Shown here: piece by piece, positions 1 through 59,622 of the stretch
Position numbering within the stretch: the stretch's first letter is position 1
How the letters are laid out: every line of letters starts with the position of its first letter
Source of the DNA: Clostridia bacterium
Lineage (GTDB): Bacteria > Bacillota > Clostridia > Christensenellales > Aristaeellaceae
Reading direction: 5' to 3'
Length of the DNA: 59,622 nucleotides
NCBI GenBank assembly: GCA_017397765.1
Contig: JAFQIB010000017.1
Span: 1 to 59,622, forward strand
The notes under the pieces: model-generated
Told to the model about the DNA's origin: nothing
What the model saw: the letters and a program-made list of their open reading frames with translations, nothing else
The model's database searches: none
Position numbers and translations under genes: made by a program

Positions 1-1980
1 ATCAACTACGTGATCTACCCCACCGACGGTGGTGAGTACACCTCCAAGGTGGACGCCATCATGGCTTCCGCTGCTGCTTCTGACGAAGCTCCCGACATCT
101 TCACCCTGGAAGCTGCCTTCGTGAAGAAGTACGTCAACTCCAACGTGACCGCTGACCTTAGCAAGGTTGGTATCACCAGCGCTGACGTGGCCGATGCATT
201 CCCCGTGATGAAGCAGATCGGCACCAGCAATCTCACCGGCGAACTGAAGGCCCTTTCCTGGCAGACAACGCCCGGCGTTCTGATTTACCGTGCTTCCCTA
301 GCCGAAAAGTACCTGGGCGTCAAGACGCCCGACGCTTTCCAGGCCAAGGTTGACAACTGGGATCTGTTCCTGAATGCTGCTGAAAAAGTGAACGCAGAAT
401 CCGATGGTGCCGTGAAAATGGTCACCGGTATCAATGACGTCTGGAATGCTTTCATCTACGGCCGCGAACAGGGCTGGGTCGTCGACGGCAAGCTGGTGAT
501 TGATCCCAGCCTGTACGATTACCTCGATCTGGCTGCGGCCATGGAGACAAACGACCTGCATCACAAGAGCTTCTCCTGGAGCTCGGCCTGGTTCGATGGC
601 ATGAAGAGCGACACCACCCTGTGCTACTTCCTGCCCACCTGGGGCCTGCACTATACCCTGAAGCCCAACTGCGGCCCGACCACCAACGGCGTGATGACCG
701 ACGAAGAGCTGAAGGCCGCCTGTGAGCAGGACGGCGGCACCTACGGCGACTGGCGCATCGTGCCCGGCCCGGTGAGCTACAACTGGGGCGGCACCTGGAT
801 CGGTGCCAATGCCGCCAAGGTCGATGCTGCTTCCGCCGCCAAGAAGGCAGCCATCAAGGACTTCATGCTGTTCTTCTCAACGAATGAAGACTTCCTGTAT
901 GCCTTCTCCAAGGATACCGGCGATTTTATCAGCAGCAACAAAGTCATCAACAGAATCCTTGACGAGGGCGGCACGTCCAACCCCTTCCTGTCCGGTCAGG
1001 ACCATATCGCTGTCTTCGCTGAAGCAGCCAACCTGATCAACGGCGCCATCGTGACCGAGTACGACGAGAAAATAGACTCTCTGTGGCGTTCCTATGTGGT
1101 TTCTCCCTACGTCAACGGCGAGGTTGAGCTGGATGATGCCATCACCACATTCAAGGCTGAAGTTTCTGCTCAGTTCCCCGAGCTGATTATCGAAGACGAG
1201 CCCAGCGGACTCATCAACAGCATGACCTTCCCGGACGCAGCCTTCCGCGCCTGGGTGAAGAAGAACTGCGACCAAGACGGCGACGGCATTCTCAGCAGCG
1301 CCGAAGCAGCCGCTGTCACCGCCATCGACCTGAGGGGCGTCAACGCCGGCAGCGTCCAGGGCATTCATGCCTTCCCTGCCCTGAAGGCTGTCACCGCTGA
1401 TTGCAGCAACACCAGCCTCCTGTCCTCGCTGAATCTGTACGGCTATGCCGATATCACCACGCTGTCTCACAACGAGGTCCGTGACGCCGCTGTAACGCCG
1501 ACGCAGACCGCGCCCGGCAAAACGGCAGGCAAGCATTGTTCTCTTTGCAGCAAGGTGCTGGTCGCCCAGCGGGAAATCCCGAAGCTTGGCGGCGATTACG
1601 TCTTCGGCGATATGGACAACAACGGAAAGGCAGAATTCCAGGATACGCTGCTGCTCCTGCAGAGTCTTGCAAGCTGGGGCGTCCCGGTGAACGATGAATG
1701 CGCCGACGTCAACCAGAACGGCGGCACAGATCTGGACGATGTTCTGCTGCTCTTGGGCTATTGGCTGGGCGAGGCTTTTGAACTCAAGATTGTGGACAAG
1801 GCCTATGTCCTCCTCGACGCCAACGGAAGAGAGCTGGCATCCTTTGAAATCCTCGATACGCCCAGCATTCCGGAAACCGGCGATCACACGCCCGTGCTGC
1901 TGTGGTGCAGCCTGATGGCCATCAGCATTGCCTGCCTGGCATGGCTGATGCGTACCGCCCGCAAGCGTGAGCGCGCATAA
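1..1980 (+). CDS. Sortase-anchored extracellular solute-binding protein with dockerin-like repeats (5' partial)
   Basis: The frame is open at the window edge, so the N-terminus and signal peptide are missing. The first ~400 visible residues resemble family-1 sugar ABC substrate-binding proteins. An EF-hand/leucine-rich-type segment follows (FPDAAFRAWVKKN, DQDGDGILS), then a short CSLC linker, then two dockerin-like calcium repeats (GDMDNNGKAEFQDTLLLL and DVNQNGGTDLDDVLLLL). The C-terminus reads IPETGD, a hydrophobic segment and RTARKRERA, which is a cell-wall sorting signal. A binding protein tied to the wall rather than lipid-anchored, and carrying dockerin-type modules, is unusual. Its sorting motif matches the TPDTGD of the surface operon near 40.5 kb. 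The transported ligand is unknown. Confidence 0.75.
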   Translation: MNYVIYPTDGGEYTSKVDAIMASAAASDEAPDIFTLEAAFVKKYVNSNVTADLSKVGITSADVADAFPVMKQIGTSNLTGELKALSWQTTPGVLIYRASLAEKYLGVKTPDAFQAKVDNWDLFLNAAEKVNAESDGAVKMVTGINDVWNAFIYGREQGWVVDGKLVIDPSLYDYLDLAAAMETNDLHHKSFSWSSAWFDGMKSDTTLCYFLPTWGLHYTLKPNCGPTTNGVMTDEELKAACEQDGGTYGDWRIVPGPVSYNWGGTWIGANAAKVDAASAAKKAAIKDFMLFFSTNEDFLYAFSKDTGDFISSNKVINRILDEGGTSNPFLSGQDHIAVFAEAANLINGAIVTEYDEKIDSLWRSYVVSPYVNGEVELDDAITTFKAEVSAQFPELIIEDEPSGLINSMTFPDAAFRAWVKKNCDQDGDGILSSAEAAAVTAIDLRGVNAGSVQGIHAFPALKAVTADCSNTSLLSSLNLYGYADITTLSHNEVRDAAVTPTQTAPGKTAGKHCSLCSKVLVAQREIPKLGGDYVFGDMDNNGKAEFQDTLLLLQSLASWGVPVNDECADVNQNGGTDLDDVLLLLGYWLGEAFELKIVDKAYVLLDANGRELASFEILDTPSIPETGDHTPVLLWCSLMAISIACLAWLMRTARKRERA

Positions 1981-1993
1981 TCAAAGCGACTTC

Positions 1994-2029
1994 AAACAGG
2001 GAGAGCGGCAGCTGCCGCTCTCCCTGTTT
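1994..2029. terminator. Perfectly palindromic bidirectional terminator
   Basis: A 36-nt perfect palindrome (arms AAACAGGGAGAGCGGCAG and its complement) ends in TTT. It follows the stop codon of the solute-binding protein gene and can act from either strand. Confidence 0.8.
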
Positions 2030-2298
2030 CACCTCTGCCTGTTCATTGTCCAAGCCGGAGCTGTTTCCTGCAGCAGCAGGACGCGAACGGCATAATTGCC
2101 TTCCGGAAGGAAAAAGCGGCCAATGCCTTTCATTGACAGTTTCTCCCCCGTGTTTCCTTTACACAGTGAGACCCCAATCAATGTCCGGCATTGGTCGCTA
2201 TGGCGTTTGAACATTCATTGCCTTTTCAGGCGTTTTTCACAAGGTGTTTGCCGCATTAGTTGCAATGGCAAATCCCCGAATCCCTTGATTTTCCTGCC

Positions 2299-3075
2299 TC
2301 ACGCCGTCCTCTGCTCCAGGGCAAGCTTATCCGCAATCATGGCAATGAACTCGCCATTGGTGGGCTTGTCCTCCTTGGTGGCGACGCGGCAGCCAAACGC
2401 CTTGTTCAGCGTGTCGATCCGCCCCCGGCTCCAAGCGACTTCAATGGCATGGCGGATTGCCCGCTCAACCTTGCTGGCGGAGGTGTTGAAGCGCTTGCCG
2501 ATGCCGGGATAGAGCTCCTTGGTGATGCGGTTGATCACGTCCGGGTTTTCGATCACCATCTTCACTGCCTCCCGCAGGAAGGCATAGCCCTTGATGTGGG
2601 CCGGGATGCCGATGGTCAGGAAGAGGCTGGCGAGCTTTTCGTCAATGGAGGGGGCCCGCCCGGGCAGGCTGATCCGGCTGGCTGCGGCAGCATCCGGCGC
2701 CTGACCGCACACCTCGCGAATCCTGCCCGCGAGGACATTCATGTCCACCGGCTTAATCATGTAAAAGCGCGCCCCGTTCTCCACCGCCCGCATGATGAAA
2801 TCATCCCGGCCCAGGGCAGAAACAACGATCACCTGGGGCCGGTTCTCCATCTGGCGGCGATTCAGTTCCTCCAGAAAGGAGTAGCCGTCCATCTGCGGCA
2901 TGATGATGTCCAGGATAATCACGTCCACCGCCGTCTTTTCCAGCGCCTCCAGCGCCTCCAGGCCTGTCCCGCATTCCGCCGTGACGCGCATATTTTCCTG
3001 CCGGGAAAGGTGCTCCCGCATCGTCCGGCGAAGCTCCGCATTGTCATCCACCAGCATAATCCGCATATCGTTCAT
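2299..3075 (-). CDS. spo0A: Spo0A, sporulation response regulator
   Basis: This is the master regulator of entry into sporulation. Phosphorylation by the phosphorelay or orphan kinases lets the C-terminal domain bind 0A boxes. Residues 1-120 form a receiver domain with acidic residues D10 and D11, phospho-acceptor D56 in LDIIMPQMDG and the lysine of YMIKPVD. The C-terminal part carries the Spo0A DNA-binding signature (FLTIGIPAHIKGY, ELYPGIGKRF, ERAIRHAIEVAW). The 258-residue length fits the family. It stands alone here between a surface protein gene and an unrelated minus-strand gene, and no spoIVB or recN is adjacent, as is common in other Clostridia. Confidence 0.95.
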   Translation of the reverse strand: MNDMRIMLVDDNAELRRTMREHLSRQENMRVTAECGTGLEALEALEKTAVDVIILDIIMPQMDGYSFLEELNRRQMENRPQVIVVSALGRDDFIMRAVENGARFYMIKPVDMNVLAGRIREVCGQAPDAAAASRISLPGRAPSIDEKLASLFLTIGIPAHIKGYAFLREAVKMVIENPDVINRITKELYPGIGKRFNTSASKVERAIRHAIEVAWSRGRIDTLNKAFGCRVATKEDKPTNGEFIAMIADKLALEQRTA

Positions 3076-3305
3076 CCGTCAAATACTCCTCTCCGTCATG
3101 AAGCCTCGGCGTTCCTCGGCAGGAAATCCGGGGCAGCTTTACCATTCGAGGGCATTATAGCACTTTGACGGAGGTTTGTGGGGAATGCGATGAAACCTCT
3201 CATATAACGACATCATCTTCCACCTGTATGTCGTAAATTCGACCGTCCGCACGATGATTTCTGCTTTGCAGACAAAACCCGGCACGCCGGATGTCGAAAC
3301 GCAAA

Positions 3306-3336
3306 GGGGACTGTCCGCTTCCGCAGGACAGTCCCC
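3306..3336 (-). terminator. Hairpin terminator of the zinc-ribbon/TPR gene
   Basis: Eleven-bp stem (GGGGACTGTCC with GGACAGTCCCC) and a 9-nt loop, just past the stop of the 3349-5322 gene. On the minus strand it is followed by a short T-rich stretch. Confidence 0.7.
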
Positions 3337-3348
3337 TCTTCTGTTGGA

Positions 3349-5322
3349 TTAACGCTCGTAGAACCAGCGGATGGCGTCGCAGGCGCCATCCTTGCCAATG
3401 TAGTATTCCAGCTGCCAGACATGGCCGTCCGCCGTGCCGACGCGGTAGTAAACGATTTTCTCGCCATTGGAGAGGATGGAGATCACGCCCTGCTTGTCCT
3501 CGTTTTCATAATACAGGCCGCGCTTGATGCCGGTAGCGCCGACCACCTGCCCGAAATCCTTGAACTGGCTGGTGATCTTGTTTTCCGCCATGCCGATCTT
3601 GGTGTTTCGCGGGCCCTCAAAGGTGCTGTCGCTGAAGCGGATATCCGCCAGCACCCAGCCGCTCTTGATCTTCATGAAGGACGCATAGCCCCAGCTGTAG
3701 GTGTACTGCTCGCACTCGCCCTCGACGGTATTCAGCACGACCATCTCCGGGCCCTGGCCTGCGCCGTATTTGGATCGGAAGTCCTCGCGGGTCGTCGTGC
3801 CCAGCTTCAGGCTGCCGATGGTGTCCTCTACAGAGAAGACCTTTCGGTGGCCCGGATTGACGTCGAACTTGTAGCGGACCTCCAGCGTGTTGCCCTGCTT
3901 GCCGTAGCCGTTGACCGACACAGCCTTCAGCGTCACATAGCCGCCGGTCAGGCCCAGCTGGATGGGCGTGCCATCCCAGATCGGGCTGTCCTGATCGGGC
4001 TGGGAGCCGTCGATGGTGTAGTACATGGTGATCGTCTGGGCCACGGGATCATCCAGGGTTGCAGCGTAGCCGGGGTTCTTCTCCAGCTCCTCATCGGTCA
4101 GGGAGCCGGGACGGAGGCTGATCGCGCGCTTCTTGGTGTAGGTATTGGGGGCCAGATTGCTGTCCGGCTGCAGGGGGGTGGGCAGGTAGATCTGATAGGT
4201 GGACACCATGGGGTCACTGACCAGATCGCCGTTCACCGCCACGGCGCGCAGCTGATGCTCGCCCTCGCTGAGCGTCAGCGGGGCCTCATACAGGATGCCG
4301 TCCTGGGGCAGCACTGCGAATTTGTCCAGCGTGTACCAGATCTCGCAGTCCTGGCCCTGCAGCAGCTCGATCGTCTGCGCGGCGTTGTAGTAGCCCGCCA
4401 GCACGGTCGCCTCCGGGATCGAAGGCAGGATCTCCAGCCGCTGGGTGCGGAAGTTGGCGACCTTGGTCTGCGTATAGGCCTGTGAAAGCAGCTGGGCGGC
4501 TTCCGCCTCCCTGCCCTGCGCCAGCAGCACGCGCACCTGCGCACGGTAAGCGTCCGGCGCGCTGGGCACCACGTCAGTGTAGAGGTAGGCATAGACCTCC
4601 TCTGCCTCTGCGTAGCGTTCCTCCGCCTCATAGGCGCTGCCCAGCTGCAGCAGGCCCGTCACGTTGGGCTCCTCTGCCTCTTCATCCTTCTGCCGGGCAA
4701 TGAGGAAATACTCGATCGCCTTTTCAATGTCGCCGGTATTGAGGTATTCCTGGCCGACCTGCCACATGGCGGCCGCTGTTGCATCCTCGCCCATGCGGGC
4801 CATCAGCACCTGGCCGCCCGGGGTTCTGGTCAGATAGACGTACACGCCGACGGCCAGCACAATGACCAGCAGGATGCAGGCAATGAGCACATAGGCCCAG
4901 TTGACGAGCCGCTTCATGCGGATGCGCCGCTTGGTGCGGCTGTTGCGCTGACTGATGGCCATCACCGTGGGGTTTTCACTGACGCCGTAGGCCAAGGGGG
5001 CGTTGTCGATCATGCCCTCCTCCAGGCCGTAGTAGCGGCCGGTGCTGGCCAAGCTCTCCCGGCGGGTATAATAGGCGCCGGTGGTTTCCGCCGTTTCCCG
5101 GGGGCGGATATCCTCAAAGGAACGGCTTGCGCCGGTGCTGCCCGGCGCGGCGGGCGGCGGAGGCAGCTCCTCCTGCACCCTGCGCAGATGGCGGCCCTGG
5201 CGGAAGCTCATCAGTTCCTCTTCCTCCGTAGGCTGCCTGTCCAGCAGCTTGCCGCAGCGGGGACAGACGATATCGTCTTCCGCGGCATAGGTATTGCAAT
5301 CCGGGCAAAGCATCGGCTTCAC
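3349..5322 (-). CDS. Membrane protein with zinc ribbon, TPRs and chitobiase-like domains
   Basis: The 657-residue protein starts with a zinc ribbon (CPDC at residues 6-9, CPRC at 20-23). A polar linker and one membrane segment (about 139-165) follow. Outside the membrane come two to three TPR-like helical repeats (about 175-290), then two chitobiase/FN3-like beta segments with the signature pattern IWYTLD...ILYEAPLTL and MYYTIDGSQPD. A mixed C-terminal domain of unknown function completes it. The zinc ribbon would be cytoplasmic and the rest extracellular. It is the last gene of the eight-gene minus-strand run and starts 11 nt after the HD gene ends. The layout is recurrent in gut Clostridia, but I know of no established function. 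Confidence 0.7.
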   Translation of the reverse strand: MKPMLCPDCNTYAAEDDIVCPRCGKLLDRQPTEEEELMSFRQGRHLRRVQEELPPPPAAPGSTGASRSFEDIRPRETAETTGAYYTRRESLASTGRYYGLEEGMIDNAPLAYGVSENPTVMAISQRNSRTKRRIRMKRLVNWAYVLIACILLVIVLAVGVYVYLTRTPGGQVLMARMGEDATAAAMWQVGQEYLNTGDIEKAIEYFLIARQKDEEAEEPNVTGLLQLGSAYEAEERYAEAEEVYAYLYTDVVPSAPDAYRAQVRVLLAQGREAEAAQLLSQAYTQTKVANFRTQRLEILPSIPEATVLAGYYNAAQTIELLQGQDCEIWYTLDKFAVLPQDGILYEAPLTLSEGEHQLRAVAVNGDLVSDPMVSTYQIYLPTPLQPDSNLAPNTYTKKRAISLRPGSLTDEELEKNPGYAATLDDPVAQTITMYYTIDGSQPDQDSPIWDGTPIQLGLTGGYVTLKAVSVNGYGKQGNTLEVRYKFDVNPGHRKVFSVEDTIGSLKLGTTTREDFRSKYGAGQGPEMVVLNTVEGECEQYTYSWGYASFMKIKSGWVLADIRFSDSTFEGPRNTKIGMAENKITSQFKDFGQVVGATGIKRGLYYENEDKQGVISILSNGEKIVYYRVGTADGHVWQLEYYIGKDGACDAIRWFYER

Positions 5323-5333
5323 CTCCTGTCATC

Positions 5334-6005
5334 TTATTTATCGGGGCGGTTGTTGATGGACTGGCCGTTGATGACCAGATCAAAGGAGCATTTCAGGAAT
5401 GCCGCCGCCTTCTCGCACATCACGATGCGGCTCATGTAGATCTGCAGATACTCCATCACCGAGGAGGTTTCGTCCATCGTCAGCTCATGGCGGATGATCC
5501 GGTTTGCCCGGTCCACCGTAACCTGGTTCTCCGTGATGGAGAAATTCACCCGGTCATGGATGTCCGTCTCGTCCGGCTTGCCGTCGCGAACGCGGCTCTT
5601 GTGGGCGTCGGATTTGTCGCCCAGCGCCAGCGCCGCGCTCACCGCGCTGGAAATAAAGCCGCTCTGCTCCTCATGGTTGCCCACGGCGGTGATGATCTCC
5701 ATGATATCCGCCATCTCCATCCCGGTCTCCCGCAGGATGGGCAGCAGCAGCACCGCGCCCAACGGGCCGTGATCGTGCCGGTTGACGGAATTGCCCACGT
5801 CATGCACCCAGCCCGCAATGGCCGCCAGCTCCACCTCCCGGGGGGAATAGCCCAGGGTTTTGAGGATATAGGATGCGGTCTTGCTCACATAGCCCACATG
5901 GCGGGGGCCATGCTCGGTGTAGCCCATGCTGTCCAGGTAGCGGTTGCCGGCCTTGATCAGCACGCGGATGGATTCGTTCTGTTTGATTTCCTGTAAAGTG
6001 ACCAT
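5334..6005 (-). CDS. HD-domain phosphohydrolase-like protein
   Basis: I place the start at 6005 (MVTLQEIKQNES), where AAAAGGAG lies just upstream. The longer reading frame begins inside the preceding gene. The 223-residue product has the HD pattern: HGPRH near residue 30, WVHDVGN, then RHDHGPLGA. This fits a metal-dependent phosphohydrolase acting on a nucleotide-type substrate, but the substrate cannot be told from sequence. It lies in the eight-gene minus-strand run between the HEAT-like gene and the zinc-ribbon membrane protein, with small gaps on both sides. Confidence 0.75.
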   Translation of the reverse strand: MVTLQEIKQNESIRVLIKAGNRYLDSMGYTEHGPRHVGYVSKTASYILKTLGYSPREVELAAIAGWVHDVGNSVNRHDHGPLGAVLLLPILRETGMEMADIMEIITAVGNHEEQSGFISSAVSAALALGDKSDAHKSRVRDGKPDETDIHDRVNFSITENQVTVDRANRIIRHELTMDETSSVMEYLQIYMSRIVMCEKAAAFLKCSFDLVINGQSINNRPDK

Positions 6006-6051
6006 GCGTACTCCTTTTGGAACATCGGAATGGGGCATCAAGGCAGCGGGA

Positions 6052-6894
6052 TCAGTTGTCTCCGTCCTCCATGGCGCGCAGGGCGGCATATTCGTCGTCC
6101 TCGTAGAATTCCTTCTTGGGGGCTTCGCCGCCCAGCATCTCAATGGCATTGCGCAGCTCGATGAAGTCCATGTATTTGCACTTCTCATCCATGGCGGCCT
6201 CCATCAGCACGGGCAGGGCGCGGTCGTCCCCCAGCTTCGCCAGATAGCTGGCAAAGAGGGCACGACGCATGGGGTTCTCCTTGAATAAACGAACGGCAAG
6301 GGCAAAAACCTGCTCGTTGCCCGGATAATTCACCAGAATATCCAGGAAGGCCTCCTGACCGGCACGGTTGGCATGGGGCAGCTCCTGCAGGATGGGCTGC
6401 ACCACAGCCTTGCCCATATCGCGGAGGGAATCCAGGGCGTTGTCCGCCAGATCGTCCGCGTCTGCCCGGTTCAGCTGCCAGGAGATGTAGAGCATCTTGG
6501 GCAGCGTGGATTCCATGTCCCGCAGCAGGCCGATGGCCGTCATGCGGGCCTCCTCGTTGATCTCCGGGCTCTCATCCTTAAGCAGGGCCAGCAGCCGCTT
6601 TTCGCAGGGCTTGCCGACCGCCTGGATCTGCTCCAGCAGCAGATCCGGCACCGGGATCTCCCGCCTGGTGTATTCCACCATCCAGTCCACCAGATCCTTC
6701 GCATCCTCGAACTGGGTGAAGTAGGCGCCGGGGGTGACGCCGTCCAGCCATTTGGCCGGCGTGTTGAGGAACATCATGTACACCCGGGGCATATCTGCCT
6801 CCATGGCGTCGTAATTGCGGTATTCCTTGCCGTGATCCTTCATCCACTGGGAAGCAAAGTCGGCAAACTGATCGTCAAAATTGATGCACTTCAT
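6052..6894 (-). CDS. HEAT-repeat-like protein of unknown function
   Basis: The 280-residue, acidic, mostly helical protein has no signal peptide or membrane segment. From about residue 85 on, short helical pairs recur (LLALLKDESPEINEEARMTA, VVQPILQELP, ALPVLMEAAMDE), the pattern of HEAT or Armadillo scaffolds. No catalytic motif is visible. It starts 37 nt after the TPR gene and ends 46 nt before the HD gene, so it is probably co-transcribed with them. A scaffold or adaptor role is only an inference. Confidence 0.6.
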   Translation of the reverse strand: MKCINFDDQFADFASQWMKDHGKEYRNYDAMEADMPRVYMMFLNTPAKWLDGVTPGAYFTQFEDAKDLVDWMVEYTRREIPVPDLLLEQIQAVGKPCEKRLLALLKDESPEINEEARMTAIGLLRDMESTLPKMLYISWQLNRADADDLADNALDSLRDMGKAVVQPILQELPHANRAGQEAFLDILVNYPGNEQVFALAVRLFKENPMRRALFASYLAKLGDDRALPVLMEAAMDEKCKYMDFIELRNAIEMLGGEAPKKEFYEDDEYAALRAMEDGDN

Positions 6895-6931
6895 GTCTGT
6901 ATCTCCACTTCTCCGGCATCGCCGGATATTC

Positions 6932-8584
6932 TTACATCACCGGCTCGGCAGCCAGTTCACGGGCCAGGCGGCGCAGCACCCGGCTGATGCGCCGGGGCGA
7001 CAGGGGCGTATTCGCCGCTGCCCGGGCTGCCTGCTCCTCCTCCCCTGCCATGCGCAGGAAGAGGATCTCCATGGCCTTGCACCAGACCAGGGAACCCTGG
7101 CCTGCCGCTTCCATCCGCTGTGCAGCGCTCATCTGTTGCCACATTTCCGCCCCGAATTCGGCAATTTCATTGCTCCGGCGGTATCGTCTGGTCTCCCGCA
7201 GCAGCGCCGGCAGGAACATCCGCCAGGGCTTTTGCGGCTCCGTGTCCGCCACCGGCTGGCAGGCCACCAAAGTGTAGTGACTCCCCGCCATCATCAGCAT
7301 CTCGTCCCGGCAGCCCATCCGGGCCAGCTGGACAAGGGCCCAGTGCCGCGTTTCCATGCGCAGGAAGGGGCGGCACAGCAGCTCCTTCCAATAGGCGGTC
7401 ACCGCCGCCTCCGTGCGGCCCTCCAGCAGCTGCTGGGCCGTCTGACGCTCCTGCAGATCGCTGCTCGCAATAAACCAGTCCGTCAGCTGCCGTCCCCGGC
7501 TGCCCGGCCGGAGCAGGTCCTCCATCGTCAGGCTCTCCGCCAGCATGCGCAGCTCGGTCAGCTGCCGCTGTCTCTCCGCCTTGGGCAGCAGCCCCGGCGC
7601 ATTGATGAAGCCCTCCGGATGGGTCTGGGCCCAGGTATTCATGACCGCCGATTGCCGGTCGTCCGGATCAATGGCGAGGATCTCCCGCCATAGCTGCCGG
7701 GCTCCCGGCAGATTCTCCCGCTCGCAGCACATGGTCGCCTTTGCCGCCAGCAGCGCCGTGCGGCAGGGCAGCTGCTTCATGCGCAGGGTAAGATAATCGT
7801 TGGTTTCCTTCCAGGCATCCTGCGCCCATGCGGCGGTCAGGAAGCCATCCTCCGCCATCACGGAATCCGCATACCGTCCGGCCTTTGCCAGCAGTCCCCG
7901 GGCCAGGCGGCGCTTGCCCAGCTGATGATACAGCGTGGACAGGGCCGTCAGCGTGCGGGGATCTTCCGGGCTGCGCCGCAGCGCCCGGGGCAGATAGCGC
8001 AGCGCGCCGTCAAAGTCCATCTCCAGCATGCACAGCATGGCAGCGGTCACCATCAGCCGTTCCTTGTCGGCGGCAAGGTGAAGCGCCCGGCGGATCCGCC
8101 TTTCGCCCAGCGGCCGGTCTCCGGTCTGCCAGGCGTTCAGCCCCCGGTGGATCATCCTTTGGATGCGTCGGGGCTCCTTTGCCTCCGGCATTGTCTCCAG
8201 CGCCTGCAGGATCGCGCGGGCCGCATCAGCCTCCGGCGACCAGGGATCCTCCTGCAGCTGATGATAGGCACAGTCCACCGCCAGCTCGTCAGCGCCCAGG
8301 GCCTGCAGGCATCTGGCCATATCGCACCAGACGCCAGGCAGATGGGGATCACGGCTGAGCACCCGGGCCAACAGCTGCACCGCTGCCTCCCAGTTGCCCG
8401 TCTGCCGCAGCTCCGTCGCCAGGGCCTGCCATGCCGCAGGAGTATCGTCCTGCTCCGCCGCACGGCGCACAAGGGTCAGCGCATCCAGCGTCTGCCCCTG
8501 CCTGCGCAGCTGAAGCGCGCGCCGGCGCATCCGGCTGCCGGACAGGCGGAACGCATAGAGCGCCCCCTGTTGGTTCTGACTCAT
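6932..8584 (-). CDS. Tetratricopeptide-repeat protein
   Basis: The 550-residue, arginine-rich soluble protein is built of degenerate TPR units throughout (AWQALATELRQTGNWEAAV, DMARCLQALGADELAVD, LSTLYHQLGKRRLARGLL). There is no signal peptide, enzyme motif or membrane segment. It is the fifth gene of the minus-strand run, 43 nt after hslO. With the HEAT-like and zinc-ribbon/TPR products it gives three helical-repeat proteins in one transcript, which hints at a protein-interaction role. No specific function is recognised. Confidence 0.6.
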   Translation of the reverse strand: MSQNQQGALYAFRLSGSRMRRRALQLRRQGQTLDALTLVRRAAEQDDTPAAWQALATELRQTGNWEAAVQLLARVLSRDPHLPGVWCDMARCLQALGADELAVDCAYHQLQEDPWSPEADAARAILQALETMPEAKEPRRIQRMIHRGLNAWQTGDRPLGERRIRRALHLAADKERLMVTAAMLCMLEMDFDGALRYLPRALRRSPEDPRTLTALSTLYHQLGKRRLARGLLAKAGRYADSVMAEDGFLTAAWAQDAWKETNDYLTLRMKQLPCRTALLAAKATMCCERENLPGARQLWREILAIDPDDRQSAVMNTWAQTHPEGFINAPGLLPKAERQRQLTELRMLAESLTMEDLLRPGSRGRQLTDWFIASSDLQERQTAQQLLEGRTEAAVTAYWKELLCRPFLRMETRHWALVQLARMGCRDEMLMMAGSHYTLVACQPVADTEPQKPWRMFLPALLRETRRYRRSNEIAEFGAEMWQQMSAAQRMEAAGQGSLVWCKAMEILFLRMAGEEEQAARAAANTPLSPRRISRVLRRLARELAAEPVM

Positions 8585-8627
8585 TCAAACTCCTTGGGGA
8601 ATATGATCCCATTGTGATGGGGCCGCA

Positions 8628-9542
8628 TCAGTCCCGGGAAGCCCGGGCCAGCAGATCCTTCAGATCCTCGGTGGAGAAGGCAAACTGGCTGTGACAGAAA
8701 TGGCAGCCCAGCTCCGCGCCGGTATCCTCGTCGATCAGCGTCTGCAGCTCGCGGCGGCCCAGGGAAATGAGGGCCTTCTCCATGCGGTAGCGGGAGCAGG
8801 CGCAGTGATAGCGCAGCGGCGCACGCTCCAGGATCTGAAGGTCCATGCCGCGGAACCAGTCCTCCAGCAGCTCCTCCTTGGGGGCGAAGGTCATTTCCCG
8901 GCTGATGTCGGAGAACATCGGGCTGCGCAGCTCAATCTGGTCGATCACCTCGTCCGGGCAGCCCGGCAGGGGCTGAATCAGCAGGCCGCCGGCCTTGAGC
9001 ACCGCATCGCCTGCCACCCGCACGCCCAGCGCCACCAGCGAGGGCTGCTGCTCGGAAACGGTGAAGTAGTTGGCAAAATCAATGCCCAGCTCGCCCGACA
9101 CCAGCTCGATCTGGCCGATATAGGGCTCGCGCAGGCCCAGGTCCTTGATGACGGTCATGTAGCCGTCCTTGCCGATGGCCGCGCCCACGTTCAGCTTGCC
9201 GTCCTCCCGCAGGGGCAGCTCCACCCGGGCATCGTCCGCGCAGACCTTCAGGTCGCCGTGGTTGGCCACCGCCACCACCGTGCCCATCGGGCCGCCGCCC
9301 TTGATGTTGACCGTCACGGACTCATTCTCGCCCTTCATCATCACGCCCAGCATGCTGGTGGCAGTCATCAATCGGCCCATGGCAGCGGTACACACCGGGG
9401 TTGCATGGTGGATATCCGCCGCGCGCTGGGTCATCTGGGTCGTTTCGCACATCATGATGCGCACCTGACCGTCCATCAGCGTGCCGCGGATCATCTCGTC
9501 GCCCTCATGGCGTTCAATATGCAGTGTCTTTTCAGCATCCAT
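8628..9542 (-). CDS. hslO: Hsp33 redox-activated chaperone
   Basis: Hsp33 is a cytoplasmic holdase that switches on when its zinc centre is oxidised and protects unfolding proteins during oxidative and heat stress. The start at 9542 (MDAEKTLHIER) has AAGGAG upstream. The 304 residues match the family length. The C-terminal zinc module is intact: CAC in YHCACSRYR, then CHFC in GCHFCHSQF. The N-terminal core contains MGRLMTATSMLG and IKGGGPMGT. It sits between the methyltransferase gene (22-nt gap) and the TPR gene. Confidence 0.93.
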   Translation of the reverse strand: MDAEKTLHIERHEGDEMIRGTLMDGQVRIMMCETTQMTQRAADIHHATPVCTAAMGRLMTATSMLGVMMKGENESVTVNIKGGGPMGTVVAVANHGDLKVCADDARVELPLREDGKLNVGAAIGKDGYMTVIKDLGLREPYIGQIELVSGELGIDFANYFTVSEQQPSLVALGVRVAGDAVLKAGGLLIQPLPGCPDEVIDQIELRSPMFSDISREMTFAPKEELLEDWFRGMDLQILERAPLRYHCACSRYRMEKALISLGRRELQTLIDEDTGAELGCHFCHSQFAFSTEDLKDLLARASRD

Positions 9543-9564
9543 ATGTATTCGCTCCTTGCCTGTA

Positions 9565-10317
9565 TCATGCATCCTGGGGTTTCCGGGCGGTGAAATGCCA
9601 TCGCTGCTCCTTGTCCCGCGGGGCCTCCATGCGGCTGTTGCCGTAAACGTGGATATCCACATAGCCGCAGCCGGAAAGCAGCGCCGTCAGGCCCTCCCGG
9701 GTGTGGGCCCGCTGCCGCTGGGTCTCGTCGATCCGGCGGTACCGCCCATCCTTCTCCTGAAGGAAAAAGCACAACGCCATGTCGCAGATGCCCGTCTTTT
9801 TGCTGAAGCTGTTCTGCCACATGTAGGTCACGTCCTCGCGGTCCTCCACGATCAGCTCGTTCCCCAGCACATTTTCCAGCTTCCAGGGGGTGGAAATATC
9901 AAAGATCAGCACGCCGCCGGGCCGCATCGTCGCATAGGCGGCCTGGAAGAAGGCGCGGACGTCCTCGTCGGTGAGGAGGTAATTTACGCCGTCGCAGGTG
10001 GCCAGCACCGCATCCATCTGCCGGTGCAGATGAAGGCTGCGCATGTCCTGCTGGATGAAGGGCATGCCCACGCCCTGCTTTCTCGCCTTCTGGGCGGCGA
10101 TCCACAGCATCTCCTGGGACAGATCCACACCGGTCATCTGGAATCCCCGCCGGACCAGCGGCAGCGTCAGCCCGCCGGTGCCGCAGGCGCATTCGCACAC
10201 CTTGCCGCCCTGCTGCACGCCGTTGGCCCACAGCAGCTCCCGGTAAAAATCCGCCCAGCGCTCATAGTTCACATTGTCCATGAGCTGGTCGTATACTTCC
10301 GCAAAACTCGTGTACAA
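9565..10317 (-). CDS. Class I SAM-dependent methyltransferase
   Basis: The 250-residue product has a Rossmann methyltransferase fold. Motif I is CECACGTGGLTLPLV near residue 40, an acidic residue follows in MTGVDLSQEML, QQDMRS is motif II-like, and PGGVLIFDISTP is post-motif. The N-terminus (SFAEVYDQLMDNVNY) matches the YqeM/small-molecule methyltransferase type often annotated Methyltransf_25. The substrate is unknown. It begins 6 nt after the SASP gene ends, so the two are very likely co-transcribed. Confidence 0.85.
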   Translation of the reverse strand: MYTSFAEVYDQLMDNVNYERWADFYRELLWANGVQQGGKVCECACGTGGLTLPLVRRGFQMTGVDLSQEMLWIAAQKARKQGVGMPFIQQDMRSLHLHRQMDAVLATCDGVNYLLTDEDVRAFFQAAYATMRPGGVLIFDISTPWKLENVLGNELIVEDREDVTYMWQNSFSKKTGICDMALCFFLQEKDGRYRRIDETQRQRAHTREGLTALLSGCGYVDIHVYGNSRMEAPRDKEQRWHFTARKPQDA

Positions 10318-10323
10318 TTCCCG

Positions 10324-10485
10324 TTACTCCTGTTTGTGCGGCGGATGGCGCAAGGTCGCGCCGATGCGGCCCGTCTCCTTGGCAGACAGGCCCGGCCAGC
10401 CCATTTCCCTGAGCCGCCCGGTCAGTCCCAGGCGCTCCGCCGCTTCATATTTTCGTTTCTGCTCCGGTCTCAGCCGCCAGTCCAT
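10324..10485 (-). CDS. Small acid-soluble spore protein, alpha/beta type
   Basis: This 53-residue gene begins with ATG at 10485 after GGAGGTGTGCG. The product contains KYEAAERLGLTGRL and GWPGLSAKETGRIGA. These correspond to the conserved alpha/beta SASP blocks, including the glutamate-glycine region cut by the GPR protease at germination. Such proteins coat and protect spore DNA. It lacks the long C-terminal helix of canonical SspA-type proteins and resembles the short clostridial variants. It lies inside an otherwise vegetative-looking run, which raises the possibility of an internal forespore promoter. None was clearly seen. Confidence 0.82.
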   Translation of the reverse strand: MDWRLRPEQKRKYEAAERLGLTGRLREMGWPGLSAKETGRIGATLRHPPHKQE

Positions 10486-10537
10486 CGCACACCTCCGCAG
10501 GATATATTGGCGTTAGCATGCGCGGCGGGCGGATAAA

Positions 10538-11611
10538 TCATTCTCCCTGTTCCTTCGTTTCCGGCTTCTCCTGGCTGACATAGCCGTTCTCCCAGGGCAT
10601 GAGCTCCCGCTCTTCCTCTTCGTCCTCGTACTCCTCGTCTTCCTCCTCCGCCAGGCCGCGGTTGACCTGCGCACCCTCGATGCGGCTGTTGATGTACTTG
10701 TCAAACTGCGCATTGGTGAAGGAGGCCGTCACAAAGCGGGACAGGGTGAAGCCGATCAGCACATAGTAGGCAAAGGCGATCAGCAGCACCCAGATGCTGC
10801 CCGTGAGGAAGGTCAGCACCAGGGTGAGCGCCATGGGCACGCACAGCAGCAGACGCACGCCCACGCTCTGGGGCAGACGGCCGATGCACAGCAGCAGGCT
10901 GTTGCGCAGCAGCACCTTGAGGCTCATCCGGTAGGTTACCATCATCGGATAGGTGTAGGTCACCGCGCAGAACCAGACGATCGCAATCATCAGCGTCAGC
11001 GTCTGGGGAATGACCATGAGCCAGTTCTGGGCTGCCAATCCGCCGTAGAAGTCCCAGCCAAGCCAGGCCAGGATGGGCATCAGGGAGGTGATGAAGGAGA
11101 TCACCAGCGCCTGCTTCCAGTTTTCCTTCATCGCGTCCTTCATATCGGACCACATGAAGGCATGCTCATCCCGCGCCCAGTTGCGGGTGACATAGGCCAC
11201 GCCCGCCGTCCAGGGGCCGGTGATGGTGATGCAGGGGATCAGCAGCAGGAGCGTCATGGTGACCATGCCCGGCAGCAGGGACACCTGCTGGTTCAGCAGC
11301 GCCTCCTGCTCCTCCGCCGTCATCTCCATCTGTACGATCTGCGTGGTCACCTGACCGTCCGCACCCACCATGGTCTCCTCCACCGTAGGCGCCGCGCCCA
11401 TTGTCAGCACATACATCACCAGCATCGCAATCACCAGGATCGTAGGCGCCCAGGGCAGCACATAGATCAGATTCATCCGGCACAGGCCGCTCAGGCGAAC
11501 CTTCAGCATCTCCCCAAACAGCTGCCACCGGGTGCGCGGCAGATCCTCGGGATTATAATCGCCCTTTCCGGATTTTCCGTAGTAGTAGTTGTTGACAAAC
11601 TTTCCAAACAT
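10538..11611 (-). CDS. YesL/DUF624-like integral membrane protein
   Basis: The 357-residue protein has about six hydrophobic segments. The family hallmark is GPWTAGVAYVTRNWARDEHAFMWSD followed by MKENWKQALV, seen in DUF624/YesL proteins, which often sit near carbohydrate uptake genes. It ends in a strongly acidic cytoplasmic tail (EEEDEEYEDEEEE). It is the first gene of the minus-strand run. Upstream, TATAAT lies at 11694-11689 with only a weak -35. Function in this family is not established. Confidence 0.7.
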   Translation of the reverse strand: MFGKFVNNYYYGKSGKGDYNPEDLPRTRWQLFGEMLKVRLSGLCRMNLIYVLPWAPTILVIAMLVMYVLTMGAAPTVEETMVGADGQVTTQIVQMEMTAEEQEALLNQQVSLLPGMVTMTLLLLIPCITITGPWTAGVAYVTRNWARDEHAFMWSDMKDAMKENWKQALVISFITSLMPILAWLGWDFYGGLAAQNWLMVIPQTLTLMIAIVWFCAVTYTYPMMVTYRMSLKVLLRNSLLLCIGRLPQSVGVRLLLCVPMALTLVLTFLTGSIWVLLIAFAYYVLIGFTLSRFVTASFTNAQFDKYINSRIEGAQVNRGLAEEEDEEYEDEEEERELMPWENGYVSQEKPETKEQGE

Positions 11612-11769
11612 CGCAGGAGTCCTCCTCCGGTTCTCAAAACCGTTTTTTCGACAGCCACCTCGTCGCCATAGGCAGACGATATCATCTTATTATATCATAT
11701 GATCCCCGTTTTGAAAAGCAGAAACACGCCACACTTTTGGTTTTCTTTTCCGGATGTTCCCGTTCCGTC

Positions 11770-11799
11770 TTGACAGATTTCGATTGCATCCGATATAAT
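11770..11799 (+). promoter_or_regulatory. SigmaA-type promoter for DUF3842 and ECF genes
   Basis: TTGACA at 11770-11775 and TATAAT at 11794-11799 with an 18-bp spacer, 30 bp ahead of the DUF3842 start codon. Confidence 0.75.
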
Positions 11800-11828
11800 C
11801 AACGGGTATGGAAACGAGGTGAAACCGG

Positions 11829-12251
11829 ATGAAGATCCTGATTATCGACGGCCAGAGCGGCCGTCTCGGCGCCCAGATCATCGAAGGCTTGCGAAAAGCC
11901 GGATTGTCCGCCCCGCACCAGCTCATTGCGGTGGGCACAAACGCCCTGGCCACCAGCGGCATGATCAACGCCGGCGCAGATCAGGGCGCCTCCGGAGAAA
12001 ACGCCGTGGTCGTGCAGTGCCGCCGCGCCGACATCATTGCCGGCCCCATCGGCATCACGCTGGCGGACGCCATGCTGGGGGAAATCACCCCGCCCATGGC
12101 CGTCGCCGTGGGGCAAAGCAGCGCCGCCCGCGTCCTGCTGCCCTCGGACCGCTGCAGCACCTTCGTCATCGGCGCTGCGCCCCTGAGCAGGAAGCAGCAG
12201 ATCGACGCTGCCGTGCAGCAGATCCTCGCCCTCTGTTCCCCCGTATCCTGA
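11829..12251 (+). CDS. DUF3842 family protein
   Basis: The 140-residue protein begins MKILIIDGQSGRLGAQIIEG, a Rossmann-like nucleotide-binding start, and contains GTNALATSGMINAGADQGASGEN and DIIAGPIGI, the DUF3842 signature. The start has GAGGTG upstream. DUF3842 genes are known beside ECF transporter S-component genes, as here, so a link to vitamin or small-molecule metabolism is plausible. No reaction is established. Confidence 0.85.
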   Translation: MKILIIDGQSGRLGAQIIEGLRKAGLSAPHQLIAVGTNALATSGMINAGADQGASGENAVVVQCRRADIIAGPIGITLADAMLGEITPPMAVAVGQSSAARVLLPSDRCSTFVIGAAPLSRKQQIDAAVQQILALCSPVS

Positions 12252-12321
12252 CTGTCCTGAACCGCGTCATGAAGGCGCTTCTCCCATCCAAGATGGTCAC
12301 TACAAGCAAGGGAGAAGAATC

Positions 12322-12867
12322 ATGAGCAACAACACCATCCGAATCCAGAAGCTTGTCCTCTCGGCAGCCTGCCTTGCGCTTTGCATGGTGCTGCCCTTCC
12401 TGACCGGGCAGATCCCGGAGATCGGCAGCATGCTCTGCCCGATGCACATCCCCGTGCTGCTGTGCGGCTTCCTGTGCGGGCCGGCCTGGGGCGCTGTGGT
12501 TGGCGCAATCGCGCCGCTGCTGCGCTTTGCCCTGTTCGGCATGCCGCCGCTGATGCCCACCGGCGCAGCCATGTGCTTTGAGCTGGCGGCCTACGGCGCA
12601 GTAGCCGGCTTGCTGTACCGCGCTTTGCCCCGCAGCACCCGCAGCGTCTATCTGTCCCTGATCGCTGCCATGCTCTGCGGCCGCATCCTCTGGGGCATTG
12701 TCCGCGTGCTGCTCACCGGCGTGACGGGCTCCCCTTTTACCTGGGCAGCCTTCCTCAGCGGCGCATTCACCTCCGCTGTTCCGGGCATGATCCTCCATCT
12801 GCTGCTGATCCCCGTGATCGTGCTGGCGCTGGAGCGGGCCCTGCCCTGGTTGAAGGCCCACAAGTGA
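12322..12867 (+). CDS. ECF transporter S component (vitamin-type, substrate unknown)
   Basis: The 181-residue protein has five to six membrane segments and the S-component pattern: LCPMHIPVLLCGFLCGPAWG, VVGAIAPLLRFALFGMPPLMP and FELAAYGAVAGLLY. It would pair with a shared energising module (EcfA-EcfA'-EcfT) encoded elsewhere or with the one near 34-36 kb. The start follows GGGAGAAGAATC. It is 70 nt downstream of DUF3842 and shares its promoter. No substrate riboswitch is present, so the vitamin is undetermined. Confidence 0.8.
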   Translation: MSNNTIRIQKLVLSAACLALCMVLPFLTGQIPEIGSMLCPMHIPVLLCGFLCGPAWGAVVGAIAPLLRFALFGMPPLMPTGAAMCFELAAYGAVAGLLYRALPRSTRSVYLSLIAAMLCGRILWGIVRVLLTGVTGSPFTWAAFLSGAFTSAVPGMILHLLLIPVIVLALERALPWLKAHK

Positions 12868-12877
12868 AAAAACTGAA

Positions 12878-12912
12878 GGCGGTCTCCCCCAGGGAGGCCG
12901 CTTTCATTTATT
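12878..12912 (+). terminator. Terminator after the ECF S gene
   Basis: GGCGGTCTCCC pairs with GGGAGGCCGC, with one wobble pair, over a 3-nt loop, followed by a T-rich stretch. Confidence 0.65.
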
Positions 12913-13007
12913 GCAGCTTTTTCTCAAAATAAAGATCGGCCGTGCCAGCTGGCTGTGACACGGCGCTGGGCCAGCCGATTCGCTTTTTTGGGGGGATCAT
13001 TGAGCTC

Positions 13008-13520
13008 GATCAACTGGAATTGGCAGTGCCAAAGGATCTCCCGCTGGGAGAGCTGTCAGCGTCAGCTGGCTGGAGGGCTATTTTCTGTCGCATGATTTCA
13101 CAATTGCTTTTCCTCAGCGGCAAGACTGTTCTGCATCTGGGTAGCCACTTTCGCGCGTCGAAGGGTCATCGACCCGCGCGCACAAAGCCGCCGGGGGGAA
13201 GCAAAAACAGCTTCCCCCCGGACCCCCTCCGTTCTCCTGAGTGGGCGTAGTGGCGGCTGCATTCGGGGCGGCTCGATTGCAGAGGGGTTCTTTGAATTTC
13301 CGCCAAAGCGGAAGAACCCCTCTGCAAAAACGCCGCATTGTTCCTTTTGAGGTCTCGCTGCAGCCGCCGCGGCTTGTACATATGGGTGCCCGAAGTGAAT
13401 GGAAATCGTAAGGGGTGCGGGACTTCAAAACCTTCCCCTCGGGGGAAGGTGGCACGGCGTAAGCCGTGACGGATGAGGCCGTCAGCAGCAGGCTCGATTG
13501 CCCCGCTAAATCCCAATTTG
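13008..13520 (+). repeat. ~515-bp intergenic repeat element, copy A
   Basis: This segment recurs in inverted orientation at 23089-23604 and is near-identical over most of its length. It is a chain of hairpins: CTCCC/GGGAG, GGGGGGAAGC with GCTTCCCCCC, GCAGAGGGGTTCTT with AAGAACCCCTCTGC enclosing CCGC-caaa-GCGG, CCTTCCCC with GGGGAAGG, and CACGGC-GTAA-GCCGTG. Loops differ between copies while stems are kept. No coding capacity is shared by the two copies. It has no transposase and looks like a composite REP-like or non-autonomous element. Confidence 0.85.
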
Positions 13521-13532
13521 CCGCATGCAAAA

Positions 13533-13575
13533 AAGCGCACCTGCTCCCACGTCAAGGCGGTCTGCAGGTGCGCTT
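13533..13575 (-). terminator. Terminator of the minus-strand XRE gene
   Basis: AAGCGCACCTGC and GCAGGTGCGCTT form a 12-bp stem. On the minus strand it runs into TTTTTTGC, so it fits an intrinsic terminator for the 13592-13921 gene. Confidence 0.75.
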
Positions 13576-13591
13576 CCAGTGTCCCGCCGCA

Positions 13592-13921
13592 TCACGTCAG
13601 CGAGGTCAGATAGGCGTCAAGGATGCGCAGGGCGGTTTCTTTCTGCTGGGGATTGCAGGCCTGCAGCCGGGCAAGTATGTCTTCCTCGCGGGCGGAGTTG
13701 CATTCATTGTCCTTCATAAAGATCTCGTTCGGGGTGACGTGCAGCGCGTCGCAGGCCTTCAGAACGGTGGAAATGCGGACGTCTGCAATGCCGCGTTCCA
13801 GCTCCGAATAGGTGCGGTCGGAAAGGCCGGCGTCTGTTGCAACCTCCAACTGCGTTTTTCCGTATTGCCTGCGGATCTGATAAAACTTGTCGCCGATGGC
13901 ATGCGAATCGTGAATAATCAT
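13592..13921 (-). CDS. XRE-family transcriptional regulator (leftward)
   Basis: The start is ATG at 13921 (MIIHDSHAIGDKF) after GAGGTG. The 109-residue product has a helix-turn-helix of the Cro/CI type: KTQLEVATDAGLSDRTYSELERG, then ISTVLKACDALHVTPNEIF. The C-terminal 35 residues are a short helical tail. It is divergent from a second XRE gene. The region between carries inverted operator-like sequences, so mutual or self regulation is likely. Confidence 0.85.
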   Translation of the reverse strand: MIIHDSHAIGDKFYQIRRQYGKTQLEVATDAGLSDRTYSELERGIADVRISTVLKACDALHVTPNEIFMKDNECNSAREEDILARLQACNPQQKETALRILDAYLTSLT

Positions 13922-13932
13922 CAAAACACCTC

Positions 13933-14014
13933 TAACGTTACGTTATATCCAAATTATAGTGTGAGTATGCTTTGACAAACCGCAACGTTAGTGTTAATAT
14001 AGACACACTATAAT
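13933..14014. promoter_or_regulatory. Shared divergent promoter and operator region of two XRE genes
   Basis: Rightward promoter: TTGACA 13972-13977, 17-bp spacer, TAATAT 13995-14000. The leftward -10 is TATAAT at 13957-13952. ATTATAGTGTG (13953-13963) and its exact complement CACACTATAAT (14004-14014) bracket the promoter. AACGTTA occurs at 13934-13940 and 13984-13990. This is the layout expected of a regulatory switch. Confidence 0.75.
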
Positions 14015-14036
14015 GTTATTGTTGCAGAGGTGAATC

Positions 14037-14342
14037 ATGGACTACAAGCTGCTTGGTATGAAAATCCGCCTGTTCCGACGCAAACAGGGTCTGACACAGG
14101 AGCAGCTGGCGGAGCGGACGGAGCTGTCCGCCTCCTTCATCAGCCACATTGAACGGGGCAACCGCATCTCCAGCCTGGAAACGGTGATGAAGCTGTGCCA
14201 TGTGCTGCAGGTCACGCCCAACGATCTGCTGCAGGAGGAAAAGCTGCTATCCGAGTTGACGCTGCCCGAGCAGATCAGCCTTTCCCCAAGGGAGCTGCTG
14301 CAGGCAATCGCGCTCCTGCTCGCCGGGCAGGAAAAACCTTGA
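14037..14342 (+). CDS. XRE-family transcriptional regulator (rightward)
   Basis: The 101-residue protein carries a canonical HTH_3 domain: LTQEQLAERTELSASFISHIERG, followed by SSLETVMKLCHVLQVTPNDLL. The last 35 residues are a helical tail rich in leucine. GAGGTG precedes the start. It is divergent from the 13592-13921 gene and is separated from it by the palindrome-rich promoter region. Targets beyond this locus cannot be inferred. Confidence 0.88.
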   Translation: MDYKLLGMKIRLFRRKQGLTQEQLAERTELSASFISHIERGNRISSLETVMKLCHVLQVTPNDLLQEEKLLSELTLPEQISLSPRELLQAIALLLAGQEKP

Positions 14343-14361
14343 TTTCTCCGGTAAATACCCC

Positions 14362-14390
14362 TTGCAAAATCCCGGCGAATCGCATATAAT
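14362..14390 (+). promoter_or_regulatory. Promoter of the ileS T-box leader
   Basis: TTGCAA at 14362-14367, a 17-bp spacer and TATAAT at 14385-14390, directly upstream of the T-box leader. Confidence 0.75.
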
Positions 14391-14404
14391 AGCAGGGAAC
14401 GTTC

Positions 14405-14659
14405 ACTTGGATGGGGACGGCGAGGCAGCGCGCCTTCAGCGAGCCGGGGTTTGGTGGAAGCCCGGCAGGAAAGCGAACCTGCGCAGATCACCCCGGAGTG
14501 AGGCTTCCTGAAAACAGTAGGGAGGCCCGGGCGCTCCCGATACAGGGCAGGCATGTCATCAAGGCATGCGATGAGGGGACAGCTGCTGCTGTCAAGCTTG
14601 GGTGGTACCGCGGATAGATTTCAATCATCCGTCCCAGTGTTTGCTGGGGCGGATTTTTT
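14405..14659 (+). promoter_or_regulatory. T-box riboswitch (isoleucine) with terminator
   Basis: The leader has the T-box hallmarks. A stem I region has AGCGAG and the GGGGTTTGGTGGAA apical part. The specifier codon ATC (Ile) at 14487-14489 is followed by ACCCCGGAGTGAGGC. The T-box TGGGTGGTACCGCG lies at 14599-14612. The terminator stem (14627-14637 with 14644-14654) is followed by six T. Uncharged tRNA-Ile binding would favour the antiterminator and raise ileS expression. About 130 nt of extra hairpin-forming sequence separates the terminator from ileS. Confidence 0.93.
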
Positions 14660-14793
14660 GCATTTCGCCCCGAAAGATTTCCAAAGGGCGATCGGAAAGC
14701 CCTTTGGTCGCGTCCGCAGACGCGAAACCCCTTTGATAATACCAGGCTGGTATAGAAAAGGGGTTCTGTCCGGAGATTTCAGGAGGTAACACA

Positions 14794-17700
14794 ATGTACA
14801 AGAAAGTAGCAACCGACATGAACTTCCCGGCGCGTGAGAAGGAGATCGCTGCGCTGTGGAAGCAGAACGACGTGGTGCGCCGTTCCTTCGGCCACCGCAA
14901 GGATGGCGAGACCTTCACCTTCTACGACGGCCCGCCCACGGCCAACGGCAAGCCCCACATCGGCCACATCGAGACCCGCGTCATCAAGGATCTCATCCCC
15001 CGCTACCACACCATGAAGGGCAAGAACGTGCTGCGCAAGGCCGGCTGGGATACCCACGGTCTGCCCGTTGAGCTGGAGGTCGAGAAGATCCTGGGCCTGG
15101 ACGGCAAGCCCCAGATCGAGTCCTACGGCATCGAGCCCTTCATCGGCGAGTGCAAGAAGAGCGTGTGGAAGTATCTGCACGACTGGGAGGAGATGTCCGA
15201 GCAGGTCGGCTACTGGGTCGACATGGAGCATCCCTATATCACCTACCATGACGATTACATCGAGTCCGAGTGGTGGAGCCTGAAGACCATCCACGAGAAG
15301 GGTCTGCTGTATCAGGGCCACAAGATCGTGCCCTACTGCCCCCGCTGCGGCACCGCGCTGTCCTCCCACGAGGTGGCGCAGGGCTACAAGCTGGTGAAGG
15401 AAGTGTCCGCCTACGTGCGCTTCAAGGTTGCGGGTGAGGAGAACACCTACCTGCTGGCCTGGACCACCACCCCCTGGACGCTGCCCTCCAACCTGGCGCT
15501 GTGCGTCAATCCCCATGATACCTATGTGAAGTTCACCGCCGACGACGGCAAGACCTACATCATGGCCAAGGCCCTGGTGGAAAGCTGCTTCCCCGGCGAG
15601 GAAGTGACCTTCACGGCGGAAATGACCGGCTCCGAGCTCAAGGGCCTGCATTACGAGCCCCTGTTCGACTTTGCTAAGGGCAAGGTGGACAAGGACGCCT
15701 GGTTCGTGGTGTGCGACGAGTACGTCACCATGACCGACGGTACCGGCATCGTGCATATCGCCCCCGCCTTCGGTGAGGACGATAACCGCGTCTGCCGCGA
15801 GAACGACGTGCCCTTTGTCAACTTCGTGGACAATCAGGGCTGCATGACCGAGGACACCAAGTGGCCCGGCGTGTTCGTCAAGAAGGCTGATCCCATGGTG
15901 CTGGAGGATCTGAAGGCGCGCGATCTGCTCTTCAAGCCCCAGCCCTTCGAGCATGATTATCCCTTCTGCTGGCGCTGCGATACGCCCCTGCTGTACTACG
16001 CCCGCCCCACCTGGTTCATCCAGATGACCAAGGTGCGCGACCAGCTGGTGCGCAATAACCGCACCGTCAACTGGATGCCCGACAACATCAAGGAAGGCCG
16101 CATGGGCACCTGGCTGGAGAACGTCCATGACTGGGGCCTCTCCCGCGAGCGTTACTGGGGCACTCCCCTGCCCGTGTGGCAGTGCGGCTGCGGCAACATG
16201 CATGTGGTCGGCTCCCGCGCCGAGCTGCGCGAGATGGCCGTGACCGATCCGGGCGAGAACATCGAGCTGCATCGTCCCTTCATCGATGCGGTGAAGCTCC
16301 GCTGCCAGAAGTGCGGCGGCGAGATGGAGCGTGTCAAGGAGGTCATCGACTGCTGGTACGACTCCGGCTCCATGCCCTTCGCCCAGTGGCACTATCCCTT
16401 TGAGAACAAGGAGATGTTCGAGAAGAACTTCCCCGCCAACTTCATCTCCGAGGCCATCGACCAGACCCGCGGCTGGTTCTACACCCTGGAAGCCATCAGC
16501 ACCCTGCTGTTCGACCAGGCCCCCTTCAAGAACTGCATCGTCATGGGCCATGTTCAGGACGCCGAGGGCCGCAAGATGTCCAAGCACCTGGGCAACGTCG
16601 TCAATCCCTTTGACGCGCTGAACCAGTACGGTGCCGACGCCCTGCGCTGGTACTTCTACACCACCGCTGCGCCCTGGCTGCCCAAGCGCTTCTCCAAGGA
16701 GGCTGTGCAGGAGGTTCAGCGCAAGTTCCTGGCCACCCTGCAGAACGTCCACTCCTTCTTCTCCATGTACGCGGAGATCGACGGCTTTGATCCCAGCGCC
16801 CACAAGCTGGAGGATGTCGAGCTGTCCCTGATGGATAAGTGGATCCTCAGCAAGCTGAACAGCCTGATCCAGAAGGTGGACGACGACCTGGCGAACTACC
16901 GCATCGTCGAGCCTGCCGTGTCCATCCAGGACTTTGTGGACGAGCTGTCCAACTGGTATGTCCGCCGCGGCCGCGAGCGCTTCTGGGGCAAGGGCATGGC
17001 CGGCGACAAGGAAGCCGCCTTCGCCACCCTGTACCATGTGCTGGTGACGCTGTCGAAGGTCTGCGCACCCTTCATCCCCTTCATGGCGGAGGACATCTAC
17101 CAGAACCTCGTCGTGGCGAACGTCCCCGGCGCAATCGACTCCGTGCACCTGTGCGACTTCCCCGTGGCCGATGCCGCCCGCATCGACAAGGAGATGGAGG
17201 AGCAGATGGATGCGCTGGTGGAGGCCGTCCAGCTGGGCCGCGCCTGCCGCGCCCTGGCCAACATGAAGACCCGCCAGCCCGCTGCCCGCCTGTTCGTCAA
17301 GGGCGCGACCTTCGGCGCAGACTACCAGGCTCTGTGCGAGGATGAGCTGAATGTGAAGGAGGTCGTCTTCACCGACGACACCCGCGACTACACCACCTAC
17401 CAGCTCAAGCCCCAGATGCGTACCCTGGGCCGCAAGTACGGCAAGCTCCTGGGCGCAATCGGCCAGAACCTGGCGTCCATGGACGGCAATGAGGTCGTCG
17501 ACGCCTTTGCCCGCGGCGAGATGGTCACCTTCGAGCTGAACGGCACCCAGGTGGAGCTGGCCCAGGAGGACGTGCTGACCGCGCCCATGCAGAAGCCCGG
17601 CTTCGTTGCCCAGGAGGATCGCGGCGTGATGGTGGTGCTGGACACCAACCTGACCGAAGCGCTGATCCAGGAGGGCTACGTTCGCGAGGTTATCAGCAAG

Positions 17701-17928
17701 ATCCAGACCATGCGCAAGGACGCCGGCTTTGAGGTCACCGACCGCATCGACGTGCGCTACACCTGCGGCGATGTGCTCAACAGCGCCATCCAGTCCGGCC
17801 TGGACATGATCAAGAACGGCACCCTGGCCCTGACCGTTGCGGCGGGCGAGGCTGACGACACCTACACCACCCAGGAGTGGAAGATCAACGGCCAGAAGGC
17901 TGTAATCGCCGTCCGCGTGGCAAAGTAA
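14794..17928 (+). CDS. ileS: Isoleucyl-tRNA synthetase
   Basis: This enzyme charges tRNA-Ile with isoleucine and edits misactivated valine. The 1044-residue class I synthetase has the HIGH motif in GKPHIGH (about residues 54-60) and KMSKH near residue 594, where the usual final serine is histidine. The GWDTHGLPVE segment, the CP1 editing domain (WTTTPWTLPSNLA) and the tRNA anticodon-binding region (LSNWYVRRGRERFW) are present. Its length and HIGHIETRVIKD segment resemble the type 2 IleRS group, which is often mupirocin-insensitive; that trait is an inference. AGGAGG precedes the start, and the T-box leader controls it. Confidence 0.97.
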   Translation: MYKKVATDMNFPAREKEIAALWKQNDVVRRSFGHRKDGETFTFYDGPPTANGKPHIGHIETRVIKDLIPRYHTMKGKNVLRKAGWDTHGLPVELEVEKILGLDGKPQIESYGIEPFIGECKKSVWKYLHDWEEMSEQVGYWVDMEHPYITYHDDYIESEWWSLKTIHEKGLLYQGHKIVPYCPRCGTALSSHEVAQGYKLVKEVSAYVRFKVAGEENTYLLAWTTTPWTLPSNLALCVNPHDTYVKFTADDGKTYIMAKALVESCFPGEEVTFTAEMTGSELKGLHYEPLFDFAKGKVDKDAWFVVCDEYVTMTDGTGIVHIAPAFGEDDNRVCRENDVPFVNFVDNQGCMTEDTKWPGVFVKKADPMVLEDLKARDLLFKPQPFEHDYPFCWRCDTPLLYYARPTWFIQMTKVRDQLVRNNRTVNWMPDNIKEGRMGTWLENVHDWGLSRERYWGTPLPVWQCGCGNMHVVGSRAELREMAVTDPGENIELHRPFIDAVKLRCQKCGGEMERVKEVIDCWYDSGSMPFAQWHYPFENKEMFEKNFPANFISEAIDQTRGWFYTLEAISTLLFDQAPFKNCIVMGHVQDAEGRKMSKHLGNVVNPFDALNQYGADALRWYFYTTAAPWLPKRFSKEAVQEVQRKFLATLQNVHSFFSMYAEIDGFDPSAHKLEDVELSLMDKWILSKLNSLIQKVDDDLANYRIVEPAVSIQDFVDELSNWYVRRGRERFWGKGMAGDKEAAFATLYHVLVTLSKVCAPFIPFMAEDIYQNLVVANVPGAIDSVHLCDFPVADAARIDKEMEEQMDALVEAVQLGRACRALANMKTRQPAARLFVKGATFGADYQALCEDELNVKEVVFTDDTRDYTTYQLKPQMRTLGRKYGKLLGAIGQNLASMDGNEVVDAFARGEMVTFELNGTQVELAQEDVLTAPMQKPGFVAQEDRGVMVVLDTNLTEALIQEGYVREVISKIQTMRKDAGFEVTDRIDVRYTCGDVLNSAIQSGLDMIKNGTLALTVAAGEADDTYTTQEWKINGQKAVIAVRVAK

Positions 17929-17943
17929 GCTGCATATACGCCG

Positions 17944-17974
17944 GAGGAGGCCCCAGTGCGGGTCTCCTCCCGGT
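17944..17974 (+). terminator. Hairpin downstream of ileS
   Basis: GGAGGAGGCCC pairs with GGTCTCCTCC across a short loop shortly after the ileS stop. The T-tract is weak, so it may end transcription only partly. Confidence 0.5.
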
Positions 17975-18035
17975 TTGCGTTTATCTGACATGTGACTCCC
18001 TTAGCAGGGGAGTCCACCGAAGACCGGAGGTACAT

Positions 18036-19364
18036 ATGAAGATTGCCCTCATTGGTCAAGACATTCCCACCCTGCTGCCCACCTTGCTGACTGACCTCCT
18101 GTTCGTCGGCAAGCAGTCCGCGGAGATTACCCTTGAAGAAAAGAACGCCGCCATGCAGGACGTGCTGCAGCGCTATGGCGAAGCCGTCATCCGCGATGCG
18201 CAGAGCCGCCATCCCGGCTTGATTGCGTCCATCACCGTCACCGGCAGCCGCCGCGAGGTGCTTTCCGGCGCCAACTGCGTCATCTATGCCGGCGACTGCA
18301 TGGCCGCCAGCCGCTTCAAGATGGACCGCGAGGCCCTCTCCGGCGTGGAGGAGGACGACCCCGGCCTGACCGAGCAGGCCCGCGTCAACGGCGGCATCGG
18401 CGGATTGCTGCATACCCTGCGCCAGGGCGAAATGGTGCTTGACCTGTGCGAGGCCATGCAGGATCATTGCCCCGATGCGCTGGTAGTGAACCTGGGCCAG
18501 CCCGTTGCCCGTACAACGCTCATGTTTGAAAATGCGGGCTTCCGCTGCTACGGTCTGGGCCGTACGCCCCTGCGCGGCGCAAACGGCCTGGACAGCCTGG
18601 TGAAGAAGCTCTCCTGCAAGCTGGAGGACGTGAAGGCCACCATTGCAGGTCTCCCGGGCTTCAGCTTCCTGCTGGCGCTGGAGGATGTGAAGGCGGAGGA
18701 CGATCTGCTGCCCCTCCTGCAGGATATGGCGGAGGAAGAGCAGCTGGGCCGGTTGACCAAGCGCTGGTACGACTGGTACAGCGCCATCGCCATCGGCGAT
18801 GTAACCGACCATGCCGAATGGCTGCCTGCCCAGGATGACTTCATCCCCGAAGCAGAGCCGGAATTCGGCGAAGGCGTCGAGCGCCGCAAGGAGCGCATCC
18901 TGTGGATGAATGCCGTGGGCATGAAGGGCGCGCAGGAAAAGGAGGGCCAGATGGCCCAGCTCCTGCTGCTCTCCAAAGCCCCGCCCATCCGCCCCATGCA
19001 GCTGGCCCTGGCCCTGCTGCGCGGCGACGATTGCGACATTCCCGCCGTCACCCGGCTGAATAACGGGGAGTTGCCACAGCTTGCGAAATCTGCTATGATA
19101 GAAGCAGATCTGACCCAGCGCAGCGGCAAGATCATCCCCCACGGCACGCTGCTGCCCCTGCCGCTGACAGAGATCTGCGGTGAAATCGACGAAACCAATC
19201 ACCTCGCAGCAAAAGCCGCTGCCGGCAACTGGTCTGCACTGCGCGAATGCGTGGAGATCGACCCCGCCCTGGCCGGCCTCGACCGCCTGTATATCCAGGC
19301 TGTGGTCGAGAAGATGATCGAGATGCACTCTGACGTTATCAGCCGCCTGACGGAAGAAGAGTGA
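18036..19364 (+). CDS. Divergent GH4 (LplD/alpha-galactosidase-like) protein
   Basis: The start is ATG at 18036 after ACCGGAGG. The 442-residue protein follows the NAD-dependent glycoside hydrolase family 4 outline: MKIALIGQDIPTLLPTLL at the N-terminus, then CVIYAGDCMAASRFKMDRE, EQARVNGGIGGLLHTLR and CPDALVVNLGQP. The glycine-rich NAD motif, the asparagine of the usual TNP motif (here NLGQP) and the metal-binding cysteine after it (here YGLGR) are all altered. It is therefore probably not a standard GH4 enzyme and may bind sugar without hydrolysing it. It stands alone between ileS and a repeat-rich spacer. Confidence 0.55.
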   Translation: MKIALIGQDIPTLLPTLLTDLLFVGKQSAEITLEEKNAAMQDVLQRYGEAVIRDAQSRHPGLIASITVTGSRREVLSGANCVIYAGDCMAASRFKMDREALSGVEEDDPGLTEQARVNGGIGGLLHTLRQGEMVLDLCEAMQDHCPDALVVNLGQPVARTTLMFENAGFRCYGLGRTPLRGANGLDSLVKKLSCKLEDVKATIAGLPGFSFLLALEDVKAEDDLLPLLQDMAEEEQLGRLTKRWYDWYSAIAIGDVTDHAEWLPAQDDFIPEAEPEFGEGVERRKERILWMNAVGMKGAQEKEGQMAQLLLLSKAPPIRPMQLALALLRGDDCDIPAVTRLNNGELPQLAKSAMIEADLTQRSGKIIPHGTLLPLPLTEICGEIDETNHLAAKAAAGNWSALRECVEIDPALAGLDRLYIQAVVEKMIEMHSDVISRLTEEE

Positions 19365-19841
19365 AATGAATTCGGAATTCGAAATTCGGAATTCGGAATT
19401 TATCATGTGTGCAGGGAGCGGCCCTTGGCCCGACACTATCCCGTACCCATCCGCAGGATGGGGCGGTCTCTCACAATTGCGGAGAAGCAGACGAGCCGGC
19501 GCGAAAGAATTAATTCGGAATTCGGAATTGAGATGGTGAGCCTGGCGGCTGCGATGGCTGCAGTATATCCCGTCGGCCTCCGCAGGAGGTCGCCGCCTCT
19601 CACTACACCAAAAGAGCAGACGACTCTGCGCGACGCGAGGACTCTGTGAACGCCGCGCGAGCGGGAACACAGCCAACCTCCGCGTTCACAGATCCGAGCC
19701 AAAGCTCACGGAGCAACGCGCTCAGTAGAAAAAGCGCCGCACGATCGTGCAAGCCGGTAGCCCGCGCCATGAGGGCGCGGGATGCCAACCCCACCACCAC
19801 GCGTATAAACACGCGCGCTCAACCTCAAAAGAACCACTCAA
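19365..19841. repeat. Repeat-rich spacer with AATTCGG arrays
   Basis: No convincing gene is seen. Short arrays of AATTCGG-type units lie at 19371-19400 and 19507-19530. Degenerate hairpins follow, including CCCGCGCC with GGCGCGGG around a CTCATG loop near 19768. That hairpin and the following sequence belong to the same multi-hairpin family as 27972-28180 and the region after tgt. Confidence 0.6.
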
Positions 19842-19920
19842 CCAAGATCGCGAAACGGGTTTCGAAAGGGTCGAAGACCCTTCGCGGGTGCAGGGCAGAG
19901 CCCGCCCGCCGGAGGCCCCT
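19842..19920 (-). repeat. Multi-hairpin repeat, copy 1
   Basis: Read on the minus strand, GGGGCCTCCGGCGGGC begins just 17 nt from the methyltransferase start codon. Hairpin 1 (GGGCGGGCTCTGCCC) and hairpin 2 (AAGGGTcttcgACCCTT) follow, and the core ends in CGCGATCTTGG. The copy at 27972-28051 has the same order and ends. Both copies abut a gene start, with the gene read away from the GGGGCC end. Confidence 0.7.
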
Positions 19921-19937
19921 CGTAAAGGAGCACAACC

Positions 19938-20793
19938 ATGTTCTTAGCCAACACCTGGGATGATTACGAAGTCCTCGACACCGGCGACGGAGAGAAGCTG
20001 GAGCGCTGGGGCAATGTGATTCTGCGCCGGCCCGATCCGCAGACGATCTGGCCCAAGGCAGATCCGCAGCTGTGGAAGAAGGCGCAGGCCCATTACCACC
20101 GTTCTGAAAAGGGCGGCGGCGAGTGGGAGTTTTTGACGCGCCTGCCGGAACGGTGGACGATCCGCCATCAGGAGCTGAAGTTCTATGTCCGCCCGACCAG
20201 CTTCAAGCATACCGGCCTTTTCCCGGAACAGGCGGCAAACTGGGTGTGGATGCAGGAGCTGATCCGATCCTTCGGGCGCACGGATGTGAAGGTGCTCAAT
20301 CTGTTCGGCTATACCGGCGCGGCGACCATCGCCTGTGCGGCAGCGGGCGCGCACGTCACCCATGTGGACGCCTCCAAGGGCATTGTCCAGTGGGCAAAGG
20401 AGAACCGGGAGCTGTCCGGACTGCCGGAGAACCGCTTCCGCTTCATCGTGGAGGATGCGCTGCGCTTTGTGCAGCGGGAGATCCGCCGGGGCAACAAGTA
20501 CGACGGCATCCTGATGGACCCGCCCAGCTACGGCCGGGGCCCGTCCGGCGAGGTGTGGAAGCTGGAGAATGAGCTGTTCGGGCTGGTGGAAACCTGCGCG
20601 CAGGTACTCAGCGATCAGCCGCTGTTCTACCTGATCAACTCCTACACGACCGGCTTCCAGGCAAGCGTGCTGAGCAATATGCTGGAAAAGTGCGTGGTCA
20701 GCCGCCACGGCGGGAAGATCGACTCCCAGGAGCTGTGCCTGCCGGTGACTTCGGGCGGCGTGCTGCCCGCCGGCGCCAGCGGAAGGTGGTACC

Positions 20794-20801
<8 letters not shown>
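19938..20801 (+). CDS. SAM-dependent rRNA methyltransferase-like protein (RlmI-type)
   Basis: The 287-residue protein matches the COG1092/RlmI-type methyltransferase core. It has LNLFGYTGAATIACAAAGAHVTHVDAS (motif I and post-I), FIVEDALRFV, and the catalytic-type MDPPSYGRG. The N-terminal PUA domain of RlmI is missing, and a short beta-rich start takes its place. A role in 23S rRNA cytosine methylation is inferred by similarity. AAAGGAG precedes the start. It overlaps the pseudouridine synthase gene by 8 nt, and the next gene is tgt, so the three form an RNA-modification operon. Confidence 0.82.
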
Positions 20802-22721
<1,920 letters not shown>

Positions 22722-22724
<3 letters not shown>

Positions 22725-22777
22725 GGGGCGCTGCCCCTCAGAACCCCGCCAGAGGGGTATCACCCCTCTGGACTCCC
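22722..22777 (+). repeat. Multi-hairpin repeat, copy 2
   Basis: TGAGGGGCGCTGCCCCTCA forms hairpin 1 and includes the tgt stop codon. GAACCCC follows, then hairpin 2 (CAGAGGGGtatcaCCCCTCTG). Hairpin 3 with a CTCATG loop (CCGCGCC with GGCGCGG) is near 22855-22872. The order matches the copies at 27972 and 19842. Confidence 0.65.
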
Positions 22778-22903
22778 ATCGCGCGATGAGGCGGGGCGGT
22801 TTTTGCCGCGCAGGTTCCGCGAGCGGCTTGGGCGGTGAGCAATGTTGGTTCTCCGCGCCCTCATGGCGCGGGCTGCATGGTTGCATGTTATCGAAACAGA
22901 AAT

Positions 22904-22938
22904 TGCCCGGAGCTGCTGCTGGCTTCGGGCAGTTTTTT
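22904..22938 (+). terminator. Intrinsic terminator of the tgt operon
   Basis: TGCCCGGAGC and GCTTCGGGCA form a 10-bp stem followed by GTTTTTTG. It lies 180 nt past the tgt stop, after the hairpin repeat. Nothing else is recognised between 22940 and 23088. Confidence 0.75.
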
Positions 22939-23088
22939 GATGGCGGACAGGGGGGCTTTGGGCGGGGTTCTCAAAGGCGGATAGTTCCCGCCAGGATAAA
23001 GATGCGCTGCCAGCGTTTTCGGTATGCGCAAAAAAACGATCATTTACAATGCGCGGATAGGATGGAAAAAGGGTACATCAGTATTGGG

Positions 23089-23604
23089 CAAATTGGGAAT
23101 TGGTGGGGGATTGCGCCTATCGCTTGAGGCCTCATCCGTCACGGCTTACGCCGTGCCACCTTCCCCCGAGGGGGAAGGTTTTGAAGCCCCGCGGCCCTGG
23201 TTATTCCCATTCATTCCAGACTACCGTATATTCAAGCCGCATCGGCTGCAGCGAGACCATAAAAGGAACAATGCGGCGATTTTGCAGAGGGGTTCTTCCG
23301 CTTTGGCGGAAATTCAATGAACCCCTCTGCAATCGAGCCGCCCCGAATGCAGCCGCCACTACGCCCACTCAGGAGAACGGAGGGGGTCCGGGGGGAAGCG
23401 ATTTGTAGCTTCCCCCCGGCGGCTTTGCGCGCGCGGGTCGATGACCCTTCGACGCGCGAAAGGGGCTCTCAAGCTGCAGAACAGTCTTGCCGCTGAGGAA
23501 AAGCAATTGTGTAATCATGCGACAGAAAAAAGCCCTCTCAGTCAGCTTACGCTGACAGCTCTCCCGGAGGGAGAGCCTTTTGGTGCACCCAATCCCAGTT
23601 TGTC
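23089..23604 (-). repeat. ~515-bp intergenic repeat element, copy B (inverted)
   Basis: This is the reverse-complement partner of 13008-13520. The most conserved part includes the GGGGGGAAGC and GCAGAGGGGTTC hairpins and the CACGGC-GTAA-GCCGTG hairpin. The loop between the GGGGGGAAGC arms is tacaaatc here and aaaaaca in copy A. It lies between the tgt terminator and the bidirectional terminator at 23631, and interrupts no gene. Confidence 0.85.
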
Positions 23605-23630
23605 GTTGCCATTCCAGCACAGCAATATAA

Positions 23631-23668
23631 GAAACCGCAAGCTGTCAAGGCTTGCGGTTTCGTTATTT
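23631..23668. terminator. Bidirectional terminator between tgt region and esterase
   Basis: Twelve-bp perfect stem (GAAACCGCAAGC with GCTTGCGGTTTC), a 7-nt loop and ATTTTTA on the plus side. It can also end minus-strand transcription from the esterase gene. Confidence 0.75.
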
Positions 23669-23734
23669 TTATGTCAAAAAGTGAGGACTAACGACCGTCT
23701 TTCCAGTCCCCGTTGCCGTTCTCCTCTCCCGGCA

Positions 23735-24646
23735 TCACAGATGCTTCCGCAGGAATGCATCCACAGCGGCCAGCGCTTCCTCGCAGGCAAAGCCGCCGCT
23801 GCCATGGTCTGCGCCCTCCAGCCGGATGAACTCGCAGGTCTTGCCCTGCGCCCGGAGCGTCTCGTACAGATGGACGCTTTGCTGGAAATTCACCGTCATA
23901 TCCCGGCTGCCGTGCATGATGAGGATGGGCGGCGTAGGCTTGTCCGCCCGCAGATAGCGCTGGGGAATGGTCTTTTCAGCCAGCTCCGGATGCTCCTGCA
24001 CCGGCAGATGGCCGATCAGCCAGCCCTCGGGGCAATCCGCGCTGGCATGCTCCTCGGCGCTGGGCTCAAAAGCCATCTCGCTCACCACTGTGGGGCCGTA
24101 CCAGTCTACGATGCATTTCACCGCTGCAGACTGCTCTTCATCCTCCGGATGATTGGGCCAGTCGTCGCCGGTGATGCCCGCCATGAGGACAGTGTGTCCG
24201 CCGGAGGAATCGCCCCAGAGCGCCACCCGCTCCGGATCGAAGCGATACTTCTCCGCCCGTGCCCGCAGGAAGCGGATGGCGGCCTTCGCATCCTCCGCCT
24301 GGGCCGGGAACGGCGCGGTGGTCGAGGGCCGGTATTCCACCAGCGCTACGCAATAGCCCTTCTGGCACATGCGGATCATCTCCGGCAGATGGATGAACAC
24401 GTCCTGCCGGAACCAGGCGCTGCCCTGCACAAAGACGATCAGCGGATTGTCCCGGCGGTCATTGCGAGGCGTGAGATAGTGGATGTGCAGCGTCTCGCCG
24501 TCCCGCTGGGCATAGACGATATTGGGCCGGAAGGCCACGCCGAAGCCGAAGGAATCCTGCCAGCGCACCGAGCGCGCCCCCTCGGGCAGGGTGGGATTCT
24601 CCGGGAAGCTTTCCCGGGTGTAGGGGGGAAGAATCTCGCGGGTCAT
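23735..24646 (-). CDS. Alpha/beta hydrolase, acetyl-esterase-like
   Basis: The start is set at 24646 (MTREILPPYTRES) after GGAGGAAAACCG. The 303-residue product has an alpha/beta hydrolase fold with oxyanion segment VFVQGSAWF, nucleophile serine in LWGDSSGGH, the acid in MHGSRDMTV and the catalytic histidine in GADHGSGGF. It resembles the BD-FAE/acetyl xylan esterase-like group. No signal peptide is present, so it would act in the cytoplasm. It overlaps the preceding hypothetical gene by 4 nt (ATGA). The substrate is unknown. Confidence 0.82.
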   Translation of the reverse strand: MTREILPPYTRESFPENPTLPEGARSVRWQDSFGFGVAFRPNIVYAQRDGETLHIHYLTPRNDRRDNPLIVFVQGSAWFRQDVFIHLPEMIRMCQKGYCVALVEYRPSTTAPFPAQAEDAKAAIRFLRARAEKYRFDPERVALWGDSSGGHTVLMAGITGDDWPNHPEDEEQSAAVKCIVDWYGPTVVSEMAFEPSAEEHASADCPEGWLIGHLPVQEHPELAEKTIPQRYLRADKPTPPILIMHGSRDMTVNFQQSVHLYETLRAQGKTCEFIRLEGADHGSGGFACEEALAAVDAFLRKHL

Positions 24647-25155
24647 CGGTTTTCCTCCTGTTCTCGCCGCCAGCGCCATTCTTTGCGCATGGTGACATAG
24701 CCGTCCGTATGGATATTGTCTGCCGAAAGCACCTTGGGCTTGCTGGCTTCATAGAAGGCTTCCGCTTCATCACAGAAGTGCAGCACCTGTGCGCGGTATT
24801 CCGCCAGCGGTACCGACACCTCCGGACCATCCCTCAGCTGGAGGATCACATCCTCCCCGTCATGATTGACGAACCAGTCGATACCCACAGGCGCGCCGTC
24901 AATGGCTACCTGTGGCGGATCATAAGAATACGTGAACATGGAATGTCCCGTTCCTGCCAGCGCCTGCGCATGGGGATCAAGCCCTCTATCCTCCGTCAGC
25001 GTGCGCAGCAGGTTGATCGCCGATGCGCTCAGGCACACCTCGTCCTGCAGCACATCCTCGCCGATGCGCACCCGCACCTCGCCGTGCAGGCACAGGTCGG
25101 TTTCCTCCGGCTGACCGGGCAGCCAGTATTTATCCAGGATATCCAGCTTGAACAC
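24643..25155 (-). CDS. Conserved-looking hypothetical protein
   Basis: I do not recognise this 170-residue protein. It is acidic, soluble and without signal peptide. Visible features are EVRVRIGEDVLQDEVCLSAS, an aromatic-rich centre (GHSMFTYSYDPPQ, GIDWFVNHDGEDV) and a charged C-terminus (RKEWRWRREQEENR). It sits tightly between the nucleoside kinase gene (2-nt gap) and the esterase gene (4-nt overlap), so the three are surely one transcript. Confidence 0.6.
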   Translation of the reverse strand: MFKLDILDKYWLPGQPEETDLCLHGEVRVRIGEDVLQDEVCLSASAINLLRTLTEDRGLDPHAQALAGTGHSMFTYSYDPPQVAIDGAPVGIDWFVNHDGEDVILQLRDGPEVSVPLAEYRAQVLHFCDEAEAFYEASKPKVLSADNIHTDGYVTMRKEWRWRREQEENR

Positions 25156-25157
25156 GC

Positions 25158-26810
25158 TTACCCTTCCTTTTCAATCGTGCAACCACCCACAAATTCCCTT
25201 AGCAGGCTCAGCGGCGGCACCTCATCCAGCAACGCCTCGGAAATGTCCGGGAAATAGTTGAGCATCTTCACCAGCCGCCGGGCGGTAAGGTAGTGGGGAT
25301 TCTCCGGCGGGATGGCCTTCAGCAGGCTGTAGGCATAATGCCCCAGCACCGGCAGCTCATAATGCAGCGCGGTGTTGATCATGCTGTCCGCCCGCTCCTG
25401 ATGGGGGAAGATCCAGGTTTCCTCGCCCCTGCGGACGCTGGGCCACATGGCCAGGGTTTCCTCCGGCGGCGTGGAGCGGAACTGGTTGTCCCTGACGATG
25501 CGCCGCAGCAGCCGCACGTCGGTGGTGCGGATGCGGTTGTGATCGTCCAGGTTGATGCAGGTCAGCGCGCTGACGAAAATACGGTGGATGACGCTGTCGT
25601 CAATGCCCTTCGACAGCTCGGGATTCAGCCCATGGATGCCCTCCACCAGCACCGGCTGCCCGGGCTGCAGCTTCAGCGGCACACCCTGCGCCATCCGGCA
25701 GCCCGTATGGAAGGAGTAGCGAGGGATCTCCACCGTTTCCCCAGCCAGCAGGCGCTGCATGTGCGCCCGGAACAGCGGCACGTCAATGGTGTGCAGCGCC
25801 TCCAGGTCCACGCTGCCGTCCGGCTCCACCGGCAATTCGTGCCGATCCCGGTAGTAATCGTCCAGGGAGATCATCACCGGCTCCAGCCCCAGCACCCGCA
25901 GGTGTACCGCCAGGCGGCCCGTTGTGGTGGTCTTGCCGGAGGAGGAGGGGCCGGCAATCAGGATGATGCGGCTCCCCCGCCGCACGATGGTTTCGGCGAT
26001 GTCTGCAATGGCCTTGTCGTGCAGGGCCTCATTGACCCGGATGAAGGCGCGCAGCCTCTTCTGCTCCAGCAGCCGGTGGATGTCCGGGGCATTCTGCACG
26101 CCCAGAATGGCACACCACTTCGCACTCTGGTCAAACACCTGCAGATGCTTGGGCCGGTCGATATAGCGGGCATGCTGCGTGGGATTCTCCGGATCGGCGG
26201 TGAGGATCGCCAGCCCCCGGCCCGGCAGATGCTGCACGCCGAACACCTGCACATAGCCGGTGGACGGCACCATCGCGCCATAGAAATAGTCCCACATGCC
26301 GCCGCACTCATACAGATTGATGAAGGGCACCGGGCGACGCTTCAGCAGCTCCACCTTGTCCGGCTGACCGTCCTCCTCGAAGTAGGCGATCGCGTCGTCC
26401 AGCGACCATTCCCGCTTGTCAAAGGGCAGATTGGCTGCTGTGATGCGCTGCATTTCCGTGCGAAGGGCGTCCGCATCGGCCTCGGTCAGCTCCCTCCCCG
26501 GCGTATGCAGGAACACGCCGCCGCCCACGCTGTATTCAATGCGTACCTGCTGCCCGGGCATCAGCCGCCGGAAGGCCAGCAGCGCTACAAAGCGCAGTGA
26601 CCGCTCATAAATGCGGCGGCCCTCCTCGTCCTGCAGCGTCAGCGGGCGGATTTCCCCCTCCCGGGTGATCACGTCTGTCAGCTCCAGCACGCGTCCGCCC
26701 TGCTGAACCGCCAGTACGCCCTTCGTATCCACAAGGAGGCCCAGAAGGCACAGTATGACACTTGCGCCAGCCTCAGCCTTCACCGAGCGATTTCCACATT
26801 TTATAATCAT
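25158..26810 (-). CDS. Uridine-kinase-like nucleoside kinase fused to a synthetase-type N-terminal domain
   Basis: The ATG at 26810 follows AGGAGG, so I prefer it over the upstream TTG. The 550-residue protein has a TGS-like start, then a threonyl/alanyl-tRNA synthetase additional-domain-like region (about 60-270). A P-loop kinase of the PRK/uridine kinase family follows: Walker A GPSSSGKTTT near residue 290, then SLDDYYRDR and VEGIHGLNPEL. This fused arrangement is a known clostridial family of putative nucleoside kinases. It may phosphorylate a nucleoside, but the substrate is unproven. It heads the three-gene operon. Confidence 0.85.
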   Translation of the reverse strand: MIIKCGNRSVKAEAGASVILCLLGLLVDTKGVLAVQQGGRVLELTDVITREGEIRPLTLQDEEGRRIYERSLRFVALLAFRRLMPGQQVRIEYSVGGGVFLHTPGRELTEADADALRTEMQRITAANLPFDKREWSLDDAIAYFEEDGQPDKVELLKRRPVPFINLYECGGMWDYFYGAMVPSTGYVQVFGVQHLPGRGLAILTADPENPTQHARYIDRPKHLQVFDQSAKWCAILGVQNAPDIHRLLEQKRLRAFIRVNEALHDKAIADIAETIVRRGSRIILIAGPSSSGKTTTTGRLAVHLRVLGLEPVMISLDDYYRDRHELPVEPDGSVDLEALHTIDVPLFRAHMQRLLAGETVEIPRYSFHTGCRMAQGVPLKLQPGQPVLVEGIHGLNPELSKGIDDSVIHRIFVSALTCINLDDHNRIRTTDVRLLRRIVRDNQFRSTPPEETLAMWPSVRRGEETWIFPHQERADSMINTALHYELPVLGHYAYSLLKAIPPENPHYLTARRLVKMLNYFPDISEALLDEVPPLSLLREFVGGCTIEKEG

Positions 26811-26851
26811 ATGCAACCTCCTGTTCAACCATTCAATAACTCATTAACGCT

Positions 26852-26880
26852 ATTGTATCATAATCCAGCGCTTTTGTCAT
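26852..26880 (-). promoter_or_regulatory. Promoter of the nucleoside kinase operon
   Basis: On the minus strand, ATGACA (26880-26875), a 17-bp spacer and TACAAT (26857-26852), about 40 bp ahead of the start codon. Confidence 0.65.
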
Positions 26881-26896
26881 CATGCCATCTGCATGC

Positions 26897-26940
26897 AAAA
26901 AGGCCGTCCGTCCCGCTGCTTATGGGACGGACGGCCTTTT
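26897..26940. terminator. Strong bidirectional terminator after the exonuclease gene
   Basis: AAAAGGCCGTCCGTCCC and its exact complement form a 17-bp stem around a short loop, with T and A runs at both ends. Confidence 0.85.
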
Positions 26941-26954
26941 CACTCATGCACCTT

Positions 26955-27953
26955 TTAGTCTTCAAAGGGCATGCTGCTGCGCTCCACCAGCTGGAGCTCC
27001 TTGTCCAGATCGCGGGGATGGCCATGCTCCTGCTCATACGCCGCGTCGCGCTCACGCATCTGGATGCGCTTGGTGTTGACATAGGCCCGGTTGCTGGGAG
27101 CCGCCTTGGCCAGGGTCATGCTCATGGTCAGCCCGCCGCCCTGCTGGGGACGCAGCCGCACCCGGATGAGCAGCAGCCCGTGGTGATTGCACTTGGCCAG
27201 GCCGATGTACTTGTCCGCCGTCTGGCGAACATAGCCGCCTTCGTCCAGCGTCACCTTCTTGCCGCAGACCGGGCAGCGCAGCACATGGGCAAATTCGCTG
27301 TCAAAGGCCTCCTGCACGGTATCAAACCGCTGCCCCTCCTGCCGCTGCCGCTTGTCGGAGTGGATCAGCAGCCTGGGCTGCTGGGGATACTTGAGCACGT
27401 CCGCCGGATTGGGCAGCTTGGCAAACACCAGCGCCGTGTAGTACGCATCGTGCAGGGCGTTGTGGAAGTAGCGGCTCTCGTCCGGCTGGATCTCCAGCAT
27501 CTCCATGGCCGCCTTCAGACCCTTGCGCTCCTTGCTCTTGTACACATCCGAGAACAGCCGCTGGATATCGCACAGCGGCGGCAGCTTCACCTGGCAGCCG
27601 AAGAAGTCCATGTTCTGCTTCAGCACGCTCACGTCGTCGCAGCCCCAGGTGAGCAGGGTGTAGTCCTCCCCGCACCAGGCTGCGAACTGATCCATCGCCT
27701 CCAGGAACTGGGGGGCGTCCGCCAGCTCCTCCGCGCCCAGCTGGGTCATCTTGCGGATGCGCGGATGGATCTTCACATAATGCGTCGGCCGGATCGGGAT
27801 GGAGATGGAATCCACCACCTCAAAATTCTCCCCGACCTTCACCGCGCCGATCTGTATCATCTCAAAGATCAACCTGTCCCCGACCTCGCGGTACACATGC
27901 GAGTCAAAGGACATCGGCTGGTTCCATTCCAGGTCCACCACTATGTAATGCAA
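26955..27953 (-). CDS. DnaQ-like 3'-5' exonuclease with zinc-ribbon tail
   Basis: I choose the TTG at 27953 (LHYIVVDLEWNQ), with GGAG 8 nt upstream. The first exonuclease motif begins only residues later, so longer starts run through repeat DNA. The 332-residue product has Exo I DLEWN (DxE), Exo II near LLTWGCDDVSVL and Exo III HNALHDAYYTALV, the DEDDh pattern. The C-terminal third carries a zinc-ribbon-like CPVCGKKV and a second cysteine/histidine cluster (AKCNHHG). It resembles KapD-type nucleases. The true substrate, RNA or DNA, is not clear. Confidence 0.82.
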   Translation of the reverse strand: MHYIVVDLEWNQPMSFDSHVYREVGDRLIFEMIQIGAVKVGENFEVVDSISIPIRPTHYVKIHPRIRKMTQLGAEELADAPQFLEAMDQFAAWCGEDYTLLTWGCDDVSVLKQNMDFFGCQVKLPPLCDIQRLFSDVYKSKERKGLKAAMEMLEIQPDESRYFHNALHDAYYTALVFAKLPNPADVLKYPQQPRLLIHSDKRQRQEGQRFDTVQEAFDSEFAHVLRCPVCGKKVTLDEGGYVRQTADKYIGLAKCNHHGLLLIRVRLRPQQGGGLTMSMTLAKAAPSNRAYVNTKRIQMRERDAAYEQEHGHPRDLDKELQLVERSSMPFED

Positions 27954-27971
27954 ATTGACAATCTCCTTCAC

Positions 27972-28180
27972 GGGGCCTCCGGCGGGCAGGGCGCTGCCCT
28001 GCACCCGCTCAGGGGCGATCCGCCCCTGAGAACCCCTTTTCGCGATCTTGGTTGTGTTGTTTCCTTGGCGCTGTGCGCGCGTGCAGCTCACGGCGCATGT
28101 AACGTTGTGCGTCCGGCCGCTCATCGGCCGGGCTGCATGCTCGCGCGAAGATGCAGCATTTTTCTGCTGCGTGCGCTTTG
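27972..28180 (+). repeat. Multi-hairpin repeat, copy 3 with extended tail
   Basis: GGGGCCTCCGGCGGGC starts the element 19 nt from the exonuclease start codon. Hairpin 1 is GGCAGGGCGCTGCCCTGC, hairpin 2 CTCAGGGGCGgatcCGCCCCTGAG, and CGCGATCTTGGTTG ends the core at 28051-28055. The tail keeps hairpin 3 (CCGGCCG-CTCAT-CGGCCGG near 28112) and GCTTTGGCTCGG, both matching copy 1. Stem sequences differ from the other copies but pairing is intact. Confidence 0.7.
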
Positions 28181-28320
28181 GCTCGGCTCCCCTGCGGAGG
28201 GGTACGGGAGTTACTGCGGCCCAAAGGGGCTCCCTTCGGGAGCGCTGTCACAGGCTGGGGGCTGAGCGTCCCCCACACACGCTCAATTCCTAATTCATAA
28301 TTCCTAATTCATCATTTGCG
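28181..28320. other. Spacer with AATTCCTAATTC array
   Basis: No gene is seen. A hairpin CTCCCTTCGGGAG is followed at 28285-28316 by an array of AATTCCTAATTCAT units. Similar arrays lie at 31708-31749 and 33211-33246. Confidence 0.6.
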
Positions 28321-29559
28321 TCAGCCGAAGTCCTCTTCGGCTGCGCACGTTCCTGCCAGCGCGCCGGTGGCCCAGGCAATCTGCAGGTTGTAGCCGCCGG
28401 TATGGGCGTCCACGTCGATCACCTCGCCGGCAAAGTAGAGGCCCTGCACGAGCTTGCTTTCCATGGTGGAGGGGTCGATCTCCTTCACGCTCACGCCGCC
28501 GCGGGTGACGATGGCTTCCTCGATGGGAGCCAGCTTTTTCAGCGTCAGGGGCAGGTTCTGCACCTTGTCGGCGATGCGGTCGCGCTCCTCCCGGGTGATC
28601 TGGGCGCAGATCTTGTCGCCGTCCACGCCGCACAGGGCCGGGAACAGCTCCGCCAGGCGGGCAGGCAGCAGCCCGGGCAGAACGCTGCGGAGCATCTTGC
28701 GGCTGTTGTCGTCAAAATCCCGCTGGAGGCGGGCGTCCAGCTGCTCGCGATTCAGGCCCGGCTTGAGGTTCAGGGTGACGGCAGCGTCCGCCAGGCTATC
28801 CGGCAGATGACAGCTTGCGGTCAGCACCAGCGGGCCGGACACGCCAAAGTGAGTGAAGAGCATCTCGCCCAGGTCGGTGTAGAGCGTCTTTTTGCCCTTC
28901 TTCAGGGTGAGGGTCACATTGCGCAGACTCAGGCCCATCAGCTCGCCCGGCCAGGTCTCTTCGGTTTCGAGGGCGGAGAGCACCGCGCTGCGGGGCATGA
29001 CGGTGTGGCCGAGACTTTCCGCCATGCGGTAGCCGTCGCCGGTGGAGCCGGTCAGCGGACAGCTGAGGCCGCCGGTGGCGATGATGACCCGGTCGCCGTC
29101 CAGGATGCGGCCGTCTGCCAACTCCACGCCGGTGACTGCGCCGTCCTGCGTGCAGATCTCCTTCACCCGTGCGCCGTAAAGAATTTTCACGCCAGCCTCA
29201 CGCATCAGCTTTTCCAGCGTGCGGGTGACGTCAGAGGCCTTTTCCGTTGCCGGGAAGACCCTTCGTCCGCGCTGCACCACCACCGGGCAGCCGCCGTCCT
29301 CCAGCAGCTCCATCATATGCTGGGGGCTGAAGTAGGACAACGCCGAGTACAGGAAGCGCGGATTCCGCGGCACCTCCCGCATGAATTCATCCAGCGTACA
29401 ATCGTTGGTGACGTTGCAGCGGCCCTTGCCGGTGATATACACCTTTTTGCCGAGCTTTTCGTTGCGTTCCAGCAGCGTGACGGCTGCGCCGGTCCGGGCT
29501 GCATGGATTGCCGCCATCATGCCGCCTGCGCCGCCGCCGATAATCAGCACATTATGCAT
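28321..29559 (-). CDS. BaiN/HI0933-family flavoprotein oxidoreductase
   Basis: The 412-residue protein begins MHNVLIIGGGAGGMMAAIHAAR, an FAD-binding Rossmann fold. The family markers are NEKLGKKVYITGKGRCNVTND, HFGVSGPLVLT and the C-terminal ALAGTCAAEEDFG. The substrate of this widespread family is mostly unknown; one member, BaiN, reduces bile-acid intermediates, and no such role should be assumed here. The start at 29559 overlaps the end of the RpiR regulator gene by 8 nt, so the two are co-transcribed. Confidence 0.88.
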   Translation of the reverse strand: MHNVLIIGGGAGGMMAAIHAARTGAAVTLLERNEKLGKKVYITGKGRCNVTNDCTLDEFMREVPRNPRFLYSALSYFSPQHMMELLEDGGCPVVVQRGRRVFPATEKASDVTRTLEKLMREAGVKILYGARVKEICTQDGAVTGVELADGRILDGDRVIIATGGLSCPLTGSTGDGYRMAESLGHTVMPRSAVLSALETEETWPGELMGLSLRNVTLTLKKGKKTLYTDLGEMLFTHFGVSGPLVLTASCHLPDSLADAAVTLNLKPGLNREQLDARLQRDFDDNSRKMLRSVLPGLLPARLAELFPALCGVDGDKICAQITREERDRIADKVQNLPLTLKKLAPIEEAIVTRGGVSVKEIDPSTMESKLVQGLYFAGEVIDVDAHTGGYNLQIAWATGALAGTCAAEEDFG

Positions 29560-30427
29560 GACTCCGTGCTTCCTCCTCCAGATACACCTCATAGGTTTCC
29601 CAGATGGATTCCAGCTGGCGGAAATGGCGGCTCAGCGCATCCTTGCGGTGCAGACCCAGCGCCACCAGCAGCGCGTTGATCAGCGACAGGGGCGCAGCCA
29701 GGCTGTCCACAAAGGAGGCCATATCCGTGCGGGCGGTGAGCGTCGCGTCCGCCATATCCGCCAGGGGGGACATGGGGCCGTCGGTGATCGCCACCACCTG
29801 GGCGCCGCAGCGCTTGGCAAAGCGCATGGCCTCCAGGGTACGCGTGGAATAGCGGGGGAAGGAAATGCCCACCAGCACGTCGTTCTCCTTGAGCTTGGAG
29901 ATCTCCTCGAACACGTCCGTCGCGCCGGAGGATACCAGGTGCACATTGTCAAAGATGTAGTTGAGATAATAGCCCATGAACTGAGCCAGCGGCGCAGCGG
30001 AGCGCAGGCCCATCACATAGATGGACTTGGCCGACAGCAGTCGCTTCACCACCTCCTCAAAGACGGTGGCATCCATCTGCTCCAGGGTAGCACGCAGATT
30101 CTGCATATCGCTCTTGAGCACCACGCCCAGCGCCTCCCGGGGATCGATCTCCGTGGACATTTCAAAGCGCTGGTTGGCCGTCAGCCGGTGGCTGACCAGC
30201 TCCTGCAGGCTGCGCTGCAGCTGGGGATAGCCCTCATAGCCCATGGCAGAGGCAAAACGCACCACCGTGGATTCGCTCACACCCACACTCTCGCCCAGTT
30301 TGCTCGCCGTCATGAACACCGCCTTATCATAGTGATCGACGATGTACTGCGCGATTTTCCGATGGCCCTTTGAGAGCCGCTTGCCCGACTGATTCAGCCG
30401 GTCGATCATATCCTGCATATCCTGCAT
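29552..30427 (-). CDS. MurR/RpiR-family transcriptional regulator
   Basis: I set the start at 30427 (MQDMQDMIDRLNQ) with GGAG 8 nt upstream. The 291-residue protein has an N-terminal RpiR helix-turn-helix (SKGHRKIAQYIVDHY, TASKLGESVGVSESTVVRFASAMGY). A SIS phosphosugar-binding domain (about 115-260) follows, with SIYVMGLRSAAPLA, DVLVGISFPRYS and VVAITDGPMSP. It probably senses a sugar phosphate. Neither overlapping gene identifies the sugar. Confidence 0.9.
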   Translation of the reverse strand: MQDMQDMIDRLNQSGKRLSKGHRKIAQYIVDHYDKAVFMTASKLGESVGVSESTVVRFASAMGYEGYPQLQRSLQELVSHRLTANQRFEMSTEIDPREALGVVLKSDMQNLRATLEQMDATVFEEVVKRLLSAKSIYVMGLRSAAPLAQFMGYYLNYIFDNVHLVSSGATDVFEEISKLKENDVLVGISFPRYSTRTLEAMRFAKRCGAQVVAITDGPMSPLADMADATLTARTDMASFVDSLAAPLSLINALLVALGLHRKDALSRHFRQLESIWETYEVYLEEEARSHA

Positions 30428-30491
30428 GACTGGTTCTCCTGTTTCCATAAATGGCTGCCGGCGGATTTTCACCGGCAGCTCAGCAGCATTC

Positions 30492-30520
30492 ATTATAGCG
30501 GATGCGCCTCTTTTTTGCAA
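30492..30520 (-). promoter_or_regulatory. Promoter of the rpiR-flavoprotein operon
   Basis: Minus-strand TTGCAA (30520-30515), 17-bp spacer, TATAAT (30497-30492), 65 bp upstream of the chosen start. Confidence 0.75.
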
Positions 30521-30523
30521 GAT

Positions 30524-30579
30524 AAAAAGGCAAAAAATGCAGTTTTTGAACCATCATCCTGCATTTTTGCCTTTTTTCG
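30524..30579. terminator. Terminator between the permease and rpiR genes
   Basis: AAAAAGGCAAAAAATGCAG and CTGCATTTTTGCCTTTTTT form a long A/T-rimmed hairpin that can stop permease transcription and works on both strands. Confidence 0.8.
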
Positions 30580-30580
30580 T

Positions 30581-31690
30581 TCAGATTGCGCCCAGCAGAT
30601 AGCCCAGCAGCAGCAGCGCCGCCAGGAAGAGTACATTCATCACCGTAAACACGCCCATGAAGCTACCCTTCCTGGCTCCCTCCGCCGCGCCGTAGAGCCG
30701 GAAGGAGATCAGGCTGGCCAGCGAGGCCACCAGCGTGCCCAGGCCGCCCAGATTGACGCCCAGCATCAACGCGGAAGCATCCTGGGTGAAGGGAGACAGC
30801 AGCAGACACGCCGGCACATTGCTGATGACCTGGGAGGCCAGCAGGCTCGTCAGCAGCGGAGACGCCGCCATCAACCCCTCCAGCCAGGCGGAGATAGGCG
30901 CATAGGCCTTCACCGAAGCCACAAACACGAAGAAGCACACAAAGGTTGCCAGCAGCGTGTAGTCCACCTGCTTCAGCACCGGCCTGTCCATCAGGAACAC
31001 CGCCGCGGCCGCCGTCACAGCCAGCACCCACGCCGGGATCACCTTCGCCAGCGCCAGCAGCGCAATCACAGACAGGATGGTATACAGCGCCAGCTTGCGG
31101 ACCGGCAGCGTCTCCCCGGAGGCTGCAGCCGCCCGGATGCCATCCCCCGGGATCAGCAGACAGCACATCATCAGCAGCCCAAAGGCCAGCAGTGCATAGG
31201 GCCAGGTCAGCACCGGAAAATCCAGTGCAGTCAGCCGATTGCTGGAATACAGGTACAGATTCTGCGGGTTACCGATGGGCGTGACCATGCTGCCCAGATT
31301 GGCCGCAATGGTCTCCAGCACTACCGTCAGCGTCACATGCTTCATCGCCGCGCCCTGCATCAGCAGCAGGGTAAAGGGCACCAGCGTGATGAGCGCCACG
31401 TCATTCGTCGCGACCATCGCCAGCAGAAAACAGGCCGTCGTCAGCGCCATCGCCAGCCCCCGCAGGGTATGGATACGGCTTGTCACCGCGCCCGCCAGCT
31501 TGTCAAACGCCCCCATATGCCGGAAGCCCGCCACAATCGTCATCAGTGAGAACAGCATCAGCAGCGTGGTCAGATCGATCCCCGCCAGCGTATGCGTCCC
31601 CGGCGGCACCAGCAAAAAGGACGCCAGCGCTGCCACCAGCGCCACCGTCAGCACAACCTCATGCCTGAAATACGCCAGAACCCTCTTCAT
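30581..31690 (-). CDS. ArsB/NhaD-superfamily anion or sodium/proton permease
   Basis: The start at 31690 is MKRVLAYFRHEV. The 369-residue protein has about ten membrane segments. Key stretches typical of the ion transporter (IT) superfamily are LLMLFSLMTIVAGF, ATNDVALITLVPF, ANLGSMVTPIGNPQN and SNVPACLLLSPF. These conserved NDVA and SxxTPIGNP elements form the two-fold repeated core. The substrate could be a carboxylate, arsenite or sodium and cannot be chosen from sequence. It is monocistronic, with a terminator on the 3' side and an AATTC array on the 5' side. Confidence 0.82.
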   Translation of the reverse strand: MKRVLAYFRHEVVLTVALVAALASFLLVPPGTHTLAGIDLTTLLMLFSLMTIVAGFRHMGAFDKLAGAVTSRIHTLRGLAMALTTACFLLAMVATNDVALITLVPFTLLLMQGAAMKHVTLTVVLETIAANLGSMVTPIGNPQNLYLYSSNRLTALDFPVLTWPYALLAFGLLMMCCLLIPGDGIRAAAASGETLPVRKLALYTILSVIALLALAKVIPAWVLAVTAAAAVFLMDRPVLKQVDYTLLATFVCFFVFVASVKAYAPISAWLEGLMAASPLLTSLLASQVISNVPACLLLSPFTQDASALMLGVNLGGLGTLVASLASLISFRLYGAAEGARKGSFMGVFTVMNVLFLAALLLLGYLLGAI

Positions 31691-31707
31691 ACCCCATCTT
31701 CTTTCGT

Positions 31708-31749
31708 CCCACAAACTCAATTCCTAATTCATCATTCCTAATTCATCAT
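31708..31749. repeat. AATTCCTAATTCATC short array
   Basis: About three units of AATTCCTAATTCATC in the spacer between the SGNH hydrolase stop and the permease start. The array starts CTCAATTCC, the same as at 28283. Confidence 0.6.
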
Positions 31750-31756
31750 TGCAGAA

Positions 31757-32881
31757 TTACCACAGTAATTCTGCCCCCACCTCCGCCGCCATGCGCTCAT
31801 AGCCCTTCTTGGAGGGATGCAGATGGTCGCCGGAGTCATATTCGGGCAGGAACCAGTCCGGCCTGTCCGGATCGCGCAGCGCCGCGTCAAAGTCAATGCA
31901 GCCGTCGATCAGATCCGTCGTGCGGATGAAGTCATTGTAAGCGTGGCGCATCTCCTGACGGAAAGGCGCGTCCGTGCGCCAGCCGCCCATGGGAATCAGC
32001 GTCCCCACATAGACCTTCAGCCCCATCTCCCGTGCCTGAGCGATATAGGTTTTCAGGCCCTCGATCAGCTCCTCCACCGTCGGCAGATCGCTCATGGGGC
32101 GGAAGATGTTGACCGCCTCCCCTACCGGGTGGATGATGTCGTTGATGCCCTGCTGAATGATGACCGTATCCGCACCGTCAGTGGGCACCTCATGCGCAAA
32201 GCGATGGCAGCCCATCAGGCCGTAGCTCTCATAGGTCAGGCAGGTATACTCCCGGAGGATGCGGGTGCCGCTGGCGGCGCGGCGGATGATCGCCGTGTGG
32301 TCGTAGCCCTCGCGGGCGCAGCGCAGCTGGAGATCGTCAGGCCAGTCCTGGGCGGTGATGGAATCGCCGTAGCAGATGATGGTGCGGTTTTCCTGCGCTG
32401 TCAGGATGGACACATTGGACAGGAAGTAGTTCAGCTTCGTCGCCCGGGAGGTGTTGATATCGATATCCACCGTCTCCGTTTCGTCGCCGTTGGCATACAA
32501 TCCGCCGGACAGCTTGCCGCAGGTGAACACCACTGACCGCATAAGCGTGAAATCCTTGAGATAAAAGCTGATATACACCGTTTCGCCCGCCTGGAGGGAC
32601 GCCTCCACCGGGTCGCAGGTGACGTTCGCGCCGGCTCCGATGGTGACCGCCCGCGCCCCGCCAAAGGTCACAGGGATGAAGCCGCCGCGCACCAGCAGCG
32701 TGGTCTTGTCGATGGTGACCGGCTCCGTACCGCAGTAGTTGTCATAGGTCAGCCGCAGCGCCGCGCCGTCAAAGGGCACGCGGACAGGATAGCGGATGGT
32801 GATATTCTTCGCATAGCGCTCGGGACGGTTCTCCGCGATGGAGACCGCATTGCCCCAGATGCTGGCCCAATGGCTGGTCAT
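31757..32881 (-). CDS. SGNH/GDSL-type esterase with N-terminal beta domain
   Basis: The ATG at 32881 follows GGAGGAATGTGCC. The 374-residue protein has an N-terminal jelly-roll-like segment (about 1-160). The SGNH hydrolase follows: block I CYGDSITAQDW with the nucleophile serine, block III QQGINDI and block V DHLHPSKKGY with the catalytic Asp and His. Carbohydrate or acetyl esterases have this plan. No signal peptide is seen, so it probably acts in the cytoplasm on oligosaccharides. It is transcribed alone. Confidence 0.85.
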   Translation of the reverse strand: MTSHWASIWGNAVSIAENRPERYAKNITIRYPVRVPFDGAALRLTYDNYCGTEPVTIDKTTLLVRGGFIPVTFGGARAVTIGAGANVTCDPVEASLQAGETVYISFYLKDFTLMRSVVFTCGKLSGGLYANGDETETVDIDINTSRATKLNYFLSNVSILTAQENRTIICYGDSITAQDWPDDLQLRCAREGYDHTAIIRRAASGTRILREYTCLTYESYGLMGCHRFAHEVPTDGADTVIIQQGINDIIHPVGEAVNIFRPMSDLPTVEELIEGLKTYIAQAREMGLKVYVGTLIPMGGWRTDAPFRQEMRHAYNDFIRTTDLIDGCIDFDAALRDPDRPDWFLPEYDSGDHLHPSKKGYERMAAEVGAELLW

Positions 32882-32952
32882 GGCACATTCCTCCGTCATG
32901 ATCGTTTCCTGCTGATTATAGCACAATCCCCGCCAATTGGAAACACCAAAAA

Positions 32953-33210
32953 GCGTGCAGACCCACGGCCTGCACACTCAGGGTGTCGAAAAAGTGCTTT
33001 AGGCACTTTTTCGAGGGTTTGCACTCGCGCACTGGTCGAGCCATCAATGGCTCTCCCGGCCGTTTGCTCGTGTAAGGAAGCGATTTTGCAAGCAAAATCG
33101 CGCGAAAATCGCCGCGCATGTCGCCGATTTTCGATTTACAGTCTGCCGACAGCGAGCTACAACGACCTTATTTGACAGTCTGAAACGTACAGACCCACGG
33201 CCTGCACACT
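32953..33210. repeat. 208-bp segment between 25-bp direct repeats
   Basis: A 25-bp sequence at 32953-32977 (including CAGACCCACGGCCTGC) returns at 33186-33210 with one mismatch. Between them lie a strong hairpin (TCGAAAAAGTGC with GCACTTTTTCGA), a GCGATTTTGCAAGCAAAATCGC hairpin and GTCTG-rich ends. No gene is visible. An AATTCCTAATTC array follows at 33211-33246. Confidence 0.7.
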
Positions 33211-33248
33211 ATAAATTCCTAATTCCTAATTCTTAATTCCTAATTTCC

Positions 33249-33935
33249 TTAAACCCCGTATTTCACCTTCACCCGCGCCAGCTTCTCCCCGAAGGGGGTG
33301 GCGAGAAGGTACAGGAATACGAAATTGCTTGCCGCGTACAGCAGCGTATGGGGCAGCGCAGCCATGACAGCGGCTCCGTACAGCGACCAGTCCAGCCCGC
33401 CGGCGTACCACAGCACATTCCACACGTCCATCATCAGGGAATAGAGCACGCCGGACAGCACGCCGTAGAGAAGCAGCAGCCAGCGGTGCGTTTTCAGCGG
33501 CTTGGCAAGTGCCCCGGCAATCAGCCCGACAAAGCCCCAGGCCAGCATCTGGAAGGGCGTCCACGGGCCCTGGCCGAAGTAGAAATTCGACAGCGCCGCC
33601 GCGAGCGCCCCCGTCAGGAAGCCTGCCTCGCCGCCCAGATACATGGCAGTGAGGATCGTCAGCGCCGTCACCGGCTTGAACAGCGGAATGAACCGCCCCA
33701 CGATGCAAAGCGCCGTCATTACCGCCACAATGACCATCCGTCGCCCGCCTGTTTTCTTTTTTTCAAAGCCGGTGAGGAAAAACAGCAGCGCCATGCAGGC
33801 CATGCCCAGGGAGATCAGCAGATGCCGCTTTCCCTCCAGGAAGGTCGCGCCAAGCAGCACCAGCAGCGGCATGGCGGCAAAGGGCAGCGCGATCCGCAGC
33901 GCCTCCCGGACGCGCCTGGAACGGATGACGATCAT
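33249..33935 (-). CDS. ECF transporter S component, probable cobalamin-type
   Basis: The start at 33935 overlaps the ATPase gene by 4 nt (ATGA). The 228-residue membrane protein has two extra hydrophobic segments at its N-terminus, then the S-component core: MTALCIVGRFIPLFKPVTAL, GGEAGFLTGALAAALSNFYFGQGPWTPFQM and AWGFVGLIAGALA. The GQGPWTPFQM block is characteristic of one S-component family. Cobalamin specificity is inferred from the riboswitch at the head of this operon. It would supply the substrate-binding subunit for the T and A subunits just upstream. Confidence 0.82.
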   Translation of the reverse strand: MIVIRSRRVREALRIALPFAAMPLLVLLGATFLEGKRHLLISLGMACMALLFFLTGFEKKKTGGRRMVIVAVMTALCIVGRFIPLFKPVTALTILTAMYLGGEAGFLTGALAAALSNFYFGQGPWTPFQMLAWGFVGLIAGALAKPLKTHRWLLLLYGVLSGVLYSLMMDVWNVLWYAGGLDWSLYGAAVMAALPHTLLYAASNFVFLYLLATPFGEKLARVKVKYGV

Positions 33936-35557
33936 GCCTCTCCCTCCCATCGCAGCAGGGCAGTAGCATCCGCCACCGTCACCGGGCCCGGCAGGAGCCC
34001 CCGGCTCATGCGGCTGACAGCAGTGGTGTAAAAGCTGTTCTCGCCAAAGAAGCTCCGGGGCGTCCCCTCGGAGACGATCTGTCCCCGGAACATCAGGCAG
34101 CAGCGGTCGGCACATGCGGCAGCAAATTCCACATCATGGGTGACGATCAGCAGCGTCACGCCCTGTGCCTTCAGCGCTCTCAGTACGCCAATCAGCCGCT
34201 GCTTGGCCGCAGCGTCCACGCCCTTGGTAGGCTCGTCCAGCAGCAGCAGGCGCGGCTTTGTCGCCAGCACCTTCGCCAGGGCAACCAGCTGCTGCTCGCC
34301 GCCAGACAGATCGTAGGGATGCTTGTCCATCAGGGGGCCAAAGTCGAAGGGCAGCATGTTCTCCGCATCGCCGCACTCCGCCAGCTCCTCCCGGACGGTA
34401 TTGCACAAAAAGACGCTCTGCACATCCTGGGGTAAAAGGGTCAGGCAGTTCCGGTAGAGGCTCTGGTTCCGGTAGCTCCTGATCGGCTTGCCGAAGACCT
34501 CCGCCTTGCCTGCATACGCCCGGTTCAGCCCGGCTGCAACGCTCAGCGTGGTGGATTTTCCAGACCCGTTGCCCCCCAGCACACAGCAGATTTCCCCTTC
34601 CCGCACGCACAGGCTCAGGCCGCGGAGCACATCCGGATCATTCCGTCCGTAGCGGAAATACACCTCCCGAAGGCGCAGGGCAGGCGGCCCCTTTTCATCC
34701 AGTGGAGCCTCTGCAGGCAGGGAAAGCCCGCTTCGTCCGCACTTTTCAATCAGCACACGCCCTTCCCGCACATCCAGCGGACATGCGCCCTGTGCCCCGA
34801 TGGCATGATAGAGCTGCGCCGCAGCGGGCAGGAAGGGCAGCAGCTCCGGCTGATCCGCCATCCGGCCCACCACCGCCCGGGGCGCGCCGCAATCCAACAC
34901 GCGCCCGCGATGCAGCACCAGCAGATGATCGCAGGCCGGAATGACCTCCTCCAGCCGATGCTCCGTCAGGATGACCGTCAGCCCCAGCTCCCGGTTGATC
35001 TTGTGTACCGTGGCGATGAATTCCGACGCAGCGATGGGATCAAGCTGGGCCGTCGGCTCATCCAGGATCAGCAGCTCCGGCTGCATGACCATCACCGCCG
35101 CCAGGTTGAGCAGCTGCTTCTGTCCGCCGGAAAGCGTCGATACCTCCCGGTCAAACCAGCTTTCCATGCCGAAATAGGCCGCCATTTCCGCCACCCGCCG
35201 GGCAATCACCGGCTGGGGCAGGCCCAGGTTTTCCAGCCCGAAGGCCAGCTCGTGCCAGACCTTGTCGGTCACCAGCTGATGCTCGGGCTTTTGCATCACA
35301 TAGCCGATGCGGGCGGCGCTCTCCCGGTCAGTAAGCGCGTCCTGGGGCATGCCGTCAAAGAGGATCTCCCCCGACCGTTCGCCCAGCGGCGCCAGCTCCC
35401 GTTTCAGCAGCCGCAGCAGGGTGGATTTTCCGCAGCCCGTCGGCCCGCAGACCGCCAGGAATTCCCCCTTCTCCACCGTCAGGTTCACGCCCTGAAGGGC
35501 AGGCCCGGTGCAGCCGGGATAGGTAAAGGTCAGATTCCTGACCGCAAGCAATGCCAT
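33932..35557 (-). CDS. ECF transporter ATPase with two fused ABC domains
   Basis: The 541-residue protein joins two ATPase domains that are usually separate EcfA and EcfA' subunits. Domain 1: Walker A GPTGCGKST (about 36-44), signature LSGGQKQ, Walker B LLILDEPTAQLD. Domain 2: Walker A GGNGSGKST, signature LSGGEQQ, Walker B LLLLDEPTKGVD. All catalytic motifs are intact. It energises uptake through EcfT. Its start overlaps the end of the EcfT gene by 28 nt. Confidence 0.93.
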   Translation of the reverse strand: MALLAVRNLTFTYPGCTGPALQGVNLTVEKGEFLAVCGPTGCGKSTLLRLLKRELAPLGERSGEILFDGMPQDALTDRESAARIGYVMQKPEHQLVTDKVWHELAFGLENLGLPQPVIARRVAEMAAYFGMESWFDREVSTLSGGQKQLLNLAAVMVMQPELLILDEPTAQLDPIAASEFIATVHKINRELGLTVILTEHRLEEVIPACDHLLVLHRGRVLDCGAPRAVVGRMADQPELLPFLPAAAQLYHAIGAQGACPLDVREGRVLIEKCGRSGLSLPAEAPLDEKGPPALRLREVYFRYGRNDPDVLRGLSLCVREGEICCVLGGNGSGKSTTLSVAAGLNRAYAGKAEVFGKPIRSYRNQSLYRNCLTLLPQDVQSVFLCNTVREELAECGDAENMLPFDFGPLMDKHPYDLSGGEQQLVALAKVLATKPRLLLLDEPTKGVDAAAKQRLIGVLRALKAQGVTLLIVTHDVEFAAACADRCCLMFRGQIVSEGTPRSFFGENSFYTTAVSRMSRGLLPGPVTVADATALLRWEGEA

Positions 35558-36408
35558 TTGAGCGCCTCCTTTCCGGTGATGAATGCGGGCAGCCAGGTCA
35601 GCAGCCCGTAGGATACAAAGCCCGCCATCGCCCGCGCCGTCACAGGCGGCAATCTGAATGCCGGGTAATAGCGCACGTCCCGGCCTGACAGACAGATGAC
35701 CGTCAGCGCCGTCAGCAACAGCGTCGCTGCCAACAGCAGCACATCACCCCGCGTCCACCGGAAGATGGCGAAGCGCGTCCGCCGCCCCGTGCCGTAGCCG
35801 CGGGCCGTCATGCTGTCGGCGGTGATGATGCCGTTCTCCAGCGTCCAGGTGACCATCACGGAGAAGACCCGCATGCCGCCGCGCATCCGGTCGATCAGGT
35901 TATCCTCCTTGTACAGCCCCAGCGCCTGCTGGCTCCGGCTGACCTGATGCGCCTGATGCCCAAACAGCGGCACATACCGCAGCGCCATGGAAAGCAGCAG
36001 CGCCAGCTTGGGCGAGAGGCTGCCGAAGATATAGAGCAGCTTATCGCTGGTCATGACCGCCGTAAAGGAACGGAACCAGTACATGACCGTGACGATCATG
36101 CCCCCGGCCGCTGCGCCGTATATCAGCGCCTCCAGCGTCACCGGGTTGTGGTTCATCACAAAGAGCACGGTCTGGCCCCGGTGGGACACCAACGGATTGA
36201 CCAGCACCATCACCGCCAACAATGCCGCCGTGTACAGATGCATTTCCCACCGGCGCATCTGCCCGGTTACCCCCAGGCTGAGCAGCGCGCCCACGAGGGA
36301 AATGCCGAGGATGACCGGGTCCATCGTGAACATGCACACGCCTGCCGCGCACAGGGAATACACTGCCACCGCCACCGGGTTGTAATCTGCGAACCGCCGC
36401 ACCCTCAT
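35530..36408 (-). CDS. ECF transporter transmembrane subunit (EcfT/CbiQ family)
   Basis: I favour the start at 36408 (MRVRRFADYNPVA) after AAAGGAGG, though the spacing is short and an ATG 24 nt upstream is possible. The 292-residue protein has five to six membrane segments and the two cytoplasmic coupling helices. The second bears the family's Ala-Arg-Gly motif (ADSMTARGYGTGRR); the first is near SRSQQALGLYKE. EcfT links the ATPases to the S component. It lies directly after the intrinsic-factor-like gene. Confidence 0.9.
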   Translation of the reverse strand: MRVRRFADYNPVAVAVYSLCAAGVCMFTMDPVILGISLVGALLSLGVTGQMRRWEMHLYTAALLAVMVLVNPLVSHRGQTVLFVMNHNPVTLEALIYGAAAGGMIVTVMYWFRSFTAVMTSDKLLYIFGSLSPKLALLLSMALRYVPLFGHQAHQVSRSQQALGLYKEDNLIDRMRGGMRVFSVMVTWTLENGIITADSMTARGYGTGRRTRFAIFRWTRGDVLLLAATLLLTALTVICLSGRDVRYYPAFRLPPVTARAMAGFVSYGLLTWLPAFITGKEALKWHCLRSGI

Positions 36409-36445
36409 CCCCTCCTTTCCGCACAACGGCATACGCAAAAGCGTG

Positions 36446-37948
36446 TCATTCGATATCCTTCCCCAGCGCCAGGGTATAGCGCCATGCCACCCGGTCGCCG
36501 TCCCGGAGGAGCACCTGATCGCAGCCCACGGAGGAGCTTTCGCCGTTCACCAGGAACACCCAGCCGGACAGATCGCCGAAGTCAAACTCATAGATGTTGC
36601 CGATTCCGTGGACATACATCAGCCCGTTCGCGCCGCTGGCTTCCAGATGGAGGCCATACGCCTGCGCAGCGTCAGTGAGGACAGTATAAACCGTATCCCC
36701 CTCCGCGATGGGCATGACTGCATCCGCAAGCAGCACGCCGTCCGCCGGAATATGCGCCGCCTGCCCTGCCACAGCATCGCTGCGGATGGAGAGCGTCACA
36801 GTGCCAATAGCATCGCGCTTTGTCACCGCGGCGGAATAGTATTCCTCTGCGGACTGAAAATCCGTCAGCAGCACGGCGGCACACAGCAGCGCAGCGAGAA
36901 TCGCCACTGCCAGAAAATTCTTCGGGTGCCGCTTGCCTGCCAGCAGCAGCGCAACGCAAGCCAGCGCCGCCATCCCACCGATGACCGCCGCCGCGACAGT
37001 CTTGTAGCTCCATTGCAGCCCCGCCGCAGCGGGCCGCGCCGGACTGTCCATCAGGAAGATGCTGCCAGCGCCCGCCTGCCAGCGCTCATAAGCCGACAGG
37101 GCCAGGAAAGCCTGGGCCGTGGCGGATTCGCTGCAGGCGCCGCCCGGCGTATGGCTAAAGGAGCCGTCCGGCAGCCGATAGGCCATGAGCGCCTCCAGCA
37201 CAGACGTCCCGGCCTTGACAAAGCGCGGATCATCCGCCGGGTCAATCCCCAGCGCACACAGGGCGATAATGACCTGCGCCGCGCTTTCCGCGCAGGTCAC
37301 GCCAAAGGAGGCAAAGCCGCCGTCCGCCAGCTGCCGGGCAGAGAGCAGAGTCAACGCGCCGTCGATGGCCGCCGCGACCTCCGATTGCTCCCGGTGAGGC
37401 GCAAGCGCCTGCAGCACCATGGCGGTTGCGTCCACATCGGAGGCGGTGCCGGTCACCGCCCAGCCGCCGTCCGCCTTGCGCAGCGCCAGCAGGGCTTCGA
37501 CCGCCGCATCGGCCGTCGTTTCGCCGCCATCGCAGCCGTTGTTGAGCAGATGCAGCCCCCAGGCCCAGCTCATCACGCCCTGCTTGCCCAGCGTATCCGC
37601 CAGGACAGAAGTGCCGTCCGCCGTTCCGCCGCCGGCTGCCAGCAGCGTCAGCGCCAGCTTCTGCCTTGTAGTGGCCGAACGCACGGTGTTGTTGTTCAGG
37701 TAGGTCAGCAGGGCCTCCCGGCAAGCGCTGAGATCGTGCTGTCCGGTCTGGCTCAGGCCGATCAGATACCACTCGCCGCCCTTGCCCATCAGCTCAGGCA
37801 GGGCTCCGGCGATCCAGTCCTGTACATCCTTCACACCGGACTGGATTGCCTTGAAGGCCAGGATTTCTTCCTTGGGCGCACCCCCCTCCGCCCCTGCCGA
37901 TGCAAACAGCAGCAGGGCCGTGAGGAGCGCCATCCATCGTCTGATCAT
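36446..37948 (-). CDS. Membrane-tethered intrinsic-factor/transcobalamin-like protein
   Basis: The 500-residue protein starts with a signal peptide (about 1-20). Residues 25-300 form an alpha/alpha toroid of the prenyltransferase/terpenoid-cyclase type, with recurring turns DGGWAV (160-165), DGGFASF (210-216) and DGSFSHT (261-267). Two membrane helices (about 317-338 and 345-362) flank a short basic loop. Residues 400-494 form a DUF4430 domain ending GWVFLVNGESSSVG and LLRDGDRVAWRYT. Animal intrinsic factor and transcobalamin pair the same two folds around B12. With the B12 riboswitch and ECF genes, a B12-capturing surface protein is likely. Both folds would face outward. Confidence 0.75.
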   Translation of the reverse strand: MIRRWMALLTALLLFASAGAEGGAPKEEILAFKAIQSGVKDVQDWIAGALPELMGKGGEWYLIGLSQTGQHDLSACREALLTYLNNNTVRSATTRQKLALTLLAAGGGTADGTSVLADTLGKQGVMSWAWGLHLLNNGCDGGETTADAAVEALLALRKADGGWAVTGTASDVDATAMVLQALAPHREQSEVAAAIDGALTLLSARQLADGGFASFGVTCAESAAQVIIALCALGIDPADDPRFVKAGTSVLEALMAYRLPDGSFSHTPGGACSESATAQAFLALSAYERWQAGAGSIFLMDSPARPAAAGLQWSYKTVAAAVIGGMAALACVALLLAGKRHPKNFLAVAILAALLCAAVLLTDFQSAEEYYSAAVTKRDAIGTVTLSIRSDAVAGQAAHIPADGVLLADAVMPIAEGDTVYTVLTDAAQAYGLHLEASGANGLMYVHGIGNIYEFDFGDLSGWVFLVNGESSSVGCDQVLLRDGDRVAWRYTLALGKDIE

Positions 37949-37951
37949 CGC

Positions 37952-38638
37952 TTACTCCGTTACATGCAGCAGACACACCGGCGGCACAAGGGTCATCTGA
38001 TCACTGACCGCGCTGATGACATATTCCCCCGCCTGCGCCATCGTCAGCATGGCCATGCCGTTTTCATCGGTGACAACGCCAGTTTTTTCGCCATTGACGG
38101 TGATCTCCGCACCGGCTGCCGGCACAGTGATAGGCATCCAGTTTTCGTCATAGTCATTGGCAGTCAGAAGCAGCTGCACCGGCGTATTCACAGCGGACGT
38201 GACCTCAGGTGCCGCAAAGAATACATAGGTATCGCTGAAATTCATCAGATCAGTGAAGGCATAAGCCTTGATGTGATCCCCCGCCTTGACCGTGTCCAGC
38301 AGACTCAGAGGTGACACATCGTTGACGTAGTAGTAGTAGCTGCCGCCGTTCTCCTCGTTCCACAGCCGGTACAGGGACAGGCCCCATTCGCTTTCCTCCG
38401 CCAGGAAGGCCGCCGCCCCTGCCGGATGCCAGGCCGCGTGGGCTTTGCTCAGCGCATCGCAGATCGTCAATGCGCCGTCCGCATCCGCATCCGTCAGCGC
38501 AACCGGCTGATACGCCAGCACCAATTCACCGCTGCCGTCGGACACGGAGACATACACCGTCTGCGGCTCCGTCTCTGCAAAGGCGCAGAGCATGGCGAGC
38601 ATCGCCAGACACACCAGGGCTGCCAGTAGCTTCTTCAT
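37952..38638 (-). CDS. Secreted DUF4430 protein, first gene of the cobalamin operon
   Basis: The start at 38638 follows AAAGGAGGACAAGAAC. The 228-residue product has a signal peptide (KKLLAALVCLAMLAMLCAFA) and a DUF4430/transcobalamin C-terminal-like domain (about 35-150: ICDALSKAHAAW, SLYRLWNEENGGSYYYYVND, VKAGDHIKAYAF). A second beta domain (about 150-225: INGEKTGVVTDENGMAML-type) follows. No membrane anchor or sorting signal is visible, so it may be released or held by the next protein. It is 3 nt from the intrinsic-factor-like gene. A role in binding cobalamin is inferred. Confidence 0.72.
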   Translation of the reverse strand: MKKLLAALVCLAMLAMLCAFAETEPQTVYVSVSDGSGELVLAYQPVALTDADADGALTICDALSKAHAAWHPAGAAAFLAEESEWGLSLYRLWNEENGGSYYYYVNDVSPLSLLDTVKAGDHIKAYAFTDLMNFSDTYVFFAAPEVTSAVNTPVQLLLTANDYDENWMPITVPAAGAEITVNGEKTGVVTDENGMAMLTMAQAGEYVISAVSDQMTLVPPVCLLHVTE

Positions 38639-38699
38639 GTTCTTGTCCTCCTTTGGACTGTCGTTTTCGTTTGCCGACACGCCCCGGCAAACTGCAACA

Positions 38700-38729
38700 A
38701 AAAGCCCCCGACGCAAGGCCGGGAGCGTA
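38700..38729 (-). terminator. Riboswitch-controlled terminator
   Basis: On the minus strand, GCTCCCG pairs with CGGGGGC (one wobble pair) and is followed by TTTTTG. It lies between the cobalamin aptamer and the first gene, so transcription termination on B12 binding is likely. Confidence 0.6.
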
Positions 38730-38824
38730 CAGCAAAACCACGCCGCGCCTTTTGCCCATGGCAAACACACGCTGCGTCATTCCGGCTGCACACTTCTCGC
38801 CAAACTGTGATGACCGCGGAGGGT

Positions 38825-39003
38825 ACGGCAGGTCTCCTGGCTTGTGACGATGTACCGATCCCGGTACAGCGGCGCGCCCTTCTCAGGCCTGTGGCCCAAT
38901 GGGTTGCCCGCGCCTTCTGATCACTGACAGTAGTGGCGGCTGCTCCGGATTCGCACCGGATTCCCTTTTGCTCTGCACGGCGATGCGTGCAAACCGTATT
39001 CCG
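38825..39003 (-). promoter_or_regulatory. Cobalamin riboswitch
   Basis: Read on the minus strand it shows the standard order: GGGAATCCGGTGCGAATCC, then the GCCGCCACTACTGTCAG core, GATCAGAAGG and the end AAGCCAGGAGACCTGCC. Adenosyl- or other cobalamin binding would reduce expression of the downstream uptake genes. The aptamer is intact as far as can be judged by eye. Confidence 0.93.
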
Positions 39004-39026
39004 CTTGGTATTCATTTGACGCCCTG

Positions 39027-39056
39027 ATTATAGCACGGCCCGGCCGGGCAGGTCAA
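39027..39056 (-). promoter_or_regulatory. Promoter of the cobalamin operon
   Basis: Minus-strand TTGACC (39056-39051), 18-bp spacer, TATAAT (39032-39027), directly upstream of the riboswitch. Confidence 0.75.
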
Positions 39057-39089
39057 GGGCTGACGAGCCGGGCCGGGCCTGATCTGCAG

Positions 39090-40256
39090 TTACTCCATCT
39101 CCCAGGGCCGATACCAGACCCGGCTCAGCCTGCCGATGACCACGCATCGCGCCTTTTCAAAATTGTAGGCGCAGGTGGACAGCGTCACCAGGCGATCCCG
39201 GCGGCAATCAACCTCCACATGGGCGTTGAAGTCCGATTTTTCCTGCGCAGCCTCCACAAAGGCCCGCATGTCCGCTTCATCGGACAGCGCGATATCATAG
39301 CAGTGATCCCGGCTGTCCGTCACATAGCCCGCGAAGATCTCCACCAGATGGATCTCGTCCCGGCTGATCATCACCATGAACGGATGCGCCTCAAAGAAGC
39401 CGCCCGCGTCATAGTCCGTCAGGCTGTGGAACATGGAGCCGTCCCGCATATGGTGTCCGTAGATCAGCGTGTTGGGGTCCTGCAGCTCCGGCAGGTTCCG
39501 GCAGTCGACAAACAGCGTTCCCGCCGGGTTCTTTTTGCGGTTGAACAGCCGGTCCAGGTAGTAGCTGTTATCGCTGCATTGCACCACCGGGTAGTCAATG
39601 GGCATGCCGGGCGCATAAATCCAGAGCTGATAATGCGGATTGGCTTCCGCCAGCCGGTCATGATCCAGCTCTGCCAGCCAACGCTGGATAACGGCCTGGG
39701 TCACCGCCAGGCAGCGCCGGGCATCCGTGCCGCCCAGCGTTTCCAGCTGCGCCAGGTATTTCTGTCCGTACACATTGTCCCGGAAGGCCGCCACACTGTC
39801 CTCCGCCGTCCATGCCCGCGCCTGCTCCTCCGCAGCAGTCGCTTGCGTCAGGGGGGCTGCGGTCGGTTCGGGCGTGGGGGCAGGACGGAGCGCCGCAGGC
39901 TCTGCTTCCGCTGCCGGATTGCCAGGGGCAAAGGCAGCCTTCAGCCAGGGCAGCGTCCGGGCCCGGTATGCAGCGTTTTCTGTGCCGCGGGCTTCCTTCT
40001 CCGCTTCCGTGCGAAAGGTTTTCCACAGCTTGAGCTCCGCATGCTCCTCCACGCCAGCGGCAGCGAGGAACATCGCCTCCACCAGCGCATGGATCTCCTT
40101 CGAGGGCAGCGCAGCGATCCTGTCCAGCTGATCGTCCGTCAGCAGCTGCATTTCACTGTGCGGAAGCGTCAGCGCCGGATAAAACCACGCGCCCTCTCCC
40201 GCCAGCGCCGCAGCAGGCAGCAGCAGCGCCAGCAGCATTGCCATCAGCCGTTTCAT
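39090..40256 (-). CDS. Class B sortase with long N-terminal extension
   Basis: The start at 40256 (MKRLMAMLLALLLPAAALA) gives a signal peptide and overlaps the small upstream gene (ATGA). The 388-residue protein has a helical region (about 20-110) and a proline/alanine linker (PAPTPEPTAAPL). A sortase B-type domain follows, with the catalytic histidine in YGHHMRDGSMF, cysteine in VTLSTCAYNF and arginine in ARCVVIGRL. It should join sorting-signal proteins to peptidoglycan or to each other. Likely substrates are the TPDTG protein at 40485-41150 and the IPETG protein at 1-1980. It is the last gene of the surface operon. Confidence 0.88.
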   Translation of the reverse strand: MKRLMAMLLALLLPAAALAGEGAWFYPALTLPHSEMQLLTDDQLDRIAALPSKEIHALVEAMFLAAAGVEEHAELKLWKTFRTEAEKEARGTENAAYRARTLPWLKAAFAPGNPAAEAEPAALRPAPTPEPTAAPLTQATAAEEQARAWTAEDSVAAFRDNVYGQKYLAQLETLGGTDARRCLAVTQAVIQRWLAELDHDRLAEANPHYQLWIYAPGMPIDYPVVQCSDNSYYLDRLFNRKKNPAGTLFVDCRNLPELQDPNTLIYGHHMRDGSMFHSLTDYDAGGFFEAHPFMVMISRDEIHLVEIFAGYVTDSRDHCYDIALSDEADMRAFVEAAQEKSDFNAHVEVDCRRDRLVTLSTCAYNFEKARCVVIGRLSRVWYRPWEME

Positions 40257-40426
40257 GCCGTCCACCAGCCCTTCATCCAGCCGGTGTTGCGCAAGCTGTC
40301 ATAATAGGCGTCGCCCACGCTGTACTGGTATTCCCGGTACAGGATGTACCCCACCACGCATACCAGCGCCGCGATCAGCAGGATCAGCAGCAGCCGCAGC
40401 AGGCGGTACGAGTTCTGTTTCTTCAT
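40253..40426 (-). CDS. 57-residue single-pass membrane protein
   Basis: ATG at 40426 follows AAAGGAG. The product has a basic start (MKKQNSYRLLR), one membrane helix (about 8-29) and an outside tail, REYQYSVGDAYYDSLRNTGW. This outline is like the N-terminal anchor of many class B sortases, which have a membrane helix followed by a YY..LR segment. Here it is a separate gene whose stop overlaps the sortase start. It may act as a membrane partner of the sortase. Confidence 0.65.
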   Translation of the reverse strand: MKKQNSYRLLRLLLILLIAALVCVVGYILYREYQYSVGDAYYDSLRNTGWMKGWWTA

Positions 40427-40484
40427 GCTTCTCCTTTACGCAAAGAGGCCGGAGGCAATTTCGCCCCGGCCTCCCCACTTCGGT

Positions 40485-41150
40485 TTATTTGGTCTGTGCG
40501 GCCTTCTGCCGCTTCATCTGGAACAGCACCCAGCCGATCGCCGCAGCGATCATCCCCGCGCCCAGCAGCCAGGTTCCCACCAGGAACCCGTCGCCGGTAT
40601 CGGGCGTACTGCCTTCGCCGTCCACATAGTCGTCGTAGTCGCCGTCGCGGTAGTCCACGATCTCCTCAGCCGTGAAGGTCCAGGGGACAATGCCCATGGA
40701 ACCCATGAATTCATTGCCCAGGTCGTAGGGAACCGTCAGGGTGACAATCAGATCCGTCGTGCCTGCGCCGCGGAAGGCGCCCAGCAGCACATTCTCCGTC
40801 AGCGGGCCAGTCTGGGAGGCCGCCGCGTCGAAGATTTCCTTGTCGCGGCAGACGACCTGCAGGTTCATCTGCTCCAGCAGCGCCCGGTGCTCCTCCTGGA
40901 TCGGATCAGCCCGCAGATACAGGCGGATACGGGTACCGGAGGAATTGCGCAAGGTGATGTTCTGGGTGATCACATCGCCCGGCATGACATTCTTAAACCG
41001 CTCAAACATGTCCGTGTCGGAATACTGGCTGCCCGGAATGAACACAAAGTTCTCCGCACCGCCCCGGAAGTTGACCATCGACACGGCATGGGCCGTGAGG
41101 CAGCCTGCTGCCAGCGTCAGCAGCAGGAGGATGGCAAGAATCTTCTTCAT
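40485..41150 (-). CDS. Camelysin-like surface protein with TPDTG sorting signal
   Basis: The 221-residue protein has a signal peptide (KKILAILLLLTLAAGCLTAHA) and a TasA/camelysin-like beta domain (VMPGDVITQNITLRNSS, IRLYLRADP, LIVTLTVPYDLGNEF). The spacer is acidic, and the C-terminus ends STPDTGDGF, a hydrophobic helix and KRQKAAQTK. This is the sorting signal expected for the adjacent sortase. It is probably the wall-anchored base or cap of the fibre made from the other operon products. It lies 12 nt after its related upstream gene. Confidence 0.78.
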   Translation of the reverse strand: MKKILAILLLLTLAAGCLTAHAVSMVNFRGGAENFVFIPGSQYSDTDMFERFKNVMPGDVITQNITLRNSSGTRIRLYLRADPIQEEHRALLEQMNLQVVCRDKEIFDAAASQTGPLTENVLLGAFRGAGTTDLIVTLTVPYDLGNEFMGSMGIVPWTFTAEEIVDYRDGDYDDYVDGEGSTPDTGDGFLVGTWLLGAGMIAAAIGWVLFQMKRQKAAQTK

Positions 41151-41162
41151 TGTCTCTCCTCC

Positions 41163-41702
41163 TTACTTTCTGATGGTGCCGTCGGTCGCGACATTCACGC
41201 CCCAGGCCTCCTTGACCGCAGAGGTGGGCAGATACTGGATGGCCTGATGGACGACCGTCACTTCCAGCTTCGCGTCATCCGCACGGGTGGCCTGGGTGAT
41301 CGTCTTTGCCAGCAGGTTCTCCGTGGACGTTCCCACCTCGAGCACCTGCTTGTAATAGTAGAAGCCGTCGTTGCCGATAACCCAATTGGTGGTGTTGATG
41401 TAATCATCAGGCAGCGTCCATTTCTCCACGATCTTTCCGCCCTTGACCCAGTTGCCGACCACCGCCACACGGACGTAGACGTCCATATTGTCGTCCGCCT
41501 GCTTATTCTCCACAGTAATGCTGCTTTTCTCGGAATTGTTGAAGGTCTCATTGATCTTCGTATCCACCTTCACCGCCATGAACACATTTTCCACCGGGTC
41601 TGAACTGACCTGCAGGAGCGCCGCCGTGCTGCCGACCGACATAGTCAGCAGCATGGCCGCCGCGATGAGCAGCACAAGCGTTTTACGATAGGATCTCTTC
41701 AT
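41163..41702 (-). CDS. TasA/CalY-like secreted protein (fifth paralogue)
   Basis: The 179-residue protein starts with a basic stretch and a hydrophobic signal (LVLLIAAAMLLTMSVGSTAALL). A beta-rich body follows: VENVFMAVKVDTKINETF, DVYVRVAVVGNWV, GFYYYKQVLEVG and LEVTVVHQAIQYL. These blocks match the SipW-dependent TasA/CalY group. No C-terminal anchor is present. It sits between the giant surface protein gene and the anchored camelysin-like gene, with 12- and 14-nt gaps. Confidence 0.78.
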   Translation of the reverse strand: MKRSYRKTLVLLIAAAMLLTMSVGSTAALLQVSSDPVENVFMAVKVDTKINETFNNSEKSSITVENKQADDNMDVYVRVAVVGNWVKGGKIVEKWTLPDDYINTTNWVIGNDGFYYYKQVLEVGTSTENLLAKTITQATRADDAKLEVTVVHQAIQYLPTSAVKEAWGVNVATDGTIRK

Positions 41703-41716
41703 GTCTGCTCACCTCC

Positions 41717-44700
41717 TTACTGGTTGTTCAGCTCTTTCTTGGTATTGTTGCTGAATTCGTTCTTGACGGCACTTTCGTCGTGCATCCACTTTTCAGCATT
41801 TTTCGTGTTGGCCACGGTGACCTTGTTCTGCGTCGCATCTGCATTGATGGTGCCGCTGCCGGAGCCCTCCGCAGAGGTATTGGCATACTCCCACGTCCAG
41901 CCGTTCAGCTCCGTCACCGTGTACGTTGCGCCAACGGGCAGACCGGTGATGGTCTGGGTGTAGCTGTTGTTGGCATTCAGCGCAAGCAGGTAGGTGTCCG
42001 TGCTGTTGTTGTGCGTGACATTCACCTGCACCAGCGCGCTGTCGCCGTTGGACAGGCCAGCCTTGGTGACGGTGAGCTCGCTTTCGGAGATCGTCACCAC
42101 GGTGTTGGTACAGAGCAGTTCGGACATCTTGCCGTCCTGGATGGCGATGGAGGTAGCTGCGCCGTTGGCTGTACCGCCGGTCCAGACAGGCGTATAGCCG
42201 TTGGGTTCGGTTTCCGTCACCGTTACGACGCTGCCATCTTCGCTGGTGGGCAAGCCGGTGATGATGATGTACTGATCCTTCTTCAGGGTGAAGGTATCGC
42301 CGTTGGACAGCTTGCCGCCAACGACATTGCCGTCATCATCCGTGATCGCCACATTGTCCGCTCCGTAGAGGATGTAGTCATACTCCGCATCCGCATTACC
42401 ATCCTTTGGCGGGATGGCTATGGAGAAGGTATACGATTTGGCTGCATCCGCTGCGGTATCATCAACGATCTTACGTACCTTCAGATTGCCGGTGCCCAGC
42501 TCCGGGGTGATACTCCAGATGGCGTAGAGGGTTGTGTCCTTACTGATGGTAATGCTGCCATTGGGCTGATAGCTTGTACCGGAGCCGTCCGCCTTGGTGT
42601 TCCACTCGACGAAGGTGAAGGTATAGTCCGGGTTGACGATGATGTATTCGCTGTTGTCCTCATTATTCTTGAGCATGCCGTTGATTGCGCCAACAGTGAA
42701 CTTCGCCGGAGCCGCATTTCTCTGACTATGCGGCAGACCAAGATCTTCCACTTTTTCTGTGTTGATCGTCATACCGTCAGGTAGATTGATCACATACGAA
42801 AGTGTAACAGCGTCCTTCAACACGACAGCACAGTCAATATGCCAGCCGCGGCCATAGCCGTCATCATTGTTTTCCTGACACTTGATGATATAGGGGATAA
42901 CCTCATATTTTTCAGGCTGACTACTATCAACATCGCCCTGACGCATGACACCATTTTCATCCCAGTAAGTGTAGTGTATACCCGACCTTCCTAAAAGATT
43001 CGTCAGGATCGTATTCCAGTTAATATCGTTCAAGAACGACTTCGTTAGTTTGCCAGTCGCATCATACATACCAATAGCATTGTCTCCCACAGGAGAGCTG
43101 TAAGAGAACTGTTCATGATATATGATGCTTTCTTTAATCACACCATTAGCAGTTGGACTGTATACTGAATTCCAATCTCCGATTTCCAAATCGCTCGTGA
43201 AGTAAGTGTAGTCACTATGCGCCTGTATCGACGGTTCACTGGGCAGTACGCCGTCATTACGAAGTGCGATCTGAACATTATAATTCGGATGATCCAGCTT
43301 GTCCGCTGCCGTAGGCGGCGTATAGGGCTTGACAATCTCCACAAAGATCGTCGTGACAACCGCATTGGTCGCATTGTCCTTCACGATGATCCTGGTCTTC
43401 TGACCGATCTGTGCATTTTTGTCAGCTGTGACAAGGAGCTGACCGTTTTCGATGCGGGCATTCACGATGCTTGCATCATCCGCGCGCACCGTCACATCGC
43501 CGTAGTTTGCGGAAGTCGCCGTCAGACCGGGCGCAATATTGTACTTGTAAATTGCGCCGCTGGTAAACTGATTGACGTTGGCATTATTTAGATCGACGGT
43601 GTATGTTTCGGTATAGGTGGCAGGTTCGCCTTCGGGCCTGTCAATGACATCGACATAGATCACCTTTTTGGTATTCCCATTGCTGTCCTTGACCGTCACC
43701 TTCGCAGGCTTCTGTGCCGTGTCTTCGGGCGTTGCATCTGCAGCGACGGTGATATATACCATGTTGCCGCTTACCGCTGCATCAACCACACCAGGCATGG
43801 AAGCCTGCACGGTCGAATTGTTGTCACAACCCACAGTCATCGTCGTATCAGGCGCCATCTGATAGCGGATCGCAGTGTTGTCGTTCATCTGGACATTCGT
43901 GCTGCCAACGACAATCTTGTTTTCGTCGTTTACTGCAGGAATCTGCTCGGCAATGATGTCCACATACACAATACCCTTGACAATCTTTGTATCCTTATCT
44001 CTGACCATCACCTTGGCAGGTGCCGTGGCGGTATCTGTCGGCGTTGCTGTATCGGCAGTAGTGATATAAAGCGTTTTTCCATCCGCGCCAACTACAGCAC
44101 TCACAATATCCGGCATAGAAGATACGGCTTCCAAATTGTTGCTGCCACAGGTTACGATTGCCGTTGTATCGGGTGCCATCTTATAGCGGGCAACGGAACC
44201 ATCCGGGAAATAATTGCTCGTCTGCACCGAACCTACTTCAACTTTGGGATCGTTATCGCTCTGTTCAGGAATTTTTTCAGCAATCACATCAACATAGATA
44301 ACAGCCGTGACTGCATTGGAATCCGATTTTTTCAAGGTGATCTTTGCAACATCGCCCGCCTTACCATCCGTGGCCACAGAAACTGTTGTTAACCCATTAA
44401 CAGTTACTACTGACACACTATCTCCAACCCAATTCTCCACTTTAGCGCTATTACCACTATATGCATTTAGTATAAAAGCTGCATCAGGAGCCAAGTAAAG
44501 TTGGAGATAGACTGTTGTAGCGCTCCACGGAGCACTATGCAGATTCGTAACGCCATATTCCACAGTATAGGTATTCGATGTTGGGATATTTTGAACTTTT
44601 TCTTCCTTTACGACCTCCACGTTCGCCGTTATCGTTGTCGCACCATTGTCAAGTGTCATGACAGCTGTGGCCTTGGTTCCAATTTCCGCATCCTCCGCCG

Positions 44701-47700
44701 CGGATAAAACAAAGAGATTGTTTGATTCCATCGACGCACTGAGTCCAACGACATCACTCGGAGTAAGTTGAATCGACACACACCGACTCCAGAATTCTCC
44801 AATCTTGATGGTTGCGCCAGGTGCCAGTTTAATCGTGTCACCACTCGCTACGGAATACTTCTGTTCGCCCGCCATCACGATATACTCCGAGAACCCATCC
44901 GTCTCAAAGCGGATGCTGCCGTCCGACATCAGCCGGACTTCGCCCGACATGGAGGTCATGTAATCCACGCTTCCGTCGTCCCGGGTGTGGTAAACATCCA
45001 CGATGGGGTTGGTCATGCTCAACGGATATACATTGGGAATGGCAACCTCAACAGTGGTCCCTTCCGGCACCACATATTTACTGCCATCCTCATTCAGCAG
45101 GGTGATATTGTAGCTGCGCATCAGGGGATAAATGCCCGTGATGTCAAAGTGGGTCAGGTCAATCTCCGGCATCGGCCCCGTCGCCGCCGTCACGGCCAGC
45201 GTCACGCCCTCCGGAATATCGCCGGTGACGGTGATGCCGGTGGCAGCATTCTCCACCACGGTCATCTCGCCCGCCCAGGGGCATTCCACGGCGTGCAGCG
45301 CGTCGGGCGCCAGCAGGCAGTGCTCACTGTGCTTCAGGCCATTCAGCACGCAGGTGCACAGCAGATCGGCAGAGTCCGCCTGCCAGGCTTCTGCCCAGCA
45401 CTTGAGCACATTTTCAGCCAGATTCGTGCCGTCCGCCAGACGGATGTTCCAGGGGCCGGTCATCCAGGCGTACACGGACGCCTTGTCCAGCACCTCGGTG
45501 TCCCCTTCCCAGGTATAGAAATCCCACAGGAAAGCGACGTAATCATCCAGCTCTTCGGTCTGGCTTTCGATGACATAGCCCTGGCTGCTGACCACCTGAT
45601 TGTTCAGGATCGCGTCGCAGCGGTAGGTCTTTGCCTCATAGGCCGCGGTGACCGTCAGCTCCCACGGATTGGCAGCAGGCGCAAGGATATTGCCCTCGCC
45701 GTCCACCCAGCGGAAGGTATAGCCGGTCTTGTCCGCCAGATCATTGAAGGCCTTCAGAGTCAGTTCAGTGCCGATCACACAGTCCGCCACCGTCTGGACA
45801 GGCAGCTGCCAGGCGCAGGTCGCCACATGGGCAGCGCCCGGGGCCACCGTCAGCTGTCCGCAGGAGCAGAGCAGATCATGGGCGCCATGGGCCTTGTAAG
45901 CCGCATAGTAGCTCTGATACGCCGCCGGATTTTCCGCCTGCAGCGCGGTGATATAGGCAAACCTTGCCTCATGGCTGCCAAGGCCCTTGAGATGCTCGTA
46001 GGCGCAGAGCACACCGTCGGGCAGCAATCCGGCATAAGCCTTGCAGGGATCGGCCTCCGCCCGCTCGTTGGCGCTGATCTGCGCATCGGTGCGCCAGGGG
46101 CAGTTTGCGCTGTGGGAAGCGTCCGCAGCCTTCATGCTCGTGCAGGTGCACAGCAGCGTCGGATAGACCTCCGCATGCATGGCCGCCCAGTGATCCTGTA
46201 CCAGCTCAGCCAGGCTGGTGTTGTTCACCGCAGTTTCCGCCCAGGCGCCGGTCATGACGGCATAGCGCTCCTCGCGGCTCATGTTGGCCAGCTCGGCCAC
46301 ATACTTGCACAGGTCATGCCCCACGCAGCTGTTCACATCATAGGCCGCATACAGGGGGATCTCATAGGTGTAGATGCTGCTCTTGCCCAGCTCCGCGCCC
46401 TTGGCGTCGTAGGCTGCGCAGTAGTACTCCGCACCGGAGAAGGCCAGCTCCGCCGTCAGGGACAGGCGGGCCTGTACCGCGCCGTCCACAGCGGTGTAAG
46501 CTGCCGCACCCTTTGCCCGCACGAACCACTGATAGGCGGCCGCGCCTTCGTAATTGTAGGTAAAGTTGACTTCCTCCGCCACGATGGCTTTGGCAGCGAC
46601 AATCTCCCGCACGTCCATGGAGACAGGCTTGCTGTCCACCGTCGTGACAAAGTCGGACAGGGTGGCACGGCAGAAGTAGCTCAGGCCGTCGGTCTCGCTG
46701 CCGGCGGTGACGGTCAGGGTGGTGCCGGTCTGGCCGGGCAGCAGGGTGATGGTTTCCTTCACCGCATCACCGGCAGTCTCGGTCTTCACCTGATACCACT
46801 GGTAGGCGGCTGCGCCGTACACCTCGTAGGTGAAGGTCACCTGCTCGCCGGGCAGCACGCCGTCGGCGCTGGCAGGCTGGTGAATCACAATATTGACCAC
46901 ACGGTCCTGCACGGCAAAGGCAGCATGCCAGGGGCAATCCTGGACATGGGCCGGGCCAGGAACCGTCCAGGCATGTTCGCCGCAAGCATCGCCCAGGCAG
47001 AGGAGCGCCTTGTCGCCGGCAGCGGTATGGGCGCTGTGGCAGTCGATAAACAGGGCGAAGGTCGCCGGATCGCCGGACTGCAAAGAGGTCATGAAGCGGC
47101 TGCGCGCTGCCTCATCCATCGTCAGCAGATGGGCATAGCAGCATTCCTCCGGCAGCGCATAGCGGCCGGCCGCTGCGGCACACAAAGCACAGCCCGGTTC
47201 AGCCGTTGCTGCGGGCGCTGCGGTGGGCGCAGGGGTAAAGGTGGCGGCAGGGGCCTGCGTGGGGAGCGCAGATTGATCCAGCTTGAGCAGATCGCCGCGG
47301 ATATAGCCGCGGTACTTCCCGTATTCCACGCTGTACCAGATATAGCCGTCCTGCTGCTTCTCCGCACCGGTCACGATCAGCGCCGTGCCGGACTTCTTCA
47401 CCGTAGTGACGCGCTTGCTGGCCGTCGTAGGCTCGGAGCGCATGTAGACCGCATTGGTGTTCGTCCAGGCTGCAATGCCGCCCGCCGGGATCTGGGGCAC
47501 ATCGCCGCCCTTGCCGGTCTCCACGCCGGCCCGGTCCATCAGCACGGTCAGATCGATAAACTGCTTGAATTCCTTGCCGCTGACCTGGTAGACCTCGCGG
47601 GTCACCTTGCCGTTGTCATCGGCCAGGATCAGGGAAGCATAGCCGTTGCTGACATAGATCACGACAGCAAAGAGCTTTTCGCCGTTCTTTTCGATCAGGG

Positions 47701-48223
47701 CGATATCGCCGCCGGCCGGATAGCTGGAGCGGCTGATCTTCTTGACCGCCTTGATGTTCTTCATCGCCTTGAGCAAGGCGTCATAGGTGTCGCCCTTGGG
47801 GAAATGGCGACCAAAGCCGGCCTTCTCCGCGGCCCAGCGGAGGAACAGTGCCGTCCAGCGGGTTTCCCCATCCGCTTCATCGCCGTAGATGGAGGTGCCG
47901 TCGGCGTTGGCTGCATAGCCCAGCTGACTCTCCGCCACGGCGACAAAGTCGTCGCGCCACTTGCCAGTATTGGCAGCGGCCTTTGCCAGCGCCGCCCAGT
48001 CCTTCTGGCCCATGGCGCCGATATTGGAGGCGTTGGACTGGTTCAGATCGTCCAGCGCGCCCTCCGTTTCGGTCTTTTCTTCTTCGTCCTTGCCCTGTAC
48101 AAGGCTGCTGCCGGGGGCGAACAGCTCTTCGTCTTCTTCTTCGTCCCACGTCGCAGACGCCGGCATAACCGCCACCAGCAGCAGGCTCAGCGCCGTCATC
48201 AACGCCAGTACTCTGCGCTTCAT
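41717..48223 (-). CDS. Giant mosaic surface protein (2168 residues)
   Basis: A signal peptide (about 1-25) leads into a CHAP-like domain (about 75-230) that has lost its catalytic cysteine (RWTALFLRWA) and histidine. An SH3b domain (about 245-310) follows, then four cysteine modules ending CPW/CAW near 431, 708, 799 and 983 with Ig-like spacers. A ZU5-like region (about 1015-1130), four to five Big_2-like repeats (about 1150-1630), an unrecognised domain with a Listeria-Bacteroides repeat (LYAIWS) and two DUF7601/Cna-B-like domains complete it. There is no C-terminal anchor; it ends KKELNNQ. The start follows AGGAGGGG. It likely forms a long adhesive or matrix component of the operon's structure. 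Confidence 0.75.
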   Translation of the reverse strand: MKRRVLALMTALSLLLVAVMPASATWDEEEDEELFAPGSSLVQGKDEEEKTETEGALDDLNQSNASNIGAMGQKDWAALAKAAANTGKWRDDFVAVAESQLGYAANADGTSIYGDEADGETRWTALFLRWAAEKAGFGRHFPKGDTYDALLKAMKNIKAVKKISRSSYPAGGDIALIEKNGEKLFAVVIYVSNGYASLILADDNGKVTREVYQVSGKEFKQFIDLTVLMDRAGVETGKGGDVPQIPAGGIAAWTNTNAVYMRSEPTTASKRVTTVKKSGTALIVTGAEKQQDGYIWYSVEYGKYRGYIRGDLLKLDQSALPTQAPAATFTPAPTAAPAATAEPGCALCAAAAGRYALPEECCYAHLLTMDEAARSRFMTSLQSGDPATFALFIDCHSAHTAAGDKALLCLGDACGEHAWTVPGPAHVQDCPWHAAFAVQDRVVNIVIHQPASADGVLPGEQVTFTYEVYGAAAYQWYQVKTETAGDAVKETITLLPGQTGTTLTVTAGSETDGLSYFCRATLSDFVTTVDSKPVSMDVREIVAAKAIVAEEVNFTYNYEGAAAYQWFVRAKGAAAYTAVDGAVQARLSLTAELAFSGAEYYCAAYDAKGAELGKSSIYTYEIPLYAAYDVNSCVGHDLCKYVAELANMSREERYAVMTGAWAETAVNNTSLAELVQDHWAAMHAEVYPTLLCTCTSMKAADASHSANCPWRTDAQISANERAEADPCKAYAGLLPDGVLCAYEHLKGLGSHEARFAYITALQAENPAAYQSYYAAYKAHGAHDLLCSCGQLTVAPGAAHVATCAWQLPVQTVADCVIGTELTLKAFNDLADKTGYTFRWVDGEGNILAPAANPWELTVTAAYEAKTYRCDAILNNQVVSSQGYVIESQTEELDDYVAFLWDFYTWEGDTEVLDKASVYAWMTGPWNIRLADGTNLAENVLKCWAEAWQADSADLLCTCVLNGLKHSEHCLLAPDALHAVECPWAGEMTVVENAATGITVTGDIPEGVTLAVTAATGPMPEIDLTHFDITGIYPLMRSYNITLLNEDGSKYVVPEGTTVEVAIPNVYPLSMTNPIVDVYHTRDDGSVDYMTSMSGEVRLMSDGSIRFETDGFSEYIVMAGEQKYSVASGDTIKLAPGATIKIGEFWSRCVSIQLTPSDVVGLSASMESNNLFVLSAAEDAEIGTKATAVMTLDNGATTITANVEVVKEEKVQNIPTSNTYTVEYGVTNLHSAPWSATTVYLQLYLAPDAAFILNAYSGNSAKVENWVGDSVSVVTVNGLTTVSVATDGKAGDVAKITLKKSDSNAVTAVIYVDVIAEKIPEQSDNDPKVEVGSVQTSNYFPDGSVARYKMAPDTTAIVTCGSNNLEAVSSMPDIVSAVVGADGKTLYITTADTATPTDTATAPAKVMVRDKDTKIVKGIVYVDIIAEQIPAVNDENKIVVGSTNVQMNDNTAIRYQMAPDTTMTVGCDNNSTVQASMPGVVDAAVSGNMVYITVAADATPEDTAQKPAKVTVKDSNGNTKKVIYVDVIDRPEGEPATYTETYTVDLNNANVNQFTSGAIYKYNIAPGLTATSANYGDVTVRADDASIVNARIENGQLLVTADKNAQIGQKTRIIVKDNATNAVVTTIFVEIVKPYTPPTAADKLDHPNYNVQIALRNDGVLPSEPSIQAHSDYTYFTSDLEIGDWNSVYSPTANGVIKESIIYHEQFSYSSPVGDNAIGMYDATGKLTKSFLNDINWNTILTNLLGRSGIHYTYWDENGVMRQGDVDSSQPEKYEVIPYIIKCQENNDDGYGRGWHIDCAVVLKDAVTLSYVINLPDGMTINTEKVEDLGLPHSQRNAAPAKFTVGAINGMLKNNEDNSEYIIVNPDYTFTFVEWNTKADGSGTSYQPNGSITISKDTTLYAIWSITPELGTGNLKVRKIVDDTAADAAKSYTFSIAIPPKDGNADAEYDYILYGADNVAITDDDGNVVGGKLSNGDTFTLKKDQYIIITGLPTSEDGSVVTVTETEPNGYTPVWTGGTANGAATSIAIQDGKMSELLCTNTVVTISESELTVTKAGLSNGDSALVQVNVTHNNSTDTYLLALNANNSYTQTITGLPVGATYTVTELNGWTWEYANTSAEGSGSGTINADATQNKVTVANTKNAEKWMHDESAVKNEFSNNTKKELNNQ

Positions 48224-48239
48224 CAGCCGTTCCCCTCCT

Positions 48240-48848
48240 TTACTTCATTTCTTCCTCGGTCAGGATCAGTTCCTTGGTCATGGCCGACCAGCCCAGCGCC
48301 TCCAGCGGGTTCTTGCCGTTGTTGGCACTCTGGACAGCCTGGGCCTGCACGCGGATCTCCACCGTGGCGCCCATGTATTCATTGCCCATCTCCGGGGCAA
48401 AAACGACCTCGGTAAACAGGGGCATGGTCTGCCTGCCGGCACGCAGGGGCGCGAAGTAATAATAATAGCCGTCCTCTGCCGCAATCCAGCTGGCCTTGTT
48501 CACGTTGAAACCAATATGCTCCGTAGACAGCTCTGCCTCCACGCCAGGCGCGGGGGTGATGGTCTTTTCCACCGCAACGCGCACAAAGAAGGGCACAGTG
48601 CCCAGGTTCTTCACATAAACGACCTTGTCCGCCGTCGTGCCGGGCACGACGTTCACCACGCCTTCCTCAGGCCAGGGCTGTCCGTCCGCAGTTTCCTCCA
48701 CCAGCTCCATATGCAGCGCGCCGGTCGTAATCACATTATAGGCAGTTCCCTCTTCCACGAAATACGCTGCCGTGCCCGTTGCCAGGATCGCCAGGCAGGC
48801 AATAATCACCGCCAGCGCCAGGCAGCGCTTCTTCCATTTCGTGCTCAC
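48240..48848 (-). CDS. TasA/CalY-like secreted protein (fourth paralogue)
   Basis: The 202-residue protein has a SipW-type signal (IIACLAILATGTAAYF), then VITTGALHMELVEE and GTTADKVVYVKNLGTVPFFVRVAVE. Further blocks are GYYYYFAPLRAG and VEIRVQAQAVQSANN, with GNEYMGA shared with its relatives. It lies between a 165-nt spacer containing a hairpin and the giant protein gene (16-nt gap). The C-terminus (LILTEEEMK) has no anchor. The role is a probable fibre subunit. Confidence 0.82.
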   Translation of the reverse strand: MSTKWKKRCLALAVIIACLAILATGTAAYFVEEGTAYNVITTGALHMELVEETADGQPWPEEGVVNVVPGTTADKVVYVKNLGTVPFFVRVAVEKTITPAPGVEAELSTEHIGFNVNKASWIAAEDGYYYYFAPLRAGRQTMPLFTEVVFAPEMGNEYMGATVEIRVQAQAVQSANNGKNPLEALGWSAMTKELILTEEEMK

Positions 48849-48966
48849 AGGATCACTCCTCTCATGCCGTATCTTCTCAGGTCACCGGCAAAGCGCCGGA
48901 TGGTTGTTTTCGTTGGCGCCCAAGGGCACAGGGGGATATCCGCAGCCCGGGTATCCTCGTGTGCCC

Positions 48967-48993
48967 CTGCCCCTCCCGCAACAGGAGGGGCAG
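48967..48993 (-). promoter_or_regulatory. Intra-operon hairpin
   Basis: CTGCCCCTCC and GGAGGGGCAG form a 10-bp stem in the 165-nt gap after the third TasA-like gene. There is no T-tract, so it fits an RNA-processing or stability element rather than a terminator. Confidence 0.55.
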
Positions 48994-49013
48994 AGGACAA
49001 TTGGCTTTGGGGA

Positions 49014-49640
49014 TTACAGCGCTTCGGGCGCGGCGGGGTTGCAGGCTTCAAACCACTTGGCGATCTCCTCGACCGTCATTTTCTGCACATCCGCAAAGGA
49101 GGGCTTTGCACCCTGCGCCTGCACAGCCTGGGCGTAAACGTCCAGATAGTAGTCCACATCCTGCTCTTCGCTGGGATTGGTCACATCCGTGGGGATGACG
49201 ATGTAATCAAACACAGGAGCAGTGATATCGCCGGAGGCCATGACCTTGGTGTAGTAGAAGTAATCGCCGTACTTCACCCAGTTCTCGCCCAGGGTACCGA
49301 CGGTATTGCCGGTGCGGTAAGCGATCTCCTGCTCGCTCAGGCCTGCCTTGATCAGGCAATCCCAGCCGGTGATGCCCACGCGGACGAAGCAGGGGTTCGT
49401 GCCGGTGTTTTCCACGGTGGGGTCCTTCTTCAGGGCCTCGCCGGGGTAAACGTCCTCAGCCTCTTCCTTCCCTTCCGCTTCCCAGTTGGGCTCGGTCAGT
49501 TCAATTTCCACGTCGCCGACGGTGAAGACATTCCGCTTCACGTCAGACACGTCGGTAAAGTAAGCCAGCGTGCCGCCGACGGCCAGGATGGCCACCATGC
49601 ATGCAGACAGCGCCAGCAGCAGAATCTTGCGCTTAGACAT
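49014..49640 (-). CDS. TasA/CalY-like secreted protein (third paralogue)
   Basis: The 208-residue protein begins with a SipW-type signal (LSACMVAILAVGGTLAYFTD), followed by VKRNVFTVGDVEIELTE, the most typical TasA/CalY block in the set. Conserved parts are PTVENTGTNPCFVRVGI, KYGDYFYYTKVM and VDYYLDVYAQAVQAQG. No wall anchor. Such proteins form biofilm-type fibres in Bacillus; the same role here is inferred. Confidence 0.85.
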   Translation of the reverse strand: MSKRKILLLALSACMVAILAVGGTLAYFTDVSDVKRNVFTVGDVEIELTEPNWEAEGKEEAEDVYPGEALKKDPTVENTGTNPCFVRVGITGWDCLIKAGLSEQEIAYRTGNTVGTLGENWVKYGDYFYYTKVMASGDITAPVFDYIVIPTDVTNPSEEQDVDYYLDVYAQAVQAQGAKPSFADVQKMTVEEIAKWFEACNPAAPEAL

Positions 49641-49687
49641 GGTTGTGTCCTTCTTTCATTGCAGTATGGTTGCAACTGAGCGGGAGC

Positions 49688-50245
49688 TTACTCGGCAATC
49701 AGCAGCCCCCAGGCCGCTTCGGGCGCAAAGACGCCAGAGCCATTGGCCTGCTGGAAGGCATAGGGAGTCAGCTTCAGCACAGGAGCGCTTGCCTTCATCG
49801 CAGCCATATCGTCCTTGTCGATTTCATCGGACGCAACGACCTTGTTGCCCTTGAGCACCGGGACGTCCTTAAACTCGGCCTTCGCAGTGACCGGCTGATA
49901 GTACACATTTGCGTAGCCAGTCACGTCCAGCCAGCCAGCTTCTCTGTCGATCTCATAGGTCAGCAGACCATTCTCGGGCCAGGGATTTGCCTCGATCTTG
50001 ACAAACACGTAGTAATCGATGTCGCCGGTCGCCGTTACCTTGGGATCCTTGGGAATGTCCGCACCGGGGATGATCTTGTATTCCCGCTTGGTCTCATCAA
50101 TATCAACTGTGATATTGGAGGTCGTGAACGTGTTCACAACAGGGTCGTCAGTCGCGGTCAGGTAAGCCACGGTGCCGCTCACGGCGCCGACCACCAGCAG
50201 CAGGGCTGCAGCGACAGTCAGGAGGATGCGAAGCTTCTTGTTCAT
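49688..50245 (-). CDS. TasA/CalY-like secreted protein (second paralogue)
   Basis: The 185-residue protein has a SipW-type signal (LLLVVGAVSGTVAYLTA), then VNTFTTSNITVDID, KDPKVTATGDIDYYVFVKIE and GYANVYYQPVTA. It is shorter in its C-terminal part than its neighbours. It is separated from the first paralogue by 36 nt and from the third by 47 nt. A fibre-subunit role is inferred from family and context. Confidence 0.82.
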   Translation of the reverse strand: MNKKLRILLTVAAALLLVVGAVSGTVAYLTATDDPVVNTFTTSNITVDIDETKREYKIIPGADIPKDPKVTATGDIDYYVFVKIEANPWPENGLLTYEIDREAGWLDVTGYANVYYQPVTAKAEFKDVPVLKGNKVVASDEIDKDDMAAMKASAPVLKLTPYAFQQANGSGVFAPEAAWGLLIAE

Positions 50246-50281
50246 GGTGTTTTCTCCTTTTCTTTATTGTACCAAATTGGA

Positions 50282-50875
50282 TTACCAGGTTGCGGGGGCA
50301 GCCGCCCAGGCCGCGGCGGCGGTCGTGAAGTTATCCGCCTGCACAGCATAGGCAATGATGGTCACGGCCTTCTCGTCGCAGCCTTCCAGATCAGCCTCGG
50401 TGGCTTCAGCAGCCACGGTGAAGCTTTCAAAGACCACCACGTCTGCACCGGCAGAGACGGCTACGTTGTAGGCATACACGTTTTCCGCGCCTGCCACAGC
50501 CGTCCAGCCATTGGCGGTCATCTGGTCAGCAATGGTCGTTGCGCCTTCGATGGCGGCGATCTCATTGACGACCTTGACGAACAGCCAGCAGTTCTCGCTC
50601 TCATCGCCCACATGGACGGTGGGATCCTTGAGGTAGGTGCGGCCGGGCAGCAGCTTGTAGGTGTTGGTCTGTACGCGGCTGTCGCCGTCCTGCACGCCCA
50701 GTGCGGTGACCTTGGCCTCGTCCAGCTCGATCTCGACCTTGCCGACCGTGAAGGTGTTGCGCACCGTGTTGGTCGTGCTGGTCAGATAAGCCATCGTAGC
50801 ACCGACGGAGAGGGTCACCAGCAGCAGCGCACAGGCAGCCAGCAGCAACATCCGACGCATTTTGGTGTTTTTCAT
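50282..50875 (-). CDS. TasA/CalY-like secreted protein (first gene of the surface operon)
   Basis: The 197-residue protein has a SipW-type signal (LLVTLSVGATMAYLTS), then VRNTFTVGKVEIELDEAK, KDPTVHVGDESENCWLFVKVV and VYAYNVAVSAGADVVV. It is the first gene after the operon promoter and leader, so it is likely the most abundant subunit. GGAG lies just ahead of its start. No anchor at the C-terminus. Confidence 0.83.
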   Translation of the reverse strand: MKNTKMRRMLLLAACALLLVTLSVGATMAYLTSTTNTVRNTFTVGKVEIELDEAKVTALGVQDGDSRVQTNTYKLLPGRTYLKDPTVHVGDESENCWLFVKVVNEIAAIEGATTIADQMTANGWTAVAGAENVYAYNVAVSAGADVVVFESFTVAAEATEADLEGCDEKAVTIIAYAVQADNFTTAAAAWAAAPATW

Positions 50876-51237
50876 TGCAGCATTTCTCCTTTCATGATTG
50901 ATGGGAACGATGGTGATGCCATTTTGCTCAAAGATTCATCGCCGACAGTCAGGAGCTGTCAGCAGGGGGAGGCTTTGCCTCCTGGATTTCCCCGGATTTC
51001 CGGAGGGGATGCGGGAAGCGCCTGGGACCCTTTGCAGAAATGCGCATGCCTTTCCACAGCGTCCTGCGCAAAGCTTGGGCCGGACTTCCTCTGATACAGC
51101 ATTGCCTTCTCAGCCTTCATCCTCTCCTCTCTCCGGTTGATACAGGCGCGCCAAAGCCATGCAAAAGCGCTCCCGGTAACGCAAACAAGGCTCATTGACC
51201 CCATTTGGAGACAATAAACCCAATTATTACAGTTTTC
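50876..51237 (-). other. Long 5' leader of the surface operon
   Basis: About 360 nt separate the operon promoter from the first start codon. The leader contains hairpin-forming stretches (GGAGGCAAAGCCTCC at about 50967-50993 in genomic coordinates). It also holds a possible 53-codon reading frame starting at 51120 after GAGAGGAGAGG. I could not match it to a known riboswitch. A c-di-GMP aptamer was considered but its core is not present. Confidence 0.45.
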
Positions 51238-51266
51238 ATATTAACATATTACCATTCATCCGTCAA
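51238..51266 (-). promoter_or_regulatory. Promoter of the TasA/sortase operon
   Basis: Minus-strand TTGACG (51266-51261), an exact 17-bp spacer and TAATAT (51243-51238). The surrounding sequence is locally AT-rich. Confidence 0.75.
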
Positions 51267-51325
51267 TGAGATAATCTTCCAGAACAGGCGTTTTTTATGT
51301 GAATCTCTTCCTGTTCAGACAAACA

Positions 51326-51349
51326 GGGCATGCCTGATGCGGCATGCCC
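51326..51349 (-). terminator. Terminator of the glycosyltransferase gene
   Basis: GGGCATGCC and GGCATGCCC form a 9-bp stem with a 6-nt loop shortly past the stop codon; on the minus strand a TGTTTGT stretch follows. Confidence 0.65.
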
Positions 51350-51364
51350 CATGCTGATTCTTCT

Positions 51365-53515
51365 TTATCCCAGCTGCGTCAGGGCTGCTTTTGTCAGCTC
51401 TCCCCGGCGGATTCTGCCGCCCCAGAGGCGGGCTGCAGCAGCCATGTCCGTATACGCCTCCGGCGTCAGCGCCGCCAGCGCCGCAGGGATGTCTCCGATC
51501 CGGTCGATCACCAGGCCCAGCCCGTTCTCCCGGACAAACCCGGCCAGCGCCGACCATTTCCATACGATCACCGGCATGCCCTCGCTCAGGTACAAACTCA
51601 GCTTGCGGGGAGAGGTCAGCATCATGTAAGCGCCGGACGCCCCGGTCACCGTATCCGCCTGCATGCCCTCCCAGACCAGCCCGAAGGCGCCTTCCAGCGC
51701 GGTGAGCTTCCCGCCGTGGTAAATCATGTCGGTGCGCTTGGCTTTCCCCTTCCAGCTGTCTCCGTAGAGATGCCAGGTCACCTTCGATCTGGGCAGCTGG
51801 TGAAGATACTGGCTGCGCTTGCGGGTGAGATCTCCGGCAATGCAGACCGACAGCTCCAGCGTCCGTTCCGGCACATCGCCTTCGCATATCCAGTCCTGCA
51901 GGGGCAGCACGCTCAGCTGCTCCTCCTTCAGGCCCTGGCCGGTCAGATACGCCGCCATGCGCCGGTTATGCGCGATCACCCGGTCGAAGCGGACAAGCAG
52001 CTCCTGGTCGCTCCAGCGCGCCGCCGCATCCGTCAGATGGCGCAGGCTGTCCAGATCATGCACATAGGCCGCGGTCTTTGCGCCCTTCCACTGCAGCAGG
52101 TGCAGGGCATAGCGGACAAGGGGCGCCGCCTGGGCGGGAACATAGGGATACTGCATCAGCAGCAGATCGCCGTGATGGAGCTTGAAGAAGAGCTTGCCCC
52201 AGGCCCACAGGAGCCTGCTCCACTGCAGCGCCTGCTGCCGCCAGTTTTCCGGTTTCTCCCAGGCGTTCTCCAGCAGCACATAGCCCTCTCCGGCTGCGAG
52301 CTGCCGCAGGCTTTCAGCCGCCCGTTCCGCCAGCACATCCCGGGCTGCCGGCTTCGGGCCCGACAGCAGGAAGCGCCGCTTGAAGGACGGCTTGTCCTCC
52401 ACCAGCTGCTCGAAGCGGCGGGTCAAGCGCTCCGCCGCATCCGTCAGGTCGTGCCCGGCGCGAACAATCAGGTCCTTCGTATCGGGGCGCTGGCGTTTTT
52501 CAGCCGCTTCCAGCACGTCCAGCATCGTCTCCGCCCAGACGTCCGGGTCCTCCGGCTCCAGGAAGGTGACGTCCTCGGTGATGGCTGCCGCCTTCGGGAA
52601 GGCGCTGGACAGCACGCAGGGCAATCCCGCCGCCTGGGCCTCCACCGCCGCCATCCCCAACCCCTCAAAGCGGGAGGGCATGGCAAAGAGATCCGCCGCC
52701 TGCAACAGCCGGGGTACATCATCCCGGTGCCCCAGGAAGAGCACCTCGTCCTCCACGCCCAGCTCCACCGCCCTGGCCTCCAGGCTCAGCAGCTCCGGAC
52801 CGTCGCCCACCAGCATCAGCCGGGCGCGGGGCTCCCGCTGGTGCAGCCGGGCAAAGGCCTCCAGCAAAAAGGCCTGATTCTTCTGATACTGCAGCTTGCC
52901 CACATGGCAGACCACCAGACAGTCCGTCAACCGGTACGCCTCGCGCACCTCCTGGCGCACTGCCTCCTGGAAGCAGTACTTGTCCGCATCAATGGGATGG
53001 GGGATCACCGTAAAGGGCAGGTCCATCGCCGGGCAGGCCCATCGGGCCGATGCCTCCGAGCAGGCCCACAATACATTGGCATACCGGGCCAGCCCCCGGC
53101 GCTGGGCACGGTGCAGCACACCCCGGCCCCTGCCCGCCAGGGAGGGATCGGTATTCTGCGGATTATGGCTGTGGGCAATGCGCACCGGGATGCCGTATTC
53201 CGCCGCCAGCTTCAGCGGGGTCAGATCGTTGAACAGGCACTCGTTGTCCCAGATCACGTCGTATTCCCTGGCATGCTGCTCAAAGAAGGCGCGGATCTCC
53301 CGGTAATACTTCGCCGGATTCTCGCTGCGCAGGGGGATCACAAAGGTCCGGCCGATTTCCTTCCGCTTTTCCGGATACGCAGCATCGTGATAGCGGGTCA
53401 GAAAATCAAACTGCACACGGGCCTGATCCATATGCCCGCAGCAGGCCATGAGGAAGTTTTCTACGCCGCCGATGGCATTGGACATACCGACCGTCAGCAC
53501 ACGGATGGGTTTCAT
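51365..53515 (-). CDS. Two-domain glycosyltransferase (GT4 plus Gtf3-like)
   Basis: The start at 53515 (MKPIRVLTVGMSNAIGG) follows GGAGGAATGCGAT. The 716-residue protein has an N-terminal GT4 enzyme (about 1-390): GGVENFLM, AHSHNPQNTD, VCHVGKLQYQKNQ and the nucleotide-sugar site SRFEGLGMAAVEAQA. The C-terminal half (about 400-716) resembles Gtf3/galactofuranosyltransferase-type proteins: IAHNRRMAAYL, VCIAGDLTRKRSQYL, GASGAYMMLTSPRKLSLYL. It could place two sugars in succession on a surface glycan or on the adjacent operon's surface proteins; the acceptor is unknown. Confidence 0.75.
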   Translation of the reverse strand: MKPIRVLTVGMSNAIGGVENFLMACCGHMDQARVQFDFLTRYHDAAYPEKRKEIGRTFVIPLRSENPAKYYREIRAFFEQHAREYDVIWDNECLFNDLTPLKLAAEYGIPVRIAHSHNPQNTDPSLAGRGRGVLHRAQRRGLARYANVLWACSEASARWACPAMDLPFTVIPHPIDADKYCFQEAVRQEVREAYRLTDCLVVCHVGKLQYQKNQAFLLEAFARLHQREPRARLMLVGDGPELLSLEARAVELGVEDEVLFLGHRDDVPRLLQAADLFAMPSRFEGLGMAAVEAQAAGLPCVLSSAFPKAAAITEDVTFLEPEDPDVWAETMLDVLEAAEKRQRPDTKDLIVRAGHDLTDAAERLTRRFEQLVEDKPSFKRRFLLSGPKPAARDVLAERAAESLRQLAAGEGYVLLENAWEKPENWRQQALQWSRLLWAWGKLFFKLHHGDLLLMQYPYVPAQAAPLVRYALHLLQWKGAKTAAYVHDLDSLRHLTDAAARWSDQELLVRFDRVIAHNRRMAAYLTGQGLKEEQLSVLPLQDWICEGDVPERTLELSVCIAGDLTRKRSQYLHQLPRSKVTWHLYGDSWKGKAKRTDMIYHGGKLTALEGAFGLVWEGMQADTVTGASGAYMMLTSPRKLSLYLSEGMPVIVWKWSALAGFVRENGLGLVIDRIGDIPAALAALTPEAYTDMAAAARLWGGRIRRGELTKAALTQLG

Positions 53516-53615
53516 ATCGCATTCCTCCAGATCGGGCAGAAGCTGTTCCGCCCACGGACGATTTTCTTCCAATGTAATCATACCATGTTTATCCGCCGAA
53601 CGCAAGCACCGCAAA

Positions 53616-53641
53616 GCGCCCCGGTCCGAAGGCCGGAGCGC
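53616..53641 (-). terminator. Hairpin downstream of the cotJC fragment
   Basis: GCGCCCCGG and CCGGAGCGC form a stem with one mismatch, 15 nt past the cotJC stop. No strong T-tract. Confidence 0.5.
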
Positions 53642-53655
53642 CGGAATGCAAAGGC

Positions 53656-53911
53656 TCAGCAGCCGCAGTTCTCCCTGCCGCAGCCGCCGGTACAGTTGTC
53701 CCCAAAGGGCAAGCTCAGGTTAAAGGCGTAGAAATTCTTCTCGTCCAGCTGATCCTTGACCATCTCCAGCCCTTCGGCAAAGCGCTGGTAATGCACGATC
53801 TCCCGCTGGCGCAGATACCGCAGCACATCGATCACGTCCGGATCGTCCGCCTGCAGGAGCAGGTTTTCATAGGTCGTGCGCGCCTTTTGCTCTGCTGCAA
53901 CCTCACAAGCA
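53656..53911 (-). pseudogene. cotJC: C-terminal fragment of spore coat protein CotJC
   Basis: About 85 codons remain. AAEQKARTTYENLLLQADDPDVIDVL, RYLRQREIVHYQRF and LDEKNFYAFNLSLPFGDN match the C-terminal part of CotJC, a manganese-catalase-like coat protein. The N-terminal ~100 residues, with most of the metal ligands, are missing. Upstream of about 53911 the frame runs into hairpin-repeat DNA and then a serine recombinase gene. The rest of cotJC is not found on the far side within the window. The cysteine-rich end (NCTGGCGRENCGC) is unusual. Confidence 0.8.
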
Positions 53912-53918
53912 CAACGTT

Positions 53919-53986
53919 GCCTCCGTCGGGCAGGGGCGCTGCCCCTGCACCCTGCAAGGGATTTCATCCCTTGACCCTTTTTGGGG
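53919..53986 (+). repeat. Multi-hairpin repeat, copy 4
   Basis: GCCTCCGTCGGGC, hairpin 1 GCAGGGGCGCTGCCCCTGC, hairpin 2 CAAGGGATttcATCCCTTG, then ACCCTTTTTGGGG. A third hairpin (CGGCGCACgacagGTGCGCCG) lies near 54018. It marks the join between the cotJC remnant and the recombinase region. Confidence 0.7.
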
Positions 53987-54070
53987 TAGTGTTGCTGGTC
54001 TGTTTCTTTGCAGGGGTCACGGCGCACGACAGGTGCGCCGCGACGCGGTTGTGCGGCTGCACTGGGCGAT

Positions 54071-55624
54071 TCAGAAATTCCAGTGGATTGCGATGGGGAC
54101 GTTCTTCGTTCCGGGGATGCGCTTGCCCACCTCGATGTGGTCGATCAGCGTTTCCACCACGTCGCGGGTCAGGTGATCCAGATCCACATACCGCTCTACC
54201 AGCGCACGGCGGTTGTCACCGGCCTGGATGCGGGCCTCCAGCTCGGCAAGCTGGGCATTCGCCGTCTGCAGCTGTGCTTCAAAGTGCTCCCGATCCTTCG
54301 CAAAGGCCTTTGACATTTCTGCGAAGTCCGCCTCCGTGATCACGCCCCGCACCTTATCCATGTACAGTTCCCGGGTGCCTTTGGCGTATTCCTCGATCCG
54401 TTTGCGGCAATTCGCAATGCCGGCAAGGATTGACGCCTTCTGCGCCTGCAGATTGCCGGCAAACTCAATGCCCTGGGCCAGTTCGTCCTCGTCCAGATAG
54501 GCGGCAGACAGGCGCTTGAGCTCGTCAAGAACCAGCCGCTCCAGCTTCGCCACCTGAATGAAGGAGCCGACGCAGGCATCCTTGGCCACGTGGCGGCTGC
54601 CGCACTTCAGGTAGTGGATGCCGCGGTTCTTGCTGGTGCGCAGGGCGTAGCCGCAGTTGGCGCAGATCGCCTTGCGGGCAAACAGGCCGATGCTGCCGTT
54701 GCCCCATGGCTTCGTCTTCTGGGCGATTAGTGCCTGTACCCGATCCCACAGCTCCCGGTCGATGATCGGCTCGTGGGTGCCCTCCACCCGATACCATTCC
54801 GCTTTCGGACGGGGCCGGTTCTGCTTGGTCTTGTAGGACACACTGCCGTACTTCCCCTGCACCATGTTACCGATGTAGATCTCGTTGACCAGCATATCGG
54901 AGATGGCGGAATACCGCCACAGAGTGCTGTTGCGGGATTTGGGCGTTTTGTACCGCAGGCCCTGCAGGCGCTTGTACTCGGTGGGATTGGGGATGCCCCG
55001 GTCGTTCAGCAGCCGGGCGATGGCCGTCTTGCCCATGCCGGACGCAAAGAGCGTGAACACCTCACGGACAACGGCGGCGGCCTCCTCGTCGATGATCAGA
55101 TGCCCCTTCTGCTCCGGGTCCTTCTTGTACCCGTACAGCGCAAATGCACCGATGTGGAAGCCGTTCTCCCGGCGGTTGGTCAGCACGCTGCGGATGTTCT
55201 CGGACATGTCCTCCAGGTACCACTCGTTGACCAGACCGTTGATCTGGCGCGATTTCTTGTTGCCCTTGTTGGCGGTGTCCGCGTTGTCCACGATGCTGAC
55301 GAAACGGATCCCCCAGATGGGAAACAGGCCGTGGATGTACTTCTCCACCAGCTCCAGCTCGCGGGTGAACCGGGACTGGGTCTTGCACAGGACAATGTCA
55401 AACTTTCGCTGCTCTGCATCCGCCAATAAGCGCACGAATTCAGGCCGTCGGCGGTCCGAGCCGGTATAATCATCGTCGCTGTAGATCCGGTAGATCTCCC
55501 ACCCCATTTCCGCTGCATACTGCAGCAGCATTGCTTTTTGGTTTTGAATACTGTTGCTGTCGTCCGTCGTGCATTGCTTGTTCCGATCCTCTTCGGACAG
55601 ACGGCAGTAGATTGCTGCTTTCAT
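54071..55624 (-). CDS. Large serine recombinase (integrase type)
   Basis: The start at 55624 (MKAAIYCRLSEEDRNK) follows AGGAGG. The 517-residue protein has a resolvase catalytic domain (nucleophile serine in YCRLSEED, then DDDYTGSDRRRPEF and LCKTQSRFTRE) and a recombinase domain (INGLVNEWYLEDMS, NDRGIPNPTEY). A zinc ribbon (CANCGYALRT...YLKCGS) and a coiled-coil tail (about 370-460) follow. Such enzymes integrate and excise phages or elements without homology. The gene lies 159 bp from a broken cotJC, as expected next to an attachment site. Confidence 0.93.
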   Translation of the reverse strand: MKAAIYCRLSEEDRNKQCTTDDSNSIQNQKAMLLQYAAEMGWEIYRIYSDDDYTGSDRRRPEFVRLLADAEQRKFDIVLCKTQSRFTRELELVEKYIHGLFPIWGIRFVSIVDNADTANKGNKKSRQINGLVNEWYLEDMSENIRSVLTNRRENGFHIGAFALYGYKKDPEQKGHLIIDEEAAAVVREVFTLFASGMGKTAIARLLNDRGIPNPTEYKRLQGLRYKTPKSRNSTLWRYSAISDMLVNEIYIGNMVQGKYGSVSYKTKQNRPRPKAEWYRVEGTHEPIIDRELWDRVQALIAQKTKPWGNGSIGLFARKAICANCGYALRTSKNRGIHYLKCGSRHVAKDACVGSFIQVAKLERLVLDELKRLSAAYLDEDELAQGIEFAGNLQAQKASILAGIANCRKRIEEYAKGTRELYMDKVRGVITEADFAEMSKAFAKDREHFEAQLQTANAQLAELEARIQAGDNRRALVERYVDLDHLTRDVVETLIDHIEVGKRIPGTKNVPIAIHWNF

Positions 55625-55696
55625 CACGTTCCTCCTGTCTGAGCATGATGAAACAAGCTTCTCACAAGATGAATATATCACATATTGCGTGGCTTG

Positions 55697-55849
55697 TCAT
55701 GTTTGTCGTGTAATTGCAGGCTGTCTTTGTTTTTCCAGCCGGTTGATCAGCTCGATCCACCTTCGGTTATAGGATTTTTTGATTTCAGCGGGCGACGAGT
55801 TTTTGAAAACGCTCTTGCACATTCCGCCGTTCTGCTCTATGGATTGCAT
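55697..55849 (-). CDS. 50-residue protein upstream of the recombinase
   Basis: I choose ATG at 55849 (MQSIEQNGGMCKSV) after AGGAGG. The basic 50-residue product (SPAEIKKSYNRRWIELINRLEK) is not recognised. It ends 72 nt before the recombinase start and reads in the same direction. It could be an excision partner or a regulator of the recombinase. Small genes of this kind are common next to clostridial element recombinases. Confidence 0.55.
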   Translation of the reverse strand: MQSIEQNGGMCKSVFKNSSPAEIKKSYNRRWIELINRLEKQRQPAITRQT

Positions 55850-56340
55850 ACCATCCCTCCTGACCATTTTCGATTCAATCCACGATATGAACCAGAGGAA
55901 AAGTCGTATGACACCCGGCAGGCAAAATGGCATCCTCTGCAGTTTTCTCCGTTTTCTGACAGTGAACAGACGCTGAATCTCATGTTCAGATCTCATAAAA
56001 GGTCAATAAACAGGCATGGCAAATAGTCGCGGTTGGCGTCTATCTGTCATGCCTTTCCGGCCATCACCGGGTGCAAGCCCCGGCGCTGGCTACGCTTGCC
56101 CATTGCAAGCAATGGACTGCGCTAGTCGGGCGATGCCCGACCTCCATTGCTACGGCGGGTTTCTGCATTATGGCGGCATTTGACCTTTGCCAATCACATG
56201 AGATTCCTTGTATTCGGTTCCGGGACGTCTGGCGGGGTTTGCCATTCTTCACGCTCCTTACGATGTTTCAATGCTGCCGGATTGCATGCAGTCTGCCGCC
56301 AATCTCTTCAAGCATCTCCAGAAACCCTCTTGGCACGAGA
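55850..56340. other. Gene-poor, structured stretch
   Basis: No convincing gene. A compact block near 56060-56165 contains hairpins CCATTGCaagCAATGG and GTCGGGCgatGCCCGAC with a GCAAGCCCCGGCG segment. Short frames on both strands lack ribosome binding sites. It looks like remnant or untranslated DNA of the integrated element. Confidence 0.5.
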
Positions 56341-56358
56341 TCATCCGTTCGTATATAA

Positions 56359-56415
56359 TGATATACACAAACAATTGTTCCTGTCAATAGATTTTGCGTA
56401 CATCGTCTAGACGAT
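56359..56415 (-). promoter_or_regulatory. Candidate minus-strand promoter with adjacent palindrome
   Basis: Minus-strand TTGACA (56388-56383), 18-bp spacer, TATCAT (56364-56359), reading toward the 50-residue protein and recombinase. GTATATaatgATATAC overlaps the -10, and a perfect 14-bp palindrome ATCGTCTAGACGAT lies upstream at 56402-56415. From here to the Crp promoter (56416-56820) I see no gene. Confidence 0.55.
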
Positions 56416-56820
56416 TTAGGAAAAATGCGTCACAAGCAAGAATACGGTCGGTGCAGAAACAGAAGATGAAAATTCCCTTTGCAAAACTGATTATTGAGAT
56501 AAGGGAGCGGCAAAGGCAAAATCAAGTTCACAACTCTGCCATGAGACCAACATGATCCCATTCGACTGTTAGCAGCACTCATAGCAGATACGCTAGGACG
56601 TTGGAGTTCATTTTCCGAAATGGGATGAAGTACGAATACATAATAGTCGTTTGATATAGAAATTAAGGCCGGAAGCATTGTATAGGCCAGTGATTCCAGA
56701 ATCAGTGCTATTTTGAGGTTTATTCCAAAACGTGATTTGGTTGTAAGCGAAGAAGGATCTAAATAGCTTTTAGCTTATGCTGAATGTACCGATGATTGCA
56801 GATTTTCCATGCTGTTCTGA

Positions 56821-56849
56821 TTGCCAATTATCGTGTTTGTGTATATAAT
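56821..56849 (+). promoter_or_regulatory. Promoter and possible operator of the Crp/Fnr gene
   Basis: TTGCCA (56821-56826), 17-bp spacer, TATAAT (56844-56849). The -10 lies within TGTATATAATATACA, a near-perfect palindrome suitable for self-regulation. Confidence 0.7.
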
Positions 56850-56885
56850 ATACATACTGCGATACATAGAACAAGGAGGATTCGC

Positions 56886-57542
56886 ATGGAGTTCTCATCA
56901 TTTTTTCCTGTATGGAATCGTCTGACGGTTCAGCAGCAAGCTGTTCTTTCGGGCAATGTTTTCAGCCGAAAGGTGAACAAGGGCGATGTGATTCACAATG
57001 GCGATGCGGACTGCACCGGACTTCTCCTTGTCCGCAGCGGTCAGCTTCGGGCATTCATCCTGTCTGAGGATGGGCGTGAGATTACCATCTACAGGCTGTT
57101 TGAACGCGATCTTTGTCTGTTTTCTGCCTCCTGCATGATGCGCTCTATCCAGTTTGAAGTGACCATCGAAGCGGAGAAGGATACCGAGCTTTGGGTGATC
57201 CCTGCTGAGACCTACAAGCAGCTCATGGATGAATCTGCGCCGCTGGCCAACTTTACCAATGAGGTCATGGCGACGAGGTTTTCCGAGGTCATGTGGCTTG
57301 TGGAGCAGATCATGTGGAAGAGCTTTGACAAGCGTCTGGCTGCTTTCCTGCTGGAGGAAGCATCCATCGAAGGCACGAACGAACTGAAGACCACCCATGA
57401 GATCATCGGAAACCACATGGGCAATCCCCGCGAGGTTGTCACCCGCATGCTGCGATATTTCCAGAACGAAGGCATGGTGAAGCTGTCGCGTGGAACGATA
57501 GAGATCACAGATCAGAAGAAACTGGAAGAATTGAGTGAATAA
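56886..57542 (+). CDS. Crp/Fnr-family regulator with CX5C motif
   Basis: The start at 56886 (MEFSSFFPVWNRL) follows AAGGAGG. The 218-residue protein has an N-terminal cyclic-nucleotide-binding-type beta roll (about 15-130) and a C-terminal winged helix (HEIIGNHMGNPREVVTRMLRYFQNEGMVKLSRGTIEI). The cysteine pair in LCLFSASCMMRS (CX5C) lies near the effector pocket. No FNR-type N-terminal iron-sulphur cysteines are present. It converges on the persulfide reductase genes, so thiol or persulfide sensing is a reasonable guess. Confidence 0.82.
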   Translation: MEFSSFFPVWNRLTVQQQAVLSGNVFSRKVNKGDVIHNGDADCTGLLLVRSGQLRAFILSEDGREITIYRLFERDLCLFSASCMMRSIQFEVTIEAEKDTELWVIPAETYKQLMDESAPLANFTNEVMATRFSEVMWLVEQIMWKSFDKRLAAFLLEEASIEGTNELKTTHEIIGNHMGNPREVVTRMLRYFQNEGMVKLSRGTIEITDQKKLEELSE

Positions 57543-57545
57543 CGG

Positions 57546-57593
57546 GAGAATGTCCGCCGGTGCAGAACACATGGCGGACATTCTCTGTTTTTT
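57546..57593. terminator. Bidirectional terminator between convergent genes
   Basis: GAGAATGTCCGCC and GGCGGACATTCTC form a 13-bp perfect stem, followed by TGTTTTTT. It serves the Crp gene and the reductase gene. Confidence 0.85.
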
Positions 57594-59292
57594 ATGAATC
57601 AATGGTATCCATACCGCAGGCATAAGCCTTTTCGATCAGCGCGCGATCATTCATGACCGCGTCGTAGAACCGGAATCCTCCGGCGAAATTATAGGCTTCA
57701 TAGCCGTTGCCCTCCAGAATACGGCTGGCAATGTAGCTTCTCAAGCCGCTCTGGCAGATGACATAAACGGGCTTGCCTTTTTCGACCTCGTCCAGACGAT
57801 CGCGCAGTTCATCCACGGGGATGTTTCTGAAGCCTTCGATGTGTCCCCGGGAGAATTCAGCTGCGGTTCTGGTGTCCAGCAGCGTAACGCTTCCGTCGCG
57901 GGGCAGCTTTGCGGCATCCTCCAGCCGCCACTGCCTGAGAGTTCCTTTGGCGATGTTGTCGATCATGAAGCCTGCCATGTTCACGGGATCCTTGGCGGAA
58001 GAATAGGGCGGCGCATAGGCCAGATCCAGATCCTTCAGCCGGGTAGCCTTCATTCCTGCGTGAATGGCGGTGGCCAGCACGTCGATACGCTTGTCTACGC
58101 CTTCATATCCCACGATCTGAGCGCCAAGCAGACGATAGGATCCCTTTTCAAAGACCACCTTCAGCGTCATCACCTTGCCGCCCGGATAGTAGCCTGCATG
58201 GCTCATGGGCGAAAGGATCACAGCATCTGCATCCAGACCGGACTTGCGGGCATTGGTTTCGTTGATGCCAGTGCTGGCGGCGGTCAGATCGAACACCTTG
58301 AGCACGGAGCTTCCCTGACTGCCCGGATACCGGCTGTCGCCTCCGCAGATGTTGTCCGCAGCAATGCGCCCCTGCTTGTTGGCGGGACCTGCCAGCGCAA
58401 TGAGCGCATCCTCACCGGTAACGTAGTGCTTTACCTGCACAGCATCGCCCACGGCGTAGATATCTGGAACAGATGTTTCCATCCGGTCGTTGACCAGAAT
58501 GCTGCCTTTAAGGCCGAGGGCCAGTCCGGCCTCTTTGGCAAGCGATGATTCGGGACTGACGCCGATGGCAAGCACCACCAAATCCGCGTGAAGAGGCGCA
58601 GCGTTTTCCAAATGCACCTCCACGCCGCCGTCCTTTTCCTGGAAACCTTTCACCATGTGCCCCAAAGCCAGCTTCACGCCGTGTTTGCGCATTTCTGCGT
58701 GGATGAAAGCCGCCATATCTGCATCAAAGGGTGAGAGCAACTGCCTGCCCAGCTCGACAAGCGTCACATCGATTCCGGCATGGCGAAGGTTTTCGGCTAC
58801 TTCCACACCGATGAAGCCCCCACCTACCAGCACAGCCGACCGGGGATGATACTGATCGACATGGCTTCTGATGCGCAGCGTGTCTTCCACCGTGCGCAGG
58901 GTAAACACCTTGCTGCTGTTGATACCCGGCAAATGGGGCCGGACGGGCTTTGCACCGGGAGAAAGCAGGAGCTTGTCGTAGCGCTCCTCAAAGGCTTCAC
59001 CAGTCTCCAGATTCTTCACGGCAACGGTCTTTCTGTCAGGATGGATCGCCGTGACCTCATGGCGTACCTTCATCTGGATCCGGAAACGGCTGAAAAAGCT
59101 CTCCGGGGTCTGCAGGGTCAGTTCCCCCGGATCTTCGATGACGCCGCCGATATAATAAGGCAGACCGCAGTTGGCGTATGAGATATATCCGGAACGCTCG
59201 AATACCACGATTTCAGCCTGCTCATCCAGCCTGCGGATTCTTGCTGCGGCAGTTGCTCCGCCTGCCACGCCGCCCACGATCACGACCTTCAT
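57592..59292 (-). CDS. CoA-disulfide/persulfide reductase with C-terminal rhodanese domain
   Basis: The start at 59292 (MKVVIVGGVAGGATAAAR) follows AAAGGTGG. The 566-residue protein has the FAD/NAD pyridine nucleotide-disulfide fold. The active cysteine lies in YISYANCGLPYY (near residue 43), the NAD motif is SAVLVGGGFIGVEVAE and the second FAD motif DIYAVGDAVQ. Residues about 470-560 form a rhodanese domain with catalytic cysteine in VICQSGLRS. Such fusions reduce CoA or polysulfide persulfides. It begins 1 nt after the rhodanese gene ends. Confidence 0.92.
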   Translation of the reverse strand: MKVVIVGGVAGGATAAARIRRLDEQAEIVVFERSGYISYANCGLPYYIGGVIEDPGELTLQTPESFFSRFRIQMKVRHEVTAIHPDRKTVAVKNLETGEAFEERYDKLLLSPGAKPVRPHLPGINSSKVFTLRTVEDTLRIRSHVDQYHPRSAVLVGGGFIGVEVAENLRHAGIDVTLVELGRQLLSPFDADMAAFIHAEMRKHGVKLALGHMVKGFQEKDGGVEVHLENAAPLHADLVVLAIGVSPESSLAKEAGLALGLKGSILVNDRMETSVPDIYAVGDAVQVKHYVTGEDALIALAGPANKQGRIAADNICGGDSRYPGSQGSSVLKVFDLTAASTGINETNARKSGLDADAVILSPMSHAGYYPGGKVMTLKVVFEKGSYRLLGAQIVGYEGVDKRIDVLATAIHAGMKATRLKDLDLAYAPPYSSAKDPVNMAGFMIDNIAKGTLRQWRLEDAAKLPRDGSVTLLDTRTAAEFSRGHIEGFRNIPVDELRDRLDEVEKGKPVYVICQSGLRSYIASRILEGNGYEAYNFAGGFRFYDAVMNDRALIEKAYACGMDTIDS

Positions 59293-59293
59293 A

Positions 59294-59614
59294 TTATCGT
59301 TCCACCTTTCCTGCATAAGCGGCAATGCCGCCGATGTTGTTCACATTGGTATAGCCTATCTGCTTCAGCACCCCGGCAGCCTGACGGCTTCGCGCACCGG
59401 ATTGGCAGTATACATACAGTGACGTATCTTTATTTTCTACTACAGTGCTTACGCTGTCAATGGTCTGCAGCGGAATATTCTTGCTTCCCGGGATATGCCC
59501 GCTCCGGTATTCCTCCGGAGTGCGAACGTCCAGCAGCACAGCCCCGGAAGTCCTTTGGAATTCCTTTACGCCCTGATTCACATCAGGCTGTTTGAAAATG
59601 TCGAAGAAGCTCAT
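59294..59614 (-). CDS. Single-domain rhodanese-like protein
   Basis: ATG at 59614 (MSFFDIFKQPDV) is the likely start, with a GTG at 59620 also possible. The ribosome binding site is outside the window. The 106-residue protein is one rhodanese domain: LLDVRTPEEYRSGHIPGSKNIP and the active-site cysteine in VYCQSGARSRQAA. It would carry sulfane sulfur for the reductase that follows 1 nt later. Upstream genes of this transcript lie beyond the window. Confidence 0.9.
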   Translation of the reverse strand: MSFFDIFKQPDVNQGVKEFQRTSGAVLLDVRTPEEYRSGHIPGSKNIPLQTIDSVSTVVENKDTSLYVYCQSGARSRQAAGVLKQIGYTNVNNIGGIAAYAGKVER

Positions 59615-59622
59615 GTTCACAC

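Follow-up and report, generated by a model that had tools for sequence, protein, structure and literature searches.

A predicted vitamin B12 import operon pairing an ECF transporter with a membrane-tethered toroid-DUF4430 protein

To our knowledge, ECF transporters are generally described as having no need of a binding protein outside the cell, and BtuG and BtuH are not of the toroid-DUF4430 type. The latter two are surface proteins of Gram-negative Bacteroides that, as is proposed here, capture B12 at the surface beside a transporter (PMC6143338, PMC8941943). Closer to the present locus are the fusions of a toroid with an SLBB domain that Burroughs, Balaji, Iyer and Aravind predicted in 2007 to scavenge B12, in operons with CbiO and CbiQ that possibly include a second secreted SLBB protein (PMC1796856). 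The same proposal derives the animal B12 binders by transfer from Gram-positive bacteria (PMC1796856). ECF-CbrT has been shown to transport B12 and cobinamide, and in the Lactobacillus delbrueckii cluster nrdJ-cbrS-cbrT-pduO, cbrS adjoins cbrT (PMC5997447). A DUF4430 gene adjoins rtpR in L. rhamnosus, and a Lactobacillus protein is labelled "Additional lipoprotein component of putative cobalamin ECF transporter" (PMC9963975). Because of that L. rhamnosus neighbourhood, CbrS may, by analogy, be a DUF4430 protein.

Here we describe an operon of five tightly packed minus-strand genes, in the order P0001-P0002-P0003-P0004-P0005, downstream of a promoter, a riboswitch and a hairpin. It lies in the window, the whole stretch of 59,622 nucleotides that was analysed, which comes from a gut bacterium. 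Every part that a first-pass annotation had claimed for 33249..39056 was found in place on the minus strand. The parts of the locus are:

39027..39056, minus strand: promoter-like site TTGACC-18-TATAAT, near-consensus (11 of 12 consensus positions)
38810..39013, minus strand: cobalamin riboswitch aptamer, RF00174 (96.7 bits, E 6.9e-23, model positions 1-189 of 189)
38704..38726, minus strand: terminator-like hairpin in the gap between aptamer and P0001 (9 pairs, 7 of them G-C, T-rich tail)
37952..38638, minus strand: P0001 gene, 228 aa
36446..37948, minus strand: P0002 gene, 500 aa
37049..37867, minus strand: alpha/alpha-toroid-like domain of P0002, residues 28-300 (profile A7 against squalene-cyclase-type chains)
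36848..37006, minus strand: transmembrane hairpin of P0002, about residues 315-367 (hydropathy)
36473..36700, minus strand: DUF4430 domain of P0002 (SLBB / transcobalamin C-terminal type), residues 417-492 by Pfam (PF14478, 55.9 bits, E 6.1e-15)
35530..36408, minus strand: P0003, EcfT of the CbiQ family (PF02361, 34.7 bits)
33932..35557, minus strand: P0004, fused EcfA-EcfA ATPases (TIGR04520, 333 bits)
33249..33935, minus strand: P0005, CbrT-like S component (only significant PDB match 6fnp_A)

Neighbouring genes nearly touch or overlap at these coordinates, in which the starts of P0001, P0003 and P0005 are chosen internal ATG codons of reading frames that open further upstream. The arrangement goes beyond chance, since it recurs in dozens of genomes.

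The regulatory region begins with a promoter-like site of a quality expected 0.1 times on average in shuffles of the 521-base region. The riboswitch scores far above the Rfam gathering score (31.5 bits), matches the model over its full length and is the only RF00174 match found in its own genome. The hairpin that follows is a probable expression platform of the riboswitch. Five terminator-like sites, overlapping or other, were found in the region against 0.5 expected, and the minimum-free-energy fold of 38636-38822, the stretch without the aptamer core, keeps just the inner five of the nine hairpin pairs.

P0002 is laid out as signal peptide, toroid, transmembrane hairpin and DUF4430, and a signal-peptide-like N-terminus is present in 73 of the 80 rows of its alignment. 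The toroid fold is predicted from matches to cyclase-type profiles: the best match of profile A7 among squalene-cyclase-type chains is 7xq4_A (E 6.7e-13), and Pfam's squalene-hopene-cyclase/prenyltransferase toroid families match below their cut-offs. Four toroid residues (D173, M177, G216 and Q225) are invariant in 80/80 rows. Two membrane helices had been claimed, and hydropathy places transmembrane segments at about 315-340 and 341-367, both hydrophobic in all 80 rows of alignment A3. The loop between them carries a net charge of +2 to +5 in every row of A3, so that by the charge rule both ectodomains would face outward, as had been proposed. The DUF4430 domain is confirmed by a Pfam score well over the cut-off of 23.8 bits; PF14478 is matched by all 80 rows of A3 (E<=1), and P0002 is its only match found in the genome. 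The conserved segment containing DUF4430 starts near residue 382, 6-16 residues past the second membrane helix, and the toroid is joined to the hairpin by a longer, variable linker. Relatives keep the toroid, with a C-terminal anchor, and DUF4430, with an N-terminal anchor, as separate adjacent genes, and the P0002 gene appears to have arisen by the fusing of such an anchored pair.

P0002 and the SLBB proteins of 2007 share the toroid plus SLBB (DUF4430) combination, a signal peptide or hydrophobic N-terminus, an operon with CbiO/CbiQ and, often, a second secreted SLBB protein (PMC1796856). The available part of that source makes no mention of a riboswitch, a CbrT-like S component, a transmembrane hairpin, a gene-fusion origin or exchange with BtuFCD, which are found or proposed here. 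To call the system little-described, as had been done, is thus an overstatement: the core idea was predicted in 2007 (PMC1796856), and a Lactobacillus protein already has a cobalamin-ECF label (PMC9963975). The departure from that prediction is the membrane-spanning connection between the two domains; the general idea was already there.

The proposed likeness to intrinsic factor and transcobalamin (TC) holds for one of the two folds by sequence. Human TC passes PF14478 with its C-domain (25.0 bits), as P0002 does. Y445 and W463 of P0002, which never vary over the 80 rows, are paired with a Tyr and a Trp in the alignment with TC. The profile comparison of the two domains is weak (probability 29%). 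The transcobalamin-like clade of SLBB domains has a conserved ligand-contacting aromatic in a hairpin insert before strand 3 (PMC1796856), and either Y445 or W463 could be the residue named. For the toroid, by contrast, convincing sequence kinship is lacking: the comparison with the TC toroid is near noise (hhalign probability 4%, single-comparison E 0.0099), PF01122 gives P0002 no match at E<=1 and human TC 381 bits, and the P0002 toroid is closest in sequence to terpene-cyclase-type toroids. Transcobalamin, intrinsic factor and haptocorrin have the same order in one chain, an N-terminal alpha/alpha toroid (in P0002 by sequence profile) followed by a C-domain that, in human TC, passes PF14478. 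The animal carriers, whose toroid is PF01122, are soluble and have a plain interdomain linker (PMC11107200), where P0002 has a transmembrane hairpin in 80/80 rows.

P0001 had been called a DUF4430 protein, a claim that needs correcting. It comprises a signal peptide, a DUF4430-like N-terminal half and a C-terminal half with weak likeness to Ig/CarboxypepD_reg. In Pfam, P0001 gives no DUF4430 match at E<=1, and the 25 families listed for the 71-member P0001 family do not include DUF4430. Only profile-profile comparison ties the N-terminal half to the DUF4430 domain of P0002 (hhalign probability 76%, single-comparison E 2.2e-5). A hydrophobic C-terminal tail is present in 53 of 71 aligned family members, and the C-terminal anchor is absent from the copy described here. 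The protein probably serves as a further binder at the surface or as a hand-over partner.

The remaining genes together encode a complete ECF transporter, in agreement with the first-pass annotation, and pass curated cut-offs: P0003 the CbiQ family PF02361 (cut-off 25 bits), P0004 TIGR04520 (cut-off 315 bits), and P0005 both PF07155 (48.3 against 26.7 bits) and PF12822 (33.3 against 30.7 bits). The sole significant PDB match of P0005 is 6fnp_A (E 4.5e-11), which we take to be the structure of CbrT, a B12 S component (Santos et al. 2018). A CbrT-like S component, EcfT and two EcfA also make up ECF-CbrT of L. delbrueckii, in which one ECF module is common to several S components (PMC5997447); here the S component has its own T, a fused A-A and the toroid in addition.

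The operon is widely kept. All four partner genes are retained in 60 of 80 fetched relatives, with P0001 present at 75 and EcfT at 69 of the loci. The reading had been made to depend in advance on the riboswitch being linked to these genes in relatives, and the linkage was found. Among 20 P0002-matching genomes, its own included, 16 have a riboswitch over the Rfam cut-off at the locus, G047 has one below it, and G037, G054 and G078 have none. Riboswitch model R1 matches 58 of the 80 fetched loci, and four of these 58 (L051, L052, L055, L086) belong to the genomes whose riboswitch built the model; 55 of the matches are found no more than 1.5 kb upstream of P0001, and six loci with short matches all exceeded the cut-off when rerun against Rfam. 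None of the 22 loci without an R1 match reaches the Rfam cut-off, and only some of them are truncated close to the gene. Two loci (L072 and L094) have the permuted order riboswitch-T-AA-S-P1-P2. ECF genes were not found near P0002 in G054 (L037/L085), which possesses CbiD, or at L097. The class search supplied 15 loci that are more remote; within the stretch fetched, a cobalamin riboswitch exceeds the cut-off at four of them only (L187, L190, L192, L193), and L187 and L190 have no ECF genes in that stretch. Toroid and DUF4430 genes are neighbours at 14 of 15 order- and class-level loci and fused at the fifteenth, in a set picked from matches and so not an unbiased sample. P0002 is matched at least in part in 116 of 291 class genomes and by at least 583 stretches of Clostridia assemblies, most of those listed being from animal guts.

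The toroid-DUF4430 operon stands where many relatives have BtuFCD-like genes. Of 41 riboswitch-bearing genomes of the same family that lack P0002, 38 were classified, one riboswitch locus each: 33 have BtuF- and/or BtuC/D-like genes downstream, some of these assignments resting on about 30% identity or on genes kilobases away, four have CobT-U-S salvage genes, and one has neither. P0001, P0002, P0003 and P0005 are absent from the same strand at all 38 loci (E<=1e-8). For three of the four genomes with salvage genes (G001, G006, G011), a close BtuC is preceded on its own strand by another riboswitch, at a distance of about 1-1.4 kb. A close BtuC (at least 52% identity, a threshold set after the list was seen) occurs in 0/11 P0002-positive and 30/49 P0002-negative genomes of the family (Fisher p 3.2e-4), in 0/5 and 10/13 within the genus (p 0.0065) and in 0/10 and 26/37 at completeness of at least 84% (p 6.8e-5), and any BtuC match at E<=0.001 in 6/11 and 43/49 (p 0.022), in contrasts that treat genomes as independent, which they are not. 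The present genome, in an assembly 89% complete, has no match to a relative's close BtuC at E<=0.001. BtuFCD of close relatives is headed by the same riboswitch family and probably does the same job, yet its architecture is unrelated: a Peripla_BP_2 binding protein and a FecCD permease, neither of which Pfam finds in the operon.

We put the probability at about 0.7 that the whole is a B12 import operon, in which a CbrT-like ECF complex works with P0002 as a membrane-tethered capture device. Import of B12 or a cobamide is well supported, with B12 the ligand predicted from the sequences, from the riboswitch and from the exchange with BtuFCD-like genes. The ECF complex might import B12 by itself, with P0001 and P0002 as accessories for docking, stability or display that do not enclose it. 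Transport of B12 and cobinamide was reportedly shown with purified ECF-CbrT alone, the toroid lacks convincing kinship to that of transcobalamin, and three loci (L046, L047, L048) have DUF4430 and ECF genes with no toroid detected by profile. Yet P0001 and P0002 travel with the ECF genes, toroid and DUF4430 genes stay together at the distant loci picked from matches, and the four toroid residues never vary; we consider this alternative unlikely. A main cargo of incomplete corrinoids such as cobinamide, or of cobamides other than B12, strikes us as quite improbable. BtuFCD and CbrT both import B12 and cobinamide (PMC6593275, PMC5997447), and L. delbrueckii takes up cobinamide via CbrT, with CobS, CobU and CobT homologues described in the available text as not found there (PMC5997447). 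Neither CobS nor CbiD was found in the present genome, and imported cobinamide could therefore perhaps not be completed, an argument weakened by the 89% completeness and by the L. delbrueckii case.

Import of heme or another tetrapyrrole deserves hardly more weight, and if anything a little less. Verplaetse et al. reportedly found the ECF-like operon lsa1836-1840 of L. sakei to be needed for heme uptake. On plasmid CP117684.1, Latilactobacillus curvatus carries a homologous operon (EcfT, EcfA-A, S and P0002, the last with toroid and DUF4430 encoded separately) without an Rfam cobalamin riboswitch match. By analogy this operon may be the counterpart of the L. sakei system, itself possibly homologous to the operon here. 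Against heme, the sole PDB match of the L. curvatus S component at E<=0.1 is CbrT (E 3.3e-14), a cobalamin riboswitch heads the present operon, and BtuFCD-like genes replace it in relatives. In the genome, no cytochrome bd oxidase or heme catalase family, the only heme families sought, is matched at E<=0.001. Four of its reading frames have a B12-binding domain, and one of these is MetH-like, with 406 bits over 617 aa of the frame, a score under the model cut-off. Cobalt transport, suggested by the name of PF02361, the cobalt transport protein family matched by EcfT, is scarcely credible: the S component is CbrT-like with no CbiM family match at E<=1, a metal ion would not be expected to call for large surface domains, and, CbiD not being found, it is unlikely that cobalt is taken up to make B12.

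If the operon imports B12, the riboswitch would turn it off when B12 is present, and the ECF complex with its CbrT-like S component would move B12 across the membrane. P0002 would be a tethered capture device whose two-helix hairpin keeps both domains outside the cell. In rat TC, cobalamin docks on the beta-domain first and the alpha-domain closes after, and the separate domains are able to bind it (PMC11107200). B12 would likewise land first on the DUF4430 domain of P0002, the toroid would then shut over it to form a sandwich pocket, and the bound vitamin would pass to the adjacent S component. More tentatively, and at somewhat less than even odds in our estimate, P0002 may be a "split transcobalamin" sewn together across the membrane. 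An ECF transporter would then have acquired a tethered two-piece B12 trap by fusion of two adjacent anchored genes, with DUF4430 binding first, the toroid as lid, and lid opening coupled to the transport cycle. Such coupling is conceivable, since nothing but the transmembrane hairpin, lying beside the ECF complex, would link the halves.

If true, coupled lid opening would solve the problem of release, which animal binders solve by being digested. This shows in concrete terms how a surface trap could serve an ECF transporter and yield up its ligand again. With its small, expressible domains, the protein also opens the 2007 idea of a bacterial origin of the animal B12 carriers to direct testing.

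The first-pass annotation listed a cobalamin riboswitch, two surface proteins and ECF transporter genes at 39056-33249, and this parts list proved correct.

Operon features (window coordinates)
39056-33249, minus strand: operon unit from promoter-like site to last gene, a complete, compact regulatory and transport unit
39056-39027, minus strand: promoter-like site with 11 of 12 consensus positions, directly upstream of the riboswitch
39013-38810, minus strand: full-length cobalamin riboswitch (RF00174, 96.7 bits)
38726-38704, minus strand: terminator-like hairpin with a T tail, between the riboswitch and the first gene

Promoter, riboswitch and hairpin would form the usual layout of a transcriptional off-switch, though only the inner five of the hairpin's nine pairs are kept in the minimum-free-energy fold of 38636-38822, a stretch without the aptamer core. 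Given the chosen start codons, gaps or overlaps between the five genes amount to at most a few dozen bases. The operon holds the sole RF00174 and the sole PF14478 (DUF4430) matches found in the organism's own assembly (3.13 Mb, 89% complete). A sortase-family gene on the operon's strand (PF04203, 39093-40265) immediately precedes the riboswitch and is adjoined by genes for two small secreted-looking proteins (40488-41150 and 41166-41702) without a Pfam match at E<=0.001; nearby is a 2168-aa surface-type protein with SH3, DUF7601 and DUF5979 domains (41720-48223, minus strand). Downstream of the operon are a CitMHS-type transporter and a GDSL lipase/acylhydrolase (30584-31720 and 31760-32896, minus strand).

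The operon's first protein, P0001, has a signal peptide, a first half that resembles DUF4430 by profile comparison only, and a second half with weak similarity to carboxypeptidase-regulatory/Ig-like domains. P0002 comprises a toroid-like domain, two adjacent transmembrane (TM) segments and a clear DUF4430 domain. The remaining genes encode EcfT (P0003), a fused EcfA-EcfA (P0004, EcfA-A) and an S component (P0005), whose sole significant PDB match is 6fnp_A (E 4.5e-11). We take 6fnp to be the CbrT structure, reportedly that of Santos et al. 2018.

In an alignment of P0002 and its relatives (A3: P0002, L031, L032 and 77 of 80 fetched loci, without L059, L114 and L124), both TM segments are strongly hydrophobic in 80 of 80 rows, and the loop between them carries a net charge of +2 to +5 in all 80. 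In 75 rows the residues that follow TM2 are neutral or negative overall, and 73 rows begin with a signal-peptide-like N-terminus. By the positive-inside rule the positive loop would lie inside the cell and the toroid and DUF4430 domains therefore both outside, the outward orientation already proposed in the first-pass annotation. The two tethers differ in length: 6-16 residues separate TM2 from the conserved DUF4430-bearing segment (beginning near residue 382 in P0002, where the Pfam model starts at 417), and 19-89 residues (median 50) separate the toroid from TM1.

How might such a hairpin protein have arisen? In two order-level relatives (L044, L045), the toroid gene encodes a C-terminal TM segment followed by a basic tail, and the protein of the adjacent DUF4430 gene starts with a TM segment. 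When the L043 and L045 DUF4430 proteins are aligned to P0002, the match opens at their third residue and at P0002 residue 343, in the TM1-TM2 loop; for L044 it opens at the seventh residue and at P0002 residue 350. P0002 therefore has the look of two anchored proteins whose genes were joined at the cytoplasmic ends. Among 15 class-search loci, hand-selected from the matches, toroid and DUF4430 are neighbouring genes in 14 (with EcfT and EcfA-A within the fetched stretch in 11 of these) and fused in one (L199). None of the 14 unfused toroid proteins shows a C-terminal TM segment; in this hand-picked sample, then, the toroid is more often free, next to a DUF4430 protein that carries the anchor. 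A cobalamin riboswitch scores above cut-off at 4 of the 15 loci.

Gene structure varies among these and related loci. EcfA-A-matching ORFs of ~790-980 aa, long enough to hold a fused S component, stand beside toroid/DUF4430 genes in ten (L185, L186, L188, L189, L191-L193, L195, L197, L198), and in L186, L188 and L197 the toroid gene is preceded by another large ORF with both toroid-like and DUF4430-like stretches. In a same-family genome (G037, L042:4982-6398), toroid and TM-DUF4430 are two overlapping ORFs of 304 and 172 aa, with no TM segment detected at the end of the toroid ORF and with EcfA-A and S in one 798-aa ORF. L041:7431-14360 encodes a 2309-aa protein with DUF4430 near its start, a toroid near its end and a C-terminal TM segment, within an ECF operon headed by a cobalamin riboswitch.

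The same pair of folds recalls animal transcobalamin. Excerpts of a study of the rat protein (PMC11107200) describe two domains that close on cobalamin, the beta-domain binding first and the alpha-domain then closing; isolated domains are able to bind, and release requires proteolysis. A DUF4430 domain on a short stalk at the membrane and a toroid on a longer tether would suit this order of events. Human transcobalamin and P0002 both pass PF14478, transcobalamin barely (25.0 against a 23.8-bit cut-off), and hhalign gives a DUF4430-transcobalamin probability of 29%. A PDB search with the DUF4430 profile returned no match up to E 10, and the toroid profile matched terpene cyclases and macroglobulin-type proteins, with transcobalamin absent from its PDB matches. 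As judged from sequence, kinship with transcobalamin is thin for DUF4430 and close to noise for the toroid.

The operon recurs as a unit. Counting the own genome, 20 of the 100 relatives searched contain a match to P0002: toroid and DUF4430 parts share one ORF in 11 (matched in two pieces in G069 and G030), lie in separate ORFs in five (G037, G066, G078, G089, G098), and are represented by the DUF4430 part alone in four (G073, G079, G085, G091). A wider scan with alignment A1, covering one genome per species, gave at least 583 related stretches, from which 80 loci were kept; at least six of these (L051, L052, L055, L085, L086, L125) are shared with the L031-L049 set. On the same strand within 7 kb, P0001 accompanies P0002 relatives at 75 loci (70 of these P0001 relatives, without L057, L059, L092, L101 and L127, form alignment A4 with P0001), EcfT at 69, EcfA-A at 69, S at 62 and all four at 60, with contig ends accounting for many missing neighbours; all four are absent despite ample sequence at L085 and L097. 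Full-length P0002 relatives occur at these two and at L037 (from G054, the genome of L085), and neither P0001 nor ECF genes were found near them; G054 has CbiD.

Riboswitch linkage holds in relatives; its absence there would have counted against the reading in the first-pass annotation. Across the 20 P0002 loci, an Rfam search found RF00174 above cut-off at 16 and below it at one (G047, 27.2 bits), and none at those of G037, G054 and G078. A model (R1) derived from 12 riboswitch sequences, taken from the window and from related loci, matches 58 of the 80 loci, four of them in the model itself, and 55 of the 58 matches lie <1.5 kb upstream of P0001. R1 was used in place of a hand-written regular expression that was too strict (1/80 loci matched). 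Rfam, run on 28 of the 80 loci, likewise gave nothing above cut-off at the 22 without an R1 match, and scored above cut-off at all six with short R1 matches. Layout varies: the riboswitch lies several kb upstream with other genes in between at some distant loci (L045, L047), the order is permuted to riboswitch-T-AA-S-P1-P2 in L072 and L094, and L113 and L119 have two riboswitches, one ahead of each operon half.

What follows the riboswitch in relatives that lack P0002 bears on the substrate. A riboswitch match occurs in 76 of 100 relatives; among the 60 same-family genomes, P0002 is missing from 49, of which 41 contain a riboswitch. We classified one riboswitch region each in 38 of the 41 by tblastn (G010, G026 and G038 left out; a single locus where a genome has several). 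BtuF- and/or BtuC/D-like genes lie downstream in 33, some at ~30% identity or several kb away and five with BtuF alone; CobT-U-S salvage genes lie downstream in four, and one has neither type. None of the 38 regions has P0001, P0002, EcfT or S on the riboswitch strand at E<=1e-8. Three of the four salvage genomes (G001, G006, G011) have a second riboswitch about 1-1.4 kb upstream of a close BtuC (>=52% identity, a threshold chosen after list inspection). By Pfam the BtuF, BtuC and BtuD probes are Peripla_BP_2, FecCD and ABC_tran, and their NCBIfam matches are to the BtuF, BtuC and BtuD models, all below cut-off. In the family, close BtuC occurs in 0 of 11 P0002-positive versus 30 of 49 P0002-negative genomes (p 3.2e-4), and any BtuC match at E<=0.001 in 6 of 11 versus 43 of 49 (p 0.022); since the genomes are related, both p values overstate significance to an unknown degree. 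For the operon itself, BtuFCD membership and cobalt transport were rejected.

Could the operon import heme or another tetrapyrrole instead? An ECF-like five-gene operon of L. sakei has reportedly been assigned to heme uptake. An L. sakei heme-uptake study is cited in the excerpts of PMC7299338. A 592-kb plasmid record of Latilactobacillus curvatus holds an LPXTG-anchored toroid protein, a DUF4430 protein, EcfT, EcfA-A and S, homologous to both halves of P0002 and to P0003-P0005, and that operon has no Rfam cobalamin riboswitch match. However, its S component too has CbrT as sole PDB match, the operon in the window is headed by a cobalamin riboswitch, and relatives exchange it with BtuFCD-like genes; the two heme-enzyme families sought, cytochrome bd oxidase and heme catalase, were not found in the own genome at E<=0.001. 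Heme import is very improbable here. Barely more probable is a main cargo of incomplete corrinoids (cobinamide) or cobamides other than B12, a reading favoured by CbrT, which carries cobinamide in a species in which no CobS, CobU or CobT was found. An S component similar to P0005 also occurs with EcfT and ATPase on a mobilizable plasmid of Lentilactobacillus kefiri (L202, NZ_CP029972.1), with a DUF4430 protein a few kb away on the opposite strand.

The system is less novel than the first-pass annotation suggested when it named it a candidate for a little-described one: a published prediction of 2007 already contains the main idea. In excerpts, Burroughs et al. 2007 (PMC1796856) describe toroid+SLBB proteins in Gram-positives, encoded in operons alongside CbiO/CbiQ-like genes and in many cases another SLBB protein, propose B12 scavenging, and suggest that animal transcobalamin-type proteins were acquired from such bacteria. 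Excerpts of an L. rhamnosus paper (PMC9963975) place a DUF4430 gene near rtpR and carry the label 'Additional lipoprotein component of putative cobalamin ECF transporter'. In those of the CbrT paper (PMC5997447), a cbrS gene stands without description between nrdJ and cbrT; its product may be a DUF4430-type protein. In searches confined to an open-access library, with subscription papers and preprints outside, no experiments on a bacterial B12 binder of the toroid-DUF4430 type turned up, and neither the TM-hairpin form nor exchange with BtuFCD was described. Apparently new are the fusion through a membrane hairpin, with its origin, the evidence on substrate supplied by the CbrT-type S component and the riboswitch, and the finding that BtuFCD-like genes and this operon replace each other among close relatives.

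In the own genome, the relatives' close BtuC has no match at E<=0.001 and neither CbiD nor CobS was found, but a MetH-like ORF and three further ORFs with B12-binding domains are present. CbiD was uninformative as an auxotrophy test across relatives (13 of 100, and 3 of 20 with a P0002 match). The B12 capture role guessed in the first-pass annotation is probably right, and on the simplest reading of these gene contents the operon would be this organism's own B12 importer.
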